Shown here: positions 1-64,000 of the stretch, one piece after another
Position numbering within the stretch: position 1 is the first letter of the stretch
Layout: each line of letters begins with the position of its first letter
Assembly: GCA_021734325.1 (NCBI GenBank)
Contig: JAIPJF010000004.1
Span: forward strand, 62,001-126,000
DNA from: Fidelibacterota bacterium
GTDB taxonomy: Bacteria > Fidelibacterota > UBA8477 > JABMPR01
Direction: 5' to 3'
Length of the DNA: 64,000 bases
Notes under the pieces: model-generated
Told to the model about the DNA's origin: nothing
Databases searched by the model: none
The model's input: only the letters and a program-made list of their open reading frames with translations
Translations under genes and position numbers: made by a program

Positions 1-1
1 C

Positions 2-61
2 GATTCAGAATTCGAATGGATGGGCGAAATGATCGAGTATTGTTCTGTTGCGGATTCATGA
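2..61 (+). CDS. C-terminal fragment of an upstream gene (…DSEFEWMGEMIEYCSVADS*)
   Basis: Open frame from the window edge to TGA at 59-61; too short to identify. Confidence 0.3.
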   Translation, partial: DSEFEWMGEMIEYCSVADS

Positions 62-209
62 CCTCAAGCTTCTTCTTTTTGCGACTCTTGTGTTGGTCAA
101 GTAAATCTCTGTTATAGATTACATGGTTTACTGGCAGGGGGTCCATTCAGTGATCCCTTATACCGTTTTGCATATTATGATATAACAAAGCCCTGGCTTT
201 GGGGGAATT

Positions 210-3200
210 ATGAAACAACCGATCCTCTTGGTAATTCTAGCAACCGTTTTGTCGGGTCAGACAGGACCACCTACCGACCTCATGGAGGTAAATCCACGGG
301 TGTTCGTGCTTCAAAATGCCATCGTGCATGCTGAACCAGAACAATCGATCTCACATGCCTCAATCCTTATCCGGGATGGACTTATCGAGGAAGTCGGTAC
401 GAGAATAAATATCCCAGACGATGCAGTTATTATTGATATGAATGGGAATCATATCTATGCCGGCTTTATCGATGCCTGGGTCGATCTCGACCCCAAAGAT
501 ATCCAATCATCACCCCGGTCTCATTGGATCGATGTGGTTCACCCTGAATGGGTGGCTTCTGACAGCTATACCCACAATGACTCGACTGTGAAGGAATGGA
601 GGGAACTTGGCTTCACCCAACTCCATGTCGGATTCAACAAGGGTATTTTTCGAGGACAATCTTCCTTAATTGACCTGGATAAAGCTGCCTCTATCACAAG
701 CTCGGCTGTCAGTCAGGTGCTGGATTTCTATACCCGGCCTAGAGGTGAAGATGGGTATCCCGAGGCGCTTCTGGGAACCATCGCAGTCATGCGCCAAACC
801 CTCTATGATGCTGAATGGTATGAAAAAGCGGTGGAAATCTATTCCAGACACCCCAACAAAAATGAACAGCCCGAAGCAGACCTCGCTCTCGCTACTCTGT
901 CCGATGCGCGTTCCCAGAGAACCCCCTTCCTGTTCAGGACGACCCATGAAACAGCAGCTCAGCGCGCCATTGACATTGCAAAAGAATTCGACCTGAAACT
1001 CTGGTTGATCGGTTCTGGATATGAGTATCGGCGTTTGCCTGAGATAACGGAAGCGAAGCCCTTTATCATTCTGCCCTTAAACTTTCCCGGCAAACCCGAT
1101 ATCACACCCCCTTATCGTGCAGATCAGTATACCACCGAGCAATTAAAACATTGGGACATGGCGCCAGATAACCCACAGAAACTGGTTAACTCGGGGGCGG
1201 AAATTGCCTTGACCTCCCATGGTCTGGAAGATCTGAAACAGTTCCGCATTAATCTCAGTCTGGCCATAGAGCGGGGGCTGAGTGAAAGTGCTGCCCTGGC
1301 GGCACTTACCACCACTCCTGCCAAACACTTCGGGCTGGACAAAACCCATGGAAAGATCAAGTCTGGGTATCAAGCCAATTTTGTAGTGGTTCGTGGGAGC
1401 TATTTTGATGCCTCCAATCCTGTTCAGTCCGTCTGGGTCAGGGGTAACAGATACGATGTGGATCTCAATTCTGATCTTGAGTTTGATGGCAGCTGGGATT
1501 TTTCGCTGGAGAAAATGCAGGGGAAATTGACCCTTAGCGCCAGCCCCTCCCAGACTTCTGGAAACATCAAGCTTGATACCACCACCATCACCCTGAATCA
1601 TCTTAAGCTGGATGGGACACGGATCTCATGGACCGCCGACCTGCCTCATTCCCAGAAACCTGGAATGATTCGATTCCATGGGAGTTGGAATAAGGATATC
1701 CTTTCAGGACTGGCCATCTACCCCGATGGGCAGGAACATGAGTGGCAGGCATCAGGTCATACAGCACGCACCGTAAAAGCTGAGACCTCCAAAGCCTCGC
1801 CCAGCAATCTGAAAGTGAGTTTCCCCGAAGGAGCCTTTGGCTTTCAGGAGCTTCCCCGGCAACCGGCATCCCTTTTTATCAATGATGCCACCGTATGGAC
1901 ATCGAGTCCCCAGGGCATTGTCAAGAATTGTGATCTGTTGATCCAGAAAGGGAAGATCAAAAAGATCGGCCAGAACCTGACTCCCCCCAAAGGCGCTGAG
2001 GTGATAGAGGCTAATGGAAAACATATCACACCTGGTTTGATCGACGCCCACAGCCATACGGCAGGAGCCTCAATAAATGAAGGCTCACAAAGTGTTACCT
2101 CAGAGGTGCGAATCCAGGATGTACTGGACCCAGACGATATCAGCATCTATAGAGAACTTGCCGGTGGTCTGACCACAATTCAGGTCTTACACGGATCAGC
2201 CAATACCATTGGTGGACAGAACTCGGTGATCAAACTTCGCTGGGGGTCAGATGCTCATGGGTTGATCATGCAACAGGCTCCAAAAGGGCTCAAATTTGCC
2301 CTCGGTGAAAATGTGAAGCAGTCCAATTGGGGTGATGATAATGTTACCCGCTACCCCCAGACCCGCATGGGTGTAGAGCAGGTTTTGCGAGATGCCTTCA
2401 TTCGGGCTCAGGACTATAAAATCAATATGGAAAATTATTCGAAAAGACCACTCTGGCGTAAAACCCTGATTCCTCCCCGTCGGGATCTTGAACTGGATCC
2501 TCTGGTGGAGGTTCTGGAAGGCAGCTGTCGGGTCCATGTACATTCCTATCGCCAGGATGAGATATTGATGATGCTTCGGGTAGCAGAGGATTTTGGATTC
2601 ACTGTAACCAACATGGAGCATGTGCTTGAGGGCTACAAAGTGGCCGATGAAATGGCCAGGCATGGGGCTGGAGCCACCACATTTTCTGACTGGTGGGCGT
2701 ATAAATTCGAGGTCTATGATGCCATTCCCTACAATGCTGTCCTGATGCAGAAAGCCGGGGTTCTGGTTTCATTCAAAAGTGATTCAGATGAACTGGCCCG
2801 GCGCTTGAACCTGGAAGCGGCCAAAGGGATTAAATATGGCGGTATGACGGAGATCGAGGCCATGAATACGGTGACCATCAATCCTGCAAAGCAATTAAAG
2901 ATCGATAAGTGGGTGGGGTCGCTTGAAGAGGGCAAGGATGCTGATTTTGTGGTCTGGAGTCACCACCCCCTTTCAACGCAGGCCGTTTGTGAGCAAACCT
3001 GGGTGGATGGCAGGCCTTATTTCAGCCTGGAAAAGAATGCAGAACTGCTGGCTCAGGACAAGCAGATCCGACTGGATATTATTCAGAAAATTCTGAATAC
3101 TAAAGATGGGGACAGACCAGGTCCTTCGCCTGACCCGGAGAACCATAAATATCAGCGTGCTTATCGGGATGACCAAGCCTGGGAAGGAGGTGCCAGATGA
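210..3200 (+). CDS. Tandem two-domain amidohydrolase family protein
   Basis: 996 aa, N-terminal signal-like segment, two amidohydrolase domains; second has canonical PGLIDAHSH, first has AGFIDAWVD. Confidence 0.85.
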   Translation: MKQPILLVILATVLSGQTGPPTDLMEVNPRVFVLQNAIVHAEPEQSISHASILIRDGLIEEVGTRINIPDDAVIIDMNGNHIYAGFIDAWVDLDPKDIQSSPRSHWIDVVHPEWVASDSYTHNDSTVKEWRELGFTQLHVGFNKGIFRGQSSLIDLDKAASITSSAVSQVLDFYTRPRGEDGYPEALLGTIAVMRQTLYDAEWYEKAVEIYSRHPNKNEQPEADLALATLSDARSQRTPFLFRTTHETAAQRAIDIAKEFDLKLWLIGSGYEYRRLPEITEAKPFIILPLNFPGKPDITPPYRADQYTTEQLKHWDMAPDNPQKLVNSGAEIALTSHGLEDLKQFRINLSLAIERGLSESAALAALTTTPAKHFGLDKTHGKIKSGYQANFVVVRGSYFDASNPVQSVWVRGNRYDVDLNSDLEFDGSWDFSLEKMQGKLTLSASPSQTSGNIKLDTTTITLNHLKLDGTRISWTADLPHSQKPGMIRFHGSWNKDILSGLAIYPDGQEHEWQASGHTARTVKAETSKASPSNLKVSFPEGAFGFQELPRQPASLFINDATVWTSSPQGIVKNCDLLIQKGKIKKIGQNLTPPKGAEVIEANGKHITPGLIDAHSHTAGASINEGSQSVTSEVRIQDVLDPDDISIYRELAGGLTTIQVLHGSANTIGGQNSVIKLRWGSDAHGLIMQQAPKGLKFALGENVKQSNWGDDNVTRYPQTRMGVEQVLRDAFIRAQDYKINMENYSKRPLWRKTLIPPRRDLELDPLVEVLEGSCRVHVHSYRQDEILMMLRVAEDFGFTVTNMEHVLEGYKVADEMARHGAGATTFSDWWAYKFEVYDAIPYNAVLMQKAGVLVSFKSDSDELARRLNLEAAKGIKYGGMTEIEAMNTVTINPAKQLKIDKWVGSLEEGKDADFVVWSHHPLSTQAVCEQTWVDGRPYFSLEKNAELLAQDKQIRLDIIQKILNTKDGDRPGPSPDPENHKYQRAYRDDQAWEGGAR

Positions 3201-4513
3201 AACGGATATTGTGCCTTTATTTGATCTTGTCGACATATCTCTGGGCTTCAGATCAAGTCCCGGCAGCCCCCCAGACTTCACCCATCCTCATCAAGAACGG
3301 CATCTTGCACACTGTCTCTCATGGTGTTTTGGATGGCTTTGATCTCTTGTTTGAGCAAGGTCTGATCACAGGCATAGAAAAGGATATTGCTCCTTCATCC
3401 GAAACGGAAGTCATTGATGCTCGCGGTAAACATGTTTATCCCGGATTGATAGCGGGCACTTCTGCGCTGGGTCTGGTTGAGATTTCTGCCGTCAGGGCCA
3501 CCCTGGATTATGATGAAGTCGGGGACATCACCCCTGAAGTGCGGGCCAACGTGAGCTATAATCCAGACTCCGAGTCTATCCCTGTTACCCGTTCAAACGG
3601 GGTGCTGTTTGTGAATGTTGCGCCCCGTGGTGGGCTGATCCCGGGACAATCGTCACTCATGATGATGGATGGATGGACCTGGGAAGACGCAACCTTCCAG
3701 CATCCCACTGCCATGCATATCAACTGGCCGGAAATGTCCCTGGATCTGAATCCCGAATCAGAGATCCCGGTATCAGAGCAGGAGGAAAATCGACGCCAGA
3801 GACTAAGGGCTTTGGATGATCTTATTGACCAGGCCAGACGCTATGAAATAAGTCAGCGCGGCGAACCCACAAGACTGGCTCATGATCTGAGAATGGAAGC
3901 GATGATCCCGTATGTAAATGGCAAAAGACCATTTTTTATCCACGCCCAGGAAAATCGTCAGATCGAAGCGGCGGTGAGGTGGGCACAAAGACAGGGTGTG
4001 AAAATCGCCCTCGTTGGTGGTGGCGATGCAGGACAATTGAGTGCCCTGTTAAAGGAAAATCAGATCCCTGTTATTGTTGAAGGGACACTGAAGCTTCCCA
4101 GCAGACGTAACAGTAATTATAGTGAATCCTATGATCTACCAGCCAGACTCTATGCAGCCGGTGTGGATTTTTGTATTTCTACTGACGGGAGTGGTTTTGC
4201 AGCGGCCCAGGTCCGGGATTTACCAAACCATGCAGCCATGGCTGCTGCTTTTGGTCTTCCCCTGGAGCTTGCATTACGCTCCATTACGCTTTCTGCCGCT
4301 GAGATCCTTGGTGTTGGTGACCGTATTGGATCTCTCGATGTTGGCAAGGAAGCCTCATTGTTCATTGCTTCCGGTGATATTCTGGAGATCACGTCCCTGG
4401 TGGAGCAGGCATACATTCACGGCACAAAAACGGACATGAGTGACCGACATAAATCACTCTATAAAAAGTATCAGGAGAAGTATCGGCAGCTGGACCGCGT
4501 GGAGGGGAAATAA
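3197..4513 (+). CDS. Amidohydrolase-like protein, HxH motif missing
   Basis: 438 aa, 4-nt overlap with previous CDS; VYPGLIAGTSALG where PGxIDxHxH is expected. Confidence 0.8.
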   Translation: MKRILCLYLILSTYLWASDQVPAAPQTSPILIKNGILHTVSHGVLDGFDLLFEQGLITGIEKDIAPSSETEVIDARGKHVYPGLIAGTSALGLVEISAVRATLDYDEVGDITPEVRANVSYNPDSESIPVTRSNGVLFVNVAPRGGLIPGQSSLMMMDGWTWEDATFQHPTAMHINWPEMSLDLNPESEIPVSEQEENRRQRLRALDDLIDQARRYEISQRGEPTRLAHDLRMEAMIPYVNGKRPFFIHAQENRQIEAAVRWAQRQGVKIALVGGGDAGQLSALLKENQIPVIVEGTLKLPSRRNSNYSESYDLPARLYAAGVDFCISTDGSGFAAAQVRDLPNHAAMAAAFGLPLELALRSITLSAAEILGVGDRIGSLDVGKEASLFIASGDILEITSLVEQAYIHGTKTDMSDRHKSLYKKYQEKYRQLDRVEGK

Positions 4514-4582
4514 AGGGCGTCTTGATTGACCCAAAGTGTAGCCTGTTAAAACAAAGGACGCATTTTCAATTGCGCCGACCTG

Positions 4583-4738
4583 TTACTCAGGAGATTCTGC
4601 TTCGGGGATTTCCGGTGATGAGTCTTTGATCTCTTGCGCTAACTTTTCTTCTTCCTTCAGTTTCTTTTTTTCTTCTTTTTTCTTCTTTTTTGCGACGTCT
4701 CTCTGGTGTTTTGCAAACGCATAATTTGGCTTGGCCAT
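4583..4738 (-). CDS. Small Lys/Glu-rich conserved protein (51 aa) not in the supplied ORF track
   Basis: Reverse-strand ATG at 4738 to TAA at 4583: MAKPNYAFAKHQRDVAKKKKKEEKKKLKEEEKLAQEIKDSSPEIPEAESPE; N-terminus resembles the widespread small MAKPNYxFxKRQRExAKKxKKEEK family. Confidence 0.7.
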   Translation of the reverse strand: MAKPNYAFAKHQRDVAKKKKKEEKKKLKEEEKLAQEIKDSSPEIPEAESPE

Positions 4739-4987
4739 TTAGTCTCCTTTTTCGGGTCACTTTATATAAGCCTTCTCAGCCTTAAGTAAAGGAATAAAGT
4801 GCTGGTCAAAGATTCTGACCGGGCTAATTATTTACGGTGAACTCAGTGTTCAGCTAACTCCACGCTCCTTGGTCCTTCCGTTTCAAAGCTGGTACCAATT
4901 GCCTGTCTATCAACCGCTGAGAAGAATAATTTTAAAGATCAATTTTCGATGCGAATTCATCAAGGGGGAAAGCGGGTTCGAGCCTGG

Positions 4988-5485
4988 TCAAAGTTCGGTA
5001 TATTTCCTGGAATTACCTTTGGATTTATGAACGGGGTATTTCTCGGCATTGAGTTTGAGTTTTTGTGTGGCAGCCTCGATTGGATCAATGCCGGTGACAT
5101 CACAGAAGCGCAGGAGATAGACCAGGATATCCCCGACTTCATGTTCCACCGCTTCCCGTCTTTCCTCGATCTTCTTGGCTGAGAGATCCGAAGGTGTCCA
5201 GAGCATGATCTCCTGCAATTCTGAGACCTCAATGCTTAAAGCAGCAGCCAGATCCTTGGGGTTGTGGAATTGCTCCCAGTCGCGTTCCTTGGCGAATTCT
5301 CTGATGGTAGTTGTGAGAGTTTGTAGGTCCATGTTCTTGATTCCCTCGTCCTGGATAATCCGGAGGCGTCGTTCTGCTTCCCTGCGGTCACCCGTCTGGG
5401 TGGGTATGGTTTTTTCCTTACCACCTGGCAGGCGGATGCGGATGTAGTCTTTCTGACGTTTTTTTACGAGTGAAGCCATTATCAT
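4988..5485 (-). CDS. MazG-like nucleotide pyrophosphohydrolase with N-terminal integrase-arm-like extension
   Basis: MDLQTLTTTIREFAKERDWEQFHNPKDLAAALSIEVSELQE matches MazG-like proteins; preceding ~51 aa (MASLVKKRQKDYIRIRLPGGKEKTIPTQTGDRREAERRLRIIQDE) looks like a tyrosine-integrase N-terminal arm. Confidence 0.75.
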   Translation of the reverse strand: MIMASLVKKRQKDYIRIRLPGGKEKTIPTQTGDRREAERRLRIIQDEGIKNMDLQTLTTTIREFAKERDWEQFHNPKDLAAALSIEVSELQEIMLWTPSDLSAKKIEERREAVEHEVGDILVYLLRFCDVTGIDPIEAATQKLKLNAEKYPVHKSKGNSRKYTEL

Positions 5486-5534
5486 AAATTTCTGACCTTA
5501 ACTATTTCCTTTTATTAAATTTCAACTAGAGGCT

Positions 5535-6215
5535 CTAGTAGTCAAACCAGTTTAGCGTACTTAACCCGGCTTCGGAGAATCTTGAAACAATTCCATCACC
5601 GGGTAGCTTTGGAATATCTGAAAAATGAGAGCTGCAGTGCATAATAAAATCTTTCCATTCACTCTTTTTAAGATGATTTGCGGTAAGCGATTGGAATAGG
5701 CCAGGCATATTCATATGTGAAGATGGAAGCCTTATATTTGGAATGCGATTTTTCACAAAATCATCGTTCACATTGTATTGAAACGCTTCATTTTGGGTAA
5801 TAATTGAACGGTTAGAAAATTGAGTGTGACAAATTGGATGTGCTGGTTGAACCTGTATATCAGCATCGAAATGAATACTTTCAAGAGTATATGCTATATC
5901 ACCATCTATTTTATAGTAGGATACCCTCGAGGTTGACTTTACACATTTCATATTTGCCAAGTCTATTGTCTCAATAAAAGAAGCAAGAATCGAAATCGTT
6001 TTCTGACTCCTGTCTCGCATAGGCCATGACTTGAAAAAGAAGCACTGCTTAGGCTTAAGAATGATATGATTCCCATCAAATGAGGTCGTAATAACAGGAG
6101 CGATTGGGTAACAAGTATAACTATTCCCCCTCAACCAACTAATGGCAGTGGTTACACTCTGTTGGTAGTACCTCTTTATTGTCGAGGCATTATTACTCAA
6201 TACAACCCCAACCAA
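5535..6215 (-). CDS. Hypothetical protein (ORF226), last gene of the kinase module
   Basis: 226 aa ORF, overlaps the upstream receiver-like CDS by 19 nt; no family recognised. Confidence 0.65.
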   Translation of the reverse strand: MVGVVLSNNASTIKRYYQQSVTTAISWLRGNSYTCYPIAPVITTSFDGNHIILKPKQCFFFKSWPMRDRSQKTISILASFIETIDLANMKCVKSTSRVSYYKIDGDIAYTLESIHFDADIQVQPAHPICHTQFSNRSIITQNEAFQYNVNDDFVKNRIPNIRLPSSHMNMPGLFQSLTANHLKKSEWKDFIMHCSSHFSDIPKLPGDGIVSRFSEAGLSTLNWFDY

Positions 6216-7279
6216 GGCGCTAGTTCATCAAACTTGTCTATTCTAATTCTGGATAAGTTAGCACCAGCGGGGAACCAACTTATCCCACCTTTCGAATTTT
6301 CCGCGCTAACAGGCTTTCTTGTAACCATGCAATAATAACCTGCCTCTGTGTTTGTGACTTCATCCAAACAGGGATCCACCTTTTTACCTTTATAATTTGC
6401 ATATGCGTTGCCGTCCGGACACTTCTCCTCAAGTAAAAGGTCATCCAACTTATGACGCCACCAATACTTATTATTTGCGCCACTAAATGGACCATTATAC
6501 TGTGCAATCTTGAATAGATCTTGAACTGAATCATCTTTGAATGCATCAACATTAATATTGAGATAGCTCGCTGCGGCAATTTGATTAACTAAAAGACCCG
6601 GGAAGCGCAATATTGAAGTATAAAGCCAATTTCCCAACACACGGACCATACGTCCTGTTATATTTGCCTTCGAGGATGCATGATTATCTCCAATAAATGG
6701 CATTATCTCTTCAAGAAGACCTTGCTCACCTGATCCATATAAAGCGATTTGTTCCTCCACTTCTGGGACACCCAAAAGGTTTGCCAAAGCTTTAGGGGGT
6801 GAGGATGCTTGCGCCAGGCTTAGATCTCTATACTCATTATTAATCCATTGAAACCCCTTAAAGAGGTTCAAACTCTGTGCAACGAGCGTCTCAACATCTC
6901 TGGAATCGAGAATAATTCTCTTCTTTTCCCAAGGGGATAAACTTCGAAGGAATTCTTCTCCCTCTTGCTCGCCAGTTCCTCTGGCATAAAGACATATTGG
7001 GAAGCCTAGTTCATCGGCAACTGCTGCTACCACCGTTCCAGATAAACCCAGGAACTTGCCTAATCCTGAAAGATCTTTGTCGCACACAATTAAAGCTTCT
7101 CCAGGCTTAATCTCTGATAACATATCTTTAATTAGGGATTCATATGTAATGTTTCGTTGGAAATCAATCTCTCCGTCTATCAATTTAATCTTAACGTTCT
7201 TATCGACTGACCTACTCAGAGCCTTATGAATTTGATCCCGTCTGCTAATATCATCCTCAAAGAGGATTATTGAATTCAT
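6197..7279 (-). CDS. Response-receiver-like protein with unknown C-terminal domain
   Basis: Likely start ATG at 7279 (MNSIILFEDD…); FEDD and LIVCDKDLSGL fit acidic pair and phospho-acceptor Asp of REC domains; ribosome site AAGGAG overlaps the stop region of the upstream kinase. Confidence 0.65.
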   Translation of the reverse strand: MNSIILFEDDISRRDQIHKALSRSVDKNVKIKLIDGEIDFQRNITYESLIKDMLSEIKPGEALIVCDKDLSGLGKFLGLSGTVVAAVADELGFPICLYARGTGEQEGEEFLRSLSPWEKKRIILDSRDVETLVAQSLNLFKGFQWINNEYRDLSLAQASSPPKALANLLGVPEVEEQIALYGSGEQGLLEEIMPFIGDNHASSKANITGRMVRVLGNWLYTSILRFPGLLVNQIAAASYLNINVDAFKDDSVQDLFKIAQYNGPFSGANNKYWWRHKLDDLLLEEKCPDGNAYANYKGKKVDPCLDEVTNTEAGYYCMVTRKPVSAENSKGGISWFPAGANLSRIRIDKFDELAPWLGLY

Positions 7280-7284
7280 AAGTG

Positions 7285-9480
7285 TCACTCCTTCACTTTT
7301 TGAAATTGGACTTTGAAACAAGTATTATATCCTGGTGGTGGATCAACAAGCCTAATACGACCACCTACTTCAGAGATGAGTTTCCTTACAAGTGATAAAC
7401 CCAAACCCATTCCCGATCCAAGTGGGTTGTTCGTTCCCCCCGAGGTTGTAGTAAATAATGGGTCCCATATTCTATCTCTCAAACTCTCGGGAATGCCAAC
7501 CCCTGTATCAGCTACTTCAACGAGGTGAAACACAGAATCATTCCATGCTTTAATCACTATTTTGGGGGAAGAATCTGACCCCTGGCCACCGGAAATTGCC
7601 TTTAGAGCATTTGAGTACAGATTAAGAATGATTCCACCGTATAATGCCACAGGTATGGCGGGTGTCATTAGTTTAGGATCAACATCAATCTGGATGTCTA
7701 CGTTTCTATTTTCAGCAAAATATTCATATCTATCAACAACGCGTTTTATCTGTTGTTTTGCATTTAGCGGTACATTTTTTGTGTACGGGGCCTGTACGTT
7801 TGATATGTATGTGGAAGCGAACTGAATTTGTCCTGCAATTTCTTCTCTGGTTCTGATAATAGAGGCTATTTCGTCCTTTAAGCCATGCTTTCCGCTGAGC
7901 TTACTAAGCACTTTTATTGCACTATCAAGATCATGAATAAGTCTGCGCATTTCGTGGGTAAGAAAACCGGCCAATATTCCAAGTAGAGCAACCATCTCCA
8001 TCCTTGATGTAGCAGTTTTCTGGTAGTCTTGAACATCTTTTAATTCATGGGTTAGCCTCTGAAAATGCTTGACAACTTGTTGTCTGTCACCTTCAGATAA
8101 AGATGGAATTTTATTAACGTATTTAATCGCCTCCTGGAAATCTTTCCTCATTGACTCCGCGGCTTTTTTCGCGGCCTCTGCTTCCATTCGTCTTTGTTCT
8201 GTGTGGTCAGCATACGCCAACATTTCCAAACCGGTTCTAATAAGGTCTACGAGTTGTTTGAATGCTTGATTACTTATAAACCCCTCTCTATCCATTGCTG
8301 GTGTTATATCATCAGGCTGCTTCGTTGATTCAACATAAACTGCTCCAATTAGCTGATGGAAGCTTGGTAGATACAACATTGGATTGGACCGGGGATTTGA
8401 TATTGCATCAGGTGACATCGGATAAAGTTCTTCCATTATCTTTGATCGCCAATGACGTCTGTTGTAACCAGTATCAAGGCCCAAGTTTAACCAATCATTG
8501 TCTGGGTAACCATAGGGACGAATACGAAATCCATGATCTACAATTCCCACTCCACCATTGTCTCGTAACCAACTCCATATTTGGCGACCATCAACTTCTG
8601 CCCCCTTAAAAACGCCTGCTCGGCGAGGTAAATAGCGTATATCTGCAAATAACCCATTTTGGATGTAATTTTCAAATCCGATTGTGTGCTCAAGAAGACA
8701 TCGACCATTTTTACTAACAATTGCTATAATAGCTTTTTGCCCAGCTAAATTTATTGTTAGCCGGAGCAACGAATTGTCTAATACTGACTTTGCCAGATTT
8801 TCATCGCTGCTCACATCAGATTCTGGGAGAAGTATTGTAAAGCCAGGATCGCTGTCAGACTTACCCTCCCTCGTAAATCGGTCATTGTCAAGACCTGAAT
8901 AGGGATCTATTATTGAAAGCAGATCAGTCCGCATCTGCTTATCAAAAACTATTTCATTTGCGTTATGAAGATCTGTAATTACTAATTTCGTACCTGGTTT
9001 AACATCGCTATCCACATCCACTATTTCATACGGAATTTTTATTTCGTTGATATGCTTTGCTTCATCTAATTTCATCCAATCGAAATCTACAGACAATTGA
9101 GTAGTTACTTTTTCACCTGGGTAGTTGGAGATTGTTTCTAGACGAAGCTTCTTGCCTAAATACCTAACGGCGAACCTTCCTATACCTTTGGAACCAGTAA
9201 CATTTCTTCGAAAACGTCGTGATATCAATTCTCTCTGCTTTGAAGGTGTAGCTATATACATCCACTTGCTTAAAAATTCTTCCTCGTTCATCCCCTGTCC
9301 ATCATCTTTAATAATAACAGACTCCCCATCATAAATCACCTCGCAGAAGGAGGCATCAGCATCATAAGAATTTTTAATTAATTCCATTAGTGCGACATCA
9401 GCTTTTGCAACGAGCCTTTCCCCCAGCTCCTGCAATAGCCTTCCGCGCGTCTGAAATATAGCTTCACCTTTTTTTATCAT
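7285..9480 (-). CDS. Double-GHKL protein: N-terminal HSP90/MORC-like ATPase plus C-terminal histidine kinase core
   Basis: N-terminal ALMELIKNSYDAD / IKDDGQGM / TGSKGIGRFAVR; C-terminal H-box LTHEMRRLIHDL, N-box NLYSNALKAI, G1 EVADTGVGIP, F LFTTTSGG, G2 GSGMGLGLSLV; ATGA overlap with upstream methyltransferase. Confidence 0.85.
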   Translation of the reverse strand: MIKKGEAIFQTRGRLLQELGERLVAKADVALMELIKNSYDADASFCEVIYDGESVIIKDDGQGMNEEEFLSKWMYIATPSKQRELISRRFRRNVTGSKGIGRFAVRYLGKKLRLETISNYPGEKVTTQLSVDFDWMKLDEAKHINEIKIPYEIVDVDSDVKPGTKLVITDLHNANEIVFDKQMRTDLLSIIDPYSGLDNDRFTREGKSDSDPGFTILLPESDVSSDENLAKSVLDNSLLRLTINLAGQKAIIAIVSKNGRCLLEHTIGFENYIQNGLFADIRYLPRRAGVFKGAEVDGRQIWSWLRDNGGVGIVDHGFRIRPYGYPDNDWLNLGLDTGYNRRHWRSKIMEELYPMSPDAISNPRSNPMLYLPSFHQLIGAVYVESTKQPDDITPAMDREGFISNQAFKQLVDLIRTGLEMLAYADHTEQRRMEAEAAKKAAESMRKDFQEAIKYVNKIPSLSEGDRQQVVKHFQRLTHELKDVQDYQKTATSRMEMVALLGILAGFLTHEMRRLIHDLDSAIKVLSKLSGKHGLKDEIASIIRTREEIAGQIQFASTYISNVQAPYTKNVPLNAKQQIKRVVDRYEYFAENRNVDIQIDVDPKLMTPAIPVALYGGIILNLYSNALKAISGGQGSDSSPKIVIKAWNDSVFHLVEVADTGVGIPESLRDRIWDPLFTTTSGGTNNPLGSGMGLGLSLVRKLISEVGGRIRLVDPPPGYNTCFKVQFQKVKE

Positions 9481-10796
9481 AAATCACCAGTAGTTCCATC
9501 GGTATACGAGTTTAGAATTGAGTTCAATTGCCGAATCTCAATTTTCTTCAAGCCATGTGAATGTGGAACAACTCTAGCTTCGAAATCTAATGCTGCCAGA
9601 TACGCTTGCAGTTTGGTTTTGTTCGTGTTTTTGCTCCCATATATTCCTGCAACACCGCCAATTGCTCGAGCCCCAATGGAGTTTATCAAAACTTTTGGTC
9701 GTTTGTTTACAAAACCAGTGCTCACCAATAGATCAGGAGCATCATAAGGTGCATATTCATACCAGACATTTCTACTGTTACAAGTTGATGTATCCCTCGT
9801 CGACATAGGTATACTACCTAAGTACATTTGCAGTTCTTGGGATAAACTCCTTTCGTAGGATTTAATTAGCCAACACTTCAATCCAGCATCTACAAACCGC
9901 TTTTGAAAAGTCCTTGATGTGAGTCTGGTTATGCTCTCAGGCAGTTCACGTAGCGTTGTTACACAAGGTAAAACGTCGGCTTTTTTCAAACCCCCATGTA
10001 TCCTTTCACCCTCTGTTAGAGTGAAAACTTTTTGAGTACCTGGACTCATTCCGCGCTTAGCCCACAAAATTCCTCTATTCTCATATTCAAGCACAGATTG
10101 AGTTGAACCTGTTTGATATTGAACGGGGTGAATATTCCCATCTTTCTCCATTATATAGTAATTCCAGATTCCTTGACTTCCGCGTTTATCTATAATTGTA
10201 ATAGATGCTGTAGTCATCACCTCCCGGAAAATAGGATATGAGAATTGGTAGACATCCACATTCCAATTATTCCGTTTTATATATTTTCGTATGCTCTCAC
10301 CAGATGGTCTGGACACCCACTCGTATGGCACCACCACAGCTACTAAACCATCCTCCTTTGATTTAATAAGTGATAAAAACATGAAATAGATATAGAGATT
10401 TGCCTTCCTGTTAAATTTCACACCAGTCTCAGATGAAAGCCTTTTTGCGACCTTGTCCCTCCATTCTTTTTCAAGGTCATGACTTCTAACGTAAGGGGGA
10501 TTCCCAATACAGGCTGAATAATCACCCCTGTCAAATTCAAAGGCACATGTGTTGTGCATTTTTATCTTTGGTGACGATGATGAGAGGGGAATTTTGGCAA
10601 TATCAATCTCTACACCATCATATATTGAAAAATTTCCGTTTCTTGCAAACCGTGCATCACCTGCTCCAAGATCTAGCACGTTTAGGTAGCTATTTCGATA
10701 CTGACCAAGTATCTCCCAGAATCGATCGACGACAACATCTGGCGTTACTACCTGGGATCTGGATAGTTGATATGCGGATTTATTTTGTATCATCAT
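9477..10796 (-). CDS. N6-adenine class DNA methyltransferase
   Basis: VLDLGAGDARFARN (motif I) and GNPPYVRS (motif IV). Confidence 0.85.
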   Translation of the reverse strand: MMIQNKSAYQLSRSQVVTPDVVVDRFWEILGQYRNSYLNVLDLGAGDARFARNGNFSIYDGVEIDIAKIPLSSSSPKIKMHNTCAFEFDRGDYSACIGNPPYVRSHDLEKEWRDKVAKRLSSETGVKFNRKANLYIYFMFLSLIKSKEDGLVAVVVPYEWVSRPSGESIRKYIKRNNWNVDVYQFSYPIFREVMTTASITIIDKRGSQGIWNYYIMEKDGNIHPVQYQTGSTQSVLEYENRGILWAKRGMSPGTQKVFTLTEGERIHGGLKKADVLPCVTTLRELPESITRLTSRTFQKRFVDAGLKCWLIKSYERSLSQELQMYLGSIPMSTRDTSTCNSRNVWYEYAPYDAPDLLVSTGFVNKRPKVLINSIGARAIGGVAGIYGSKNTNKTKLQAYLAALDFEARVVPHSHGLKKIEIRQLNSILNSYTDGTTGDL

Positions 10797-10965
10797 TTCT
10801 TTTTTCTTCTAATAGTAATACTCCAAGCTACAGAAAAGGTGTCAATATGCAATGATCATAAAAGCATGGGAATCCTTAATCTCCCCACATTATACACTCC
10901 CTGCCTTGTCAACGCTGACCAGAATAACACTTCTTTTCACTTTCCCCAAATCATATTGTCTTACA

Positions 10966-13900
10966 CTACTCCTCCTCAAACCCCTGACTCTCAAACTTCA
11001 ACGTCCGACAATTTTCCATGACGGTGCGGACCAACTTCTCATCGGCACCATCAGGAAGGTGGGCTGAGATTTCAAGCGTCACCGTCACATTTGCGCCAAC
11101 TTTACCCTCAAGGTGAGAGATAACCTCATCGGCGATCTGTCCTGCAGCCTTTCCAACTCTGGAAGGATCCAGATTAACTGAGCCATAAAAGCGCTTGGGC
11201 AGTTTCTGAGGTTCTGGGACATCAGGTGTTGGCGAATCCGGGAACAGGCTCCCATCAGTACGAGTAGTGCCCGGGATATCAGGCTCGACTGGTGTGCCCG
11301 CTGGCGTTTGTTGCTCTGCCACAATTTGTTTGAGCGCCGGCTCAGGTTTCACCAGCATCCCACTATCATCCTCCTGAATATTCATTGTTCGGGCAGATTT
11401 TAGGCCCTCGTATCGTTTTTCAACTTCATTATACGACTCTGCATAGGCGTAGAAGTCCTTGTTCCACGCCAGTGACTCCAAACCATTACTGATGGCCTTA
11501 ACCAGCACTCTCGTGGTCTGCATGCGTGGGAAATAGGTATACCGAGCGAAATCATCCAACACCTGTCTAATGCTCACGTGATCCTGGTTTTTGAAATAGT
11601 ATTTTTTGAGCTCGAGCTTTAGGCTGGCCGCTGAGTAATTAGTTATCAGCAGTTCATCATTCTTAAGCTTCCGACTTGCCCTTTCAGCAAGCGGATCCTG
11701 CCCACTTAGCCGTATTGATTGGAATTCGTAGGGGGTTTTGGGATCCGGTTGTGAAGGAACTAGAAGCCATTGATAAGCTTCCGGGATCCTCGTGACAACC
11801 ATGGTCTCCGCTGCTTTTTTCTGTGATTCTGCTTGCTTGACCTGTTGGGGGTCAAGATTCAGGCTATCCTTCTCAACCAAGATACTTTCCCAGGCCAGGA
11901 AGTTTCGAATGGCTTCTTCAAGATCCTGATATAAAACTTTATCTGCAGCCAGAAAAACCAGGGTATTTCGATATATCCGTGGTGTATTCCCCCTGTTTTC
12001 CAGAATGTCCTTGGCTCGTTTTAATGCCTGACTTCCAATATCCCGACTGTGTGGATGACCAGCATCCAGTACCACAAGACGTGCATCACGATCATCAGGA
12101 ACATCCTGTCCAGATGCTGGCAATGGATGTACCTTGGTAAAATCTCCTGATCGCCGGAGATTTTCACGCAGTCTTTTATCAAGTTCCATAAAGACTTTGT
12201 CTGAATCGCGACGCAGAATTTCAGCTTTGTCTGCTGCGAGCTTGGACACTGTTGGTGCTGTTGAATACCAGTACCGTGGACCATCCTGATACAGGAAGGT
12301 GGCGTTTGTGGCCAATCTCCTTAAACCATCCATGAAGATGGCTGGCGACTCTCCGGGCATGACACAGCCAAGTTTGATCCTGCGATCCTCAATACCACGG
12401 TTCGCCGCATCTTTCAACGGTGCTGAACCCATGTAGATCGTGCGGGCCACGCGGCGACAAGCAGAGAGCTTACCCAGATTGGGATTCTCTGAATCGGTTC
12501 GCAATGGCAGAGAATCAGGACCATCAACGTCCTTATCGATGACTGGAGTCCAGTTGTCTGGCAGAAACCTCGCCAGCTCCGACTGAACACCGGCGGTTCC
12601 AACAGGCATGTTGCCAGGCATAATGACAGGATTCTTATCTTCACTGACCCAAAGGGTATGAATGACCGTTGCCATGAGGCGCAAAACACCTCGTGTACGT
12701 TGGAAGCGTTCAAGGGTTGACCAGTCTGTATAAAGACGATCGAAAATTTCAGGATGGATAGGATAGGCGTCTTTCAGACGTTTCTCGTAATCCGCATTTG
12801 AGCATTCTGCAGGAAATTCTTGTGCCTGTGATCTATAAAGGTCAAAGTACTCCCGTGCTACAACATCCCTGGCTTTGAATTGTTCAGATTTTAATAAGGG
12901 TTCGAACAGACGTCTGCGAACGATCTCAAAGCTTTCTTCTGCTGAAGCAGGGCGCCAAGATGATTCCACCCGCCCAATAACACTTTGCAAGCGACCCAAG
13001 GCCTCGCGACCCCTCTGTCCACCTACTTCTTCATCTAGCGCCTCTATATGAGGTGATCCTGACCATTCTGAAGCAGGCAGGCTGATGACCACCAGACATT
13101 GTTTAGCACCTTTGGCAGCCTCAGTGATTAGCTGGGCAAAAGTAAATTGAGTTGCAAAGCTACCTGCAGGAAGATTACTCTTATCATGCAATTGTCTAGC
13201 GTAAGCAACCCACTCATCTATGAGAATGATGCAAGGACCGTATTCTATGAAAAGTTCACGTAACTTGTCACCGGGGTTGGTGGCATGTTCATCGTCGGCT
13301 TTAATCTTGTCGAAAGCTTCCTTGCCACCCAACTGATATGCAAGTTCACCCCAAAGGGTGCGAACGATGGTTCCATCCTTCTTAGTGACCGGATTACCAG
13401 GAGAAATTCTATTTCCCACAAGAACCACCCGCTTCGCAGGAGTTACTTTTTTTACTTCTGCGGCTTTGAGTAGTTCATCAACGCCCACCAGTTTTGAAGA
13501 TTCAACTTTTGGATCAAACAGGTGATAGATAGCCAGCATGGAGTGGGTTTTACCTCCTCCAAAGGTGGTCTGAAGGTCTACCACAGGATCTCCACCCTTG
13601 CCATCCATACGTCGAATCGCATTTGAAAGTAGTTTCTGGAGACTCTCAGTGAGATAGGTTCTGCGGAAAAATTCTGCAGCATCCTGATATTCACTGCTAC
13701 CGGACCCAAGGTACACCTGCCAGAGATCGGCTGCAAATTCAGCCTGCTGATATCTGCCGCTGGCCACATCCTGATGGGGTGCAATGACCTCCCTCCAGGG
13801 TTTTAATGCTTTGGCCGTGCTGCTCTCGATGGCAGTATCTGAGGTCTTGCGTTTCTCATTGCGAACCTGCTCATCAAAGCGTAGACGCAGCAGCTCCATC

Positions 13901-14301
13901 TTCATCTTTTCCACATCTTGCGCTTCTGGAGCCGAGACGGCCATTAGAAGGCGATTGATGGAATCAAGTGCCCGATAGGCGTCATCCCCGGTAAATGCGT
14001 GCTGGTGAGCCCATTTATTGCGAGCTCCACGGCTTTCACCCACCAGACTGCGTTCAGCGGGTCCTAGGGTGCGACGGAAAATTTCATTCCAGCCATCCCA
14101 CATTACTTTGAGCAGAGCTGCTGCGTCCCAGTCTTCCGGGCTACTATTTGTGTTAGGGGTATCATCCCCTAGAAAATATTTGTACTTGTCTTCTGCTTTG
14201 CCACCATAGGTGTTCACAAATTCGCGCTCCACAAAAGGAGCCAGTCCCTTTTTCAGAAGCTCAAGAGCTTTGCCTACGCGATCATAATTACTCACTGCCA
14301 T
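10966..14301 (-). CDS. Swt1-like HEPN plus DUF499 AAA+ ATPase
   Basis: 1111 aa; N-terminal RGARNKWAHQ (RX4H), Walker A TTFGGGKTHSMLA, Walker B CIILIDEW. Confidence 0.85.
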   Translation of the reverse strand: MAVSNYDRVGKALELLKKGLAPFVEREFVNTYGGKAEDKYKYFLGDDTPNTNSSPEDWDAAALLKVMWDGWNEIFRRTLGPAERSLVGESRGARNKWAHQHAFTGDDAYRALDSINRLLMAVSAPEAQDVEKMKMELLRLRFDEQVRNEKRKTSDTAIESSTAKALKPWREVIAPHQDVASGRYQQAEFAADLWQVYLGSGSSEYQDAAEFFRRTYLTESLQKLLSNAIRRMDGKGGDPVVDLQTTFGGGKTHSMLAIYHLFDPKVESSKLVGVDELLKAAEVKKVTPAKRVVLVGNRISPGNPVTKKDGTIVRTLWGELAYQLGGKEAFDKIKADDEHATNPGDKLRELFIEYGPCIILIDEWVAYARQLHDKSNLPAGSFATQFTFAQLITEAAKGAKQCLVVISLPASEWSGSPHIEALDEEVGGQRGREALGRLQSVIGRVESSWRPASAEESFEIVRRRLFEPLLKSEQFKARDVVAREYFDLYRSQAQEFPAECSNADYEKRLKDAYPIHPEIFDRLYTDWSTLERFQRTRGVLRLMATVIHTLWVSEDKNPVIMPGNMPVGTAGVQSELARFLPDNWTPVIDKDVDGPDSLPLRTDSENPNLGKLSACRRVARTIYMGSAPLKDAANRGIEDRRIKLGCVMPGESPAIFMDGLRRLATNATFLYQDGPRYWYSTAPTVSKLAADKAEILRRDSDKVFMELDKRLRENLRRSGDFTKVHPLPASGQDVPDDRDARLVVLDAGHPHSRDIGSQALKRAKDILENRGNTPRIYRNTLVFLAADKVLYQDLEEAIRNFLAWESILVEKDSLNLDPQQVKQAESQKKAAETMVVTRIPEAYQWLLVPSQPDPKTPYEFQSIRLSGQDPLAERASRKLKNDELLITNYSAASLKLELKKYYFKNQDHVSIRQVLDDFARYTYFPRMQTTRVLVKAISNGLESLAWNKDFYAYAESYNEVEKRYEGLKSARTMNIQEDDSGMLVKPEPALKQIVAEQQTPAGTPVEPDIPGTTRTDGSLFPDSPTPDVPEPQKLPKRFYGSVNLDPSRVGKAAGQIADEVISHLEGKVGANVTVTLEISAHLPDGADEKLVRTVMENCRTLKFESQGFEEE

Positions 14302-14304
14302 ATT

Positions 14305-17187
14305 TTACTCCTCAAAGAGATTTGATTGTTTTGGAGTTGTTTTACGAATACCCTGAGCTAGGCGAATCAGCTCAGGCCAGCTCTGGACAAGCATATTGTA
14401 CTGGAGTGCTTCCTGAGACCTCTTTTTGCGTTCTGCCAAGTTATAAAGTCGGTAGGCTAATTCACGCGCAGCTTCAGCAACGCTGCCAAGTTTAGCTACG
14501 ATGGCAGCTGCCTCTGCCTCACTGATTGCTAAAAGACGGATCAGATGATGGACAATTTCCCATTCAGTTAGGCGGTTATCTTTTTGCGGATCCCAATCTG
14601 TGGGCAGTTCGTCAGGTAGAAGGAGTCGAACCGTCCCTCTTTGTGAACTTAAAATACCTGCTTCCACCAAACCGGCTACACTGGTATTTTTAGCAGTGGA
14701 TAGGATTTCCGCCAAACCAAACTCACCCTCCTTAAAACCGACTTGATCATACCAAGCCAACGCCCACCTCGTGTCGGGACCAAAATCACCCTCTTGTTCT
14801 GCCAGAATCTCATCAAGTATCTCATTGATGAGGACCAGTGCGTCTCGGACCTTGAGCGTCTCACCTGCAGCATCCAGGATCTTGCTGAAGCGGGTGAATA
14901 TCTCCATGCCAGGACCGATCGCGGCTTGAGCCAGATCCACCGGTGCGATATTGCTGTTTTGTAATTCCTTGATCCCCGCTGGGAGTTCTGCCATCAGCAC
15001 ATTCCTGAATTCTTTGCGGGTCGCCATGGGTGCCTGGATCTCACGTTTTCGGCAGACCAGGATGATGCTGGAGGCGAGAGCGTTGGTGCCGGACCCGATC
15101 ATGCGATTGCTGAGTTCGGTGCGCATCGGCCATGTGCCGCTAATCGCGAAACCGGCACGGATTACCGCGTCGAGAAAAGTCTCCCAGCCGGTGCTGGAAG
15201 TACCTTCCGCGCTCTCGGTCTCGGACTGCTTGAAGGCGTAGTAGATCGTGACCGGAAAGGCTGGGTGCCCCTGCTCGGCAAGGCGGTGCATCGCATGGGT
15301 CATACCGTCGAGAAAGAAGGCCTCCGCCTTCTCCTTGCTACCATGACGATAAGGCGTGGCGACGAGTTCCTCTGCCTTGGGCACAGCGAGCGTAGCAAAA
15401 AGGTCGGGGTATACCTGTCGTAACGGGTGGCGCAACCAGACGTAAAAGAAATCCGACAGGTCCGCGTAGCCGATGTTATCGTAATACGGTGGGTCTGTGG
15501 AGATAAGTTTGTCGATTGAAATGTTCTGCCTAGCTGCATCACCTATACTCGCATGCCCAGGAGGATTGGTGGCGTTGGTCATACCCTTAATAAGCCCATC
15601 AACTGATATTCCGTAGTCACCGGCAGCCCCAGCAAATGGATTTACGTCGGGAAAGTCCCAAGTCATTGGGATAGCCTGACGAGCAAACGCAGTAACCGTT
15701 TGCTGTCGATTAGGCGTCCACCGGGCTATCGTGCAAACCGTGTTAGCCATTCGATCAATAGCGAGCGAGAGAAAAACTGCTACCGCTTCCGAATAGGCCA
15801 GCGCAGCATTCCCGCCTTCGCGAAGGGGCTTGCCTTCATCAGGGAGGCTTGTCGCGAGAGCGTCACTCTGCACGCGCTCGCGCGCTGCCTGCACGAGGTC
15901 GGAAAAGGTCGTCAGTGCCACGAGCTGGCGGGGGGTGAACAGGTCAGCAAAAGTCATTAAACCATAGTTCGGAGTTTTGAAATCACGTGGATTAACGGGC
16001 AGTAAGATGTCTGGCTTCCACTCAGGCTCCGCTTGTTGAGCTGTAACCTCGTGCTCTAGATTAGGTGAGAGATAAACACGACCGCGATCTCCTTCAGCAA
16101 CGATAGCCATAAGACGAGATCCCATACGGCCGGACTGCCCCTCATTCCTTATGTGGTCATAAGCAACCGGTACACCAGACATCAAACAGCGGAAAGCGGC
16201 TCGCTTGCCTGCCGTAGTACCGAGCTTAGTCCCGTCTAAATCTTCAGGTATACCAACCTTAACCTCGAACCGATAATTATCCTTTTTGATTACCGGCTTT
16301 ACGTACGCTTCCTTTCCTTTTTTCGTGGAGAGCATGAATGTTGAAACCAGGGGTATTTCCACCTTGGCGAAGGCTGGATTCGGGCTCTTTACTGTCCTGG
16401 CCCAGAGCCAGGCAATCACGGTCAGATTCCGCCCCAAATAGGGTTTCAGGTCTGGCCGCTCCTTCACCATCTCGGCGGTGATCTCCACCTTTGGATAGAG
16501 GTGACCGATACGCTTCTCGGCTTCATCCCGCATCCACTGCCCATAATAACGCACATCCTCGGCCAGTCCCTGAGCGCCCTTCCAGTTCTGTCCCAGCTTT
16601 TCGTTCCTGGATTTCTTCTGCCAGTCGGGATTCACCGGTTCCTTACCGGCGAATATCGGCGGGATCTCGATCATGGCTTTGTTGATGAGCACTGCTACAG
16701 GATTCAGATCGCTGGCGTAGGCTTCAAGCCCAAGTCGCTGGGCTTCTAGGGGCAAAGCACCGCCACCGGCAAAAGGATCATGAAATGCCGGCAACTTTTC
16801 CGGATTGAACAACACATCCGCCCGAGGATGCTTTTTATTGTCCTCACAAGCACGCCGCCAGGAACGCCAGATCTCCTTCCGGGCTTTCTCCAACACTTTT
16901 TCATTGGTCGTGTTCTCCCAGAGGACCAGGTCTTCGATGATTCCAAACAAGCGCTGGCGTTCCTTCTCTTGCTCAGCTTCTGTTTTGAACTCTTCCGGTA
17001 CTGCAGAGGGGTCATCCACCATTTGTGAGAATATGACTGCCCGAGCAGCCGCCAATGGACGACGTGCCCACCACAAATGCAGTGTGCTAGGATGACCATG
17101 TCTTATGGATTTTTCTCGTGCCGAGGCAACATTTATGGCATCCAATGGAAGCGCTACTTCAATAAGCTTTTTTCTGGTTTTTACCAT
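14305..17187 (-). CDS. DUF1156 family DNA methyltransferase
   Basis: 960 aa; N-terminal KKLIEVALPLDAINVASAREKSIRHGHPSTLHLWWARRPLAAARAV and motif IV DPPYYDNIGYADLSDFFYVWLR. Confidence 0.9.
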   Translation of the reverse strand: MVKTRKKLIEVALPLDAINVASAREKSIRHGHPSTLHLWWARRPLAAARAVIFSQMVDDPSAVPEEFKTEAEQEKERQRLFGIIEDLVLWENTTNEKVLEKARKEIWRSWRRACEDNKKHPRADVLFNPEKLPAFHDPFAGGGALPLEAQRLGLEAYASDLNPVAVLINKAMIEIPPIFAGKEPVNPDWQKKSRNEKLGQNWKGAQGLAEDVRYYGQWMRDEAEKRIGHLYPKVEITAEMVKERPDLKPYLGRNLTVIAWLWARTVKSPNPAFAKVEIPLVSTFMLSTKKGKEAYVKPVIKKDNYRFEVKVGIPEDLDGTKLGTTAGKRAAFRCLMSGVPVAYDHIRNEGQSGRMGSRLMAIVAEGDRGRVYLSPNLEHEVTAQQAEPEWKPDILLPVNPRDFKTPNYGLMTFADLFTPRQLVALTTFSDLVQAARERVQSDALATSLPDEGKPLREGGNAALAYSEAVAVFLSLAIDRMANTVCTIARWTPNRQQTVTAFARQAIPMTWDFPDVNPFAGAAGDYGISVDGLIKGMTNATNPPGHASIGDAARQNISIDKLISTDPPYYDNIGYADLSDFFYVWLRHPLRQVYPDLFATLAVPKAEELVATPYRHGSKEKAEAFFLDGMTHAMHRLAEQGHPAFPVTIYYAFKQSETESAEGTSSTGWETFLDAVIRAGFAISGTWPMRTELSNRMIGSGTNALASSIILVCRKREIQAPMATRKEFRNVLMAELPAGIKELQNSNIAPVDLAQAAIGPGMEIFTRFSKILDAAGETLKVRDALVLINEILDEILAEQEGDFGPDTRWALAWYDQVGFKEGEFGLAEILSTAKNTSVAGLVEAGILSSQRGTVRLLLPDELPTDWDPQKDNRLTEWEIVHHLIRLLAISEAEAAAIVAKLGSVAEAARELAYRLYNLAERKKRSQEALQYNMLVQSWPELIRLAQGIRKTTPKQSNLFEE

Positions 17188-17193
17188 GATGAT

Positions 17194-20100
17194 CTATCTC
17201 TTTTTCACTATTCTGTATTTTGCCGGGCGCAGATCAATGATATGCTCTTCAGCCATCTGTTTTAAATCAAACCCTTCAATCAATATTGGTTTCCCGTGTA
17301 AATCTAACAGGAGCATGCCGGAGTTCTCAGGGTAATCCTGAAATGAATGCCACATTTCTGCAGTCATCTCAATGGGCTGGATATCCCAGCACTTTTCAAA
17401 GACACCATATTTGAATAAAATCTCACCCTGGTTTGAGACCTGTTGCCATTTAAACACCGCTGTTCGATCGTACTCTAATCGTCGACCATCGCCATGAAGG
17501 TATAAACCATTCCCAGTGTGAAGAAATCCGATTTCGGATGCATAGCGATCCATTAACGAAGGTTCTGGCTGGTTCTTGGGTTTTGGTTTCGGTATGTTTG
17601 AGTTATCATTAACATCTTGAGCTTCTTTATCTGGCTCTATCATCTTGTCATCATTCTCCGAAACCGGTTCCTCACTTTCAGAATAGTCACCATCTTCAAC
17701 AGGAGGTGGTTCTGGGTTGTTTGAAGAGTCTTCTGAATCGAAGTGGTCTTCTGTCTCTTCTTCTTGCAGATCATCTTCCAAAAATGTGAATCTGGAGCGG
17801 AGAATCTCTTCAACGAAAGCCACAGGCCTTTCATAACAATCCCTCAATGCTGCAATGACCTCACCATGTCCAAGGTGCCGACCCAATTCGGTAACAATGG
17901 CATCCATGATCTTGGCATCAGAGAGATCGGCATGATAGACCTGGTTGGTAAAAAAGAGTACGTTTGATTCTTGCAGAGTGCCCACAGGGGCACCCCCGAT
18001 TTGGGGGGCACGGGTCAATTTTTCTGCCTTTTGAAAAAAGGTTTGGCCCATCCTTCGAGCAACTTCATGAACTCTAATTTCATCCTCTTGCCTGTCCAAA
18101 ATGACATGTGACATCAGTTCACCAAATCGAGACAACCAGTCCTTGGGTGTAGCGCTTCCAATTATTCTTGTTTTCTCGCCAAGTTTAAAGGTGAGCACCA
18201 TAGTCAGATCTTCTAATGCATCACCAAAAAGAGATTGCTCCAAATCAAACGAGAGCATAGTACAGTCAGCTATTACTTGCCTATACTGGATAAATAATGC
18301 CGCTGCATCAATCCCAGAGGATGTGCTATAATGATACTTCAGCGCATCCAGGGGCACCCACTCCTCGTTGGCATTGAGCCAATGTTTCGATTGGGCTTTC
18401 ACCTTTTCAGCCTGCTTTGGCAGTATAATTCGTAAGCGCTGCAAGGTTTTGGATTCAAGAGAAGTCCCTTCAGGTAGAGATTCCATCCATGCCAGGGTGA
18501 GCTCAAAGGTGGGTCGCTCAGGGACTCCCAGGGTTTGCCACATCCGCAAGGTGTTCAAGGCTTCCGGGATAAGTGGAAGTCCAGGATCATCAGACCCGTC
18601 AGCCTGGAGAAAAACATGTTCAGACGTAGCCCATTCATCCTGATTTGTTGGAATAAGTGCATTGGCTTTGAACCTGGCGATGGATTCCTCGATCATATCC
18701 GTTCCTACGTCTGAGAGGATTCTATCTAGGCGTCGATACCACTGTTGAAGATCAGGGACCTGTGAAGGTTTGCCACTTGTGAATTCAGCAAGGATGGCGA
18801 GGATGTTTCCAGGTCCTACAGGCGTTGTTAATACACCTAATGCCTCAAGTAATACTCTATTGTTCTCATTGTCCAAGTCAGGTCGCACAAAGGATTCCAC
18901 GTTCAGGACAGCCTCATTGGCTGAAGTCCTGCAATGGAGTTCGCGTGGTACACTGATCTGACCGTTTGAATCTTCTAAACAAGGTAGGTCACGAAAGCGG
19001 AATATCCACAAGGGGTAGAGTTGTGCTGTCAATACAGATGCTCTTGTACCCTGTTGAGATATATGATTTGCTCGCGCATGAAGAGCCTTTTCCCATGGCT
19101 TTTGGGGATCTTGGAGCAAAGCTTCAAGCACTCGTGCATAAACAGCTGAATCGTCTGCTGATAATGATTTCCAATACTCACGAAGTTCACTATCAAAATC
19201 AGGTTCTACTATTTCAAAATGATTCGATTTGTAACGTTTATTTATTTGATCTGAGTATCCTCTGATTCTCAAAGCTTCAACAAAATCATCCTGTTGGTAA
19301 TACCAAGAATCTGTATATTCAATGAAGGGGGGAAATCTCACCAACGAAGTTCGACCACTGTTAATCCAATTTACCCATTCTTCATGAGTACAAGTAAGGT
19401 TGTCTTTATGATAGTCTTGATGGAGGAAGTATGCCTGCCTATAATCTTCTGGAACTATATCTTCGAGTCGATATTCAATATCCGCCAAAACATGTTCATC
19501 CTTGCCGGCAAGATTTCCATCTTTAGTGAAGAACTGAAAGCAATCCGTAACATCTGCCCGAAGACGAGCTGCAATATGAGCAAGCTTCACCGCATCCTTT
19601 CGAGAAACTTTTGGTGAGCCAAAGAAGATGGCGCCAACACGTTGCATTATAGTATTGGTGTTGCTGGGACTCTTGAGCTCTAGCGTCTCCATCAGATTCT
19701 GGACTTTTCTGATATCCACTCTTGTAGGACCATTTGGCATTGTTTCAGACTCACGTAGGAGCTTCGTGATGTACTTTGGCCACCCCTGATCCAGAACAAG
19801 CATGTACTGCGTTAGATATGTCCAGTCATTTTCCTTGAGATTTTCTCTTTTCTCGCCGAGCCTAATCACTTCTGTGTACGGAAGCAGGATTTTCAATCCT
19901 TTTACTGGTACTATTGCGACCTTTTTATTATCCCGATACCAATCGTCCGCTATCTCATCAGCCAGATATGACCATAGCTGGAATATTTTGAAAAAGGTTT
20001 CAGGTCTAGGCGGCTTTTTAATTTTCAGTTTTGAAATGATATCAATTTTTGATGTACGCACTATCAAGCTGTAGCGCGTAAGTATCTCTACAGCTCCCGA

Positions 20101-21354
20101 CGAAACACTTCTACAAAGAATTTGCTGGGCAGTGTCACCAAAATAATCCTTTAGTTGTTTCGCTGACCAAACCTCCATGATCTGCCGAGGCAAAGCTTGG
20201 CATCTGTTTTTAGCTGTCACCAAGCCCTTCTCCGATAGCAGAATCCGATTTGTATCTATCCCACGGATGAATCCTTCCTGAACAACCCTACGAAGTTGTT
20301 TAGCTGTTGTTGTTTCATCCTCACTGGGTGTAATAAGCAAGCGGTAGGCCTTCGCACGATCTTCATTGCTTAGACCACTATTTTGTATCCACCTGGTCAT
20401 CGTTGTCGCTGCAAGCTCACCGCTTTTCAGAAGTAACCATCTGTTAGTGGGTGAGAGGGCATTGTCCTTCAAGCCGCTCCTGGCAGGATCCTGAAGAAAG
20501 GGAGCATTGATGGCAAAAGGATTTTCTAAATCTAGTTGTGTTGGGAGGATGACGTATAGCTTTCCGGCCATACCAAGCACCAGCTCAATATGGAATCCAG
20601 GCAGATCCTCCCCGGGAGCAATATCTCTTTCAGATCTAATCTCTGCTTCCGCATCGGAGGGAAATTTGATCATATCAGATCTTACGTGAAGCATCCTTCT
20701 ACCATCACCATTTTTGAGCGAAACCCACTCACATCCAGAAACTGGACCGTCAGCTTGTCTTACCCAGCGGAGTTCTTCATCTTCAATAGTGAGTGAACGT
20801 AAGGTCTTGAAGAAAAGTATCGAAGCCGGATTATTTACCCATTCGGTAAAATTTCGGTTTAGCTCTTTTCCCTGGTCGTCGGTATTTACTGGGACTCTAA
20901 CTTCAGTCCAGCCATCCTCATGCTTATCTGAATTCGTCCATACTGGTAAAGTGAAATGCTTACGTTCAAACTTGACAGACAGAGTTTTTGTCCGCAAAAC
21001 TACAGGGTCACCCAAGCTAAAAGTGCTCTTAAACCCTATTCCTCTAAACCCGATTGTATGAAGCGTCCTTTTGTGGGAGTTCGCAAACTGGCAGACCGAA
21101 TCAAAGTCAGATTCAGTAAAATCAGCGCCATTATGCCGAAAGATGAATTCACCATTTTGAAATGAAGCAGTTGCCTCAGTTGCTCCTGCATCATCTGCAT
21201 TTTGCAGCAACTCTGAAAGAACATGTCTCGGGCTCTGGACCTGTATAAATAGTTGTTTCCAGGGTCCAGAAAGACCAGGGTCAGCATCAAGCTTTTGCCA
21301 GCGAAGCCGAGCTTCTTGTTCTATTCTACCAAAGTAGTCAGGAGCCTGCATCAT
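17194..21354 (-). CDS. Sacsin-like N-terminal GHKL ATPase domain protein
   Basis: 1386 aa; VLSELLQNADDAGATEA, HNGADFTESDFDSVCQFANSHK, IGFRGIGFKSTFSLGD; acidic linker then C-terminal domain. Confidence 0.8.
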   Translation of the reverse strand: MMQAPDYFGRIEQEARLRWQKLDADPGLSGPWKQLFIQVQSPRHVLSELLQNADDAGATEATASFQNGEFIFRHNGADFTESDFDSVCQFANSHKRTLHTIGFRGIGFKSTFSLGDPVVLRTKTLSVKFERKHFTLPVWTNSDKHEDGWTEVRVPVNTDDQGKELNRNFTEWVNNPASILFFKTLRSLTIEDEELRWVRQADGPVSGCEWVSLKNGDGRRMLHVRSDMIKFPSDAEAEIRSERDIAPGEDLPGFHIELVLGMAGKLYVILPTQLDLENPFAINAPFLQDPARSGLKDNALSPTNRWLLLKSGELAATTMTRWIQNSGLSNEDRAKAYRLLITPSEDETTTAKQLRRVVQEGFIRGIDTNRILLSEKGLVTAKNRCQALPRQIMEVWSAKQLKDYFGDTAQQILCRSVSSGAVEILTRYSLIVRTSKIDIISKLKIKKPPRPETFFKIFQLWSYLADEIADDWYRDNKKVAIVPVKGLKILLPYTEVIRLGEKRENLKENDWTYLTQYMLVLDQGWPKYITKLLRESETMPNGPTRVDIRKVQNLMETLELKSPSNTNTIMQRVGAIFFGSPKVSRKDAVKLAHIAARLRADVTDCFQFFTKDGNLAGKDEHVLADIEYRLEDIVPEDYRQAYFLHQDYHKDNLTCTHEEWVNWINSGRTSLVRFPPFIEYTDSWYYQQDDFVEALRIRGYSDQINKRYKSNHFEIVEPDFDSELREYWKSLSADDSAVYARVLEALLQDPQKPWEKALHARANHISQQGTRASVLTAQLYPLWIFRFRDLPCLEDSNGQISVPRELHCRTSANEAVLNVESFVRPDLDNENNRVLLEALGVLTTPVGPGNILAILAEFTSGKPSQVPDLQQWYRRLDRILSDVGTDMIEESIARFKANALIPTNQDEWATSEHVFLQADGSDDPGLPLIPEALNTLRMWQTLGVPERPTFELTLAWMESLPEGTSLESKTLQRLRIILPKQAEKVKAQSKHWLNANEEWVPLDALKYHYSTSSGIDAAALFIQYRQVIADCTMLSFDLEQSLFGDALEDLTMVLTFKLGEKTRIIGSATPKDWLSRFGELMSHVILDRQEDEIRVHEVARRMGQTFFQKAEKLTRAPQIGGAPVGTLQESNVLFFTNQVYHADLSDAKIMDAIVTELGRHLGHGEVIAALRDCYERPVAFVEEILRSRFTFLEDDLQEEETEDHFDSEDSSNNPEPPPVEDGDYSESEEPVSENDDKMIEPDKEAQDVNDNSNIPKPKPKNQPEPSLMDRYASEIGFLHTGNGLYLHGDGRRLEYDRTAVFKWQQVSNQGEILFKYGVFEKCWDIQPIEMTAEMWHSFQDYPENSGMLLLDLHGKPILIEGFDLKQMAEEHIIDLRPAKYRIVKKR

Positions 21355-24300
21355 CCTGGAGGGCTGGCTTTCGCAATAAGATCTGAGAAGTTATAGTTTA
21401 CGCTGGTAACACCGAAATCAGGTTCTCGCTTGAATGGTTTACGGATATAATGAACCGTGTGCTTATCCCCGTCAAATTCAACGATGACCAAGATAAACGC
21501 TTCCGGTTTATTCAGGGAGTACAGGATCTCATTTTTTGTCACTGTAATAGTTGGTGCCCCTGTGACCCTTCCTTTTGCTTCAATAAAGCGAATATTGCCT
21601 GTCTTCGGGTCTATGCTTTCAATATCATACCCCAGCTTTTCAGTTTCGCGATCTGTGGGCACATAGCCCAGTTTCCGCTCCTCTTCCATGATGATGTTTC
21701 TGGCTTTGGCCGCGGAGATCTGGGTATCCATGATATGTTTTGGTGGCGTGGCTGACTTGCCCTGAATAAGACGAATTAACCCAATAGGCGCTACCACTAA
21801 TCCACCCAGAATGACAGGCGGTTTCGCAGAAATCTTTTCTTGTAGCGCCAATTCATCCATTCGTTTTTGCAAGCGACCGGCTAAATCATCTGCTCGCCGT
21901 TGGGCTTCGATGGCGTTCATTTTCGGGTTATTTCTCCCCGCTTGTTCCTTGAGTTTGAGCTCCTGAGCTCGATGATCCCAATGATTGATTTCGCGGGTTA
22001 ACCTCTCCTTTACAGCAGCCCTGGTCTTAGCAATCCACTTTAGGCGAGGTCCTCGTACTTCATTCAGATGCTCCTGCACGAGTGTTTCAATTGCATGTTG
22101 CTGTGCTACAGTTTCGAGATCTTTAGTTACCCAACTGCATGCCTCATGATTCAGAATACTGCCAATATCCGGTTCTTCGCTTAATAATGCCCGATAATCC
22201 AGATACGGTGCATAGTGAAGATGATTTTTGTTGCCATCACTGTTTATTTGGACATAAAGCATTTGGCGAGATATATCCCGATGTGCTTTGTCGGCTGTGG
22301 TTTGAGCATCCTGGATGGAATGCTCGAGATAGAATATAACACGAGGTTTTATTCCGTAGTCTGACTCATCTACTAGTGTGGTCCCCCTTCGTAATAAATC
22401 GCGATGACGTTCCAAAACGAGATCAAGAGAAGCATCGAGTAAGGGGTGGCCCGGGCAAACGAATGCTGCTGGTGGGCGGCTATCTATATCAACAAGGTCT
22501 TTCTCAAACGTGATGCGTTCATAGCGTGGAGAAATAGCTGCACGTATTCCAATCTGTCGGTCCCGATTTTTTACAGGGGCTGGTACGTGGGTTATTTGAT
22601 ATCGTCGTTTTTCACGCTCTTTAGCGGTTCCGCCCAAACGTTTAAAAGATTCCAGGAAAAATGCTTCAATATAATGAGGCTGCAATCGGCGACTGTCAGC
22701 TCGCTCCATATCAATACGGACATTTCTTACCCGCTCGGTATCGAGAACATCATGCACCAAGGATTCATCCTCTAAGAGTCTATGGAGATGATCTGGATCG
22801 ACTGAGTCATCAATAACCCTGTCAAGACGTGCTTTTACTTCGGGATCCTCACCCATACGAATCGCTTCGATAAGAAGGGTGCGCAACGGTTTCCCTTCAA
22901 ATTCCAGTTTACCGAGAACATCGTACACCTGGCCCTTGAGGGATTCTCGAGCCTGTTCCAGCTTGTCCAAAAGTCTCCGATAGACGTCACCCTCCCTGGT
23001 CTCATCAGCCACAAGATTCCACAGGAAGCAGACATTTTTTTGTCCGATTCGATGGATACGGCCAAATCGTTGCTCCAGTCGATTCGGGTTCCAGGGGAGG
23101 TCATAATTAATCATCAAATGAGCACGTTGAAGGTTGATACCTTCGCCAGCTGCATCCGTCGCTAAAAGAATTTTTACTTCCGGGTCCACCTTGAAAGCTT
23201 CTTGTGCCTTTAAGCGTTCCTCGCGACCCATCCCGCCATGTATCATGACAATTGAACTCTCCGATCCCAGAAGTGTTGATATCCGTCTGAACAAGTACGA
23301 AAGAGTATCTCTATGCTCTGTGAACAGGACAAGCTTTTGGGTAGGAGATGATTCAAATGACTCAGGGACAACAGAATTAAATTTTCCTCCATTTTCAGCG
23401 ATTTGGTTGGCAATAATCTCTGGGGTGAATATTTCCTCTATTAGCTGCTTTACTTCGACCCATTTGGTATCTTCACCAGATCGCAATACCGCTTTTGCCA
23501 AACTTTCAAGGCGGGTAATTGTATTGATTTCAGCCTTCAGCTCATCAGCTGTTCGAGCTGCAGTAGCCTGGTCTAAGATTTCATCTTCAGCTGCTGCCAA
23601 TTCCTCCTCTGGGGCATCCTCAAGATCTTCCAAGTCTTCAAGGTCATAGCTGGGGTATTGAATCTCAAACACACCACGTTTCATAAGTTCGACTTCACGA
23701 AGTCTGGATTCCAGCCGATCCTTTCTGCGTGATAACGACTTGTAGATTGCCTCTGGGGAAGATGCGAGTCTACGCTGCAGAATGGTAAGGGCGAAACCAA
23801 CAGTACCCTTCCGCTTTTCGTTTTGGACGGCTTCAGCACGGTTAAATTCTTCACGGACGTAATCTGTCACCATTTTGTAGAGTTGGGCTTCTGCTGATGA
23901 TAGCTTAAATGGAACTGTCGTGGCAATTCTTTCAGGGAAGAGAGGCTTCCCATCAAACTTTACGAGATTCTCTTTCACCATGCGACGCATCAGGTCTGAA
24001 ACATCTGCACTATGAACGCCATCGCGAAACTTGCCTTCAAAGCGATCACTATCGATTAAAGACATGAAAAGCTGAAAATCTTCTTCCTTACCATTGTGGG
24101 GTGTGGCAGTCATAAGCAAAAAGTGCCTCGTCATCCCCCCTATGAGTTGTCCTAATCTGAATCTTTTTGTGTACTTCACCTCGCCACCAAAAAAGGACGC
24201 AGACATCTTGTGTGCTTCATCGACAACAACCAGATCCCATCGAGTATCGGGTACTGATAGTTTGGCTTGCACGTCCTCATTTCTTGAGAGTTTATCCAAC

Positions 24301-24914
24301 CTTGCTATCACCAGATCATTTTCAAGAAACCAATTGCCCGTTCTGGCTGATTCCAGTTTATCGTTCGTCAGGATCTCAAATGGAAGTTGAAATCGATTAT
24401 AGAGTTCATCCTGCCATTGTTCTGCAAGACTTCCTGGGCAAATGACCAGGCATCGTTTCAGGTCACCTCGAACAATCAATTCACGCATGAGTAAACCGGC
24501 CATGATGGTTTTACCTGCACCGGGATCATCAGCGAGGAGGAACCTGAGGGGTTGTCGTGGAAGCATTGCTTCATACACCGCTGTTATTTGGTGTGGCAGT
24601 GGGTCGACCTGGCTGGTGTGTACAGCAAGGAGTGGATCAAAAAGATGTGCCAACCGTATGCGGTGTGCCTCTGAAACGAGGCGAAACAAGTCACCTTCAG
24701 CATCAAAGCTCCATGGCCGGCCAATGTCAACAATTTCGTAATCATCAAGATTATTGCGAAAAATGAGCTGGCTATCCGTTCGACCTTCAGAATCCTCATA
24801 TATTAGTTTCAATGTTTCAGTACCGAACCATTGGGTGCTAACCACTTTCACTACTGAAGATGGAAGGATTCCACGTATGGTAGCGCCGGGTTTAATATCC
24901 TCAAGCTTTAGCAT
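21351..24914 (-). CDS. SNF2-type helicase with C-terminal DUF3883 nuclease-like domain (DrmD-like)
   Basis: 1187 aa; ADDPGAGKTIMAGLLMREL, VVDEAHK, QRFGRIHRIGQ; C-terminal GYDIESIDPKTGNIRFIEAKGRV; ATGA overlap with sacsin-like gene. Confidence 0.85.
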   Translation of the reverse strand: MLKLEDIKPGATIRGILPSSVVKVVSTQWFGTETLKLIYEDSEGRTDSQLIFRNNLDDYEIVDIGRPWSFDAEGDLFRLVSEAHRIRLAHLFDPLLAVHTSQVDPLPHQITAVYEAMLPRQPLRFLLADDPGAGKTIMAGLLMRELIVRGDLKRCLVICPGSLAEQWQDELYNRFQLPFEILTNDKLESARTGNWFLENDLVIARLDKLSRNEDVQAKLSVPDTRWDLVVVDEAHKMSASFFGGEVKYTKRFRLGQLIGGMTRHFLLMTATPHNGKEEDFQLFMSLIDSDRFEGKFRDGVHSADVSDLMRRMVKENLVKFDGKPLFPERIATTVPFKLSSAEAQLYKMVTDYVREEFNRAEAVQNEKRKGTVGFALTILQRRLASSPEAIYKSLSRRKDRLESRLREVELMKRGVFEIQYPSYDLEDLEDLEDAPEEELAAAEDEILDQATAARTADELKAEINTITRLESLAKAVLRSGEDTKWVEVKQLIEEIFTPEIIANQIAENGGKFNSVVPESFESSPTQKLVLFTEHRDTLSYLFRRISTLLGSESSIVMIHGGMGREERLKAQEAFKVDPEVKILLATDAAGEGINLQRAHLMINYDLPWNPNRLEQRFGRIHRIGQKNVCFLWNLVADETREGDVYRRLLDKLEQARESLKGQVYDVLGKLEFEGKPLRTLLIEAIRMGEDPEVKARLDRVIDDSVDPDHLHRLLEDESLVHDVLDTERVRNVRIDMERADSRRLQPHYIEAFFLESFKRLGGTAKEREKRRYQITHVPAPVKNRDRQIGIRAAISPRYERITFEKDLVDIDSRPPAAFVCPGHPLLDASLDLVLERHRDLLRRGTTLVDESDYGIKPRVIFYLEHSIQDAQTTADKAHRDISRQMLYVQINSDGNKNHLHYAPYLDYRALLSEEPDIGSILNHEACSWVTKDLETVAQQHAIETLVQEHLNEVRGPRLKWIAKTRAAVKERLTREINHWDHRAQELKLKEQAGRNNPKMNAIEAQRRADDLAGRLQKRMDELALQEKISAKPPVILGGLVVAPIGLIRLIQGKSATPPKHIMDTQISAAKARNIIMEEERKLGYVPTDRETEKLGYDIESIDPKTGNIRFIEAKGRVTGAPTITVTKNEILYSLNKPEAFILVIVEFDGDKHTVHYIRKPFKREPDFGVTSVNYNFSDLIAKASPPG

Positions 24915-24927
24915 GGCAATTCTCCCT

Positions 24928-25134
24928 TTATCGTCTTTTCCTGCTATCAGCAGCGCCTGATTTTACCCAGGCATCAATCTCGGCTTTATCGAACTTCAGA
25001 AGGCTCCCAACTTTATGTGCCGGCATGTGTTTCTTGGCCACCCACTTATAGGCCGTATCCTTCTTAATTCCCAAGTGCAAAGCTATTTCTTCAACAGAAA
25101 GCCAACGATCGTGATTAATCACATTCTTTCCCAT
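24928..25134 (-). CDS. Excisionase-family helix-turn-helix protein, copy A
   Basis: WLSVEEIALHLGIKKDTAYKWVAKKHMPAHKVGSLLKFDKAEIDAWVKS. Confidence 0.85.
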   Translation of the reverse strand: MGKNVINHDRWLSVEEIALHLGIKKDTAYKWVAKKHMPAHKVGSLLKFDKAEIDAWVKSGAADSRKRR

Positions 25135-25219
25135 GATAATCCCCTGTTTGAGTGCAGAAAATATACTCTCAGGAGATTAGGATGCAATGGGATTGGGTGG
25201 GACAATGTACAGGGTCTAT

Positions 25220-25585
25220 TCAATCGCCCCCGGTCAGGATCAGCAAGACTTCCCCTTGTATTCCGTCGGGGACACAAAAGGGAAAGGAACTGTCAAAGAA
25301 TCTTGTCTGGCATTCACTGTCAGCATGGTCGCCATGATAAAAATGAAGAGCCAGCTGCAGTTTGAGAAATTCCCGGTGCGCTTCCAGATACCATCCCAAC
25401 TCCCACAGGTCTCTGAGCAGGCTCTCCGCCGTTTTGTCACCATAGTCCGTCATGAAGGAGTGATAGGGCCGTGAAAAGTAAGGGATGTGAAGTTCTCTGG
25501 TGAGACCGGAGTAGGGGCTGGTGATCCTTACAATAATCTCAGATTCATTTCCATTGTTTGTTGGTTCACTCTGAGACCTCATCAC
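25220..25585 (-). CDS. Hypothetical small protein, copy A (paralogue of 29417-29815)
   Basis: Shared TSPYSGLT…LHIPYFSR…HSFMTDYGDKTAESLL…HADSEC.TRFFDSSFPFCVP; overlaps AlbA_2 gene by 20 nt. Confidence 0.7.
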   Translation of the reverse strand: MMRSQSEPTNNGNESEIIVRITSPYSGLTRELHIPYFSRPYHSFMTDYGDKTAESLLRDLWELGWYLEAHREFLKLQLALHFYHGDHADSECQTRFFDSSFPFCVPDGIQGEVLLILTGGD

Positions 25586-27068
25586 GCATGCACTTTAGAA
25601 GTTCGATTCCCTGTTCGCTGAGCCGATATTTTTGCAGACGGCTGTTTGGCTTTTCCGGAATGGTTCGCTCAATACTTCCATTCTCCAAAAGCCTGGTTAT
25701 CTGTTTATTCAGTTCGCCGGAAACCGTCTTGTGACCAAGCAATTTTGCCAGTTCCGCCTTTCCCCGAGGATCCTTCTTTAAAAACAAAAAGACTTTGGCC
25801 GCCAGCCGTGACTCTAGCCGTGACTCTAGCCGTGACTCTAGCCGTGACCCTGCCGTGATTACTTGCTCAGTGGCTTGGTCGTCACCGGGAGTTTCCTCCA
25901 CGGGAGCTGCTGTGGCCTTTTTGACAAATTGGAGTTGAAACTGCAGACCGGTTTCGCGCCAGCGGAATTCAATATCAGGATACTGCTCAAGGGAATCATG
26001 GATGAGTTTCAGCCCGTTGCCCCACTGATCAATCAGCCCGAGATGCTTGAAAACCGGTGCGATCACCTTATTGCGAATATCGGACTGCCGTGATTCCATT
26101 TGGGTGAAGTCAATGGATGGCAACAGTTGTCCCGGGTTGGTGATCTCGACCATGTCATCGTAGATGGCTATTTTTATGTCTTTGCCTGAGAGGGAGTAAT
26201 CACGATGCACAATGGCATTTCGGATCGCCTCCCGAATAGCGTCAGTGGGATATTCCCAAGAAGAGCGGGTGTAAACGCCTTTTACGCTAGCCTCTTTATT
26301 GATATGACGTAAAACGAATTCATAGGCTTGTTCAACCTGGTCCAGAATGTTGCCATCAAGGGTCTTTTGATCGATAAAGACGTCGCTTGTTGTTCCTTTG
26401 AAGCGGGCACATTCTGTTTTTCCATAGGGAAAGCGCTCCCGTTTCTGGGGTCCGTTTGATAACAGGACCAATGCATTGGTCGCAAGGACTTCCCCATTGT
26501 GGAGCTGTGTAAGATGGAGCTTGGCCAGAGTTGTTGCATCCAAAGCACTCTTCACGATGCTCTCGTAGAGTATCCGAAATCGAGAAAGGTCAAGATCATT
26601 GGCTGATATTCCAGGAATCGGTTCGCTGTCAAAGGAGACATTGCGCTTAAGGCGCTCCATTTCAACGATCATTTCCTCAGTGGCCACGCGATTGGATGAA
26701 CCAACCCGAATATAGGTGCCACCACTCTTTCCCAGCGATTTCAGATAATAGGGTGGTGTGTTTCCACGAAGAATCTGAACCGAGAGAATGAGTTTGTCAT
26801 CCACGTTGAATGTGGAAATGTCAGGCTGAATGAGGGGCACGATGTTATCGTGGATCATGCTGGCAATGGTTTCTTCAAGACTTAAAAGGTCCGCTTCGGC
26901 CACACCAAACACTTCACGCGGATCATCTTGAACCCCGACGAACAAGGTTCCTCCGGCATCATTGGAGAAGGCCACAATAGTCCTGCAAAGGTCCGCCTTG
27001 CTGGGGAGTTCCCGCTTGAACTCGATCCGGCGACCTTCTGGTAGATGAAGCAGCTCGTGAATATTCAT
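25566..27068 (-). CDS. AlbA_2 (Schlafen-like) ATP-binding/transcriptional regulator
   Basis: MNIHELLHLPEGRRIEFKREL…IVAFSNDAGGTLFVGVQDD; EAIRNAIVHRDYS; C-terminal winged-helix-like region. Confidence 0.85.
   Translation of the reverse strand: MNIHELLHLPEGRRIEFKRELPSKADLCRTIVAFSNDAGGTLFVGVQDDPREVFGVAEADLLSLEETIASMIHDNIVPLIQPDISTFNVDDKLILSVQILRGNTPPYYLKSLGKSGGTYIRVGSSNRVATEEMIVEMERLKRNVSFDSEPIPGISANDLDLSRFRILYESIVKSALDATTLAKLHLTQLHNGEVLATNALVLLSNGPQKRERFPYGKTECARFKGTTSDVFIDQKTLDGNILDQVEQAYEFVLRHINKEASVKGVYTRSSWEYPTDAIREAIRNAIVHRDYSLSGKDIKIAIYDDMVEITNPGQLLPSIDFTQMESRQSDIRNKVIAPVFKHLGLIDQWGNGLKLIHDSLEQYPDIEFRWRETGLQFQLQFVKKATAAPVEETPGDDQATEQVITAGSRLESRLESRLESRLAAKVFLFLKKDPRGKAELAKLLGHKTVSGELNKQITRLLENGSIERTIPEKPNSRLQKYRLSEQGIELLKCMRDEVSE
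25804..25851 (-). repeat. 12-bp in-frame tandem repeat (agccgtgactct, 4 copies, last with one mismatch) encoding RLES repeats
   Basis: Direct reading of 25804-25851; encodes ESRLESRLESRL in the AlbA_2 protein. Confidence 0.95.
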
Positions 27069-27204
27069 TCAAGACCCCAGCAGCAAGTTAAAGTGCCTGA
27101 TACCTTTTCGGTGTAAGCCTGGTACCTTTTTCAGAACCTTTTTGCTAAGCCGCTGATTATCAGGGGTCCCCTGGGTAGAAGCCTGGTACCTTTTTACTTT
27201 ATAA

Positions 27205-28677
27205 TCAATCACGGAGAAAGCCCTCCAGGATACTTTTGAATTTTTCCTCTGCTTTTTGACTCGCGGTCCAGGCTGCTTTCAGATCTGCCAGGGCTTCTTC
27301 CACACTGGGAAGATCGTCTTCAATTATCTTCTCCACATAGAGTGGAATGTTGAGGTTAAATTCATTTTCCTCGATCTCCGACATGTCAGCCAGGTGGACG
27401 TAATTCTCTACATCCTCGCCCCCTATAAACCACTTGTACAACTGTCTCACATGTTCTGGTTCAAGATAATTTTGAGCCCGTCCCACTCTGATCTGGTCTG
27501 AGCCATCAATAAATAGGACCTTATTGCGACGTTTGTCAGGTTTCGACCTTCTAAATATTAACACACAGGCTGCTAGCTGTGCTCCATAAAAGATATTGGG
27601 TCCTAATCCTATTGCAGCCTCCAGCAGATCTTGCTCTATAAGTGCCTGACGAATTCTTCCCTCGGCATTTTTCCGAAATAAAGCTCCATGAGGTAGAACC
27701 ACGGCCATTCTACCAGTAGCATTCATGGATGCAATCATATGCTGCACCCAGGCCATATCCCCATTCCCCTTTGGAGGTACCCCGGCAATGTTACGGCCAT
27801 AGGGATCATTCGCCCATGCACCGGCTCCCCAATCTTTCAAGGAAAAGGGTGGGTTGGCGATCACACAATCAAAGGTTTTCAGTCCATCGGCTTCAAAGAA
27901 GGCTGGATTGCGTAAGGTATCTCCCCGAAATATTTGAAAATCTTCGATCCCATGGAGAAACATATTCATGCGGGCGATGGAGCTGGAGGTCAGGTTTTTT
28001 TCCTGCCCATAAAGTTTCAGGGTACGGTAATCCTCGTTCTGTTCCCGCAGGTGATTGACACATTCCAGGAGCATACCACCGGTACCACATGCCGGGTCAT
28101 AAATGGTTTCTCCCTGATGGGGATCGAGGATCAATCCCAAAAGGTGAACGACTGATCTGGGGGTATAGAATTCACCGGCTTTTTTGTTGGTCAAGTCGGC
28201 AAAGTGTTTGATCAGGTATTCATAGGCTTGTCCCAGGAGGTCTACTTCAACACTCTGGTTCCCGAGGTTGTATTGGGAGAGGTGTTCAATGAGATCCACC
28301 ATGAGTCGATCTGAGAGTTTGTTTTTATTGCTCCATTGGGCATCCCCAAAGATTCCATAGAGATGATTCTGGTTGGCTTGCTCAATACCTCTTAGGGCCT
28401 TTTCAATAGCCAGACCAATGTTTGTCGTCTGCTCGCGAACATCGTTCCAGTGACATCCTTCAGGGATTTCAAAACGGTGGAATTCGGGGAGGGAGGCATA
28501 TTCCTCGTCCCCTTCTGAATCCTTTAGGGCTTGAGTATACTCTTCATCATAGACGTCTGAGATTCGCTTAAAAAACAGTAGCGGAAAGATGTAGACCTTG
28601 AAATCTGAAGCATCCACCGGACCTTTGAGTATCCAGGCTGCTTTGCTGAGATATTGTTCGAGTTGGGAGAGAGTCAT
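27205..28677 (-). CDS. hsdM: Type I restriction-modification methyltransferase subunit HsdM
   Basis: 490 aa; KKAGEFYTPRSVVHLL, DPACGTGGMLLE, ANPPFSLKDWG. Confidence 0.92.
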   Translation of the reverse strand: MTLSQLEQYLSKAAWILKGPVDASDFKVYIFPLLFFKRISDVYDEEYTQALKDSEGDEEYASLPEFHRFEIPEGCHWNDVREQTTNIGLAIEKALRGIEQANQNHLYGIFGDAQWSNKNKLSDRLMVDLIEHLSQYNLGNQSVEVDLLGQAYEYLIKHFADLTNKKAGEFYTPRSVVHLLGLILDPHQGETIYDPACGTGGMLLECVNHLREQNEDYRTLKLYGQEKNLTSSSIARMNMFLHGIEDFQIFRGDTLRNPAFFEADGLKTFDCVIANPPFSLKDWGAGAWANDPYGRNIAGVPPKGNGDMAWVQHMIASMNATGRMAVVLPHGALFRKNAEGRIRQALIEQDLLEAAIGLGPNIFYGAQLAACVLIFRRSKPDKRRNKVLFIDGSDQIRVGRAQNYLEPEHVRQLYKWFIGGEDVENYVHLADMSEIEENEFNLNIPLYVEKIIEDDLPSVEEALADLKAAWTASQKAEEKFKSILEGFLRD

Positions 28678-29111
28678 GATCTCTGGATTGCCTCAACGTA
28701 ATCACTAAAAGCAGGATAGGAAGAAAATTCACTTTTTAGCTTTGGCCATTCTCTCCGATATAGATCGTTGGCTAAAGTTTTCTTGAGTTCGTCCTCCCAA
28801 ATACTCCATATATTTTTTGATAAATATCTTTTATTCTGCAAATAGAATTCTTCTGAGCATAGATTCAAGTACTTCAGCATTGCCTCGCTTAGCTCACGAG
28901 ATTCTTGGGGTATGTGTTTTGCGCTATCTAATCTCCAGTAAATGGCACTATCTGGAAACTGGGACATTATTTGTTCATATCTTTTTGTATACTCAATAAA
29001 TAGCTGCGCATTTATTTGACGTTTATAGGCAATAACACCAATAATGAGACTGCCCGCAGCTACGGCGACGCCTATTAGCGTTGCTATTTGAATAAGAAGT
29101 TCAATGCTCAT
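28674..29111 (-). CDS. Small protein with N-terminal transmembrane helix
   Basis: 145 aa, IATLIGVAVAAGSLIIGVIAY; ATGA overlap with hsdM. Confidence 0.65.
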   Translation of the reverse strand: MSIELLIQIATLIGVAVAAGSLIIGVIAYKRQINAQLFIEYTKRYEQIMSQFPDSAIYWRLDSAKHIPQESRELSEAMLKYLNLCSEEFYLQNKRYLSKNIWSIWEDELKKTLANDLYRREWPKLKSEFSSYPAFSDYVEAIQRS

Positions 29112-29126
29112 AGTCTATTGATTCCA

Positions 29127-29330
29127 TTATCGTTTACGAGTTTCAGCATCGCCGGATTTCACCCAGGCATCAATTTCAGCTTTATCAAATTTGAGGAGAT
29201 GTCCCAACATATGAGCCGGCATGTGCTTCTTAGCCACCCATTTGTAGGCGGTATCCTGCTTGATTCCCGGGTGCAAAGCTATTTCTTCCACAGAAAGCCA
29301 GCGACTTTGTTCAATCATATTCTTTCCCAT
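29127..29330 (-). CDS. Excisionase-family helix-turn-helix protein, copy B
   Basis: MGKNMIEQSRWLSVEEIALHPGIKQDTAYKWVAKKHMPAHMLGHLLKFDKAEIDAWVKSGDAETRKR; start set at 29330 by homology with copy A. Confidence 0.8.
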   Translation of the reverse strand: MGKNMIEQSRWLSVEEIALHPGIKQDTAYKWVAKKHMPAHMLGHLLKFDKAEIDAWVKSGDAETRKR

Positions 29331-29416
29331 GATAAAACCCCTGTTTGCGTGCTTAAAATATAGGCCCGGGTGGTTGGGATGCAATGGGATTGGATGGGAC
29401 AATGTACAGGGTCTAT

Positions 29417-29815
29417 TCAATCGCTCCCGGTCAGGATCAGCAATACTTCCTCTCGTGTTCCAATCGGGACACAAAAGGGAAAGGAGCTGTCAAAGAATCT
29501 TGTCCGGCATTCACTGTCAGCATGATCGCCAGGATAAAAATGAAACGCCAGCTGCAGCTTGAGAAATTTCCGGTTCTCTTCCATATAGGAAGCCAATTCC
29601 CACAATCCTTTCAGCAGGCTCTCCGCCGTTTTGTCGCCATAGTCCGTCATGAAGGAGTGACAGGACCTTGAAAAGTAAGGGATGTGAAGTCCTCCGGTGA
29701 GACCGGAGTAGGGACTGGTGATCTTGACGGAAATATCAGATTCATTTCTAAAGGTGATCTCTCCCTTGATGGTCCTGCCTTCTGCAACGATGGTCATCTC
29801 TTGATTCTTTGACAT
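29417..29815 (-). CDS. Hypothetical small protein, copy B
   Basis: 132 aa paralogue of 25220-25585. Confidence 0.7.
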   Translation of the reverse strand: MSKNQEMTIVAEGRTIKGEITFRNESDISVKITSPYSGLTGGLHIPYFSRSCHSFMTDYGDKTAESLLKGLWELASYMEENRKFLKLQLAFHFYPGDHADSECRTRFFDSSFPFCVPIGTREEVLLILTGSD

Positions 29816-30496
29816 GTGACTGCCTCCTTATTGTGGTGATCTGCGGGACGAACATGGCTCATGGCAAAAAAGACCTTGTGGGTTCAGCACATGTTCAGCG
29901 CGGCTGCGATCCTCGCAAATCGCCATTGGTTTCCGTTGTAAGGGAGGTTTTTGTTTATTGATCAAAAACAATCCGGCTTCGTCCACCACGGACTACGCCA
30001 GGATAAATAAATGACACCCGGAGGTGCCATCTGCTCCCGGTTTAGCGCCTTCTTTTACGTCGCGGCAAGTTGAGTTAAATGACGACCTGTAAACATAATA
30101 TCCACATAAGCATACGCAAGTGAACAATCAATCGATCAACAGTCAATCGGTTGATTAAATCCACGATATTGATAGCGCTCATTATGATTCATGCTCCTGT
30201 ATTACATTGTCGGATCCAAGTAATTTTCATTACCCAAACCCTGCACCTCCATGCCTGCCGTACGCATTTCCCAACTTATTTGAGGATAATATGCGAATAC
30301 ATTTCATTGAGGCCGGGACCATGGGGGGTCCAGGTGACCTTCCGCCCAATTTAAACCGTTCACTAACTTTAACAGTGGATCAGTTTTTAGGGGGAAGGTC
30401 ACTAACATCTTTTCCCTGTTTGAATATCCAATTTCTGAGTTCATGATTTATTTTGTACAAGAAATCAATACCTGATAAAATGCCTCCACCAATTAT

Positions 30497-30579
30497 CTAC
30501 CAATTATTTAATTATTGGTAGCAAGTGGTGTTCGCTTTCACAACTACCAATCAACTACCAATTTTTACCATATTGGTAG
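30497..30579. promoter_or_regulatory. Operator-like cluster of five CTACCAAT/ATTGGTAG boxes upstream of the Fic gene
   Basis: CTACCAAT at 30497-30504, 30544-30551, 30555-30562; ATTGGTAG at 30514-30521 and 30572-30579. Confidence 0.7.
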
Positions 30580-30617
30580 TATCTTGTGCCTTGGGATGAT
30601 ATATTACCGCAAGAGGA

Positions 30618-31982
30618 GTGCACGGAAGAATTATGAGAATACCTGAAACACCACCAGATTTTGCCGAAATAACAGGAAAGATAGTATCTGAATCTGTCCA
30701 GAGATTTACCAAACTTATATCTTTAGGTCTTGGCCCAGATCATAATGGCCAATATTACCATTGGGACAAACTTAAGTATTTGAAACTGCCGGAGGGTGTC
30801 AAATCGCATGAAGAATGGTGGTTCGTATTAAAAACGGCTCGGAAAACGATTTCCACAAAAATCCCACACAAAGATAAGGAAGGCCGTCTGTTTTTTTATT
30901 GTGAACCTGATTCTGTTCGTCGTCTGTTGCATGAAATTGATATCCATGGAGGCGGAGAGATCAAGACAAGTGCACAAGTCACCAATCCAAGCACAAAAGA
31001 TATGTATTTGATTAACTCTTTAATTGAAGAATCCATTACATCCAGTCAGCTTGAGGGGGCGGCGACCACAAAAAAAGTGGCTAAGGAGATGCTTAGACAA
31101 AAGCGGACACCCCGTGATCGTTCTGAAAAAATGATACTCAACAATTACCATGCAATGGAGTTTATCATTGATATCTCTTCAGAAGAATTGACTCCTGAGA
31201 TCATACTCGAACTTCACAAGATATTGACCCAGGGAACATTGGATAACTCAAACGCTGAAGGGAGATTGCGAGAATCAGACGACATTTTTGTAGGTGATGA
31301 ACGAGATTCAACAATTATTCACGTGCCGCCCAAAGCGCAGGAGCTTCCACAGCGCATGACCGATCTATGCAAATTTGCTAACGGAAATTCAACGAAGTAT
31401 TTCCAGCACCCAGTTGTTAAGGCGGTGATACTACATTTCCTGCTTGCCTATGATCACCCCTTTGAAGATGGCAACGGAAGAACAGCGCGTGCCCTTTTTT
31501 ACTGGATGATGTTGAGACAAGGATACTGGACAATGGAGTTTATCTCAATATCACGCATTTTAAAGCAAGCCCCGGCTAAGTATGCAAGAGCATATCTACA
31601 TACTGAAACTGATGATAATGATGTAAGCTATTTTATTATTCATCAACTGGAGGTAATTCTTAAGGCTGTAAATGATTTGCTTAAATACCTCGAAAGAAAA
31701 GCGAAGGAAATAAAATCAGTTGAAGTACTGATAAAAAATTCGCGTACACTGCAACAATTACTCAATCACCGTCAGATCGCCCTGATAAATCGTGCCTTAA
31801 AGAGACCTGAGGCGGAATTCTTTATCGAAAGCCACAGAGGGGCACATAATGTAACCTATGATACGGCGCGAACAGATTTGTTAAAATTGGCTGATTTAGG
31901 GTTATTAATAAGGTCGAAGATTGGTAAAGCATTTGTCTTTTCAGTTGCGAATGATCTCGAGCACAAGCTGGCTGAGCTGTAA
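30618..31982 (+). CDS. Fic/DOC family protein with N-terminal inhibitory helix
   Basis: HPFEDGNGRTARALFYW core motif; SSQLEGAATT inhibitory-type motif; GTG start at 30618 or ATG at 30633. Confidence 0.9.
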   Translation: MHGRIMRIPETPPDFAEITGKIVSESVQRFTKLISLGLGPDHNGQYYHWDKLKYLKLPEGVKSHEEWWFVLKTARKTISTKIPHKDKEGRLFFYCEPDSVRRLLHEIDIHGGGEIKTSAQVTNPSTKDMYLINSLIEESITSSQLEGAATTKKVAKEMLRQKRTPRDRSEKMILNNYHAMEFIIDISSEELTPEIILELHKILTQGTLDNSNAEGRLRESDDIFVGDERDSTIIHVPPKAQELPQRMTDLCKFANGNSTKYFQHPVVKAVILHFLLAYDHPFEDGNGRTARALFYWMMLRQGYWTMEFISISRILKQAPAKYARAYLHTETDDNDVSYFIIHQLEVILKAVNDLLKYLERKAKEIKSVEVLIKNSRTLQQLLNHRQIALINRALKRPEAEFFIESHRGAHNVTYDTARTDLLKLADLGLLIRSKIGKAFVFSVANDLEHKLAEL

Positions 31983-32107
31983 AAGTTAGTTAGACTTTAT
32001 TCAGGGATTCCTCAAGAAGTCTCATGCAGCACAGCCCCATAGCTTGGTATTCTCAGCGGAATTACCCATTACCGTCAGTTCACCACATATCATTAGTCTG
32101 GTCTGCC

Positions 32108-32345
32108 TAAAGAACACATTTGGGGCTCCTAAAAAATAAGACGAAATAAGTCCTGGCAGACCCGGGCGATATTCATCACAAAGAACACCATGTCAATCCA
32201 ACTTTCACTGGTCTGTCTGGTTTTCGCCAGCACCAGTCCCAGTCCATATCTGCGCATACCCTCGCCGAACTTGCCTTCAATTCAGTTCCGCCGTTTGATC
32301 TCCTCGTTATATTGCTCCAAGACGTTGTTGCTGGAGATCTGCTTT
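32108..32345 (-). pseudogene. Decayed transposase C-terminal remnant (DDE, IS5/IS1182-like)
   Basis: Reverse strand reads RRN*IEGKFGEGMRRYGLGLVLAKTRQTSESWIDMVFFVMNIARVCQDLFRLIF* with in-frame stop; upstream part degenerate. Confidence 0.6.
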
Positions 32346-32664
32346 CTGTGCTCCCAGGGAGGGAATGTCCGGTACTTTCCGGAATCGGTGTCCGAATGGT
32401 TCCGGTTTTTCCAGAAAGCCGCCTTTGGCTTTCTGCCATAAGTAAAACATACACCGTCCCCCTGCGCCCTGGGGGCTTCGGTGGACAGGCCCAGGATTCG
32501 TCTACGCCCGATGGGCTACGACGGAACAAGCTGCCTGAGCCTCCGTCCTGCGGACTCCGCTCGCCTCTGCCACGCGGTCGAACCTTGTTCTATTTGGATA
32601 TATGCCAATGGTGAGAGGACTGGGCATCGCCTCAATAAGGTTCTTGCCCACGAACACTTACAAA

Positions 32665-32698
32665 ACAAAAATGCCTCACGAGGAGGCATTTTCTGTTT
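32665..32698 (-). terminator. Rho-independent terminator downstream of tRNA-Lys
   Basis: Reverse strand AAAATGCCTC-CTCGT-GAGGCATTTTTGTTTT. Confidence 0.8.
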
Positions 32699-32700
32699 TG

Positions 32701-32773
<73 letters not shown>

Positions 32774-32775
32774 AT

Positions 32776-32799
32776 TTTTATCCGCTGTGGCGGATAAAA
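32776..32799. repeat. Perfect 10-bp inverted repeat TTTTATCCGC-TGTG-GCGGATAAAA next to tRNA-Lys
   Basis: Direct reading. Confidence 0.85.
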
Positions 32800-33215
32800 C
32801 TGTGGCGCCTCGGCGTAGCCGGGCTAATCGGTTCCTGTCGCGACAAAGTCCTGAGTTTATCGAAGGACGTAGTCGGACTCTCTTTTGCGTCGACTTTCTC
32901 TGTCCGTATCATTCACCGGGGCTTCGAGAACCTCAGCCTCCGGTTCGGATCGTCACTCAGAGAATGACCTCTTAATAACGCAAAAGCGGGGTGAATATAT
33001 CCGAGAACACAGGGCTTGTCAATGCAGGGAATGTTCCATAAAAAAGGCTTTTTCCCTTGGCCAGTGTTTTTCCGAGATCCTTCACTCCGGTCAGGAAGAC
33101 TATATAACGAATCCCATCGATTTTAAAAAAACCAGACTGAGATTGCCGCGCCCTCGAGGATCGCAATGACTATTTCTAAATCTTTGTGTCCTCTGTGATC
33201 TCTGCGGTTAGCCTT

Positions 33216-34649
33216 TTAGACCACTAACCGAATCATAAACTCCCGGGCAGAGACCTGCTCACAATCAAAGATCAGATCCTTGACCTCTTTGAGTCTCTCT
33301 TGACTCAATACCGCTGAAGCCAGACTGTTGAACTTGTTCTCCAGATCCTGCAGGGTCATGGGCTCCCTTGGATCACCCTTGGGATATTCCAGATACTCCT
33401 CAAAAGAACGACCATCATTGGTGGTCACCACCACGCGAGAAGGCTGCTTCGCCGGAAACATGGCCTCGAACTCCAATGAAGGCTCACCCTTGATCTTGTC
33501 AATAACTTCGAAAATCGCCGGGTCCTTTAACTTCTCAGCAGAAAATGACTGGGTCGTAATTTTCTTATCCACAATGGCCGCCGCCATACAGTAAGGCAAA
33601 GAGTGATCTGCCGTCTCCCGTGACTCCGGACGATATTTGGTGGGATCGAATAGAATATCATAAGCCTGGGCAAAGGCCGTTACCTTGACCTCTTTTACAT
33701 CCGTATAGTCCAGATCGTTCTTGATCATGGCATTCAGGGCGCAGGAAATATGGGTATGGGTCAAAGCCTCTGTGGGGAAGGCCTTCATCCCGCATTCCAG
33801 GATCTTGTAGCTCTTCCCGAGCCCCCCGACCAGGGCTTCCACATCCCAGGACCAGGAAGAAATTCCATCACGACCTTCCATATCCGTCGGCTTGATCTTT
33901 TCCTCTTTGGCATTCCAGCCCACAAAGGCATCCATGAATCCCTCTTTGCCCTCAAAAACTTTCTCTGTCCCTGAATAACCTTTCTGGGCCAGCAGAGCCG
34001 CAAAGACACCGGACTGGACCGCCATGGGGTCGACGGTATTCTTCATCATGGTCAGTTTTCCTGCCGTGGGACAGCCAATGGTGTGATTGTGGGAACCGTT
34101 GATGCCAACGGCGTTTACCATCTGATCAACTGTCAGACCCAGCATTTTTCCCGCAACAATGGGTGAGACGAACTGGGTCAGGGTGGCGTGATGCCACTTC
34201 CGCTCCCGGACACCCGGCTTGGCAAACAAACACATGCGCTGTTCAAATTCATAGGCCAGGACAATGGCAACGATCACATCCTTCATGGAGGCATCAACCC
34301 TCTCTCCTGTTGACAAGGCTGCCGGTATGATATCACTGGGATGACTGGGGTCGTCCTTCCAGTAAATATCATTAAAATCCAGGGCCCGGATCATCAGGGA
34401 GTTTACCAGGGCGGTACTTACCGCCGGCAAGGCATCACCAAAACCGATCACTTTCGACTCAGCTGCTCCACCCATTTCCTGGTAGATCTCCAGCATGGAC
34501 TGCACATCATGGGTGCCCATACTGCCATAGGCACAGCCAATGGAATCATATAGATACCGTTTTACCTCATAAATGACCTCATCCGGGAGATCCTCATATT
34601 TTAGACCAACAGCGAACTCTGCTATTTGTCTGGCGATTGATTTTTCCAA
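33216..34649 (-). CDS. MmgE/PrpD family protein (2-methylcitrate dehydratase-like)
   Basis: 477 aa; ARQIAEFAVGLKYEDLPDEV…DSIGCAYGS; ALDFNDIYW; GINGSHNHTIGCPTAGKLTMMKN. Confidence 0.85.
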   Translation of the reverse strand: MEKSIARQIAEFAVGLKYEDLPDEVIYEVKRYLYDSIGCAYGSMGTHDVQSMLEIYQEMGGAAESKVIGFGDALPAVSTALVNSLMIRALDFNDIYWKDDPSHPSDIIPAALSTGERVDASMKDVIVAIVLAYEFEQRMCLFAKPGVRERKWHHATLTQFVSPIVAGKMLGLTVDQMVNAVGINGSHNHTIGCPTAGKLTMMKNTVDPMAVQSGVFAALLAQKGYSGTEKVFEGKEGFMDAFVGWNAKEEKIKPTDMEGRDGISSWSWDVEALVGGLGKSYKILECGMKAFPTEALTHTHISCALNAMIKNDLDYTDVKEVKVTAFAQAYDILFDPTKYRPESRETADHSLPYCMAAAIVDKKITTQSFSAEKLKDPAIFEVIDKIKGEPSLEFEAMFPAKQPSRVVVTTNDGRSFEEYLEYPKGDPREPMTLQDLENKFNSLASAVLSQERLKEVKDLIFDCEQVSAREFMIRLVV

Positions 34650-34725
34650 TATCTTCTCCTCTAAATAAAACCGCGAATTATTCTAATTTATTTTAACCGC
34701 AGAGAACGCAGAGGCCGCAGATTTT

Positions 34726-35115
34726 TTATAAATTATTAACAACTCTCTTAATACCATCCTTAAGATATTTGACATTGAAATTCAAAATCATTCCCAACTT
34801 TCTTTCACTCAGCTTTAAATAAGTCAGGATTTGAGCTAAATGAACATCCGTGATTTTTTCGACTGTTTTTAACTCAATGATTACTTTGTCTTCCACTAAT
34901 AAATCTATTCTAAATCCAACCTCTAGCTTCTTGCCTTTATAAATTGCTTCGACTGGCACCTGCCTTTGGGTTTGTATACCCCGCTCATGTAATTCAACAA
35001 ACAGGGCAGCTTCATAAACAGACTCTAGCAAACCTGGCCCCAGTTCACGATGTACCTCAATGGCAGCACCAATTATTTTTTCTGAAAGCTGATTTTCCGT
35101 CAAGCCAACCATCAT
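34726..35115 (-). CDS. GxxExxY family protein
   Basis: [25 protein letters not shown]…VGFRIDLLVEDKVIIELKTV. Confidence 0.92.
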   Translation of the reverse strand: MMVGLTENQLSEKIIGAAIEVHRELGPGLLESVYEAALFVELHERGIQTQRQVPVEAIYKGKKLEVGFRIDLLVEDKVIIELKTVEKITDVHLAQILTYLKLSERKLGMILNFNVKYLKDGIKRVVNNL

Positions 35116-35161
35116 CTACACTTTGCGACCTCAGCGCCTTTTGCGGTTATTCGCAGTTTAA

Positions 35162-36358
35162 TTATAATTTAGCGATGATGGCATCAGCCATTTGGCTGGT
35201 TGAGGCTGCGCCTTTTTCCACCACGTCTGCCCGGCCGGACATTTTGGCCATATCATAGGTCCGTACCTTGCCCTCAGAGACTACTTCTGCCACTGCCTTG
35301 CGGATCTTTTTGGCGATCTCCTGCTCATCAATAAAATCCAGCATCATACAAGCTGATTCGATCATGGCAATGGGATTGACAATGGATACCGGGTAGTTCG
35401 CATATTTTGGCGCAGATCCGTGGGTCGGTTCAAAAACACCGATCCCTGATTCCGGATTATACTGTGCACTGCAGGCAAAACCCAGACCACCGATCAAACC
35501 GGCAAAACCGTCTGAGACGATGTCCCCAAACATGTTGCCGGCAACGATCACCCCATAATTTTCAGGGTTCTTGGTCAGCCACATCATCTGGGCATCGATA
35601 TTTGTATTCCAGAGTTCGATCTCAGGGAAGTCCGCCTTCTGCATCTGCTGAGCCATCTTATACATCATCCCGGAGGTTTCGCGGATCACATTGGGCTTTT
35701 CACAGACCGTTACGGATTTGTAGCCATATTTCCGGGCATGTTCAAAGGCTGCCCGCAGAATGCGTTCCGTCGCTTTTTTAGTAAAAATACGGGTTGAGAT
35801 TGATATCTCTTCAACCGGAGTGGATCCAAAGTTCTTCACAAATTTCGGGTGGGTCATGAGTGCATCATGCACCTGCTTGGGCGGATTGCTCCATTCAACA
35901 CCGCCGTATAAGCCTTCGGTGTTCTGCCTGAAAATGGCTACATCGACCTGGGGTTCCTCAACCCCACCATCGGCGCCGCGACGAATGAAATTGAGCGGGT
36001 TGCCAACATAGGTATGACAGGGACGCAAACAGATATCCAGATTAAAATGCTGTCTTAATCCGACAATAGGACTGGAGTAGACCAGACCTTTGGCCTGCAG
36101 TTCCGGGGCCAGTTCATTAAAGGCATCATCTTTGGGTTTGGAGGTGATGGCACCAAACAGACCGATCTTGTGTTCTGCCAACAGGTCCAGTGTTCTCTGG
36201 GGAAGGGGATTGCCCTCCTTACGCCAGAATTCCCAGCCGATATCACCTTCAACATAATTTGCCTCGAATCCGGCAGCCTCCAGGACCCTTAAAGCTTCGT
36301 CCAAAACGGGTTTTCCGATCCCGTCACCGGGCATACTGACGATTGTTCTTTTTGACAC
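35162..36358 (-). CDS. Isocitrate/isopropylmalate dehydrogenase family protein
   Basis: SMPGDGIGKPVLDEAL; FRQNTEGLYGGVEW; GNMFGDIVSDGFAGLIGGLG; EPTHGSAPKYA. Confidence 0.9.
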   Translation of the reverse strand: MSKRTIVSMPGDGIGKPVLDEALRVLEAAGFEANYVEGDIGWEFWRKEGNPLPQRTLDLLAEHKIGLFGAITSKPKDDAFNELAPELQAKGLVYSSPIVGLRQHFNLDICLRPCHTYVGNPLNFIRRGADGGVEEPQVDVAIFRQNTEGLYGGVEWSNPPKQVHDALMTHPKFVKNFGSTPVEEISISTRIFTKKATERILRAAFEHARKYGYKSVTVCEKPNVIRETSGMMYKMAQQMQKADFPEIELWNTNIDAQMMWLTKNPENYGVIVAGNMFGDIVSDGFAGLIGGLGFACSAQYNPESGIGVFEPTHGSAPKYANYPVSIVNPIAMIESACMMLDFIDEQEIAKKIRKAVAEVVSEGKVRTYDMAKMSGRADVVEKGAASTSQMADAIIAKL

Positions 36359-36411
36359 TTCTCTCTCCTTTATTCATTTAAAAATTAAGATTTAAAATTG
36401 AAAATTTATTC

Positions 36412-36761
36412 CTTTGCCAAGGTCTTGCGAGCGGCAAAGAAAATTGCCTTTAATTCTCCAGCTTCCTTGAGTATGCTCTCCACATTCTCTCGTTTAACCA
36501 ATTCTTCTTCGATAAGGAATTCAATCCAGAATTGTGATTCGTCAATTTCTCTTGAACGATGCTCAATTTCGCTTTAAAGCTTGCTCTCGATTGGGCCAAA
36601 ACTGCTGCCCTATAATTCGCAGCAACTGAGGTTGAGCAACGAATCAACTGTCCAGAGATATGCCTTCCCAGCTTATCCTTTGCTAGTGCCAAGGATAACT
36701 TAACAGCCCTGTGTGCAAACAGCGTTGATCTCTTTACAAGTTCTCTTGAATTCAATATCAC
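36412..36761 (-). pseudogene. Four-helix-bundle (S23/IVP-like) protein, frameshifted, copy 1
   Basis: Frame a: SRELVKRSTLFAHRAVKLSLALAKDKLGRHISGQLIRCSTSVAANYRAA…AKLSIVQE; continues in another frame EIDESQFWIEFLIEEELVKRENVESILKEAGELKAIFFAARKTLAKE*. Confidence 0.8.
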
Positions 36762-36809
36762 CTCTCCCTCAGAGCTTCAAGATTCATGAAAATCTTCAAT
36801 CTTCAATGT

Positions 36810-37460
36810 TCAATGTTCAATATTAAATATTAAATCTTCAATCTTCTCCACCACCCTGGCGCCCGTATCTACCAGCTTGTCCCTGTTTTGGTGTCCGCCA
36901 GGTATGAGTACACAATCTACACCAATCGCCTCAGCAACTTCATGATCATGCTCCGTATCGCCAACAAAGAGAACTTCTGAATGGTCATAGGGGATCTCAG
37001 ACATCCATTGGATGGCATTGCCAACCTTGCTGTGGGCATAATGATTATCAAGACCAACGATCTTCATAAAACGATCGGTAAGACCAAAGTGTCCGACCAA
37101 CTCATCCAGAGTGTTCTGCTTGTATGCTGATAAAATGGAGTGGGTCACTCCCCGTTCACTCAGTGTCTTTAGCACCTTTTCAACGCCGGCATGTAAAGAC
37201 ACCTCATATTTGTGGGTTTCGTAACCCTTAATGAATTCTGTCCCGACGATCTCAAACGATTCATCTTTGAAATCAAAACCAAGTCTGCGGTAGTAATCGA
37301 TAACCGGAAAGCCAAAAATCTTTTGATAGCGGTCATGATCGATGGTAGGCATATTCCTTTTGGCCAGGGTCTCATTGATAACCATGACGGCCATATGGGA
37401 ATCGTCCAGGAGGGTGCCATTCCAATCCCAGATAATATGTTTGTAGGGGAATGTGCTCAT
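36810..37460 (-). CDS. HAD family hydrolase (phosphoglycolate phosphatase-like)
   Basis: IIWDWNGTLLDDS and LFVGDTEHDHEVAEAIG. Confidence 0.88.
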   Translation of the reverse strand: MSTFPYKHIIWDWNGTLLDDSHMAVMVINETLAKRNMPTIDHDRYQKIFGFPVIDYYRRLGFDFKDESFEIVGTEFIKGYETHKYEVSLHAGVEKVLKTLSERGVTHSILSAYKQNTLDELVGHFGLTDRFMKIVGLDNHYAHSKVGNAIQWMSEIPYDHSEVLFVGDTEHDHEVAEAIGVDCVLIPGGHQNRDKLVDTGARVVEKIEDLIFNIEH

Positions 37461-37625
37461 TCCACAACTGGCCGTATCAGGGAAGGTGGAAGCATAGATC
37501 CTTCGCCTTCGCTCAAGTTGACAAACATTGGATTTACTAATGATGGCATGTTTTGCGGTTCGGACACTGAATTTTCCTCTTTCACCCTTCCTACTTCCTA
37601 CCTTCTACCATCTACTTGCTTTTCG

Positions 37626-38807
37626 CTATTCAGTCATCTGGGGTTTGAATTCGATCAATACCGCTGCTTTCGGGTAATCCACGGCTATCGCTTCACGAAT
37701 GGAGGTTTCTAATTCATTCTGTTTAGAACAATCAGGAGGGACCGGGAGTTCAAAAAGGATGGACTCCACCGGGTTCTCACCCACAATTCTCAGGTCTTGA
37801 ACAGAAAATGTCTCATCGTGGCTGCTGATCACTTTTTCAACGATCTGACGGATGCTCTGTACATTATCACCTGTCACCGTAATTGGATCAATGTGAGTAA
37901 CGACCTCGGCATTTAACTCCCTGGCCAGCTTATGCTCCACATTATCGGCAATGTTGTGGGCGATAGCTGGTGTCGTATTCTCTGAAATTTCTATATGGAG
38001 TGAGATAAAGCTATGGTCGCCATAATTGTGTACAACAACATCATGAACCTGTCTTGCTCCGGGTACAGAGATCGCCAACTCTTCGATTTTTTGAATTTCT
38101 TCCATTGTCGCCGGTTTGCCAAGCAGATCATCGATAGCTTCACGGGCAAGGTCATAGGCAGAATAGAGGATCATGAGTGCAACCAGTATACCCATCACAC
38201 CATCTACGTTGGGTATTCCATAATAGGCACCAACAAGACCTGCGATGACCAGGATCGTTGTGTATACATCGCTTTTATGATGAACAGCATCTCCGCGTAA
38301 GGCATCTGAGTTGATAAGATCACCCAATTGATAGGCAAAACGGGCCATCCAGGCTTTTGCCACCGCCGTGAGTGTGATGACACCTATAAAAACCCAATCA
38401 AGACGAGATATGTCAATATCGGATTCAGAGAAGAACAGCCGGTCAATGGATCCCTTGATAAATTCAAAAGCGACGACGGCCATCAAGATGGCGATGGTGA
38501 GAGTGGCAATCGTTTCAGCCCTTCCATGTCCAAAGGGATGTTCCTTGTCTGCCGGTTTTTGGGCGACCTTGAATCCAAATATGACCACAATGGAAGTAAA
38601 GACATCAGAAAGCGTATGAAAGGCGTCTGCGATCAGGGCGATACTGCTGATCATCCAGCCAAATATGAATTTTATGACAAAAAGGATGAAATTGCCGAGA
38701 ATGGATACCCAGCCTTCCAGCATTCCCACATGCCCGCGGAAAGCAGATGTCCCCGCTTCAATTCCTTTGGGGGTGGTTTTTTTAACCAGAAAGCTGCCAA
38801 TACTCAT
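37626..38807 (-). CDS. Cation diffusion facilitator family transporter
   Basis: SSIALIADAFHTLSDVFTSIVV; HPFGHGRAETIATL. Confidence 0.92.
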   Translation of the reverse strand: MSIGSFLVKKTTPKGIEAGTSAFRGHVGMLEGWVSILGNFILFVIKFIFGWMISSIALIADAFHTLSDVFTSIVVIFGFKVAQKPADKEHPFGHGRAETIATLTIAILMAVVAFEFIKGSIDRLFFSESDIDISRLDWVFIGVITLTAVAKAWMARFAYQLGDLINSDALRGDAVHHKSDVYTTILVIAGLVGAYYGIPNVDGVMGILVALMILYSAYDLAREAIDDLLGKPATMEEIQKIEELAISVPGARQVHDVVVHNYGDHSFISLHIEISENTTPAIAHNIADNVEHKLARELNAEVVTHIDPITVTGDNVQSIRQIVEKVISSHDETFSVQDLRIVGENPVESILFELPVPPDCSKQNELETSIREAIAVDYPKAAVLIEFKPQMTE

Positions 38808-38809
38808 AA

Positions 38810-40780
38810 TCAGAGCCTGGCTTTCACCCAGTTTTCAAGACCATCGGTCAGAACCAGTTCCTGGGCTGCAGCGCCAACCGGGCTCAGACTGTAGTGCTTG
38901 CCATTGAATTCCAGACTTGCTTTTTGAAAATCGATGGTAGCCTTGATACCTGTTGCTACGGTAAGTTTGTCTCGACCATAACTCTCCAAAAGATCACTGA
39001 CAAGTTCCGGAGCCTCTAACACCATAAACCCATTGTTGATGGCATTACGTTTATAGGTTTCACTAAAGGATCCGGCAAGCACCAATGAAATACCTCTATA
39101 TTTAAGCGAGGTTGCTGCCTGCTCCCGGGAACTTCCGGTTCCAAAATTGAATCCGCCGACCAGGAAATCACCCTTCTCAACCAGATTTACAAACTCTGCG
39201 TCATAGTTTTCCATGACCACACCGGCTTGTTGCTCAGGTGTAAAGTCGTCGATGTAGGTATATTTCCCAGGGTAAATACCATCCGTGTTAAGATTATCCT
39301 GATGACAGAAAAGAATATTTCCGGTCAATTGAGCTGGAAATCCGTCCAATATGGTAACCGCCTTGCTCTCTCCCTTCGCCTTTGGATTCGATTTGATATC
39401 CCCAACAGGATTGGCCTTACTGTAACCATAGGGAGATACGATCTTCCCTGCTACCGCAGAAGCTGCCACCACAGCCGGAGAAGCAAGATAGGCCTTGGCG
39501 CTTTTAGCACCCATCCGGCCCTTAAAATTTCTGTTGGTAGCTGATATGCCAACCTCATCCTCCCCTAGTAGTCCAACACCGAGACCGATACAGGGACCAC
39601 AGCCAGGCGGGAGCGTCTTTGCGCCAGCGTCGACCAGTGTCTGCCAATCACCGCGAGCTTCACTTTCGGCCTGAACCTCGCTTGAGGCAGCTGCAACATA
39701 GAACTCCACACCATCAGCAACTTTTTTCCCTTTGATGACCCTGGCTGCCTCAGCCAGATCTTCCACGCGGGAATTTACACATGAGACCAGATAAGCTTTG
39801 TGGATCTTCAGATCCTGAGATTCCATGGTTTTGGCGGCAGTCATGACCTTGACATGATCAGGACCGGAGACATAGGGTTCAACGGAGGTCAGGTCCAACG
39901 TAAGCTCTTTGGCATAATAGGCATCCGGGTCAGCGTAAGGGGCTGTTTGTTTCAATTCTGAGATACGACCAAAATTCAAGCGGGGTGAGGCACCATCAAC
40001 GGCATCAACATCGGATTTTACACCTGAAAGCCCGCGGGCCTCAACGGTCATTGCTCGTTTCTCGATCCAGTCAAAGGTAACTCTATCAATGGGAAAGACA
40101 CCGGCCAGAGCCCCCCATTCTGTGGTCATATTGGCAATGGTCAAGCGCTGGTCAATACTCAGTGAGGCGAGTCCATCTCCAACAAATTCAATGGCATGAT
40201 TCAACACCTCGTCCTTGTTAAAAAGACCGGCAAGGGTGATAATGACATCTTTTCCCGTGACGCCAGGCAATAATTTACCTGTCAGCTCGACCCTTGCCAC
40301 CGGCGGTACCTGCCACCAGGTTCTTCCTGTCGCCCAGATAGCAGCAGCATCGGTCCTGACAATGGGCGTTCCCAACACACCCAGTCCACCGTACATGTTG
40401 GAATGACTGTCAGAAGCCACCACCATTGTACCTGGCCAGGCATAGCCTTCCTCACACATGATCTGATGACCTATTCCACGACCGGCAGGATAAAAATCCA
40501 CACCCATTTCATTGGCAAAAGCCTCAATACCAGCATATTTCTTCAGATTGGTCTCGCTGGTATCCTGAACATTATGGTCCAGGGTGTAAACTGGCTGTCT
40601 TGGCTTTGCCACCTTTCTGGCACCGATGGCCTTGAACTTGTTCATGACGGCACCCGTGTTGTCATGGGTCATCACATGGGCTGGTGAGATGGATAAAAAA
40701 TCACCGCTGTGAACTTCGTTATCCCGTTCCAGGCCTACTGCAAATTTCTGGGCTATTTTTTCGATTAAATTCTGAGACAT
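38810..40780 (-). CDS. Aconitate hydratase family protein
   Basis: 656 aa; SPAHVMTHDNTGAVMNKF; VVASDSHSNMYGGLG; PPGCGPCIG; FGTGSSREQAATSLKY. Confidence 0.9.
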   Translation of the reverse strand: MSQNLIEKIAQKFAVGLERDNEVHSGDFLSISPAHVMTHDNTGAVMNKFKAIGARKVAKPRQPVYTLDHNVQDTSETNLKKYAGIEAFANEMGVDFYPAGRGIGHQIMCEEGYAWPGTMVVASDSHSNMYGGLGVLGTPIVRTDAAAIWATGRTWWQVPPVARVELTGKLLPGVTGKDVIITLAGLFNKDEVLNHAIEFVGDGLASLSIDQRLTIANMTTEWGALAGVFPIDRVTFDWIEKRAMTVEARGLSGVKSDVDAVDGASPRLNFGRISELKQTAPYADPDAYYAKELTLDLTSVEPYVSGPDHVKVMTAAKTMESQDLKIHKAYLVSCVNSRVEDLAEAARVIKGKKVADGVEFYVAAASSEVQAESEARGDWQTLVDAGAKTLPPGCGPCIGLGVGLLGEDEVGISATNRNFKGRMGAKSAKAYLASPAVVAASAVAGKIVSPYGYSKANPVGDIKSNPKAKGESKAVTILDGFPAQLTGNILFCHQDNLNTDGIYPGKYTYIDDFTPEQQAGVVMENYDAEFVNLVEKGDFLVGGFNFGTGSSREQAATSLKYRGISLVLAGSFSETYKRNAINNGFMVLEAPELVSDLLESYGRDKLTVATGIKATIDFQKASLEFNGKHYSLSPVGAAAQELVLTDGLENWVKARL

Positions 40781-40883
40781 TGCCTATTCCTTCTTAAAAG
40801 CAACCACTGATTACTCTGATTGCACTGATTTTTTCTTTTCTCATGCTTCTGTGGAATCTGTGAAATCCGTGGTTCCAGCAGAT

Positions 40884-41417
40884 TTATACTTTAAATGGTT
40901 CGAAGCTGGCAAAATCCGCATGATGAACAATAATGGACTCTGCCGTCCGCATTCCCAGATCACCTTCCTTGGAATGGGTGGCAATAATGTGCTGCACCTC
41001 AGGAGGGAGACCGAACTGAAAGGCAATGGCGGCCCCACTAAAGGGATGCCGAACAATCTTGCCCATGGAACTCGTGCCCAGTTTACCATCTTTCATTTCA
41101 TACTCAAGCAGCTTGCCAATATCCAGCAGAATGGCGCCGGAAATGAGGATATCCATATCGATCTTGATAGAATCTCCAAAATTTTCCAGCATCCGCTTCG
41201 CCATATCCACAGAAAGCTGAACGCAGGTTCGCTTGTGATTCATAAAGGAAACGCCCACGTCCTTTATCAACAGGGAAAAAGGTATAACTTCAAGATCTTC
41301 GGCGGACAGGACAGAATTCTCAATTGCCCAGACCCAGGCATCCAGGGTTTTCTCTTTAAGCTCCTGATCCTTGATCCAGTCAATTTCAGGCCAAATTTTC
41401 ATCACTTTATCACGCAT
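40884..41417 (-). CDS. HD-domain phosphohydrolase-like protein
   Basis: 177 aa; SGAILLDIGKLLEYE…HPFSGAAIA…HIIATHSKEGD. Confidence 0.75.
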   Translation of the reverse strand: MRDKVMKIWPEIDWIKDQELKEKTLDAWVWAIENSVLSAEDLEVIPFSLLIKDVGVSFMNHKRTCVQLSVDMAKRMLENFGDSIKIDMDILISGAILLDIGKLLEYEMKDGKLGTSSMGKIVRHPFSGAAIAFQFGLPPEVQHIIATHSKEGDLGMRTAESIIVHHADFASFEPFKV

Positions 41418-41467
41418 GCTTTTCGCTCCTATTCGTTGCTTACTTAAAATAGAAAATATAAAAAATT

Positions 41468-41821
41468 ATCTTTTGGCCAGTGTCTTTCGAGTAGCATAGA
41501 ATATTGCCGTCAATTCACGCGCCTCCATAAGGATTGCTTCCATTTACTTTTCAGAGAAAAGTTTTTCATCCCGACAAAATTCAAACCAAAACACCGTTTC
41601 ATCTACCTTTTCCAGAACGATGCTATTTTTTCTTTAAATGCTGCTTTTGATTGTCCCAGTAAAGCAGCACGATAATTTGCGGCGACTGATGTTGAAGACC
41701 GAATCAGTTGATTTTGAAGATGTCTGCCAAGAGAATCGTTTGGCAAAGAGAATGCTAACTTTACACATCGGTGCGCAAACCCTTTGGTCCTTCCCTTCAA
41801 TACATCATTCGCTTCACTCAT
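41468..41821 (-). pseudogene. Four-helix-bundle (S23/IVP-like) protein, frameshifted and stop-interrupted, copy 2
   Basis: Frame a: GRTKGFAHRCVKLAFSLPNDSLGRHLQNQLIRSSTSVAANYRAALLGQSKAAFKEKI; frame b: SIVLEKVDETVFWFEFCRDEKLFSEK*MEAILMEARELTAIFYATRKTLAKR*. Confidence 0.8.
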
Positions 41822-41827
41822 CAGGCT

Positions 41828-41915
41828 TTTTCTATTTTCTATTTTCTATTTTCTATTTTCTATTTTCTATTTTCTATTTTCTATTTTCTATTTTCTATTT
41901 TCTATTTTCTATTTT
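41828..41915. repeat. 7-bp tandem repeat (TTTTCTA), 12 full copies plus partial
   Basis: Direct counting 41828-41911 plus TTTT. Confidence 0.97.
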
Positions 41916-43466
41916 AAATATCGTGTCCAACACCGTCCCATCAACCCATTTGACAACACCGATGGGCTCATCTGTCAGTTTAGGCTTTTGTGGCACCCCG
42001 CCTATCAGGTCGTCAATTTCAGCTTTCAACTCCTGGATCGTTCTTATGGGTAAACCACTATTCTTCGTGGCTTTTATCAGATCTTTACGCAATGGGTTAA
42101 TGGCAATACCACGCTCTGTGATGATCACATCAATGAGTTCCCCAGGTCCGACGAGGGTTGTCACCTCATCGACGATGACAGGAATGCGATCACGAAAAGC
42201 GGGAATGGGCAATATCGTACACTTGCTGAAGAGACAGTTCTGCCACCCGCCAATCCCATGGAGCATTTGACCATCTGAGTGGGTCACTACATTGGCGTTA
42301 AAATTGACATCGACCTCAGTGGCCCCCAGGACGACAACGTCCACCATGGAGGCAAAATTGCCTTTGCCATGCCAGTTGTAACTGGTGAAGGGTGATGTAT
42401 TGATATGACCAGCGTTCTCCCGCATGGAGCGAACACCATCCAGATCAAACGTTTGACCATCCAGGATGTAATCTGTGAGCCCCTCTTCCAGCATCTCAAC
42501 CAGATATTTGGTTGACCCACCCCTTACAAATCGAGCCTTAACACCCGCCTCTATCATCATTTCCTTAAGATAGATGGCAAAGGCCAGAGCGGTACCTCCT
42601 GCTCCAGCCTGAAAGCTGAAACCGTCCTTCATAATTCCAGCCTCCCGAACGAACTTCGCTGTTAATTCAGCAATAAAGAGGCGGTCTGGAGATTTTGTCA
42701 GCTCAGTTGTCCCCGAAACGATCTTATCGGGTTCGCCCACCTTATCCAGGACCACAACATAATCCACATTCTGACCCTGTATCTGCCAGGGAATACATGG
42801 GAAGGGCACCAGATTATCAGTGACGACGATGACTTTGTCTGCATACTGAGAATCTGCCAGTCCAAAACCGAGCAGTCCACAGGCTGAAGGCCCGCGGTCA
42901 CCGGTAGCGTTACCCAGCTGATCTGCTGTGGGGGCAGCAATAACTGCAATGTCTACATGAATCTCACCATCCTGGATAGCTTGCCAGCGACCACCGTGAG
43001 AGCGCAGAACTGCCAGTCCGTTCATTTTTCCTTCAGAAGCGTATTTTCCAAGAGGTCCATTCAGGGAGCCCTCAATATGATGGATCACACCGTTTTCCAT
43101 ATACTTGATCAGGGGCTCATGACAGGGGAAGGCAGCGCTGGGAAACCACATCAAGTCTTTGACCTTCAGCGCCGCAGCTGCATCAAAAACCTGATTCATG
43201 ACCAGGTCACCGTTACGAAAATGATGGTGGGAAGAAATGGTCATACCATCCTTCAGTCCCGCCAGTTTCAAGGCTTCCATAATAGAGCCAACAACCTTGT
43301 TCCCGTCCATCGGGTAGTCAGAGCAGGTGGAGATAGGCGGTGCTGCTTTTGTGCCTTTTGGTTTATAGCCATGCACTCCCTTAAAAGGAATTTGCTTTTT
43401 ACCATTCACTTCAGTCGGAACCATACGTCCGGCTGCATTTTTTACCATTTCAGACTTCATTTTCAT
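41895..43466 (-). CDS. citF: Citrate lyase alpha subunit
   Basis: 523 aa; STCSDYPMDGNKVVGSIMEALKLAGLKDGMTISSHHHFRNGD; LIDVIITERGIAINPLRKDL; stop codon lies inside the 7-bp repeat. Confidence 0.88.
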   Translation of the reverse strand: MKMKSEMVKNAAGRMVPTEVNGKKQIPFKGVHGYKPKGTKAAPPISTCSDYPMDGNKVVGSIMEALKLAGLKDGMTISSHHHFRNGDLVMNQVFDAAAALKVKDLMWFPSAAFPCHEPLIKYMENGVIHHIEGSLNGPLGKYASEGKMNGLAVLRSHGGRWQAIQDGEIHVDIAVIAAPTADQLGNATGDRGPSACGLLGFGLADSQYADKVIVVTDNLVPFPCIPWQIQGQNVDYVVVLDKVGEPDKIVSGTTELTKSPDRLFIAELTAKFVREAGIMKDGFSFQAGAGGTALAFAIYLKEMMIEAGVKARFVRGGSTKYLVEMLEEGLTDYILDGQTFDLDGVRSMRENAGHINTSPFTSYNWHGKGNFASMVDVVVLGATEVDVNFNANVVTHSDGQMLHGIGGWQNCLFSKCTILPIPAFRDRIPVIVDEVTTLVGPGELIDVIITERGIAINPLRKDLIKATKNSGLPIRTIQELKAEIDDLIGGVPQKPKLTDEPIGVVKWVDGTVLDTIFKIENRK

Positions 43467-43505
43467 TCTTTTCCCTTTACCACGGAGCGCACAAAGATCA
43501 CAGAG

Positions 43506-43689
43506 TTAAATATTATGTAACACTCTCTTTATTCCGTGCTTCAATAATTTGACGTTAAAATTAATGATCAAGCCCAGCTTCATATGCAGATTCCAATAAT
43601 CCTGGACCGAGATTTTTATGAACTTCAATTGCCGCGCCAATTACCAGCTCTGACAATTCGTTAAGTTTTAATAATTCTTCTTTGCTCAT
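43506..43689 (-). pseudogene. Internally deleted GxxExxY family gene
   Basis: N-terminus [39 protein letters not shown] then out-of-frame C-terminus [23 protein letters not shown]. Confidence 0.85.
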
Positions 43690-43733
43690 TATACTTCCCG
43701 AAAAGCCTCTTAAAATCTCCGTGCCCTCTGTGG

Positions 43734-44945
43734 TTAACTCCCTGTTTTCCAGTTTGTCGATAATATTCCCGCATCAATGGCCATTTTTATGGTGCGCTCA
43801 GCGCGTTTCACTACTGGCGGGTCGATCATTTTTGAACCAACTGCAACAACACCCAAACCCCTGGCTTCAGCCTCGTCTGCAGCAACAATTATACGTTTGG
43901 CTTTATCGATTTCAAGCTCAGAAGGAGCAAATTCCTCATGGATGGGTTTGATCTGACGGGGATGGATACAGCCCATGCCATCAAAACCCAAAGCCTTTGT
44001 CTCCTTTACCGATTGCCTCAGGGCAGCTTCATTACCCACATCGCTAAATACGGTATCAATGGGTTGAATGCCTGCAGCACGAGCCGCATTTACCAGCATG
44101 GACCGGGCAAAAAAGGATTCCTTCCCTTCCAGCGTTCGCTGCGTACCTATATCAGCTGTATAGTCTTCGAGTCCCATGGCGAGACCCACATTGTTCTTGC
44201 TGGCCATGGCTATTTCCCTGGCATTGAGAACACCCAGGGCGCTCTCCAGGATGGGCATATAATACACTTTTTGTTTTAAGCTTTTTGCCTTCAGGATCGT
44301 GTTTACCTTGTTTTCCATTGCAATGACCTGATCGGCGGTTTCAGCTTTCGGAAGGAGAATCGTATGCACATTGTGTGGAACAATTGCCTCCAGATCCTTC
44401 ATTCCCAGCTCTCCCTGATTGATCCGAACCATGCGCTCAGCACCAAAAAAGTCAAGACTTCGAAGGGCATTTCGCACAATATATCGAGCTGAGTCTTTTT
44501 CGCCTGGAGGTACAGAATCTTCCAGATCGAGGATGACTCCATCCGGTTTGTGGATACCGGCATTCAAGAATAGTTTGGGTTGATTCCCGGGCAAATAGAG
44601 CCTGCTACGACGAAATCGTCCAAATGTTGTTCCGTATTGAGCATGCGTCTTGAACTCTGGCAAGGCTTCCTTGTCAAGCTTGGGGTGCGCACGCTTTATA
44701 ACAGTCTCTATCTGGGCCATCATCACGAATGGAAGGGCACCAAAATCTTTGATCAGCACCTTGCCGGTGGTAATTCCCAGGGTCGCAAGTGTTTTTTTCG
44801 CCAGATCTTCAATGGCGTTTGAAAACAGCACCTTCACTTTGCTTTCAATCTCAATTGCCAGGGACTTTGAACCCGGAGTGTAAAACACCTGACAGTCAGA
44901 TTTAATCGTGTCCCCCAGAGGACCTGCCTGAAATATCTTCGTCAT
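43734..44945 (-). CDS. citE: Citrate lyase beta subunit with N-terminal CitD-like acyl-carrier domain
   Basis: N-terminal [20 protein letters not shown]…[27 protein letters not shown]…[21 protein letters not shown] (CitD-like) followed by [19 protein letters not shown]…[20 protein letters not shown] (CitE). Confidence 0.85.
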
Positions 44946-45149
44946 AATATCGTCGCCTCGACCCCTTGTTTTTGCTCTTTCATATTGTAAATATCACCCA
45001 CAGATTCGACAAGATGTGCGCGCCGAATTGGGCGCAAATATACACCTCGAACCCAGTGGCTTCAATACTAACCGAAATAGCCTGGACAAATAATCAGCCC
45101 TCTCTCAAGAAGGCATTAATTGCGCCTGCGATCTATTCAGTTTTGAATA

Positions 45150-46298
45150 TTAATTTGTGCCCAGGAGATCTAGAATCTTCAGGTTTGCTTTCGGGAAGGC
45201 ATATTGATTCAGCTGGTTCTTTTTTACCCAGCGATTTTCAGTGGCTGCATGGATCCGAGCTTCACCTTCGCTCCAGTCACAGAAGTAGGCAGAAAGTGTT
45301 ATCTTAAAATGCGTATATGCATGCTTGATGGTACCAATCTTTTCCCCAATGCCTACAGTGAGCGATGTTTCCTCTCTCACCTCCCTGAGCAAGGCCTCCT
45401 GCTCAGACTCACCTGCTTCGATCTTACCTCCTGGAAACTCCCAAAGTCCACCAAGTAATCCGCTGGACGGTCGTTTCTGTATCAAAAAGCAATCCCCTCT
45501 CCTGATCAAACCGATGACAATATGGTAATGGGGTGTCTTTTTTTTGATCGGTTTAACCGGGAAATCCCCAGGATGTCCCTGGAGGTAGGCCCTGCACAAT
45601 TGTGAAACAGGACAGGTTGGGCATCCTGGTCTCACCGGTGTACAGATGCTTCTCCCGAGATCCATAAGGCTTTGATTGAAAGCGCCTGGTTGATCTTTTG
45701 GGATGAGTGCGCGTAATTTTTCTGTGATCTTTGATTTTGTGGCTGCCTTGCTAATGTCGTCAGTGATCATTTCGATGCGAGAGAGGACCCTGAGAACATT
45801 TCCATCAACCAGGGGAACAACCTCATTATAAGCAATGCTTGCCACTGCGGCAGCTGTGTAGGGACCAATCCCCGGAATCTTCAGGAGCTCAGTGGATGTA
45901 GGAGGCATGACCTCCTGGTGATCGCTCAAGATCAATTTCGCGGCCTTGTGCAGATTCCTGGCCCTGGAGTAGTACCCAAGCCCCTCCCATATCTTTAACA
46001 CCTGGTCCTCATGAGCACGGGCCAAGGATTTTATGTCGGGGAAATTTGCCATCCATTTATCGTAATAGGGCCGGACCGTAGTAACCTGAGTCTGCTGAAG
46101 CATAACCTCGGCCACCCAAATGGCGTAAGGATCCTTCTCTCGCCGGCCTGGAACAGGAATATGCATTCGTTCCCTCTGGAACCAATCCAACATACTTTGA
46201 CTGAAAAATTGCGGGTCTAGCAAGGAAGCTTTATCAGGAATTGTTTTCGTCCGCCAGAGCTTTGATATGGGTATAATCTGAACCACAACAGGCACCAA
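45150..46298 (-). CDS. mutY: A/G-specific adenine glycosylase with C-terminal NUDIX-like domain; start uncertain (perhaps near 46193)
   Basis: DPYAIWVAEVMLQQTQVTTV; LLKIPGIGPYTAAAVASIAY; CxxxxxxCxxCxxxxxC cluster; GGLWEFPGGKIEAGE. Confidence 0.92.
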   Translation of the reverse strand: MVPVVVQIIPISKLWRTKTIPDKASLLDPQFFSQSMLDWFQRERMHIPVPGRREKDPYAIWVAEVMLQQTQVTTVRPYYDKWMANFPDIKSLARAHEDQVLKIWEGLGYYSRARNLHKAAKLILSDHQEVMPPTSTELLKIPGIGPYTAAAVASIAYNEVVPLVDGNVLRVLSRIEMITDDISKAATKSKITEKLRALIPKDQPGAFNQSLMDLGRSICTPVRPGCPTCPVSQLCRAYLQGHPGDFPVKPIKKKTPHYHIVIGLIRRGDCFLIQKRPSSGLLGGLWEFPGGKIEAGESEQEALLREVREETSLTVGIGEKIGTIKHAYTHFKITLSAYFCDWSEGEARIHAATENRWVKKNQLNQYAFPKANLKILDLLGTN

Positions 46299-47097
46299 TA
46301 AATTCTACCCCTAGTTCTTTGACCTCATTTGCCCACGTGACAAAATCATCGGGAGAAATCTTGTTGTGGGTCTTTTTTTTTCCCTTTGGATCCAACTCTA
46401 CATTGGGATAGGTAAGCAGCGGAATTGAAACTGCTTCGCGAAGTGCCACCAGGGCAATTTTGGAAGCTTCAAGACTTGAACAATTTACACCAATGGCCGA
46501 AACACCCTTTTTCTCTAAAAACTTTGCCGTGCTGACCAGATCATCCCCATTATAGATTTGCCCTTCCTCGTTGAGCGTAAAGGAAACCCAAACCGGTTTT
46601 TCATAGCGTAAGGCCAGTTCGGTCAGTCCCTTGGCTTCCCGGGCTGAATTCATGGATTCCAGAAGCAGAATATCCGTCGAGCTATGGGAGAGATTATCCA
46701 ATTGGGCGTCATGCCAGGGACGAGAAATAATATTGCCGGGGAATTGTTCCGGATGCCAGGAATCGGCGAGAGGTGCGATAGCGGCTGCGATCTTGATGTC
46801 CTTGCCAGATTCCTTGACCGTTTTCCAGGCAAGCCGAATGGCCAACAGGGTCAGGGCTCTTGCTCTGGCATGGGCATCAACACCTGACAGTCCTGCTTTA
46901 TGAAGTGCAAAGGGTGTTGTTCTGAATGTATTGGTTGTAATTACCTGAGCTCCGGCATTAATGTTCTCCCGGTGGATCTGAACGATATCCTCTGGAGCGG
47001 ATTGGAGAACTGTTGCCGACCAGAGTGGTTCGGTCAATTTGTGACCCATCTCTTCGAGTCTTGTTCCCATTGCCGAATCCAGAATAATTGTGTTCAT
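46234..47097 (-). CDS. Homocysteine S-methyltransferase family protein
   Basis: LDSAMGTRLEEMG; TTNTFRTTPFAL; GVNCSS; EFIGACCGSDYTHI. Confidence 0.88.
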   Translation of the reverse strand: MNTIILDSAMGTRLEEMGHKLTEPLWSATVLQSAPEDIVQIHRENINAGAQVITTNTFRTTPFALHKAGLSGVDAHARARALTLLAIRLAWKTVKESGKDIKIAAAIAPLADSWHPEQFPGNIISRPWHDAQLDNLSHSSTDILLLESMNSAREAKGLTELALRYEKPVWVSFTLNEEGQIYNGDDLVSTAKFLEKKGVSAIGVNCSSLEASKIALVALREAVSIPLLTYPNVELDPKGKKKTHNKISPDDFVTWANEVKELGVEFIGACCGSDYTHIKALADENNS

Positions 47098-47107
47098 TAA
47101 AGCGTGA

Positions 47108-47470
47108 TTACCCGACCAGCTGTTGACTTAGTTGAATGACATTTCCATCGGGGTCTGTGAAAGAGGCAAGTTTCGCAAGACCGGGGATCTCTTCTTTATC
47201 AAACAGTTTTATGCCTTTACCTGCGAGCCAAAGTTCAGATTTTCCCAGATTTTCCACTTCCAGAACAATGGCACCGATAGGGTTGGCGTTCGTAGCTTTT
47301 ACTGCATGAACAGCAATCTTGGCACCAGGGCTAACCTGGAATTCGGCCCACTTGGAATTGAGGTCTTCCAGGACCAGTTCGAGCCCCAGAACATCTTGAT
47401 AAAAGGATTTGGCTTTGTCATAATCGACGACTGGAATCCATACAAGATCAAACTGTTTATACCAACTCAT
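47108..47470 (-). CDS. VOC/glyoxalase family protein
   Basis: VWIPVVDYDKAKSFYQDVLGLEL; FTDPDGNVIQL. Confidence 0.9.
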   Translation of the reverse strand: MSWYKQFDLVWIPVVDYDKAKSFYQDVLGLELVLEDLNSKWAEFQVSPGAKIAVHAVKATNANPIGAIVLEVENLGKSELWLAGKGIKLFDKEEIPGLAKLASFTDPDGNVIQLSQQLVG

Positions 47471-47479
47471 TTATTTCCC

Positions 47480-48148
47480 TCACACAATGGTTAAAAGTTC
47501 TTCGAGTTCACCGAAGCTGTCAACAACAAAATTCGCTTCTTTTAAAGAATCCCGATTGCAGCTCGTTGTAATTGCCACCGTTTGGCATCCGGCAAGAGTC
47601 GCCGATCTCAGACCTGTGGGTGAGTCTTCAATGACCAATGTTCGAGAGGGTGAGACTTTGAGAAGTTCGCACGCTTTTAGATATGGGTCGGGAGCTGGTT
47701 TGGTTTTTGAAACATCACTGGATGTGACAATTTGATCAAAGTCTACAGATATGTTCGAGTTTTGAAATATTTCTGTTAATAATAGTCTGGAGGTGGCAGT
47801 TACCAACGCTGTCTGCATCTCCTGGGTTTTAATTTTGTGATAAAATTGTTGAAACCCACCTGTGAATTGAACGGAATCTGAGAATTCAGCCCATAGAAGT
47901 CTGCGACCATTTTCCTGAAGTTCCTGTTCGTCCACATCCAATTGGAAGGTATTCTTAAATCGTTCGTAGAATAATGACTCGGCGATACCCCTGTTTTGTT
48001 CAAAGAACGGGACTGGAATATCGACCTTGTACATATCTCCAAGTTTTTTGGTCGCCTTGTCATAAACATCTTCACTTTGAACAACGACACCATCAAAATC
48101 AAAGAGAATAGCATCAAGACCATGAATATCCGGCTTATTCTTTAAAAT
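47480..48148 (-). CDS. HAD family hydrolase (beta-phosphoglucomutase-like), probably non-AUG (ATT) start
   Basis: Upstream of the track start (48034) the same frame reads ILKNKPDIHGLDAILFDFDGVVVQSEDVYDKATKKLGDMYK; contains HAD motif I DFDG; no ATG/GTG/TTG before the in-frame stop. Confidence 0.75.
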   Translation of the reverse strand: MLKNKPDIHGLDAILFDFDGVVVQSEDVYDKATKKLGDMYKVDIPVPFFEQNRGIAESLFYERFKNTFQLDVDEQELQENGRRLLWAEFSDSVQFTGGFQQFYHKIKTQEMQTALVTATSRLLLTEIFQNSNISVDFDQIVTSSDVSKTKPAPDPYLKACELLKVSPSRTLVIEDSPTGLRSATLAGCQTVAITTSCNRDSLKEANFVVDSFGELEELLTIV

Positions 48149-48191
48149 GACTCTGCCACCTTCCTGAAGAGAACTAAATATGTATTATGGA

Positions 48192-48737
48192 TCAACCACC
48201 GTCCATTGTTGCCCAACCTGGATTTTTGGGCGTCGGGGGTAAATTTGAAATGGCACTGAAATATTGATTGCCAATATGTTTCACGAGGTCCTTGATGGAT
48301 AGGCAGGCTACAATCTGATCTTTTTCGTTAACGATCGGAACATGCCGATATCCGCCCAGGATCATATAATTCAGTGCAAATGCAAGCGGGGCATCCGGGG
48401 TAAGGGTATCGGGGTCAGCGGTCATGTAGTTTTTTACCTGTATTTTAGAATGGGACAGTCCCTGACCAACGATACGGCGAATGATATCACGTTCTGTAAA
48501 AATTCCTTCCAATTTCCCCTCTTCAACGATCAGTAGGCAACCTATTCGTTTTTCTCGCATGAGTTCAAGACAATCGGCCACGCTTGTATGGCCATTGGTC
48601 ATGATAGGCGATTTAAGCTTAATTGTGTCAATATGATCATCGAGATGGAAAGCCTCTGAATTGACTTTCATAATCGAGTCGCCGTCCTCATTCATCTGTT
48701 TCAGCTCATCATCTATGTGTTCATCGTAATCTATCAT
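48192..48737 (-). CDS. CBS-domain protein
   Basis: Two CBS motifs: TSVADCLELMREKRIGCLLIVEEGKLEGIFTERDIIRRIV and LAFALNYMILGGYRHVPIVNEKDQIVACLSIKDLV. Confidence 0.9.
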   Translation of the reverse strand: MIDYDEHIDDELKQMNEDGDSIMKVNSEAFHLDDHIDTIKLKSPIMTNGHTSVADCLELMREKRIGCLLIVEEGKLEGIFTERDIIRRIVGQGLSHSKIQVKNYMTADPDTLTPDAPLAFALNYMILGGYRHVPIVNEKDQIVACLSIKDLVKHIGNQYFSAISNLPPTPKNPGWATMDGG

Positions 48738-48891
48738 TTAATCCTCCAGCATTTGATTCGGAATATAGGAAGATATTCCATAAAAATCAGCTTGTTTGCT
48801 AAAATTATTATAAATAAAAACGATGAATTGGCGCGAGTTTCTCAGAAAATGAATTTACTTGTGCTCAGATAAACAACAGGTTGAGAAAAAT

Positions 48892-48921
48892 AAAAAGGCC
48901 ACCCTACTGGATGGCCTTTTT
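48892..48921 (-). terminator. Intrinsic terminator
   Basis: AAAAAGGCCACCC-TACT-GGATGGCCTTTTT downstream of the 48941-50056 gene. Confidence 0.85.
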
Positions 48922-48940
48922 GAATCCGTTATGTCTGAAT

Positions 48941-50056
48941 TTATCTCAGTGTGATTCCAAATGCTGCGGTTGCCACAGAATTTGTTGGCGTCTGACTTAC
49001 ATGCAGATTTATATAGGTCAGAGGAATAAGTGTTAGATGCAGTCCAGCACCCACTCTCATCCCGGGGTCAGGAGTCATGTCGAACTGAATACGGTCATTC
49101 TCGATACCAAAAGAGGGATCAACATCATAACCAATACTGAGTGAACTCGTTTCATAAGCAGCATCAGCATAAATCCCGACACCAAAGATCAACAGATTGA
49201 GTGATTTTCCTACCTGAAGACTTACCTGAGTATTGGAAGATTCAATAATGTCTCCAATGCTCATTTGTGAGTAAAAGGCACCTGCGGTTATATCAACCGG
49301 GAACATGGGGATCGGAATAAACTGATCGATATTTACCCGTACACCACCACCATACATACTGAATTTTCCGATATCACCAAGATCTGATTCCGGGAAACCA
49401 CGGACAGTCAATTCAATACCCATGGGTAGACCTAATGAGATCTGAGGCATGGGCAACGGCAAAGCTGCAAGACCGATACCGGGAGGTAAAGGCACATCTT
49501 CAAGCTGGCCAACAAAATTAGCGATTTCTGCATCTCCATTTGCATTGTCGTAGGCGGCCTGGGCTAATGCTGCGTTCCCCAGTTGTGATGTCAACTCAGA
49601 CACAAGATGGTCACGGAACAAGGTCTTTAGATGGTCATCTGCAACGACCAATAGACCGGCACTATCAGCAGGCCCAAAAAAGGTGGGTGTTCTTGTGTCA
49701 GTATCTTTATAAATGTCAGCAAAAGTCAATTCTATTGGAGCGACACCATTGATGATACCACTCAGGTCAAATTCATTGACGTTCTCATTAAGTACAAAAT
49801 TGAAAAACTGACCTTCATCTGGTACAGCGGATACCAACATTTTAACACTTACATCAAAGCCCAGCATTTTATGAACCTTTGCCCGGTGATACCAGCCTGA
49901 GTTCATGGATGCACCAAATGCATCCCCAAGTGGCTGGAGATACATCTCTGCATTTGTACTGAGCATGCTGCCCAGGTTCTCTTCCAACGTTTGACTAAAG
50001 GCGCTAACCGCAAAAATCAATGTCAGCGTTAAAACCAGTACCTTTTTAATCATCAT
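48941..50056 (-). CDS. Secreted/outer-membrane-like protein (DUF6588-like)
   Basis: Signal peptide MIKKVLVLTLTLIFAVSAFSQ; 371 aa. Confidence 0.65.
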   Translation of the reverse strand: MMIKKVLVLTLTLIFAVSAFSQTLEENLGSMLSTNAEMYLQPLGDAFGASMNSGWYHRAKVHKMLGFDVSVKMLVSAVPDEGQFFNFVLNENVNEFDLSGIINGVAPIELTFADIYKDTDTRTPTFFGPADSAGLLVVADDHLKTLFRDHLVSELTSQLGNAALAQAAYDNANGDAEIANFVGQLEDVPLPPGIGLAALPLPMPQISLGLPMGIELTVRGFPESDLGDIGKFSMYGGGVRVNIDQFIPIPMFPVDITAGAFYSQMSIGDIIESSNTQVSLQVGKSLNLLIFGVGIYADAAYETSSLSIGYDVDPSFGIENDRIQFDMTPDPGMRVGAGLHLTLIPLTYINLHVSQTPTNSVATAAFGITLR

Positions 50057-50237
50057 TCCTCCTTATTCATCCTCTGATAAATTAATAACGTTCAATATAT
50101 GGATATTATTCATCCACATCCAAGTTTGTTTCAATGACCTGTGAGCCAGGTCAAACACACGAAAAATTAATTGAACAACCAATATATGCTAATACAAATT
50201 AACTCAACTTGAATACAAAAACTATCCTGGATACAAC

Positions 50238-50816
50238 CTAACCCCTTGAATCCCACTGTCGTCTCAGCTCAAAGAGCATGATCCCAAAGGCAACAGCAAC
50301 ATTCATGGAGCTTTTCATCCCGTTTTGTGGCAATTCGACTGCAAAATCACATTCACTCACAATTTCGTCCTGAATACCGACCCCTTCATTTCCTACGACG
50401 AAGATCAGGGGGAAATCATATTCTACCTGTGTGTAGGAGCGGCTTTGTGTGGTATGCTCCAGGGCGACAGCCACATACCCCTTTTGCTTGAGCGCCTTCA
50501 GGGCATCAACCGCTTTTGGTACATAGCGCCAGGGTACAGAATACTCTGCGCCAAGTGCCGTCTTGGCAATTTCTTTTCGCGGAGGAGAGGCAGTAAACCC
50601 ACCAATGACGATCTCTTCCAACCAGGCTGCATCTGCTGTCCGGAACATGGAACCCACATTGAACATGCTGCGAATATTGTCAAACATGGCAACAACAGGC
50701 ATGCGCGGACGTTTCTCCAGCTCATCATAAACCGGATAATTATCCCTGAACAAGTTGTGGGGTATGGTCCTGAGAGGTTCTTTGTAAAGGCTGAACCTGC
50801 TTTCAGGTTTCGTCAT
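50238..50816 (-). CDS. TrmH/SpoU family RNA methyltransferase
   Basis: FDNIRSMFNVGSMFRTADA; FVVGNEGVGI; MKSSMNVAVAFGIMLFEL. Confidence 0.92.
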   Translation of the reverse strand: MTKPESRFSLYKEPLRTIPHNLFRDNYPVYDELEKRPRMPVVAMFDNIRSMFNVGSMFRTADAAWLEEIVIGGFTASPPRKEIAKTALGAEYSVPWRYVPKAVDALKALKQKGYVAVALEHTTQSRSYTQVEYDFPLIFVVGNEGVGIQDEIVSECDFAVELPQNGMKSSMNVAVAFGIMLFELRRQWDSRG

Positions 50817-51169
50817 GATATCTGATATTCCTTGATAAGTGTCTTTCGCAACGAAAACCCGGCATAAGCAGCCACCGCAGCAAGCAGCAGGCCAATAATT
50901 CCTGTCACCAGCGCCAACACAAACCCGTTACCAACACCCATAACCTCAACCACACGGGTCACAATGATCTCACCTCCCTTGTTCCACTGATAAAGGCTCA
51001 TGCCAAACCAGAGCAGGAAAACGCCCAAACCATTTCCCAGAACGGCCCTGCTTACAGAGTCCTTTTCCAAAAAGCCCAAAAGCAGGGGAATCAGGATGAT
51101 CCACCACCAGTAATAAAACAGAAGCTGAAGTATAAAGACGAGAACAAGCGTTGTAAGCATACTGATCAT
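50813..51169 (-). CDS. Hypothetical integral membrane protein
   Basis: 118 aa, three hydrophobic segments; 4-nt overlaps with both neighbours. Confidence 0.65.
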   Translation of the reverse strand: MISMLTTLVLVFILQLLFYYWWWIILIPLLLGFLEKDSVSRAVLGNGLGVFLLWFGMSLYQWNKGGEIIVTRVVEVMGVGNGFVLALVTGIIGLLLAAVAAYAGFSLRKTLIKEYQIS

Positions 51170-53595
51170 TGATAATTCCTAAGGCTGGTCAGAAAGAGTT
51201 TCGAATTGTTCGACACCTCTGGTGAGTGAAGAAAATGGATATTGTAATATTCACCCCGTACCCAGCTATCGACAGCGTAATCATAGTAAAGGGACCCCGG
51301 GTTACCAGATTGACCGCCAGGGAAAATCCCCTGGGCTTTAATTGAATCGCCGAGCTCCACGATCATTCTCCAGGATGGTCCATGTGTTTTCTTGGTCGCA
51401 TTCACAATGCCACTCCCACCTCCTGTGAACAGACCCGTACGACCCAGACCCTTCACTGAAAGCAGATGGTTTATGTCAGTGCCGCGGGCACGACCTATGG
51501 CCCATTTATCTCCATAGGGACCAAGTTCAGAAAGCAAATCGGAGGACGTCTGATAAAAAGCATTTCTGATAATGCCTCGTCGATCTTCCAGTTCTGGGGT
51601 TCGACCATCATCATAGTATTCTGATCTTTTATTACTCAATAGTAATTCTGCTGTTACAGAGCGCGCCGGGAGCTCTCGCAGTTCACCATAGAGGGTCAAC
51701 TCGTCTTCCCAGATGGCCTGCTCAAGGTGAAGCCACCATTGCTTGTAAACCCAGGCTGCCTTCTCATCAGGATCTGATACATAGTTCCACTTTTTCAGGT
51801 CCATCAAAATCTGCTGTTCCTCATCTGATGATGTCGTGTCCCCTTCAAGTTGCTTGATCATAAAGGGCAGCATGAGTTGCGCCTGTTTGTTGAAATTGTC
51901 TGTGTGCAGCTGCTGCATGTCATAAAAATCAATTTTACGCATCTCTCGTAATCGATCATTAATGCGGGATCCGCGCTCATAGTCATCATAATCCCAGCCG
52001 AGATAATAGGGATAGCCCTTGGCTGTGGGATTTTGGTTGGCAGAGCTTACGTAACCGCTCCAGGGATTTGATATATAGGGAAGCTGGTCTCTCGGGATCC
52101 ACTGGCGCCATTCGCCGGTCGTATCACGTCCGGCGCGGACAAACTTTCCTTCATCCTCTCCTCGCAGGGGGTATTTCCCGTGGTGGCGAATCGCAATGTC
52201 ACCATCTCTGGAAGCAAAAGCAAAGTTTTGTCCGGGAGCATCAAAGGTTTCCAGGGCAGCAAAGAATTCTTCCTTATTACTTGCCAGGTTCATGCTCCTG
52301 ATGGCGCCCATCTCATTTGAGGGGTCGTGGGCAGACCAGCGCATGGCCAGACCGACAGGATGATCATTATCCAGCTTTGCTTCTCCATAATGGACCAGGG
52401 GACCAAATCGGGTGACGGGAAATGAATCTATCCTTGCTTCTTCACCTCTGACCAGGATCTCCTCGATACGCATATCGGCTTTGATCCAGTCTCCTGCATA
52501 CCAATACTCTGAATAAGATCTATCGCGGAATTCTATTTCAAACCAATCCATCACATCAGAACCGGCGTTGGTCAGCCCCCAGGCGATGTTTTCATTGAAA
52601 CCGATGATAACCGCAGGCGCCCCAGGGAGGGAAACACCGTAAACATTCATTTCTGGTGTGTGCAGTTGGATTTCATACCAGATGGAGGGCAATTTCAGTC
52701 CCAGGTGGGGATCGTTGGCCAGAATTGGAAACCCTGATGCTGTTTTCTTGCCGGCAACAGCCCAGTTATTACTTCCATTGTCCCGGTCAGGTTCGTCCCT
52801 TCTCAGATCACGAATAAATTGTGGCTCAAAAACTGGTGAGGGTGCATCAGGGATAAGTGGATCAAAGCGCCAGGGCTTCCCGGCAGGTATAATGGGATCC
52901 AATCTTGGGGTGTGGACAGGATAAAACCTTTCGACAAATTCTTCTCCCAAAGATTCCCTGATCACGCTGAGATCCATTTCAGAGTTGCGTCCCGTCAGAT
53001 CCCAGGCCATGAATTTGAGCAATAACGCTGTTTTTAAGGTGGACCAGACTTCTGGTTCATAGTTCAGCAATTTATACTCCAGGGGCAGCGTCGCCGGAGT
53101 CAGTCCTTCAATCCAGGTATTCACGCCATTGGCATATGCCTGGAGGATAAGCTGACTATTTGGGTCCTCATTCATTTTGTTGTTGGCGGCCTCTGCAGCC
53201 ATCAGGAGACCCCTTCGCCGCTGGAGTTTGTCAAAATCGATGGCTTTCGGACCGATAATCTCAGAGACCCGACCTGCAGCGACATGAGTTTGGAACTCCA
53301 TTTGCCAGAGTCTGTGTCTGGCTGTAAGGTACCCCTGTGCAAAATACGCGTCATAACTGTTCTCTGCGAAAATATGGGGAACCTGCCGCTCGTCCCAGAC
53401 CACTTTGACTTCCTGCCGGAGACCTTTAACATCAATGACTTCTACCAAATCGTCCAGGTGTGTACCGTTTTGCCAGAATCCGGAAAACGGATTTAGAAAC
53501 TTACCCAAAGGGGGTATGCTTCCCTGACTGTTATTCAGCGTAAAGAACAGAATTCCAAGTAATACAAAAACCCCAATCGTTTTGATCGTTCTCAT
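51166..53595 (-). CDS. Penicillin acylase family protein
   Basis: GSNNWAVAGKKTASGFPILANDPHLGLKLPSIWYE (N-terminal Ser nucleophile region). Confidence 0.93.
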   Translation of the reverse strand: MRTIKTIGVFVLLGILFFTLNNSQGSIPPLGKFLNPFSGFWQNGTHLDDLVEVIDVKGLRQEVKVVWDERQVPHIFAENSYDAYFAQGYLTARHRLWQMEFQTHVAAGRVSEIIGPKAIDFDKLQRRRGLLMAAEAANNKMNEDPNSQLILQAYANGVNTWIEGLTPATLPLEYKLLNYEPEVWSTLKTALLLKFMAWDLTGRNSEMDLSVIRESLGEEFVERFYPVHTPRLDPIIPAGKPWRFDPLIPDAPSPVFEPQFIRDLRRDEPDRDNGSNNWAVAGKKTASGFPILANDPHLGLKLPSIWYEIQLHTPEMNVYGVSLPGAPAVIIGFNENIAWGLTNAGSDVMDWFEIEFRDRSYSEYWYAGDWIKADMRIEEILVRGEEARIDSFPVTRFGPLVHYGEAKLDNDHPVGLAMRWSAHDPSNEMGAIRSMNLASNKEEFFAALETFDAPGQNFAFASRDGDIAIRHHGKYPLRGEDEGKFVRAGRDTTGEWRQWIPRDQLPYISNPWSGYVSSANQNPTAKGYPYYLGWDYDDYERGSRINDRLREMRKIDFYDMQQLHTDNFNKQAQLMLPFMIKQLEGDTTSSDEEQQILMDLKKWNYVSDPDEKAAWVYKQWWLHLEQAIWEDELTLYGELRELPARSVTAELLLSNKRSEYYDDGRTPELEDRRGIIRNAFYQTSSDLLSELGPYGDKWAIGRARGTDINHLLSVKGLGRTGLFTGGGSGIVNATKKTHGPSWRMIVELGDSIKAQGIFPGGQSGNPGSLYYDYAVDSWVRGEYYNIHFLHSPEVSNNSKLFLTSLRNYQ

Positions 53596-54224
53596 AGCAA
53601 ATATCCCAACTCCGGATACTTCTGTTGTGCTTCAAGCTTGAATCTTTCATAGTCTACAAATTGAATCGCACGCAGTCCCACTTGTCTGGCAGCCAGAACA
53701 TTTTCCTCCAGATCATCGATAAAGAGAATCTCTTCTGGTCGAAAACCGCTTTTTTGAATGGTCAATTCATAGATGAGTGGTTCTGGTTTCATGCTGCCTA
53801 CCATAAAGCTGTATGTCCCGCCTGTGACCCATTGCATGAAAGGGAATTTTTTCAGCATGATATCATAGTGAAAATCATTGGTATTACTCAACAACCACAC
53901 CGGAAAATCCTGTGCCGCCCTTTTCAGGAAGGCCTGTGTTTCTTCTTGAGGAAAAAGAACGTCTTGCCAATACAGCTTAAAGGTACTGAGATCCATCTGT
54001 TCAGCGCTGGCACAGTTTACAAGCAGGTTCTCATAGAACTGATTTGAATTCAGGTGTCCTTTTTCATACTGGATCAACAGATCCCGCGACATGGCATCCT
54101 GAATACCTTCCTCACTGACTTTCAGCTTGTCAGCCAGTTTACGGATGGACGATTTTGAGTCGACCCGGACAAGGACTCCGCCGATATCAAAAAAGAGGGC
54201 TTTAATTTTTGATCGATGATCCAT
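53592..54224 (-). CDS. HAD family hydrolase
   Basis: ALFFDIGGVLV; LLSNTND; EEILFIDDLEENVLAARQVG. Confidence 0.9.
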   Translation of the reverse strand: MDHRSKIKALFFDIGGVLVRVDSKSSIRKLADKLKVSEEGIQDAMSRDLLIQYEKGHLNSNQFYENLLVNCASAEQMDLSTFKLYWQDVLFPQEETQAFLKRAAQDFPVWLLSNTNDFHYDIMLKKFPFMQWVTGGTYSFMVGSMKPEPLIYELTIQKSGFRPEEILFIDDLEENVLAARQVGLRAIQFVDYERFKLEAQQKYPELGYLL

Positions 54225-54249
54225 AATTATTTTTACTTCACCTTTCCAC

Positions 54250-55185
54250 TCAAAGCGTATCTCTTGAGCGATTGATCCCTCTTTTGAACAGCGATATCAT
54301 AAGAATTCGAGGAATGAGCGACAGATAAAGCAACAGGCCAATTATGAAATTTAAGGGCTGTTGATGCAGACGCGTAAAATGTTTTTCGAAATATCGGAAA
54401 AATGATACATGGGAGCTTACGGTCATTTTGATCTTTGCCTGTTTGACGCTGGCCCCACCGAGATGGACCACAACGAATTCGGGGAGGTACCAGATTTCGC
54501 AACCCAAGTTCTTCACTCGTTTACACAGATCAACATCATTAAAGAACATGGGGAAATTCGGATCAAACCCATTCAGCTGCCGCAGAATATCGCCATTTAT
54601 CAGGAGGGCTGCTCCTGCAGGCTGGTCCACCTGGCATTTTGTCTGATGGTCAAAGTCTCCCATTTTCCAGCCATTGAAACGTTTACTTTCGGGAAATAGC
54701 TGAGACAGCCCAAGACTATGATAGATGACATCCATGTGGGTGGGGAAACGTCTGCATGACTTCTGAATTCGGCCATCAGGAAATTGTAATTGAGGTGCAA
54801 CCAGGCCAATTCGCTCATCACTTTCCAATTCCTGCAACAGTCCCTTGATACTTCCCTGCTGAATAATCGTGTCCGGATTCAGGATCAAAACGTGTTTACC
54901 CTTCGCTAATTCAAGCGCCTGATTATTTCCAACGGCAAACCCGCGATTCGAATGGTTTAGCTGAATTTGTACCTGTTTGTGTTCCGTCGCAAGGGCCTTG
55001 AGTAGTGAGGGCGTATCATCAATGGATGCATTGTCAACGACAATGATCTCCCCGGAGACAAGAATCAACTCATCAACCAGACTTTCAATACAGGACTTGA
55101 TGGTCTCAACCGAATTGTAAGACACAATAAGAATAGATAGCTGAAGTGAGGGATCAGCCTCTTTGACGATTTCTTTTTTCACCAT
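54250..55185 (-). CDS. Glycosyltransferase family 2
   Basis: SILIVSYNSVETIKSCIESL; NPDTII; FNDVDLCKRVKNLG. Confidence 0.92.
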   Translation of the reverse strand: MVKKEIVKEADPSLQLSILIVSYNSVETIKSCIESLVDELILVSGEIIVVDNASIDDTPSLLKALATEHKQVQIQLNHSNRGFAVGNNQALELAKGKHVLILNPDTIIQQGSIKGLLQELESDERIGLVAPQLQFPDGRIQKSCRRFPTHMDVIYHSLGLSQLFPESKRFNGWKMGDFDHQTKCQVDQPAGAALLINGDILRQLNGFDPNFPMFFNDVDLCKRVKNLGCEIWYLPEFVVVHLGGASVKQAKIKMTVSSHVSFFRYFEKHFTRLHQQPLNFIIGLLLYLSLIPRILMISLFKRGINRSRDTL

Positions 55186-55204
55186 TGTTATTTGCAGGGC
55201 AGTT

Positions 55205-56080
55205 CTATTTGGCGTTATTGCCCACCATTAGTTCACGGATCTCTTTTTCTTCCTGGTCAATGCGTTCCAGATTACTGGATTTCTCCCGAAGCAGCAGAAG
55301 CACCTCGAGGGCATTCTCGTATAAACCCTGACTTTTAAAGATCTGCATAAGCGTAAATGTTGCCATGGATCGGGTAATATTGTGTTTAACTGTGGGGTCC
55401 TGTCGTGTTACGGGACGCTTAACCGGTTGTGGAGCTACCGGCGCTTCAGGAACGGGCTCCGTTTTGATCTCAGTATTGGCGTCAACAGTGGGTGCTGTGC
55501 CCACTTGAGCAGTTTCTGTGTCATCTACATCCGCTTCGGCAGAAATTAATTGTGGCTCTGTTTCTTCCTCATCAACGACCTCTATCATGGATGATATTTC
55601 CAGACTTCCAGCAAGATCCTCCAAAAATTTATACTGTCCGGGTTGAACGGCGAGATTCCGTGCGCTGGGATATTTTTTATAGAAGCGGGTGGCATCAGGG
55701 TGGCCCGGCAGCGCTTTATTCAACAAGTGCACCAAAAAGGCAATCTGTTCGGCCTCCATTGTGTCGCCCATATTTTTAACGACCTCAATGATCACCCCTG
55801 GGAAAGGTTCTTTCGTCAGGATGCACTCCACAAAATATTTCATCGCCTGGGTGACCTCACCTTTTGCCATATAGATCTCACCGATCAATTTGAGCAGGAC
55901 CCCTTTACTCACTGCGGCCTGCATACCTAACCGACAAATTTTCAACGCTCTGTCAAGTTCGCCGGCTTCCATATTCTGTCTGGCATACCAGGCAAATAGC
56001 TCAGATTGAGGGTTTGCCAGGAGATAGGCTTCCAGGTTTTCTTGCTTTTTCAATAATTCATCATGATTTCTTGCGTCCAC
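55205..56080 (-). CDS. TPR-like hypothetical protein; start uncertain (GTG at 56080 or ATG at 56119)
   Basis: LEAYLLANPQSELFAWYARQNMEAGELDRALKICRLGMQ helical-repeat-like; track start overlaps the carboxylase. Confidence 0.6.
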   Translation of the reverse strand: MDARNHDELLKKQENLEAYLLANPQSELFAWYARQNMEAGELDRALKICRLGMQAAVSKGVLLKLIGEIYMAKGEVTQAMKYFVECILTKEPFPGVIIEVVKNMGDTMEAEQIAFLVHLLNKALPGHPDATRFYKKYPSARNLAVQPGQYKFLEDLAGSLEISSMIEVVDEEETEPQLISAEADVDDTETAQVGTAPTVDANTEIKTEPVPEAPVAPQPVKRPVTRQDPTVKHNITRSMATFTLMQIFKSQGLYENALEVLLLLREKSSNLERIDQEEKEIRELMVGNNAK

Positions 56081-56099
56081 TTGAAACCTTTCTCCCGTT

Positions 56100-57650
56100 C
56101 TAAAGGGGGATATTCCCATGCTTTTTTTGCGGATTTGAATCAACCTTGTTTTCCAGCATCTCAAAGGCGCGGATAACTTTTAATCTTGTTTGATTGGGTT
56201 CAATCACTTCATCCACGTAGCCTCGTTCGGCCGCGGAATAAGGATTGGCAAAACGTTCAGAGAACTCATCTGTCAATTTTTCAAGCGCTGCCTCAGGATC
56301 ATCGGCTGATGCAATTTCTCTTTTGAAAATGATCTCAGTGGCTCCTTTTGCTCCCATGACTGCAATTTCAGCACAAGGCCAGGCGAAGTTTATATCCCCG
56401 CGAATATGTTTGGAATTCATAACATCATAGGCCCCGCCATAGGCTTTCCTCGTAATGACTGTTACTCTGGGCACAGTGGCCTCAGCAAAAGCATAGAGCA
56501 ATTTTGCCCCATGGCGAATGATCCCACCCCACTCCTGATCAGTACCAGGCAAAAACCCTGGAACATCCTCAAAGGTTAAAAGCGGAATATTAAAGGCATC
56601 ACAAAAACGTACAAAGCGTGCGCCTTTGACTGAGGAATTAATATCCAGAACACCTGCCATATAAGCAGGCTGGTTGGCAACGATACCTACAGGGTTTCCA
56701 TTAAGCCTGACAAACCCTACGACCATATTCATGGCATAATCTTCGTGAACTTCGAAGAATTCCTTATTATCAACCACCATGCGAATGACATCTTTTATAT
56801 CATAGGGTTTATTGGCGTTCTCGGGAACGATTGTATCCAGGGCAGTGTCAGCCCTGTCGATGGGGTCATCACACTGGATGGATGGGGGGTCTTCTAAATT
56901 GTTTTGGGGAATGTAGCTCAAGAGGGTCTTGATGCCCTCGATCACTTCAATTTCATTATTACATGTAAAGTGACTCACGCCGGATTTTGATCCGTGAGCA
57001 GTAGCGCCTCCCAACTCCTCTTTGCTCACTTCCTCATGGGTCACTGTTTTCACCACGTCGGGGCCAGTCACAAACATATAGCTGGTTCCCTTGGTCATAA
57101 AAACAAAGTCAGTGATGGCAGGTGAGTACACAGCACCGCCGGCACAGGGACCGAGGATGGCCGAAATCTGTGGAACCACCCCACTCATCAGGGTATTCCG
57201 TAGGAAAATGTCCGCATAGCCTGCAAGGCTGACAACCCCCTCCTGAATGCGGGCGCCTCCGCTATCATTCAAGCCAATCACAGGGGCTCCGACCTTGGCA
57301 GCCAGATCCATGACCTTTACGATCTTTTCAGCATAGGCTTCAGAGAGGGATCCCCCCATCACCGTGAAATCCTGGCTAAAGACAAAAACTGTGCGACCAT
57401 TGATCGTTCCATGTCCGGTAACCACGCCATCACCGAGAAATTTTTGCTTATTCAGTCCGAAATTGGATGAACGGTGGGTAACAAACATGCCCATTTCTTC
57501 AAACGAGCCCGGATCAAGAAGGAGATCAAGGCGCTCGCGTGCAGAGAGTTTCTGCTTTGCATGCTGGGCATCCAGTCGATCCTGACCTCCTCCGAGAAGG
57601 GCTTCTTCCCGAAGTTTATGTAGTTGTTCAATCCTATCTTGACGACTCAT
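56100..57650 (-). CDS. Acyl-CoA carboxylase carboxyltransferase subunit (propionyl/methylmalonyl-CoA type)
   Basis: [45 protein letters not shown]. Confidence 0.93.
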
Positions 57651-58051
57651 CGGCGATTTTCCTGAACCCAGGATTTCAGATAGTCATTGATTTCAACCAG
57701 ACCGGCACCGGGGCCGAACAGTTGACCGACGCCCAGTTCTTTGAGTGCTTTCATGTCAGACTCAGGAATAATGCCCCCCCCAGTGAGGAGAACATCCGTG
57801 AGTCCCTCATTTTTCATGAGCTCAAGCACGCGAGGGAAAATTGTCATGTGAGCTCCCGAGAGAATACTCAGGGCAATAATATCAGCATCCTCTTGAACAG
57901 CAGCAGCTACGATCATCTCGGGAGTCTGCCTTAACCCAAGATAAATGACCTCCATGCCAGCATCTCTAAATGAATTCGCCAGGACTTTCGCCCCGCGATC
58001 ATGTCCATCCAGACCTGGTTTCGCCAATACTACTCTGATTTTCCGCTCCAT
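57647..58051 (-). CDS. Cobalamin-binding domain protein (methylmalonyl-CoA mutase small/C-terminal subunit)
   Basis: [43 protein letters not shown] overlap with carboxylase. Confidence 0.93.
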
Positions 58052-58175
58052 AGAATGTTTCCTTCACCCGTCACGATCTCGATATTATGAGTAACGTTTA
58101 ATCTAATCTGAAAGATTGGCCACAAAACATGGTTTTTACACACCCTGGTTTTGACACTCTGAGTATATTCTTTCC

Positions 58176-58988
58176 ATGCATTTTCGTCGCAGCGTGTACA
58201 CAATTCTCCTCCTGACCTTCACCCTGCTGGAAGCTCGGGATGGGTTAAGAATCCTGAGTTATAATATTGAGGGAATGAAGCCTGGGAGCCACTTTGAATC
58301 CAGACTCGAGGCCATTATCCGGGAGCTAAAAGATTTGGACCCTGACGTCATGGGTTTTCAGGAAGTCGCCCAGGATACAAGTGGTAAAAACATGGCATAT
58401 ATCATCGCCGACTCTCTCTCAGCATATTCTGGAGAGGACTACCATGTTTACTGGCAATCTACCCACGTTGCCTATTCCTCCTATTTAGAAGGTCTGGCAA
58501 TAATTTCCAGATTGCCAGTTGTTCAAAGTGGGTATTACGATTTACCCCCTGGTGTTTTCCAGCGAAAAGCACTTTGGAGCCTGATCGATCTTAATGGCAA
58601 TCAACTTCATTTTTTTACCACCCATCTTTCCTATCGCGATGAGGATAATGAGCTGCGCATAAAACAGGTTCAGGCACTCAAGTCATTTATTGAGACAAAA
58701 ACCAGCAGTAACAACGGCCTCTTTATACTAACTGGAGACTTTAACTGTACGCCACAAACGGATCCCATCGCTCAGCTTGCGGATTATTCCTCCGTGTGGA
58801 CTCTTGAAAATCCTGAGCAACCCGGTTTCACCTTCCCGGCTACACACCCGGAACATAAAATCGATTATATTTTCATGGACAAAGACGCTAAAGACAGAAT
58901 TAGAGCTGTCACCCTTGAATTCGATAACACCTATGATGGGATCAATTACCCTTCAGATCATTTTGGTCTAATGCTTGTTCTGGAATGA
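58176..58988 (+). CDS. Endonuclease/exonuclease/phosphatase family protein
   Basis: LRILSYNIEGM; MGFQEV; LTGDFNCTPQTDP; YPSDHFGLML. Confidence 0.88.
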   Translation: MHFRRSVYTILLLTFTLLEARDGLRILSYNIEGMKPGSHFESRLEAIIRELKDLDPDVMGFQEVAQDTSGKNMAYIIADSLSAYSGEDYHVYWQSTHVAYSSYLEGLAIISRLPVVQSGYYDLPPGVFQRKALWSLIDLNGNQLHFFTTHLSYRDEDNELRIKQVQALKSFIETKTSSNNGLFILTGDFNCTPQTDPIAQLADYSSVWTLENPEQPGFTFPATHPEHKIDYIFMDKDAKDRIRAVTLEFDNTYDGINYPSDHFGLMLVLE

Positions 58989-58993
58989 TTTTA

Positions 58994-59986
58994 TCAGTCA
59001 GTGACAAATATCGCATCAATCTTTTCCAGTTCATTTTCACTAAACTCAAGATTATCTAGCGCTCCAACGGCATCAATAATTTGTTCGCGCTTGGAGGCGC
59101 CGATCAGGGCGGAGGTAACAACGTTAGGTCTCAAGACCCAGGCGATGGCAAGTTGGGCCACACTTTGGCCACGGTGATCAGCTATTTGCTTTAGGGCTCT
59201 TACTTTATCCAGCATATCCGATTTGATAAATTCAGGCTTTAAATAGCGACCATCCCTCACCGCCCGGGAATCCGCTGGGAATCCTTCAAGATAGCGATCC
59301 GTCAACAACCCCTGAGCCAGTGGTGAGAAGACGATGCTGCCAAGTCCCTGTTGTTTTAATACTTTAAAGAGACCCTTCTCTGGATTGCGGTGAAATAGAT
59401 TGTATTTAGGTTGATGGATCAGGCAGGGGGTTCCAAGGTCTTTCAATATTCTGGTCGCTTGTCTGGTTTGTTCATGATTATAGGATGAAATACCCACATA
59501 GAGCGCCTTACCGCTGCGGACGATCTGATCCAGAGCACCCATGGTCTCCTCCAAAGGCGTTCCGTTGTCTGGTCTGTGATGATAAAAGATATCTACATAC
59601 TCCAGCCCCATTCTCTTCAAGCTTTGATCAATGCTGGCAATCAGATATTTCCGGCTTCCAAGATCACCATACGGACCCGGCCACATATCCCAACCAGCTT
59701 TGGTTGAGATCAGTAATTCATCTCTATGCGCAGGCAGGGTATCCTTCAGGATTTTGCCAAATGTAGTTTCAGCGCCGCCATAAGGCGGACCATAATTATT
59801 CGCCAGGTCGAAATGGGTAATGCCGAGATCAAAAGCCTGCATAATGAGTGCCTGGGCATTTTGATAATCATTGCTTTCTCCAAAATTGTGCCACAAACCA
59901 AGGGAGATCCGCGGCAGCAGAATTCCACTGGCCCCACATCGCATATAGCTCATTCTATCATAACGTTCTGGCTTAGGTCTATACAT
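58994..59986 (-). CDS. Aldo/keto reductase (YghZ-like)
   Basis: GITHFDLANNYGPPYGGAETTFGKIL; LISTKAGWDMWPGPYGDLGSRKYL. Confidence 0.93.
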   Translation of the reverse strand: MYRPKPERYDRMSYMRCGASGILLPRISLGLWHNFGESNDYQNAQALIMQAFDLGITHFDLANNYGPPYGGAETTFGKILKDTLPAHRDELLISTKAGWDMWPGPYGDLGSRKYLIASIDQSLKRMGLEYVDIFYHHRPDNGTPLEETMGALDQIVRSGKALYVGISSYNHEQTRQATRILKDLGTPCLIHQPKYNLFHRNPEKGLFKVLKQQGLGSIVFSPLAQGLLTDRYLEGFPADSRAVRDGRYLKPEFIKSDMLDKVRALKQIADHRGQSVAQLAIAWVLRPNVVTSALIGASKREQIIDAVGALDNLEFSENELEKIDAIFVTD

Positions 59987-60007
59987 TTTCTTCCTCTATT
60001 CCTGGGC

Positions 60008-60718
60008 TTATGATGCCCATAATCCACCTGTTGATTCCAACCAGTCAGCCACTCTTTCTGACTGAGCACTTAAACTTCCAGTAGATACATCTAATTCCAT
60101 AACCGGTAAAATAGATCTCTGCGCCAGTTCTTTGAAAAGGTTTTGCTCTCGTCGAAAGATATCAAGATTGTCATACTGGGAGGGGTTCCCAGAGATTTTT
60201 AGACGGGCTTCTCTGGCAAGCTCAAAGGAGTCATCCGGTCTGACGCATAATACCAGATGAAACCCCAGCGCATTCAGCCCCTCCTCAAGCCACCTGAAGT
60301 CGTAATCCCTGTTGAATGTCAGCTGTTGATAAACCTGGGTTGAAAGATGAAACCGGTCAATCATCCATGAATAATATTTTTGAAGCTGAAACATCTTGAG
60401 CCAGGTCCGGTAGGTTTCCAGCGCTTGCGCTTCCTCCTGCGCTTCAAAATTGATCATCCCCCGACCCCAGGGAAAGTTTGTGAAACTGCACCATTCCCCG
60501 GAAATGAGGGGTGAATGATAACGGTATTTTCGCGGGCCAACCAGACGGGGGTGTTCATTCAAAGTGAATGCCAGTTCCGTTTTGCTGGTCAGGCGGGTCC
60601 CTTCAAGAATGATCTTGGGACATAGTTTTGCTCCCATCAGTGATCCGTTCTGCCGTAATGGTCTGAGGCGATAAATTTTTGCACTATTACAAGATTGAAA
60701 AAGGCTTCCATAATTCAA
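60008..60718 (-). CDS. P-loop kinase-like protein with atypical Walker A
   Basis: IILEGTRLTSKTELAFTL; SWMIDRFHLSTQVYQ. Confidence 0.55.
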   Translation of the reverse strand: MNYGSLFQSCNSAKIYRLRPLRQNGSLMGAKLCPKIILEGTRLTSKTELAFTLNEHPRLVGPRKYRYHSPLISGEWCSFTNFPWGRGMINFEAQEEAQALETYRTWLKMFQLQKYYSWMIDRFHLSTQVYQQLTFNRDYDFRWLEEGLNALGFHLVLCVRPDDSFELAREARLKISGNPSQYDNLDIFRREQNLFKELAQRSILPVMELDVSTGSLSAQSERVADWLESTGGLWAS

Positions 60719-60745
60719 ATAAAAAAGTCTTTTCCATACAAATAA

Positions 60746-60772
60746 AAACCCCTCACCGTAGGCAAGGGGTTT
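60746..60772 (-). terminator. Intrinsic terminator downstream of the SDR gene
   Basis: Reverse strand AAACCCCT…AGGGGTTTTTATTTG. Confidence 0.8.
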
Positions 60773-60830
60773 CTTTATTATAAATCCTTGTGAAGGCTCA
60801 AGACCTTTTCAAGGCGGTAGACGAATAAAT

Positions 60831-61547
60831 TTACCAGTCTATGGGTTTTCCGTCCCTGAAAAAACCTCCCGTTGGACCATCTGGGGGGAGTTTGGCTGCC
60901 CACAGAATACCTTCAATACCTTCTTCGATGGAGCGCGTGGCATTTGGACCACCCATGTCAGTCTTGACCCATCCAGGACATACAGAATTAACCTTGATCC
61001 GGGTGCCTTCCAGCTCAACCGCCAAAATGCCTGTGAGGGCGTTCATGGCTGCTTTGGACATCCTGTAGGCAGGCCAACCGCCTTCCATTTTTGTCAAGGT
61101 AGCCATACCGGTGGAGACATTTACAATTCGTGGTTGTCTGGCCTTCTTCATCAAATCATAAAATGCCTGGACCATACGTAAAGCCCCAACCGCATTGATG
61201 GAGTAGGCTTCCTCAACAATCTCGGGGTTGATAGTGAAACAGGTCACCTGACTATCCAAACCGCCTGGCTCAATGATTACACCTGCATTATTTATTAAAA
61301 TATCCAGATGATCAAACTGGGATTGAACATAGGATGCAAGGGCGGTGATATGCCTGGCCTTGCTGACATCCGCTTCGAAACCCTCGACATTCAAGCCCGC
61401 TTCCTGCAATTTTGCTGAAGCGTTATCAATCTCGATTTTGTTTCGGCCAACCATGAATACCTTGTATCCATCTTCAGCCAATGCGATGGTCAGCGCATGA
61501 CCCAATCCCCTGTTTGCCCCTGTAACAACTGCTACTTTGCTATACAT
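60831..61547 (-). CDS. Short-chain dehydrogenase/reductase
   Basis: VVTGANRGLGHALT; NNAG; YRMSKAAMN. Confidence 0.93.
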   Translation of the reverse strand: MYSKVAVVTGANRGLGHALTIALAEDGYKVFMVGRNKIEIDNASAKLQEAGLNVEGFEADVSKARHITALASYVQSQFDHLDILINNAGVIIEPGGLDSQVTCFTINPEIVEEAYSINAVGALRMVQAFYDLMKKARQPRIVNVSTGMATLTKMEGGWPAYRMSKAAMNALTGILAVELEGTRIKVNSVCPGWVKTDMGGPNATRSIEEGIEGILWAAKLPPDGPTGGFFRDGKPIDW

Positions 61548-61651
61548 TGTTCGAGATTTCTCCTCGCTTATTCTTCAATGATCGGATCGAGCCGCTTGCT
61601 CGTTCCCATTTTGGCTTTCTATAACAGATAGCATGGACTTTCGCAAGTGTT

Positions 61652-62128
61652 TTACACCTGTTTTATCTCGGAAGTGAATTTTTTTAGATTTTTAAATGCT
61701 TGCTCTTGAATTTTTTTCTGAACGCCCTTTTGCCACCCCAACAGCAGACCAAGAGGTCCAAGGGCCATCCGGCTCCATTTCCAGAAACTGAACTGGTCTT
61801 CATGGCTCAAAATCTTACCCTCGGAAAACAGAAACCTGGCCTGAATGATATTGTGTACCTGCCGAGGGGGCTTGCCAAATTCATATCTGGCTTCCCATTT
61901 AGCGGTCCCCACATCCCCGTCAATCTTAATATCGTGGACATCAATTTCCAGGGTCTTGGCCTGTAGACATAACATCGTCCACATAGCTCCGATCTGCTCT
62001 CCTTTCAGTTCAGGGAAAACAGGATCAGAAAAAACCGCCTCTTTGTGATAACAGGCAGCCATTGTTTTCCCGTCTCTCCTGGAGAACGCAAGGTAGAACT
62101 CGCGGATATGATCCTCGTGTATATGCAT
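61652..62128 (-). CDS. SnoaL/NTF2-like protein
   Basis: FYLAFSRRDGKTMAACYHKEAVFSDPVFPELKG. Confidence 0.8.
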   Translation of the reverse strand: MHIHEDHIREFYLAFSRRDGKTMAACYHKEAVFSDPVFPELKGEQIGAMWTMLCLQAKTLEIDVHDIKIDGDVGTAKWEARYEFGKPPRQVHNIIQARFLFSEGKILSHEDQFSFWKWSRMALGPLGLLLGWQKGVQKKIQEQAFKNLKKFTSEIKQV

Positions 62129-62168
62129 AGCAATGATTTCTAATTAATCTTGTCTATATCATATAGAG

Positions 62169-62205
62169 ATAAGCGTCGGTCTCAGAATGAAACCGACGCT
62201 TATTT
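62169..62205. terminator. Stem-loop (ATAAGCGTCGGT…ACCGACGCTTATTTTT), possible terminator
   Basis: 12-bp perfect inverted repeat; located just downstream of the cold-shock gene but U-tract is better on + strand. Confidence 0.6.
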
Positions 62206-62222
62206 TTAATTCTTAGAAAGAA

Positions 62223-62435
62223 TTATACAGCAGTAACGTTCTCGGCCTGAGGGCCCTTTTCGCCTTGTGTGACGTTGAAAGTAACGTTTTGCCCTTCTGT
62301 CAGAGTGCGACGTCCCTCACCGTTGATCGCGCGAAAATGAACAAAAACGTCTGGTCCATCTTCCTGTTGAATAAATCCGTAGCCCTTTGAATCATTGAAC
62401 CACTTGACCACGCCTTTGACTAGTTGATCAGCCAT
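62223..62435 (-). CDS. Cold-shock domain protein
   Basis: [67 protein letters not shown]. Confidence 0.95.
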
Positions 62436-62696
62436 TTGTACCTCATTCTTAAACAATACCGCCTAAGGCGGCTTTCTACTTATCAGGATCATTCAGCAAA
62501 CTCTGCTGAATATATTTTACGTCAAATGTAGACTTTCCTGACTATAGCATTGAATATTATGCTCCAAAACTTAAAAGCAAACAATCATTTATCATCAAAG
62601 AAGCTTTCCTTTTCCCGTGATTCAAATCTCAGAAAGACCTTGTGGTGCCTATTTAGATGTATTGTGGGGTTACATTTTCACTTAGCTTAAAAGCTG

Positions 62697-63878
62697 ATGA
62701 AAAAAACATTTTCCATATGGATTTTAGCCCTTGCACTTCCCTGGGCTGTGTTATGTCAGACAGAAGACCTGGATCGTCAGATCGATGCTCAATCAAAAAA
62801 GTTGAAGGAGATTCGCAAAGAGATCGATGTGCTTAACTCAAAGATCAGCAAATCTCAAAAGGATGAAAGAGTAACCCGGAAACAGATAGAACAACTGGAC
62901 AAGCAAATCGCAATGATCACCGATCTCAAACGCGGTCTCCAAAAAGAACGCGAATTGAAGGAACGGGAAATCGATCTGTTAAAGGAGACCATTCAGGTAA
63001 CTGACCAAAAGATATCAGTCATGAAAGAGCGGGCCGCCAGGCGGGCTGTCCAGGCCTATAAGCTGGGTCAAAACCGGGATATTGATCTGCTGCTTACATC
63101 TGGCGATATCAATCAGGCCCTTCGGCGCACCATGTACCTTTCTGCCGTTAATAAAGCTGAACGACAGACACTGGAAGAATTACAATCGCTCATTCTCAAC
63201 AACCGCAGCAGCCAAAACAATCTGGCTCGCAGATTAGGCGAGGTAAAGCGCAACATTGCAGAAGAAGATCGCGCGGCCAGAGATAAGGCTATCAGGAAAA
63301 AGCAAAAAGAATCCCTGGCCAGAGACATAAAGCAGGATCGCAGCAGCATGGAACAGGAGAAGAGAACCAAGCTTGCCGCGGCAAAAGAAATGCAGGGCAA
63401 GATCGAAGATCTTGAAAAAGAGGTGGAAGCCCGTAAAGAATGGGCTCGCTCGCAGGGACTTGTTGGATATGGAGAGTTCTCAAAATACAAGGGCAAGTTA
63501 AACTGGCCCGTTCAGGGAACGCTGGTGAATCTATTTGGACCGCACAAACATGAAAAACTGGGAACCGTAACCAACAACCCCGGAATTGATATAGCAGCTC
63601 CAGAAGGCCGCAATGTAAAGGCTGTCATGAATGGTATTGTCGTGGCCATAACCTGGATACCAGGGTATGGAAACACCATTATCGTGGATCACGGTGAAAG
63701 TTATTATACCGTCTATGCGCATGTGGATAATATCCAGGTGAATATAGACAAGTCGGTCCTAGGGGGTGATGTCGTAGCCCAGGTGAGTGATACGGGTAGC
63801 CTGGATGGTCCCCGGCTTCATTTTGAAGTCTGGCAAGGAAAAGACAAAGTGGATCCATTGACATGGCTGAAGCGTTAA
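62697..63878 (+). CDS. EnvC-like murein hydrolase activator (coiled coil plus M23/LytM domain)
   Basis: Signal peptide, long coiled coil, PVQGTLVNLFGPHKHEKLGTVTNNPGIDIAAPEG…YYTVYAHVD…GPRLHFEVWQGKDKVDPLTWL. Confidence 0.92.
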   Translation: MKKTFSIWILALALPWAVLCQTEDLDRQIDAQSKKLKEIRKEIDVLNSKISKSQKDERVTRKQIEQLDKQIAMITDLKRGLQKERELKEREIDLLKETIQVTDQKISVMKERAARRAVQAYKLGQNRDIDLLLTSGDINQALRRTMYLSAVNKAERQTLEELQSLILNNRSSQNNLARRLGEVKRNIAEEDRAARDKAIRKKQKESLARDIKQDRSSMEQEKRTKLAAAKEMQGKIEDLEKEVEARKEWARSQGLVGYGEFSKYKGKLNWPVQGTLVNLFGPHKHEKLGTVTNNPGIDIAAPEGRNVKAVMNGIVVAITWIPGYGNTIIVDHGESYYTVYAHVDNIQVNIDKSVLGGDVVAQVSDTGSLDGPRLHFEVWQGKDKVDPLTWLKR

Positions 63879-64000
63879 GATCTTTTCAGATTATTGGCCA
63901 GGAGGCGACTCTGGACGGCTGGAAGACCCTGCTGAAATCAGGTCGTTTTGGTCATGCTCATATCCTCAGCGGCCATGCAGGTGTTGGTAAAGACGCCCTT
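63863..64000 (+). CDS. DNA polymerase III delta'-like AAA+ protein, 5' partial gene running off the window
   Basis: MAEALRSFQIIGQEATLDGWKTLLKSGRFGHAHILSGHAGVGKDAL (Walker A); overlaps EnvC-like CDS by 16 nt. Confidence 0.75.
   Translation, partial: MAEALRSFQIIGQEATLDGWKTLLKSGRFGHAHILSGHAGVGKDAL

Follow-up and report, generated by a model that had tools for sequence, protein, structure and literature searches.

The region described here spans positions 5535-24914 of the window, by which we mean the whole 64,000-nucleotide stretch of DNA that was analysed. Reading its open reading frames gives eight long genes, all on the minus strand (Table 1), and reproduces the order, strand and coordinates given by an initial annotation of this DNA. 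The junctions, taken 5' to 3' along the operon, are tight on both sides of one break: HmaA and SacsL overlap by 4 nt, SacsL and HmaB are 6 nt apart and HmaB and HmaC 3 nt apart; beyond a gap of 169 nt between HmaC and the methylase, the methylase and kinase genes overlap by 4 nt, the kinase and receiver-like genes are 5 nt apart (using the ATG at 7279), and the receiver-like gene and ORF226 overlap by 19 nt with a TTG start. On re-measurement the 169-nt break, already recorded among otherwise close junctions, is the sole real gap; no promoter or terminator within it rose above shuffled sequence. Protein families were assigned with Pfam, PADLOC and NCBIfam models, with matches at E = 0 for several of the eight genes, which are not chance, and Pfam agrees with the domains that had been guessed for the helicase, sacsin ATPase, DUF1156, HEPN/DUF499, methylase and kinase genes. 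A ninth gene, absent from the earlier gene list, encodes a small HTH_17 protein 13 nt upstream of hmaA and is a probable operon regulator; a small HTH gene also lies just upstream of Hma in E. coli loci, and a WYL regulator occupies that place in two others (L018 and L043).

Table 1. Features of the region, in window coordinates
Feature	Position	Strand	Basis
HTH_17 (excisionase/MerR-like) gene, 68 aa	24928..25134	-	Pfam HTH_17 3.6e-14
HmaA, SNF2 helicase with C-terminal DUF3883/NOV_C PD-(D/E)XK nuclease motif	21351..24914	-	PADLOC, Pfam
SacsL, 1386-aa sacsin/NO-VEIN-type GHKL ATPase in the HmaA-HmaB slot	17194..21354	-	Pfam SACS 3.3e-9
HmaB, DUF1156 and N6-type DNA methyltransferase	14305..17187	-	PADLOC, Pfam, motifs
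HmaC, Swt1-like HEPN fused to DUF499 AAA+ ATPase	10966..14301	-	PADLOC, Pfam
Intergenic break, boundary of the two units	10797..10965	.	169 nt, 36.7% GC
Unit 2 gene 1, Eco57I-type adenine methyltransferase (NPPY)	9477..10796	-	Pfam Eco57I 4.1e-16
Unit 2 gene 2, soluble double-GHKL kinase, paraMORC-like	7285..9480	-	Pfam
Unit 2 gene 3, receiver-like N-terminus and conserved, unassigned C-terminal domain	6197..7279	-	Conservation in four copies
Unit 2 gene 4, ORF226, HPxxHxQ motif, no family model	5535..6215	-	Positional homologues in L002, L047 and L065

The window also holds an HsdM-type methylase gene (27205-28677) and then a Schlafen/AlbA_2 gene with a recG-C-like ATPase (25566-27068); no HsdS or HsdR was seen near 25566-28677, which we describe as a further partial or unusual R-M unit within the region. 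A Fic protein gene (30618-31982) and a tRNA-Lys (32700-32773) form the far edge of the defence region, and a search for attachment-site repeats at this tRNA and the region edge gave nothing convincing. On the other side, a MazG-like ORF (4988-5485) begins with 50 residues that by eye resemble the arm-binding portion of a tyrosine integrase and may be what is left of a recombinase, joined to the ORF in frame. In the relatives examined for an empty site, the pair of flanking genes falls on separate contigs.

By sequence, the genes upstream of the break (unit 1, 10966-24914) are an Hma system, that is, a Type-1 BREX-related (BR) system. Hma was defined as an operon of three genes, for a helicase, a methylase and an ATPase, that Septu often accompanies (PADLOC, PMC8565338), and was reinterpreted in 2026 as Type-1 BR, in which HEPN is commonly fused to DUF499 (1370 of 2446 taxa) and the helicase has a C-terminal PD-(D/E)XK nuclease (PMC12839542). 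The first report of the HEPN-DUF499/R-M neighbourhood dates from 2013, and for antiphage activity of Type-1 BR a review cites the activity of an HmaA helicase. The initial annotation had regarded the gene combination as unnamed; its first half has a name, because all three core proteins give near-full-length PADLOC matches and retain their catalytic motifs. HmaA matches PDLC00659 with 1606 bits over residues 1-1184, with Walker A (DDPGAGKT), DEAH and nuclease (GYDIES...IEAK) motifs intact. HmaB matches PDLC00660 over its full length (1542 bits; Pfam DUF1156, 5.4e-32) and keeps DPFAGGG and DPPYY, and HmaC matches PDLC00662 with 1128 bits over residues 165-1110, i.e. without its extra N-terminal HEPN (HEPN_Swt1, 6e-34), and keeps GGGKT and the HEPN RX4H motif as RNKWAH. 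The three-gene operon by which PADLOC recognizes Hma is thus present on one strand and in order, with one extra gene inside, as is the set that characterizes Type-1 BR: a DUF499 ATPase, a DUF1156 N6-methyltransferase and an SNF2 helicase with C-terminal PD-(D/E)XK. Among Hma loci elsewhere, HmaB is interrupted by an IS4 transposase in Thermus oshimai (L019, 12001-16053) and by two inserted ORFs in L043 (15241-17418), so those copies may be inactive; in another locus (L091, 5592-10763) a tandem pair of HmaB-type methylases separates HmaA from HmaC.

The extra gene of unit 1 sits where other Hma loci vary. We surveyed 25 loci with a visible HmaA-HmaB junction, from plasmids, E. coli chromosomes, IMG/VR contigs and the window, which are not all independent, the three from E. 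coli being near-copies. The junction is empty in seven (L020, L023, L028, L029, L031, L088, L091), holds SacsL in four (the window, L017, L018, L043), an intact Septu (PtuA and PtuB) in three (L022, L084, L095) and a truncated PtuA, a Septu remnant, in two (L083, L085). The other nine carry different genes: an NYN nuclease-like gene (L019), AAA plus DUF4435 (L025), Fic with hmaA inverted (L027), one short gene that is EVE/ASCH-like by eye (L089), and unknown proteins of 160-239 aa (L021, L024, L026, L030, L090). In E. coli AW1.7 the slot contains a 469-aa PtuA and PtuB; in MS6192 and LH13-b only the first 85 PtuA residues remain (92% and 86% identical), with hmaB close behind, and these loci show slot emptying. 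HmaC lacks the HEPN domain, at about 945 aa, in the three loci with intact Septu and has it in all SacsL-carrying loci, and in this small sample slot cargo may correlate with the HmaC HEPN. The junction between HmaA and HmaB resembles a docking site: other defence genes, including Septu, would be loaded into it and lost from it under Hma expression. The nesting of defence systems thereby becomes directly testable through natural E. coli variants.

SacsL itself keeps intact GHKL ATPase motifs and has a P_loop_sacsin match above cut-off. Its best-scoring defence family is PADLOC TmtA (6.8e-51), which we take to be Tiamat, with the strong stretches in the N-terminal third. Full-length homologues (L017, L018, L043) all occupy the HmaA-HmaB slot (3/3 in plasmids, a set that includes two twin Bradyrhizobium strains, and 1/1 in IMG/VR), other matches being to the ATPase domain alone; the association with Hma is based on 4 distinct loci in limited collections. 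Between hmaA and SacsL the Bradyrhizobium locus L018 has three extra small genes (12594-13962), the first weakly ASCH-like. IQ-TREE phylogenies of HmaA and of HmaC both split the SacsL-bearing loci between two separate Hma clades, with well-supported branches between the two. L043 and the window share 68% identity in HmaA and 65% in HmaC, yet 35% in SacsL, and the L043 SacsL has 64% identity with its Bradyrhizobium and Niveispirillum counterparts, against 56% for HmaA between L043 and these two; Meiothermus, with an HmaA 74% identical to that of L043, is without SacsL. Given the two clades, the discordant distances and the SacsL-less Meiothermus, SacsL was probably gained or replaced at least twice while remaining with Hma. 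A topology conflict between SacsL and core trees was considered and dropped: the four-taxon unrooted topologies agree, and only distances and presence or absence differ.

Beyond the break, the four genes of unit 2 recur as a complete set in the same order at three other loci. These are a Paraburkholderia largidicola plasmid (L002; identities of 42, 42, 35 and 27% for methylase, kinase, receiver-like protein and ORF226), an IMG/VR contig (L047; 55, 50, 41 and 34%) and L065 (48, about 40, 33 and about 30%, its kinase and ORF226 being measured against the Paraburkholderia proteins). We describe the latter two as prophage contigs: in L047 unit 2 sits in the structural gene block, in the opposite orientation, with a lambda-type portal gene on one side and a gene for the terminase large subunit on the other, and in L065 it is flanked by genes for an S24-type repressor and a phage integrase. 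Accessory defence genes are common at such positions in temperate phages. The collections covered were plasmid, phage, E. coli, IMG/VR and the organism's own phylum, and in these limited collections the close form of unit 2 amounts to 4 copies in all. This genome alone among 245 of the phylum has unit 2; the 244 others gave neither unit, only weak or divergent HmaB- and sacsin-like matches. Viral-contig scans with the receiver-like protein and with the methylase returned nothing, while the kinase query did find matches, and two GTDB genome-wide scans with the receiver-like protein also returned nothing, which counts for little since the method depends on exact peptide seeds.

The unit 2 kinase consists of HATPase_c_3, a DHp-like helix with His-Glu, and HATPase_c, and both GHKL motif sets and the His-Glu are kept in all four copies. 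The receiver-like protein has acidic residues at Glu8-Asp9-Asp10 and at Asp67, the latter numbered from the ATG at 7279, the acidic pair and the Asp again conserved in 4/4 copies; a low-confidence AlphaFold model gives a beta-alpha order with Asp67 ending strand 3, and a relative encoded at the corresponding gene position has a weak Pfam Response_reg match and aligns weakly with this family. The models, built from 3-row alignments, are poor (pLDDT 45 for the receiver-like protein and 47 for ORF226) and were therefore used for N-terminal strand order only; PDB fold searches with both gave no match at E <= 0.001. ORF226 belongs to no known family, and the Pfam, PADLOC and NCBIfam models assigned none to it or to the receiver-like protein. 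All four close copies of ORF226 share its HPxxHxQ motif, which also occurs in the gene that follows the receiver (L003, 9291-10160) in a distant Hymenobacter module with a kinase of 25% identity; across the 683,000 ORF residues of all loci it turns up only once more. In other branches (L005, L049) the post-receiver gene encodes a metallo-beta-lactamase-fold protein. No nuclease was recognized in unit 2, and from their position ORF226 and the receiver C-terminus may constitute the effector.

From the protein families and a published proposal, adenine methylation by HmaB would label DNA as self, HmaC, the HEPN-DUF499 ATPase, would assemble on or scan DNA, the SNF2-nuclease HmaA would degrade unmarked DNA, and the HEPN RNase of HmaC might act as a last-resort effector. 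SacsL, inserted in the HmaA-HmaB junction, would be translationally coupled to HmaA. In unit 2 the methylase would protect host DNA, and the cytoplasmic kinase with its two ATPase modules would sense invasion and pass phosphate from its conserved His509 to the Asp of the receiver-like protein; the effector would be that protein, either by itself or together with ORF226. This scheme of methylase guard, sensor kinase, His-Asp relay and receiver effector we propose tentatively, at slightly under even odds.

Our main reading, with a probability of about 0.8, is that an Hma system with a dedicated accessory ATPase lies beside an independent candidate defence cassette, the two head-to-tail in a laterally acquired region; the division into two units and their family placement we hold with high confidence. 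The eight genes had been annotated as a single composite operon, and the parts are indeed all of defence type, with a kinase/receiver pair attached after the break. As one system, in which that pair would control or sense for the Hma helicase-nuclease, they would fit the common strand, the 169-nt spacing and a gap with no convincing terminator, features that leave room for transcription of unit 1 to run on into unit 2. It is nevertheless very improbable, and a single composite system is rejected on the co-occurrence counts: unit 2 was found at 0/24 other Hma loci, where flanks of <1 to ~8 kb were read downstream of hmaC and a directly adjacent unit 2 would have been visible in most, and no Hma occurs in the flanks, as read, of the three other complete unit 2 copies (0/3). 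The initial annotation had itself named rare co-occurrence of the two halves elsewhere as grounds against its reading, and this is what the counts give. Each unit also has its own methylase, and GC steps at the boundary (unit 2 genes 38-41%, unit 1 genes 44-53%, neighbouring chromosomal genes ~46-50%). What was a tempting eight-gene "new system" is corrected into two testable units. Within the first, we give even odds to SacsL being an accessory dedicated to Hma, supplying it with a second arm for sensing or as effector. That it is instead an autonomous, Tiamat-like single-gene defence for which the Hma slot is merely a docking place seems unlikely: the relation to TmtA, the disagreement between SacsL and core distances, and the use of the slot by Septu, a named system that elsewhere occurs alone, would suit this idea, but most of the similarity to TmtA lies in the N-terminal third, and every full-length homologue found sits in the Hma slot and none alone. 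SacsL being unseen outside Hma could also mean that there is a functional subtype of Hma, defined by SacsL as a fourth and integral component, as would accord with the strict co-occurrence and the 4-nt overlap with hmaA; its presence in two distant Hma clades and its absence from close core relatives such as Meiothermus make this improbable.

For unit 2, an ordinary type II R-M system is a possible though doubtful explanation, with the receiver C-terminus or ORF226 as an undescribed restriction enzyme, the GHKL protein as a looping ATPase, and no phosphorelay. ParaMORC proteins are typical of R-M loci and the N-terminal GHKL domain of the kinase has BbrUII/HgiDII-type similarity, but the intact DHp-like His-Glu, the second ATPase and the receiver acidic residues are all kept in 4/4 copies. 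The boldest version of our own proposal we also regard as unlikely as a whole: that unit 2 is an autonomous phage- or plasmid-borne antiviral system in which a two-ATPase soluble kinase and a His-Asp phosphorelay switch a new effector class, the receiver protein together with the HPxxHxQ protein, its own methylase giving self-protection. As a candidate defence cassette, unit 2 would link two-component-type signalling to DNA methylation.

Comparison with known systems places the two units differently. BREX and DISARM membership is rejected: HmaA has BrxHII- and DrmD-type helicase similarity, as in Type-3 BREX and DISARM, but it scores 367 bits against the DrmD equivalog (cut-off 610), its DrmA match is a helicase-core cross-match, and, in agreement with the initial annotation, profile searches found no PglZ among the proteins scanned at 4.9-34.6 kb and no DrmB among the eight proteins. 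ARMADA-type arrays, considered because of the earlier suggestion of DISARM-like arrays, are set aside, a DrmA/DrmB-type core being unsupported. Unit 1 shares with Hma/Type-1 BR full-length, ordered, same-strand hmaA, hmaB and hmaC, and with most Type-1 BR the HEPN-DUF499 fusion, as well as the DUF3883 nuclease on the helicase; it differs in having hmaA and hmaB separated by a sacsin-type ATPase gene of 4.2 kb. Like Tiamat, which is a single large TmtA protein, SacsL has an N-terminal sacsin/HSP90-like ATPase within a very large protein; the similarity between them is local and mostly N-terminal, and SacsL is found only inside Hma loci; Septu (PtuAB) shares the slot with SacsL but is a separate named system of unrelated proteins. 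Judged by its gene content, unit 2 is a divergent relative of the "two-component-like" restriction modules (HEF_HK/Response_reg_2) of Bellieny-Rabelo and colleagues, in which a paraMORC-derived kinase (HATPase_c_3 + HEF_HK + HATPase_c) adjoins a receiver-like protein; these lie in R-M loci, often flanked by a C5-methylase upstream and by a gene for a Vsr nuclease downstream (PMC8011034). No window protein matches Pfam PF19191 or PF19192, and the Paraburkholderia kinase reaches 17.1 bits against HEF_HK (cut-off 24.1), with the match correctly positioned. Unit 2 has the same architecture, the kinase domains with their phospho-His region beside an adjacent receiver-like gene and a methylase upstream, but its methylase is an adenine rather than a C5 enzyme, and it has a conserved fourth gene of its own.
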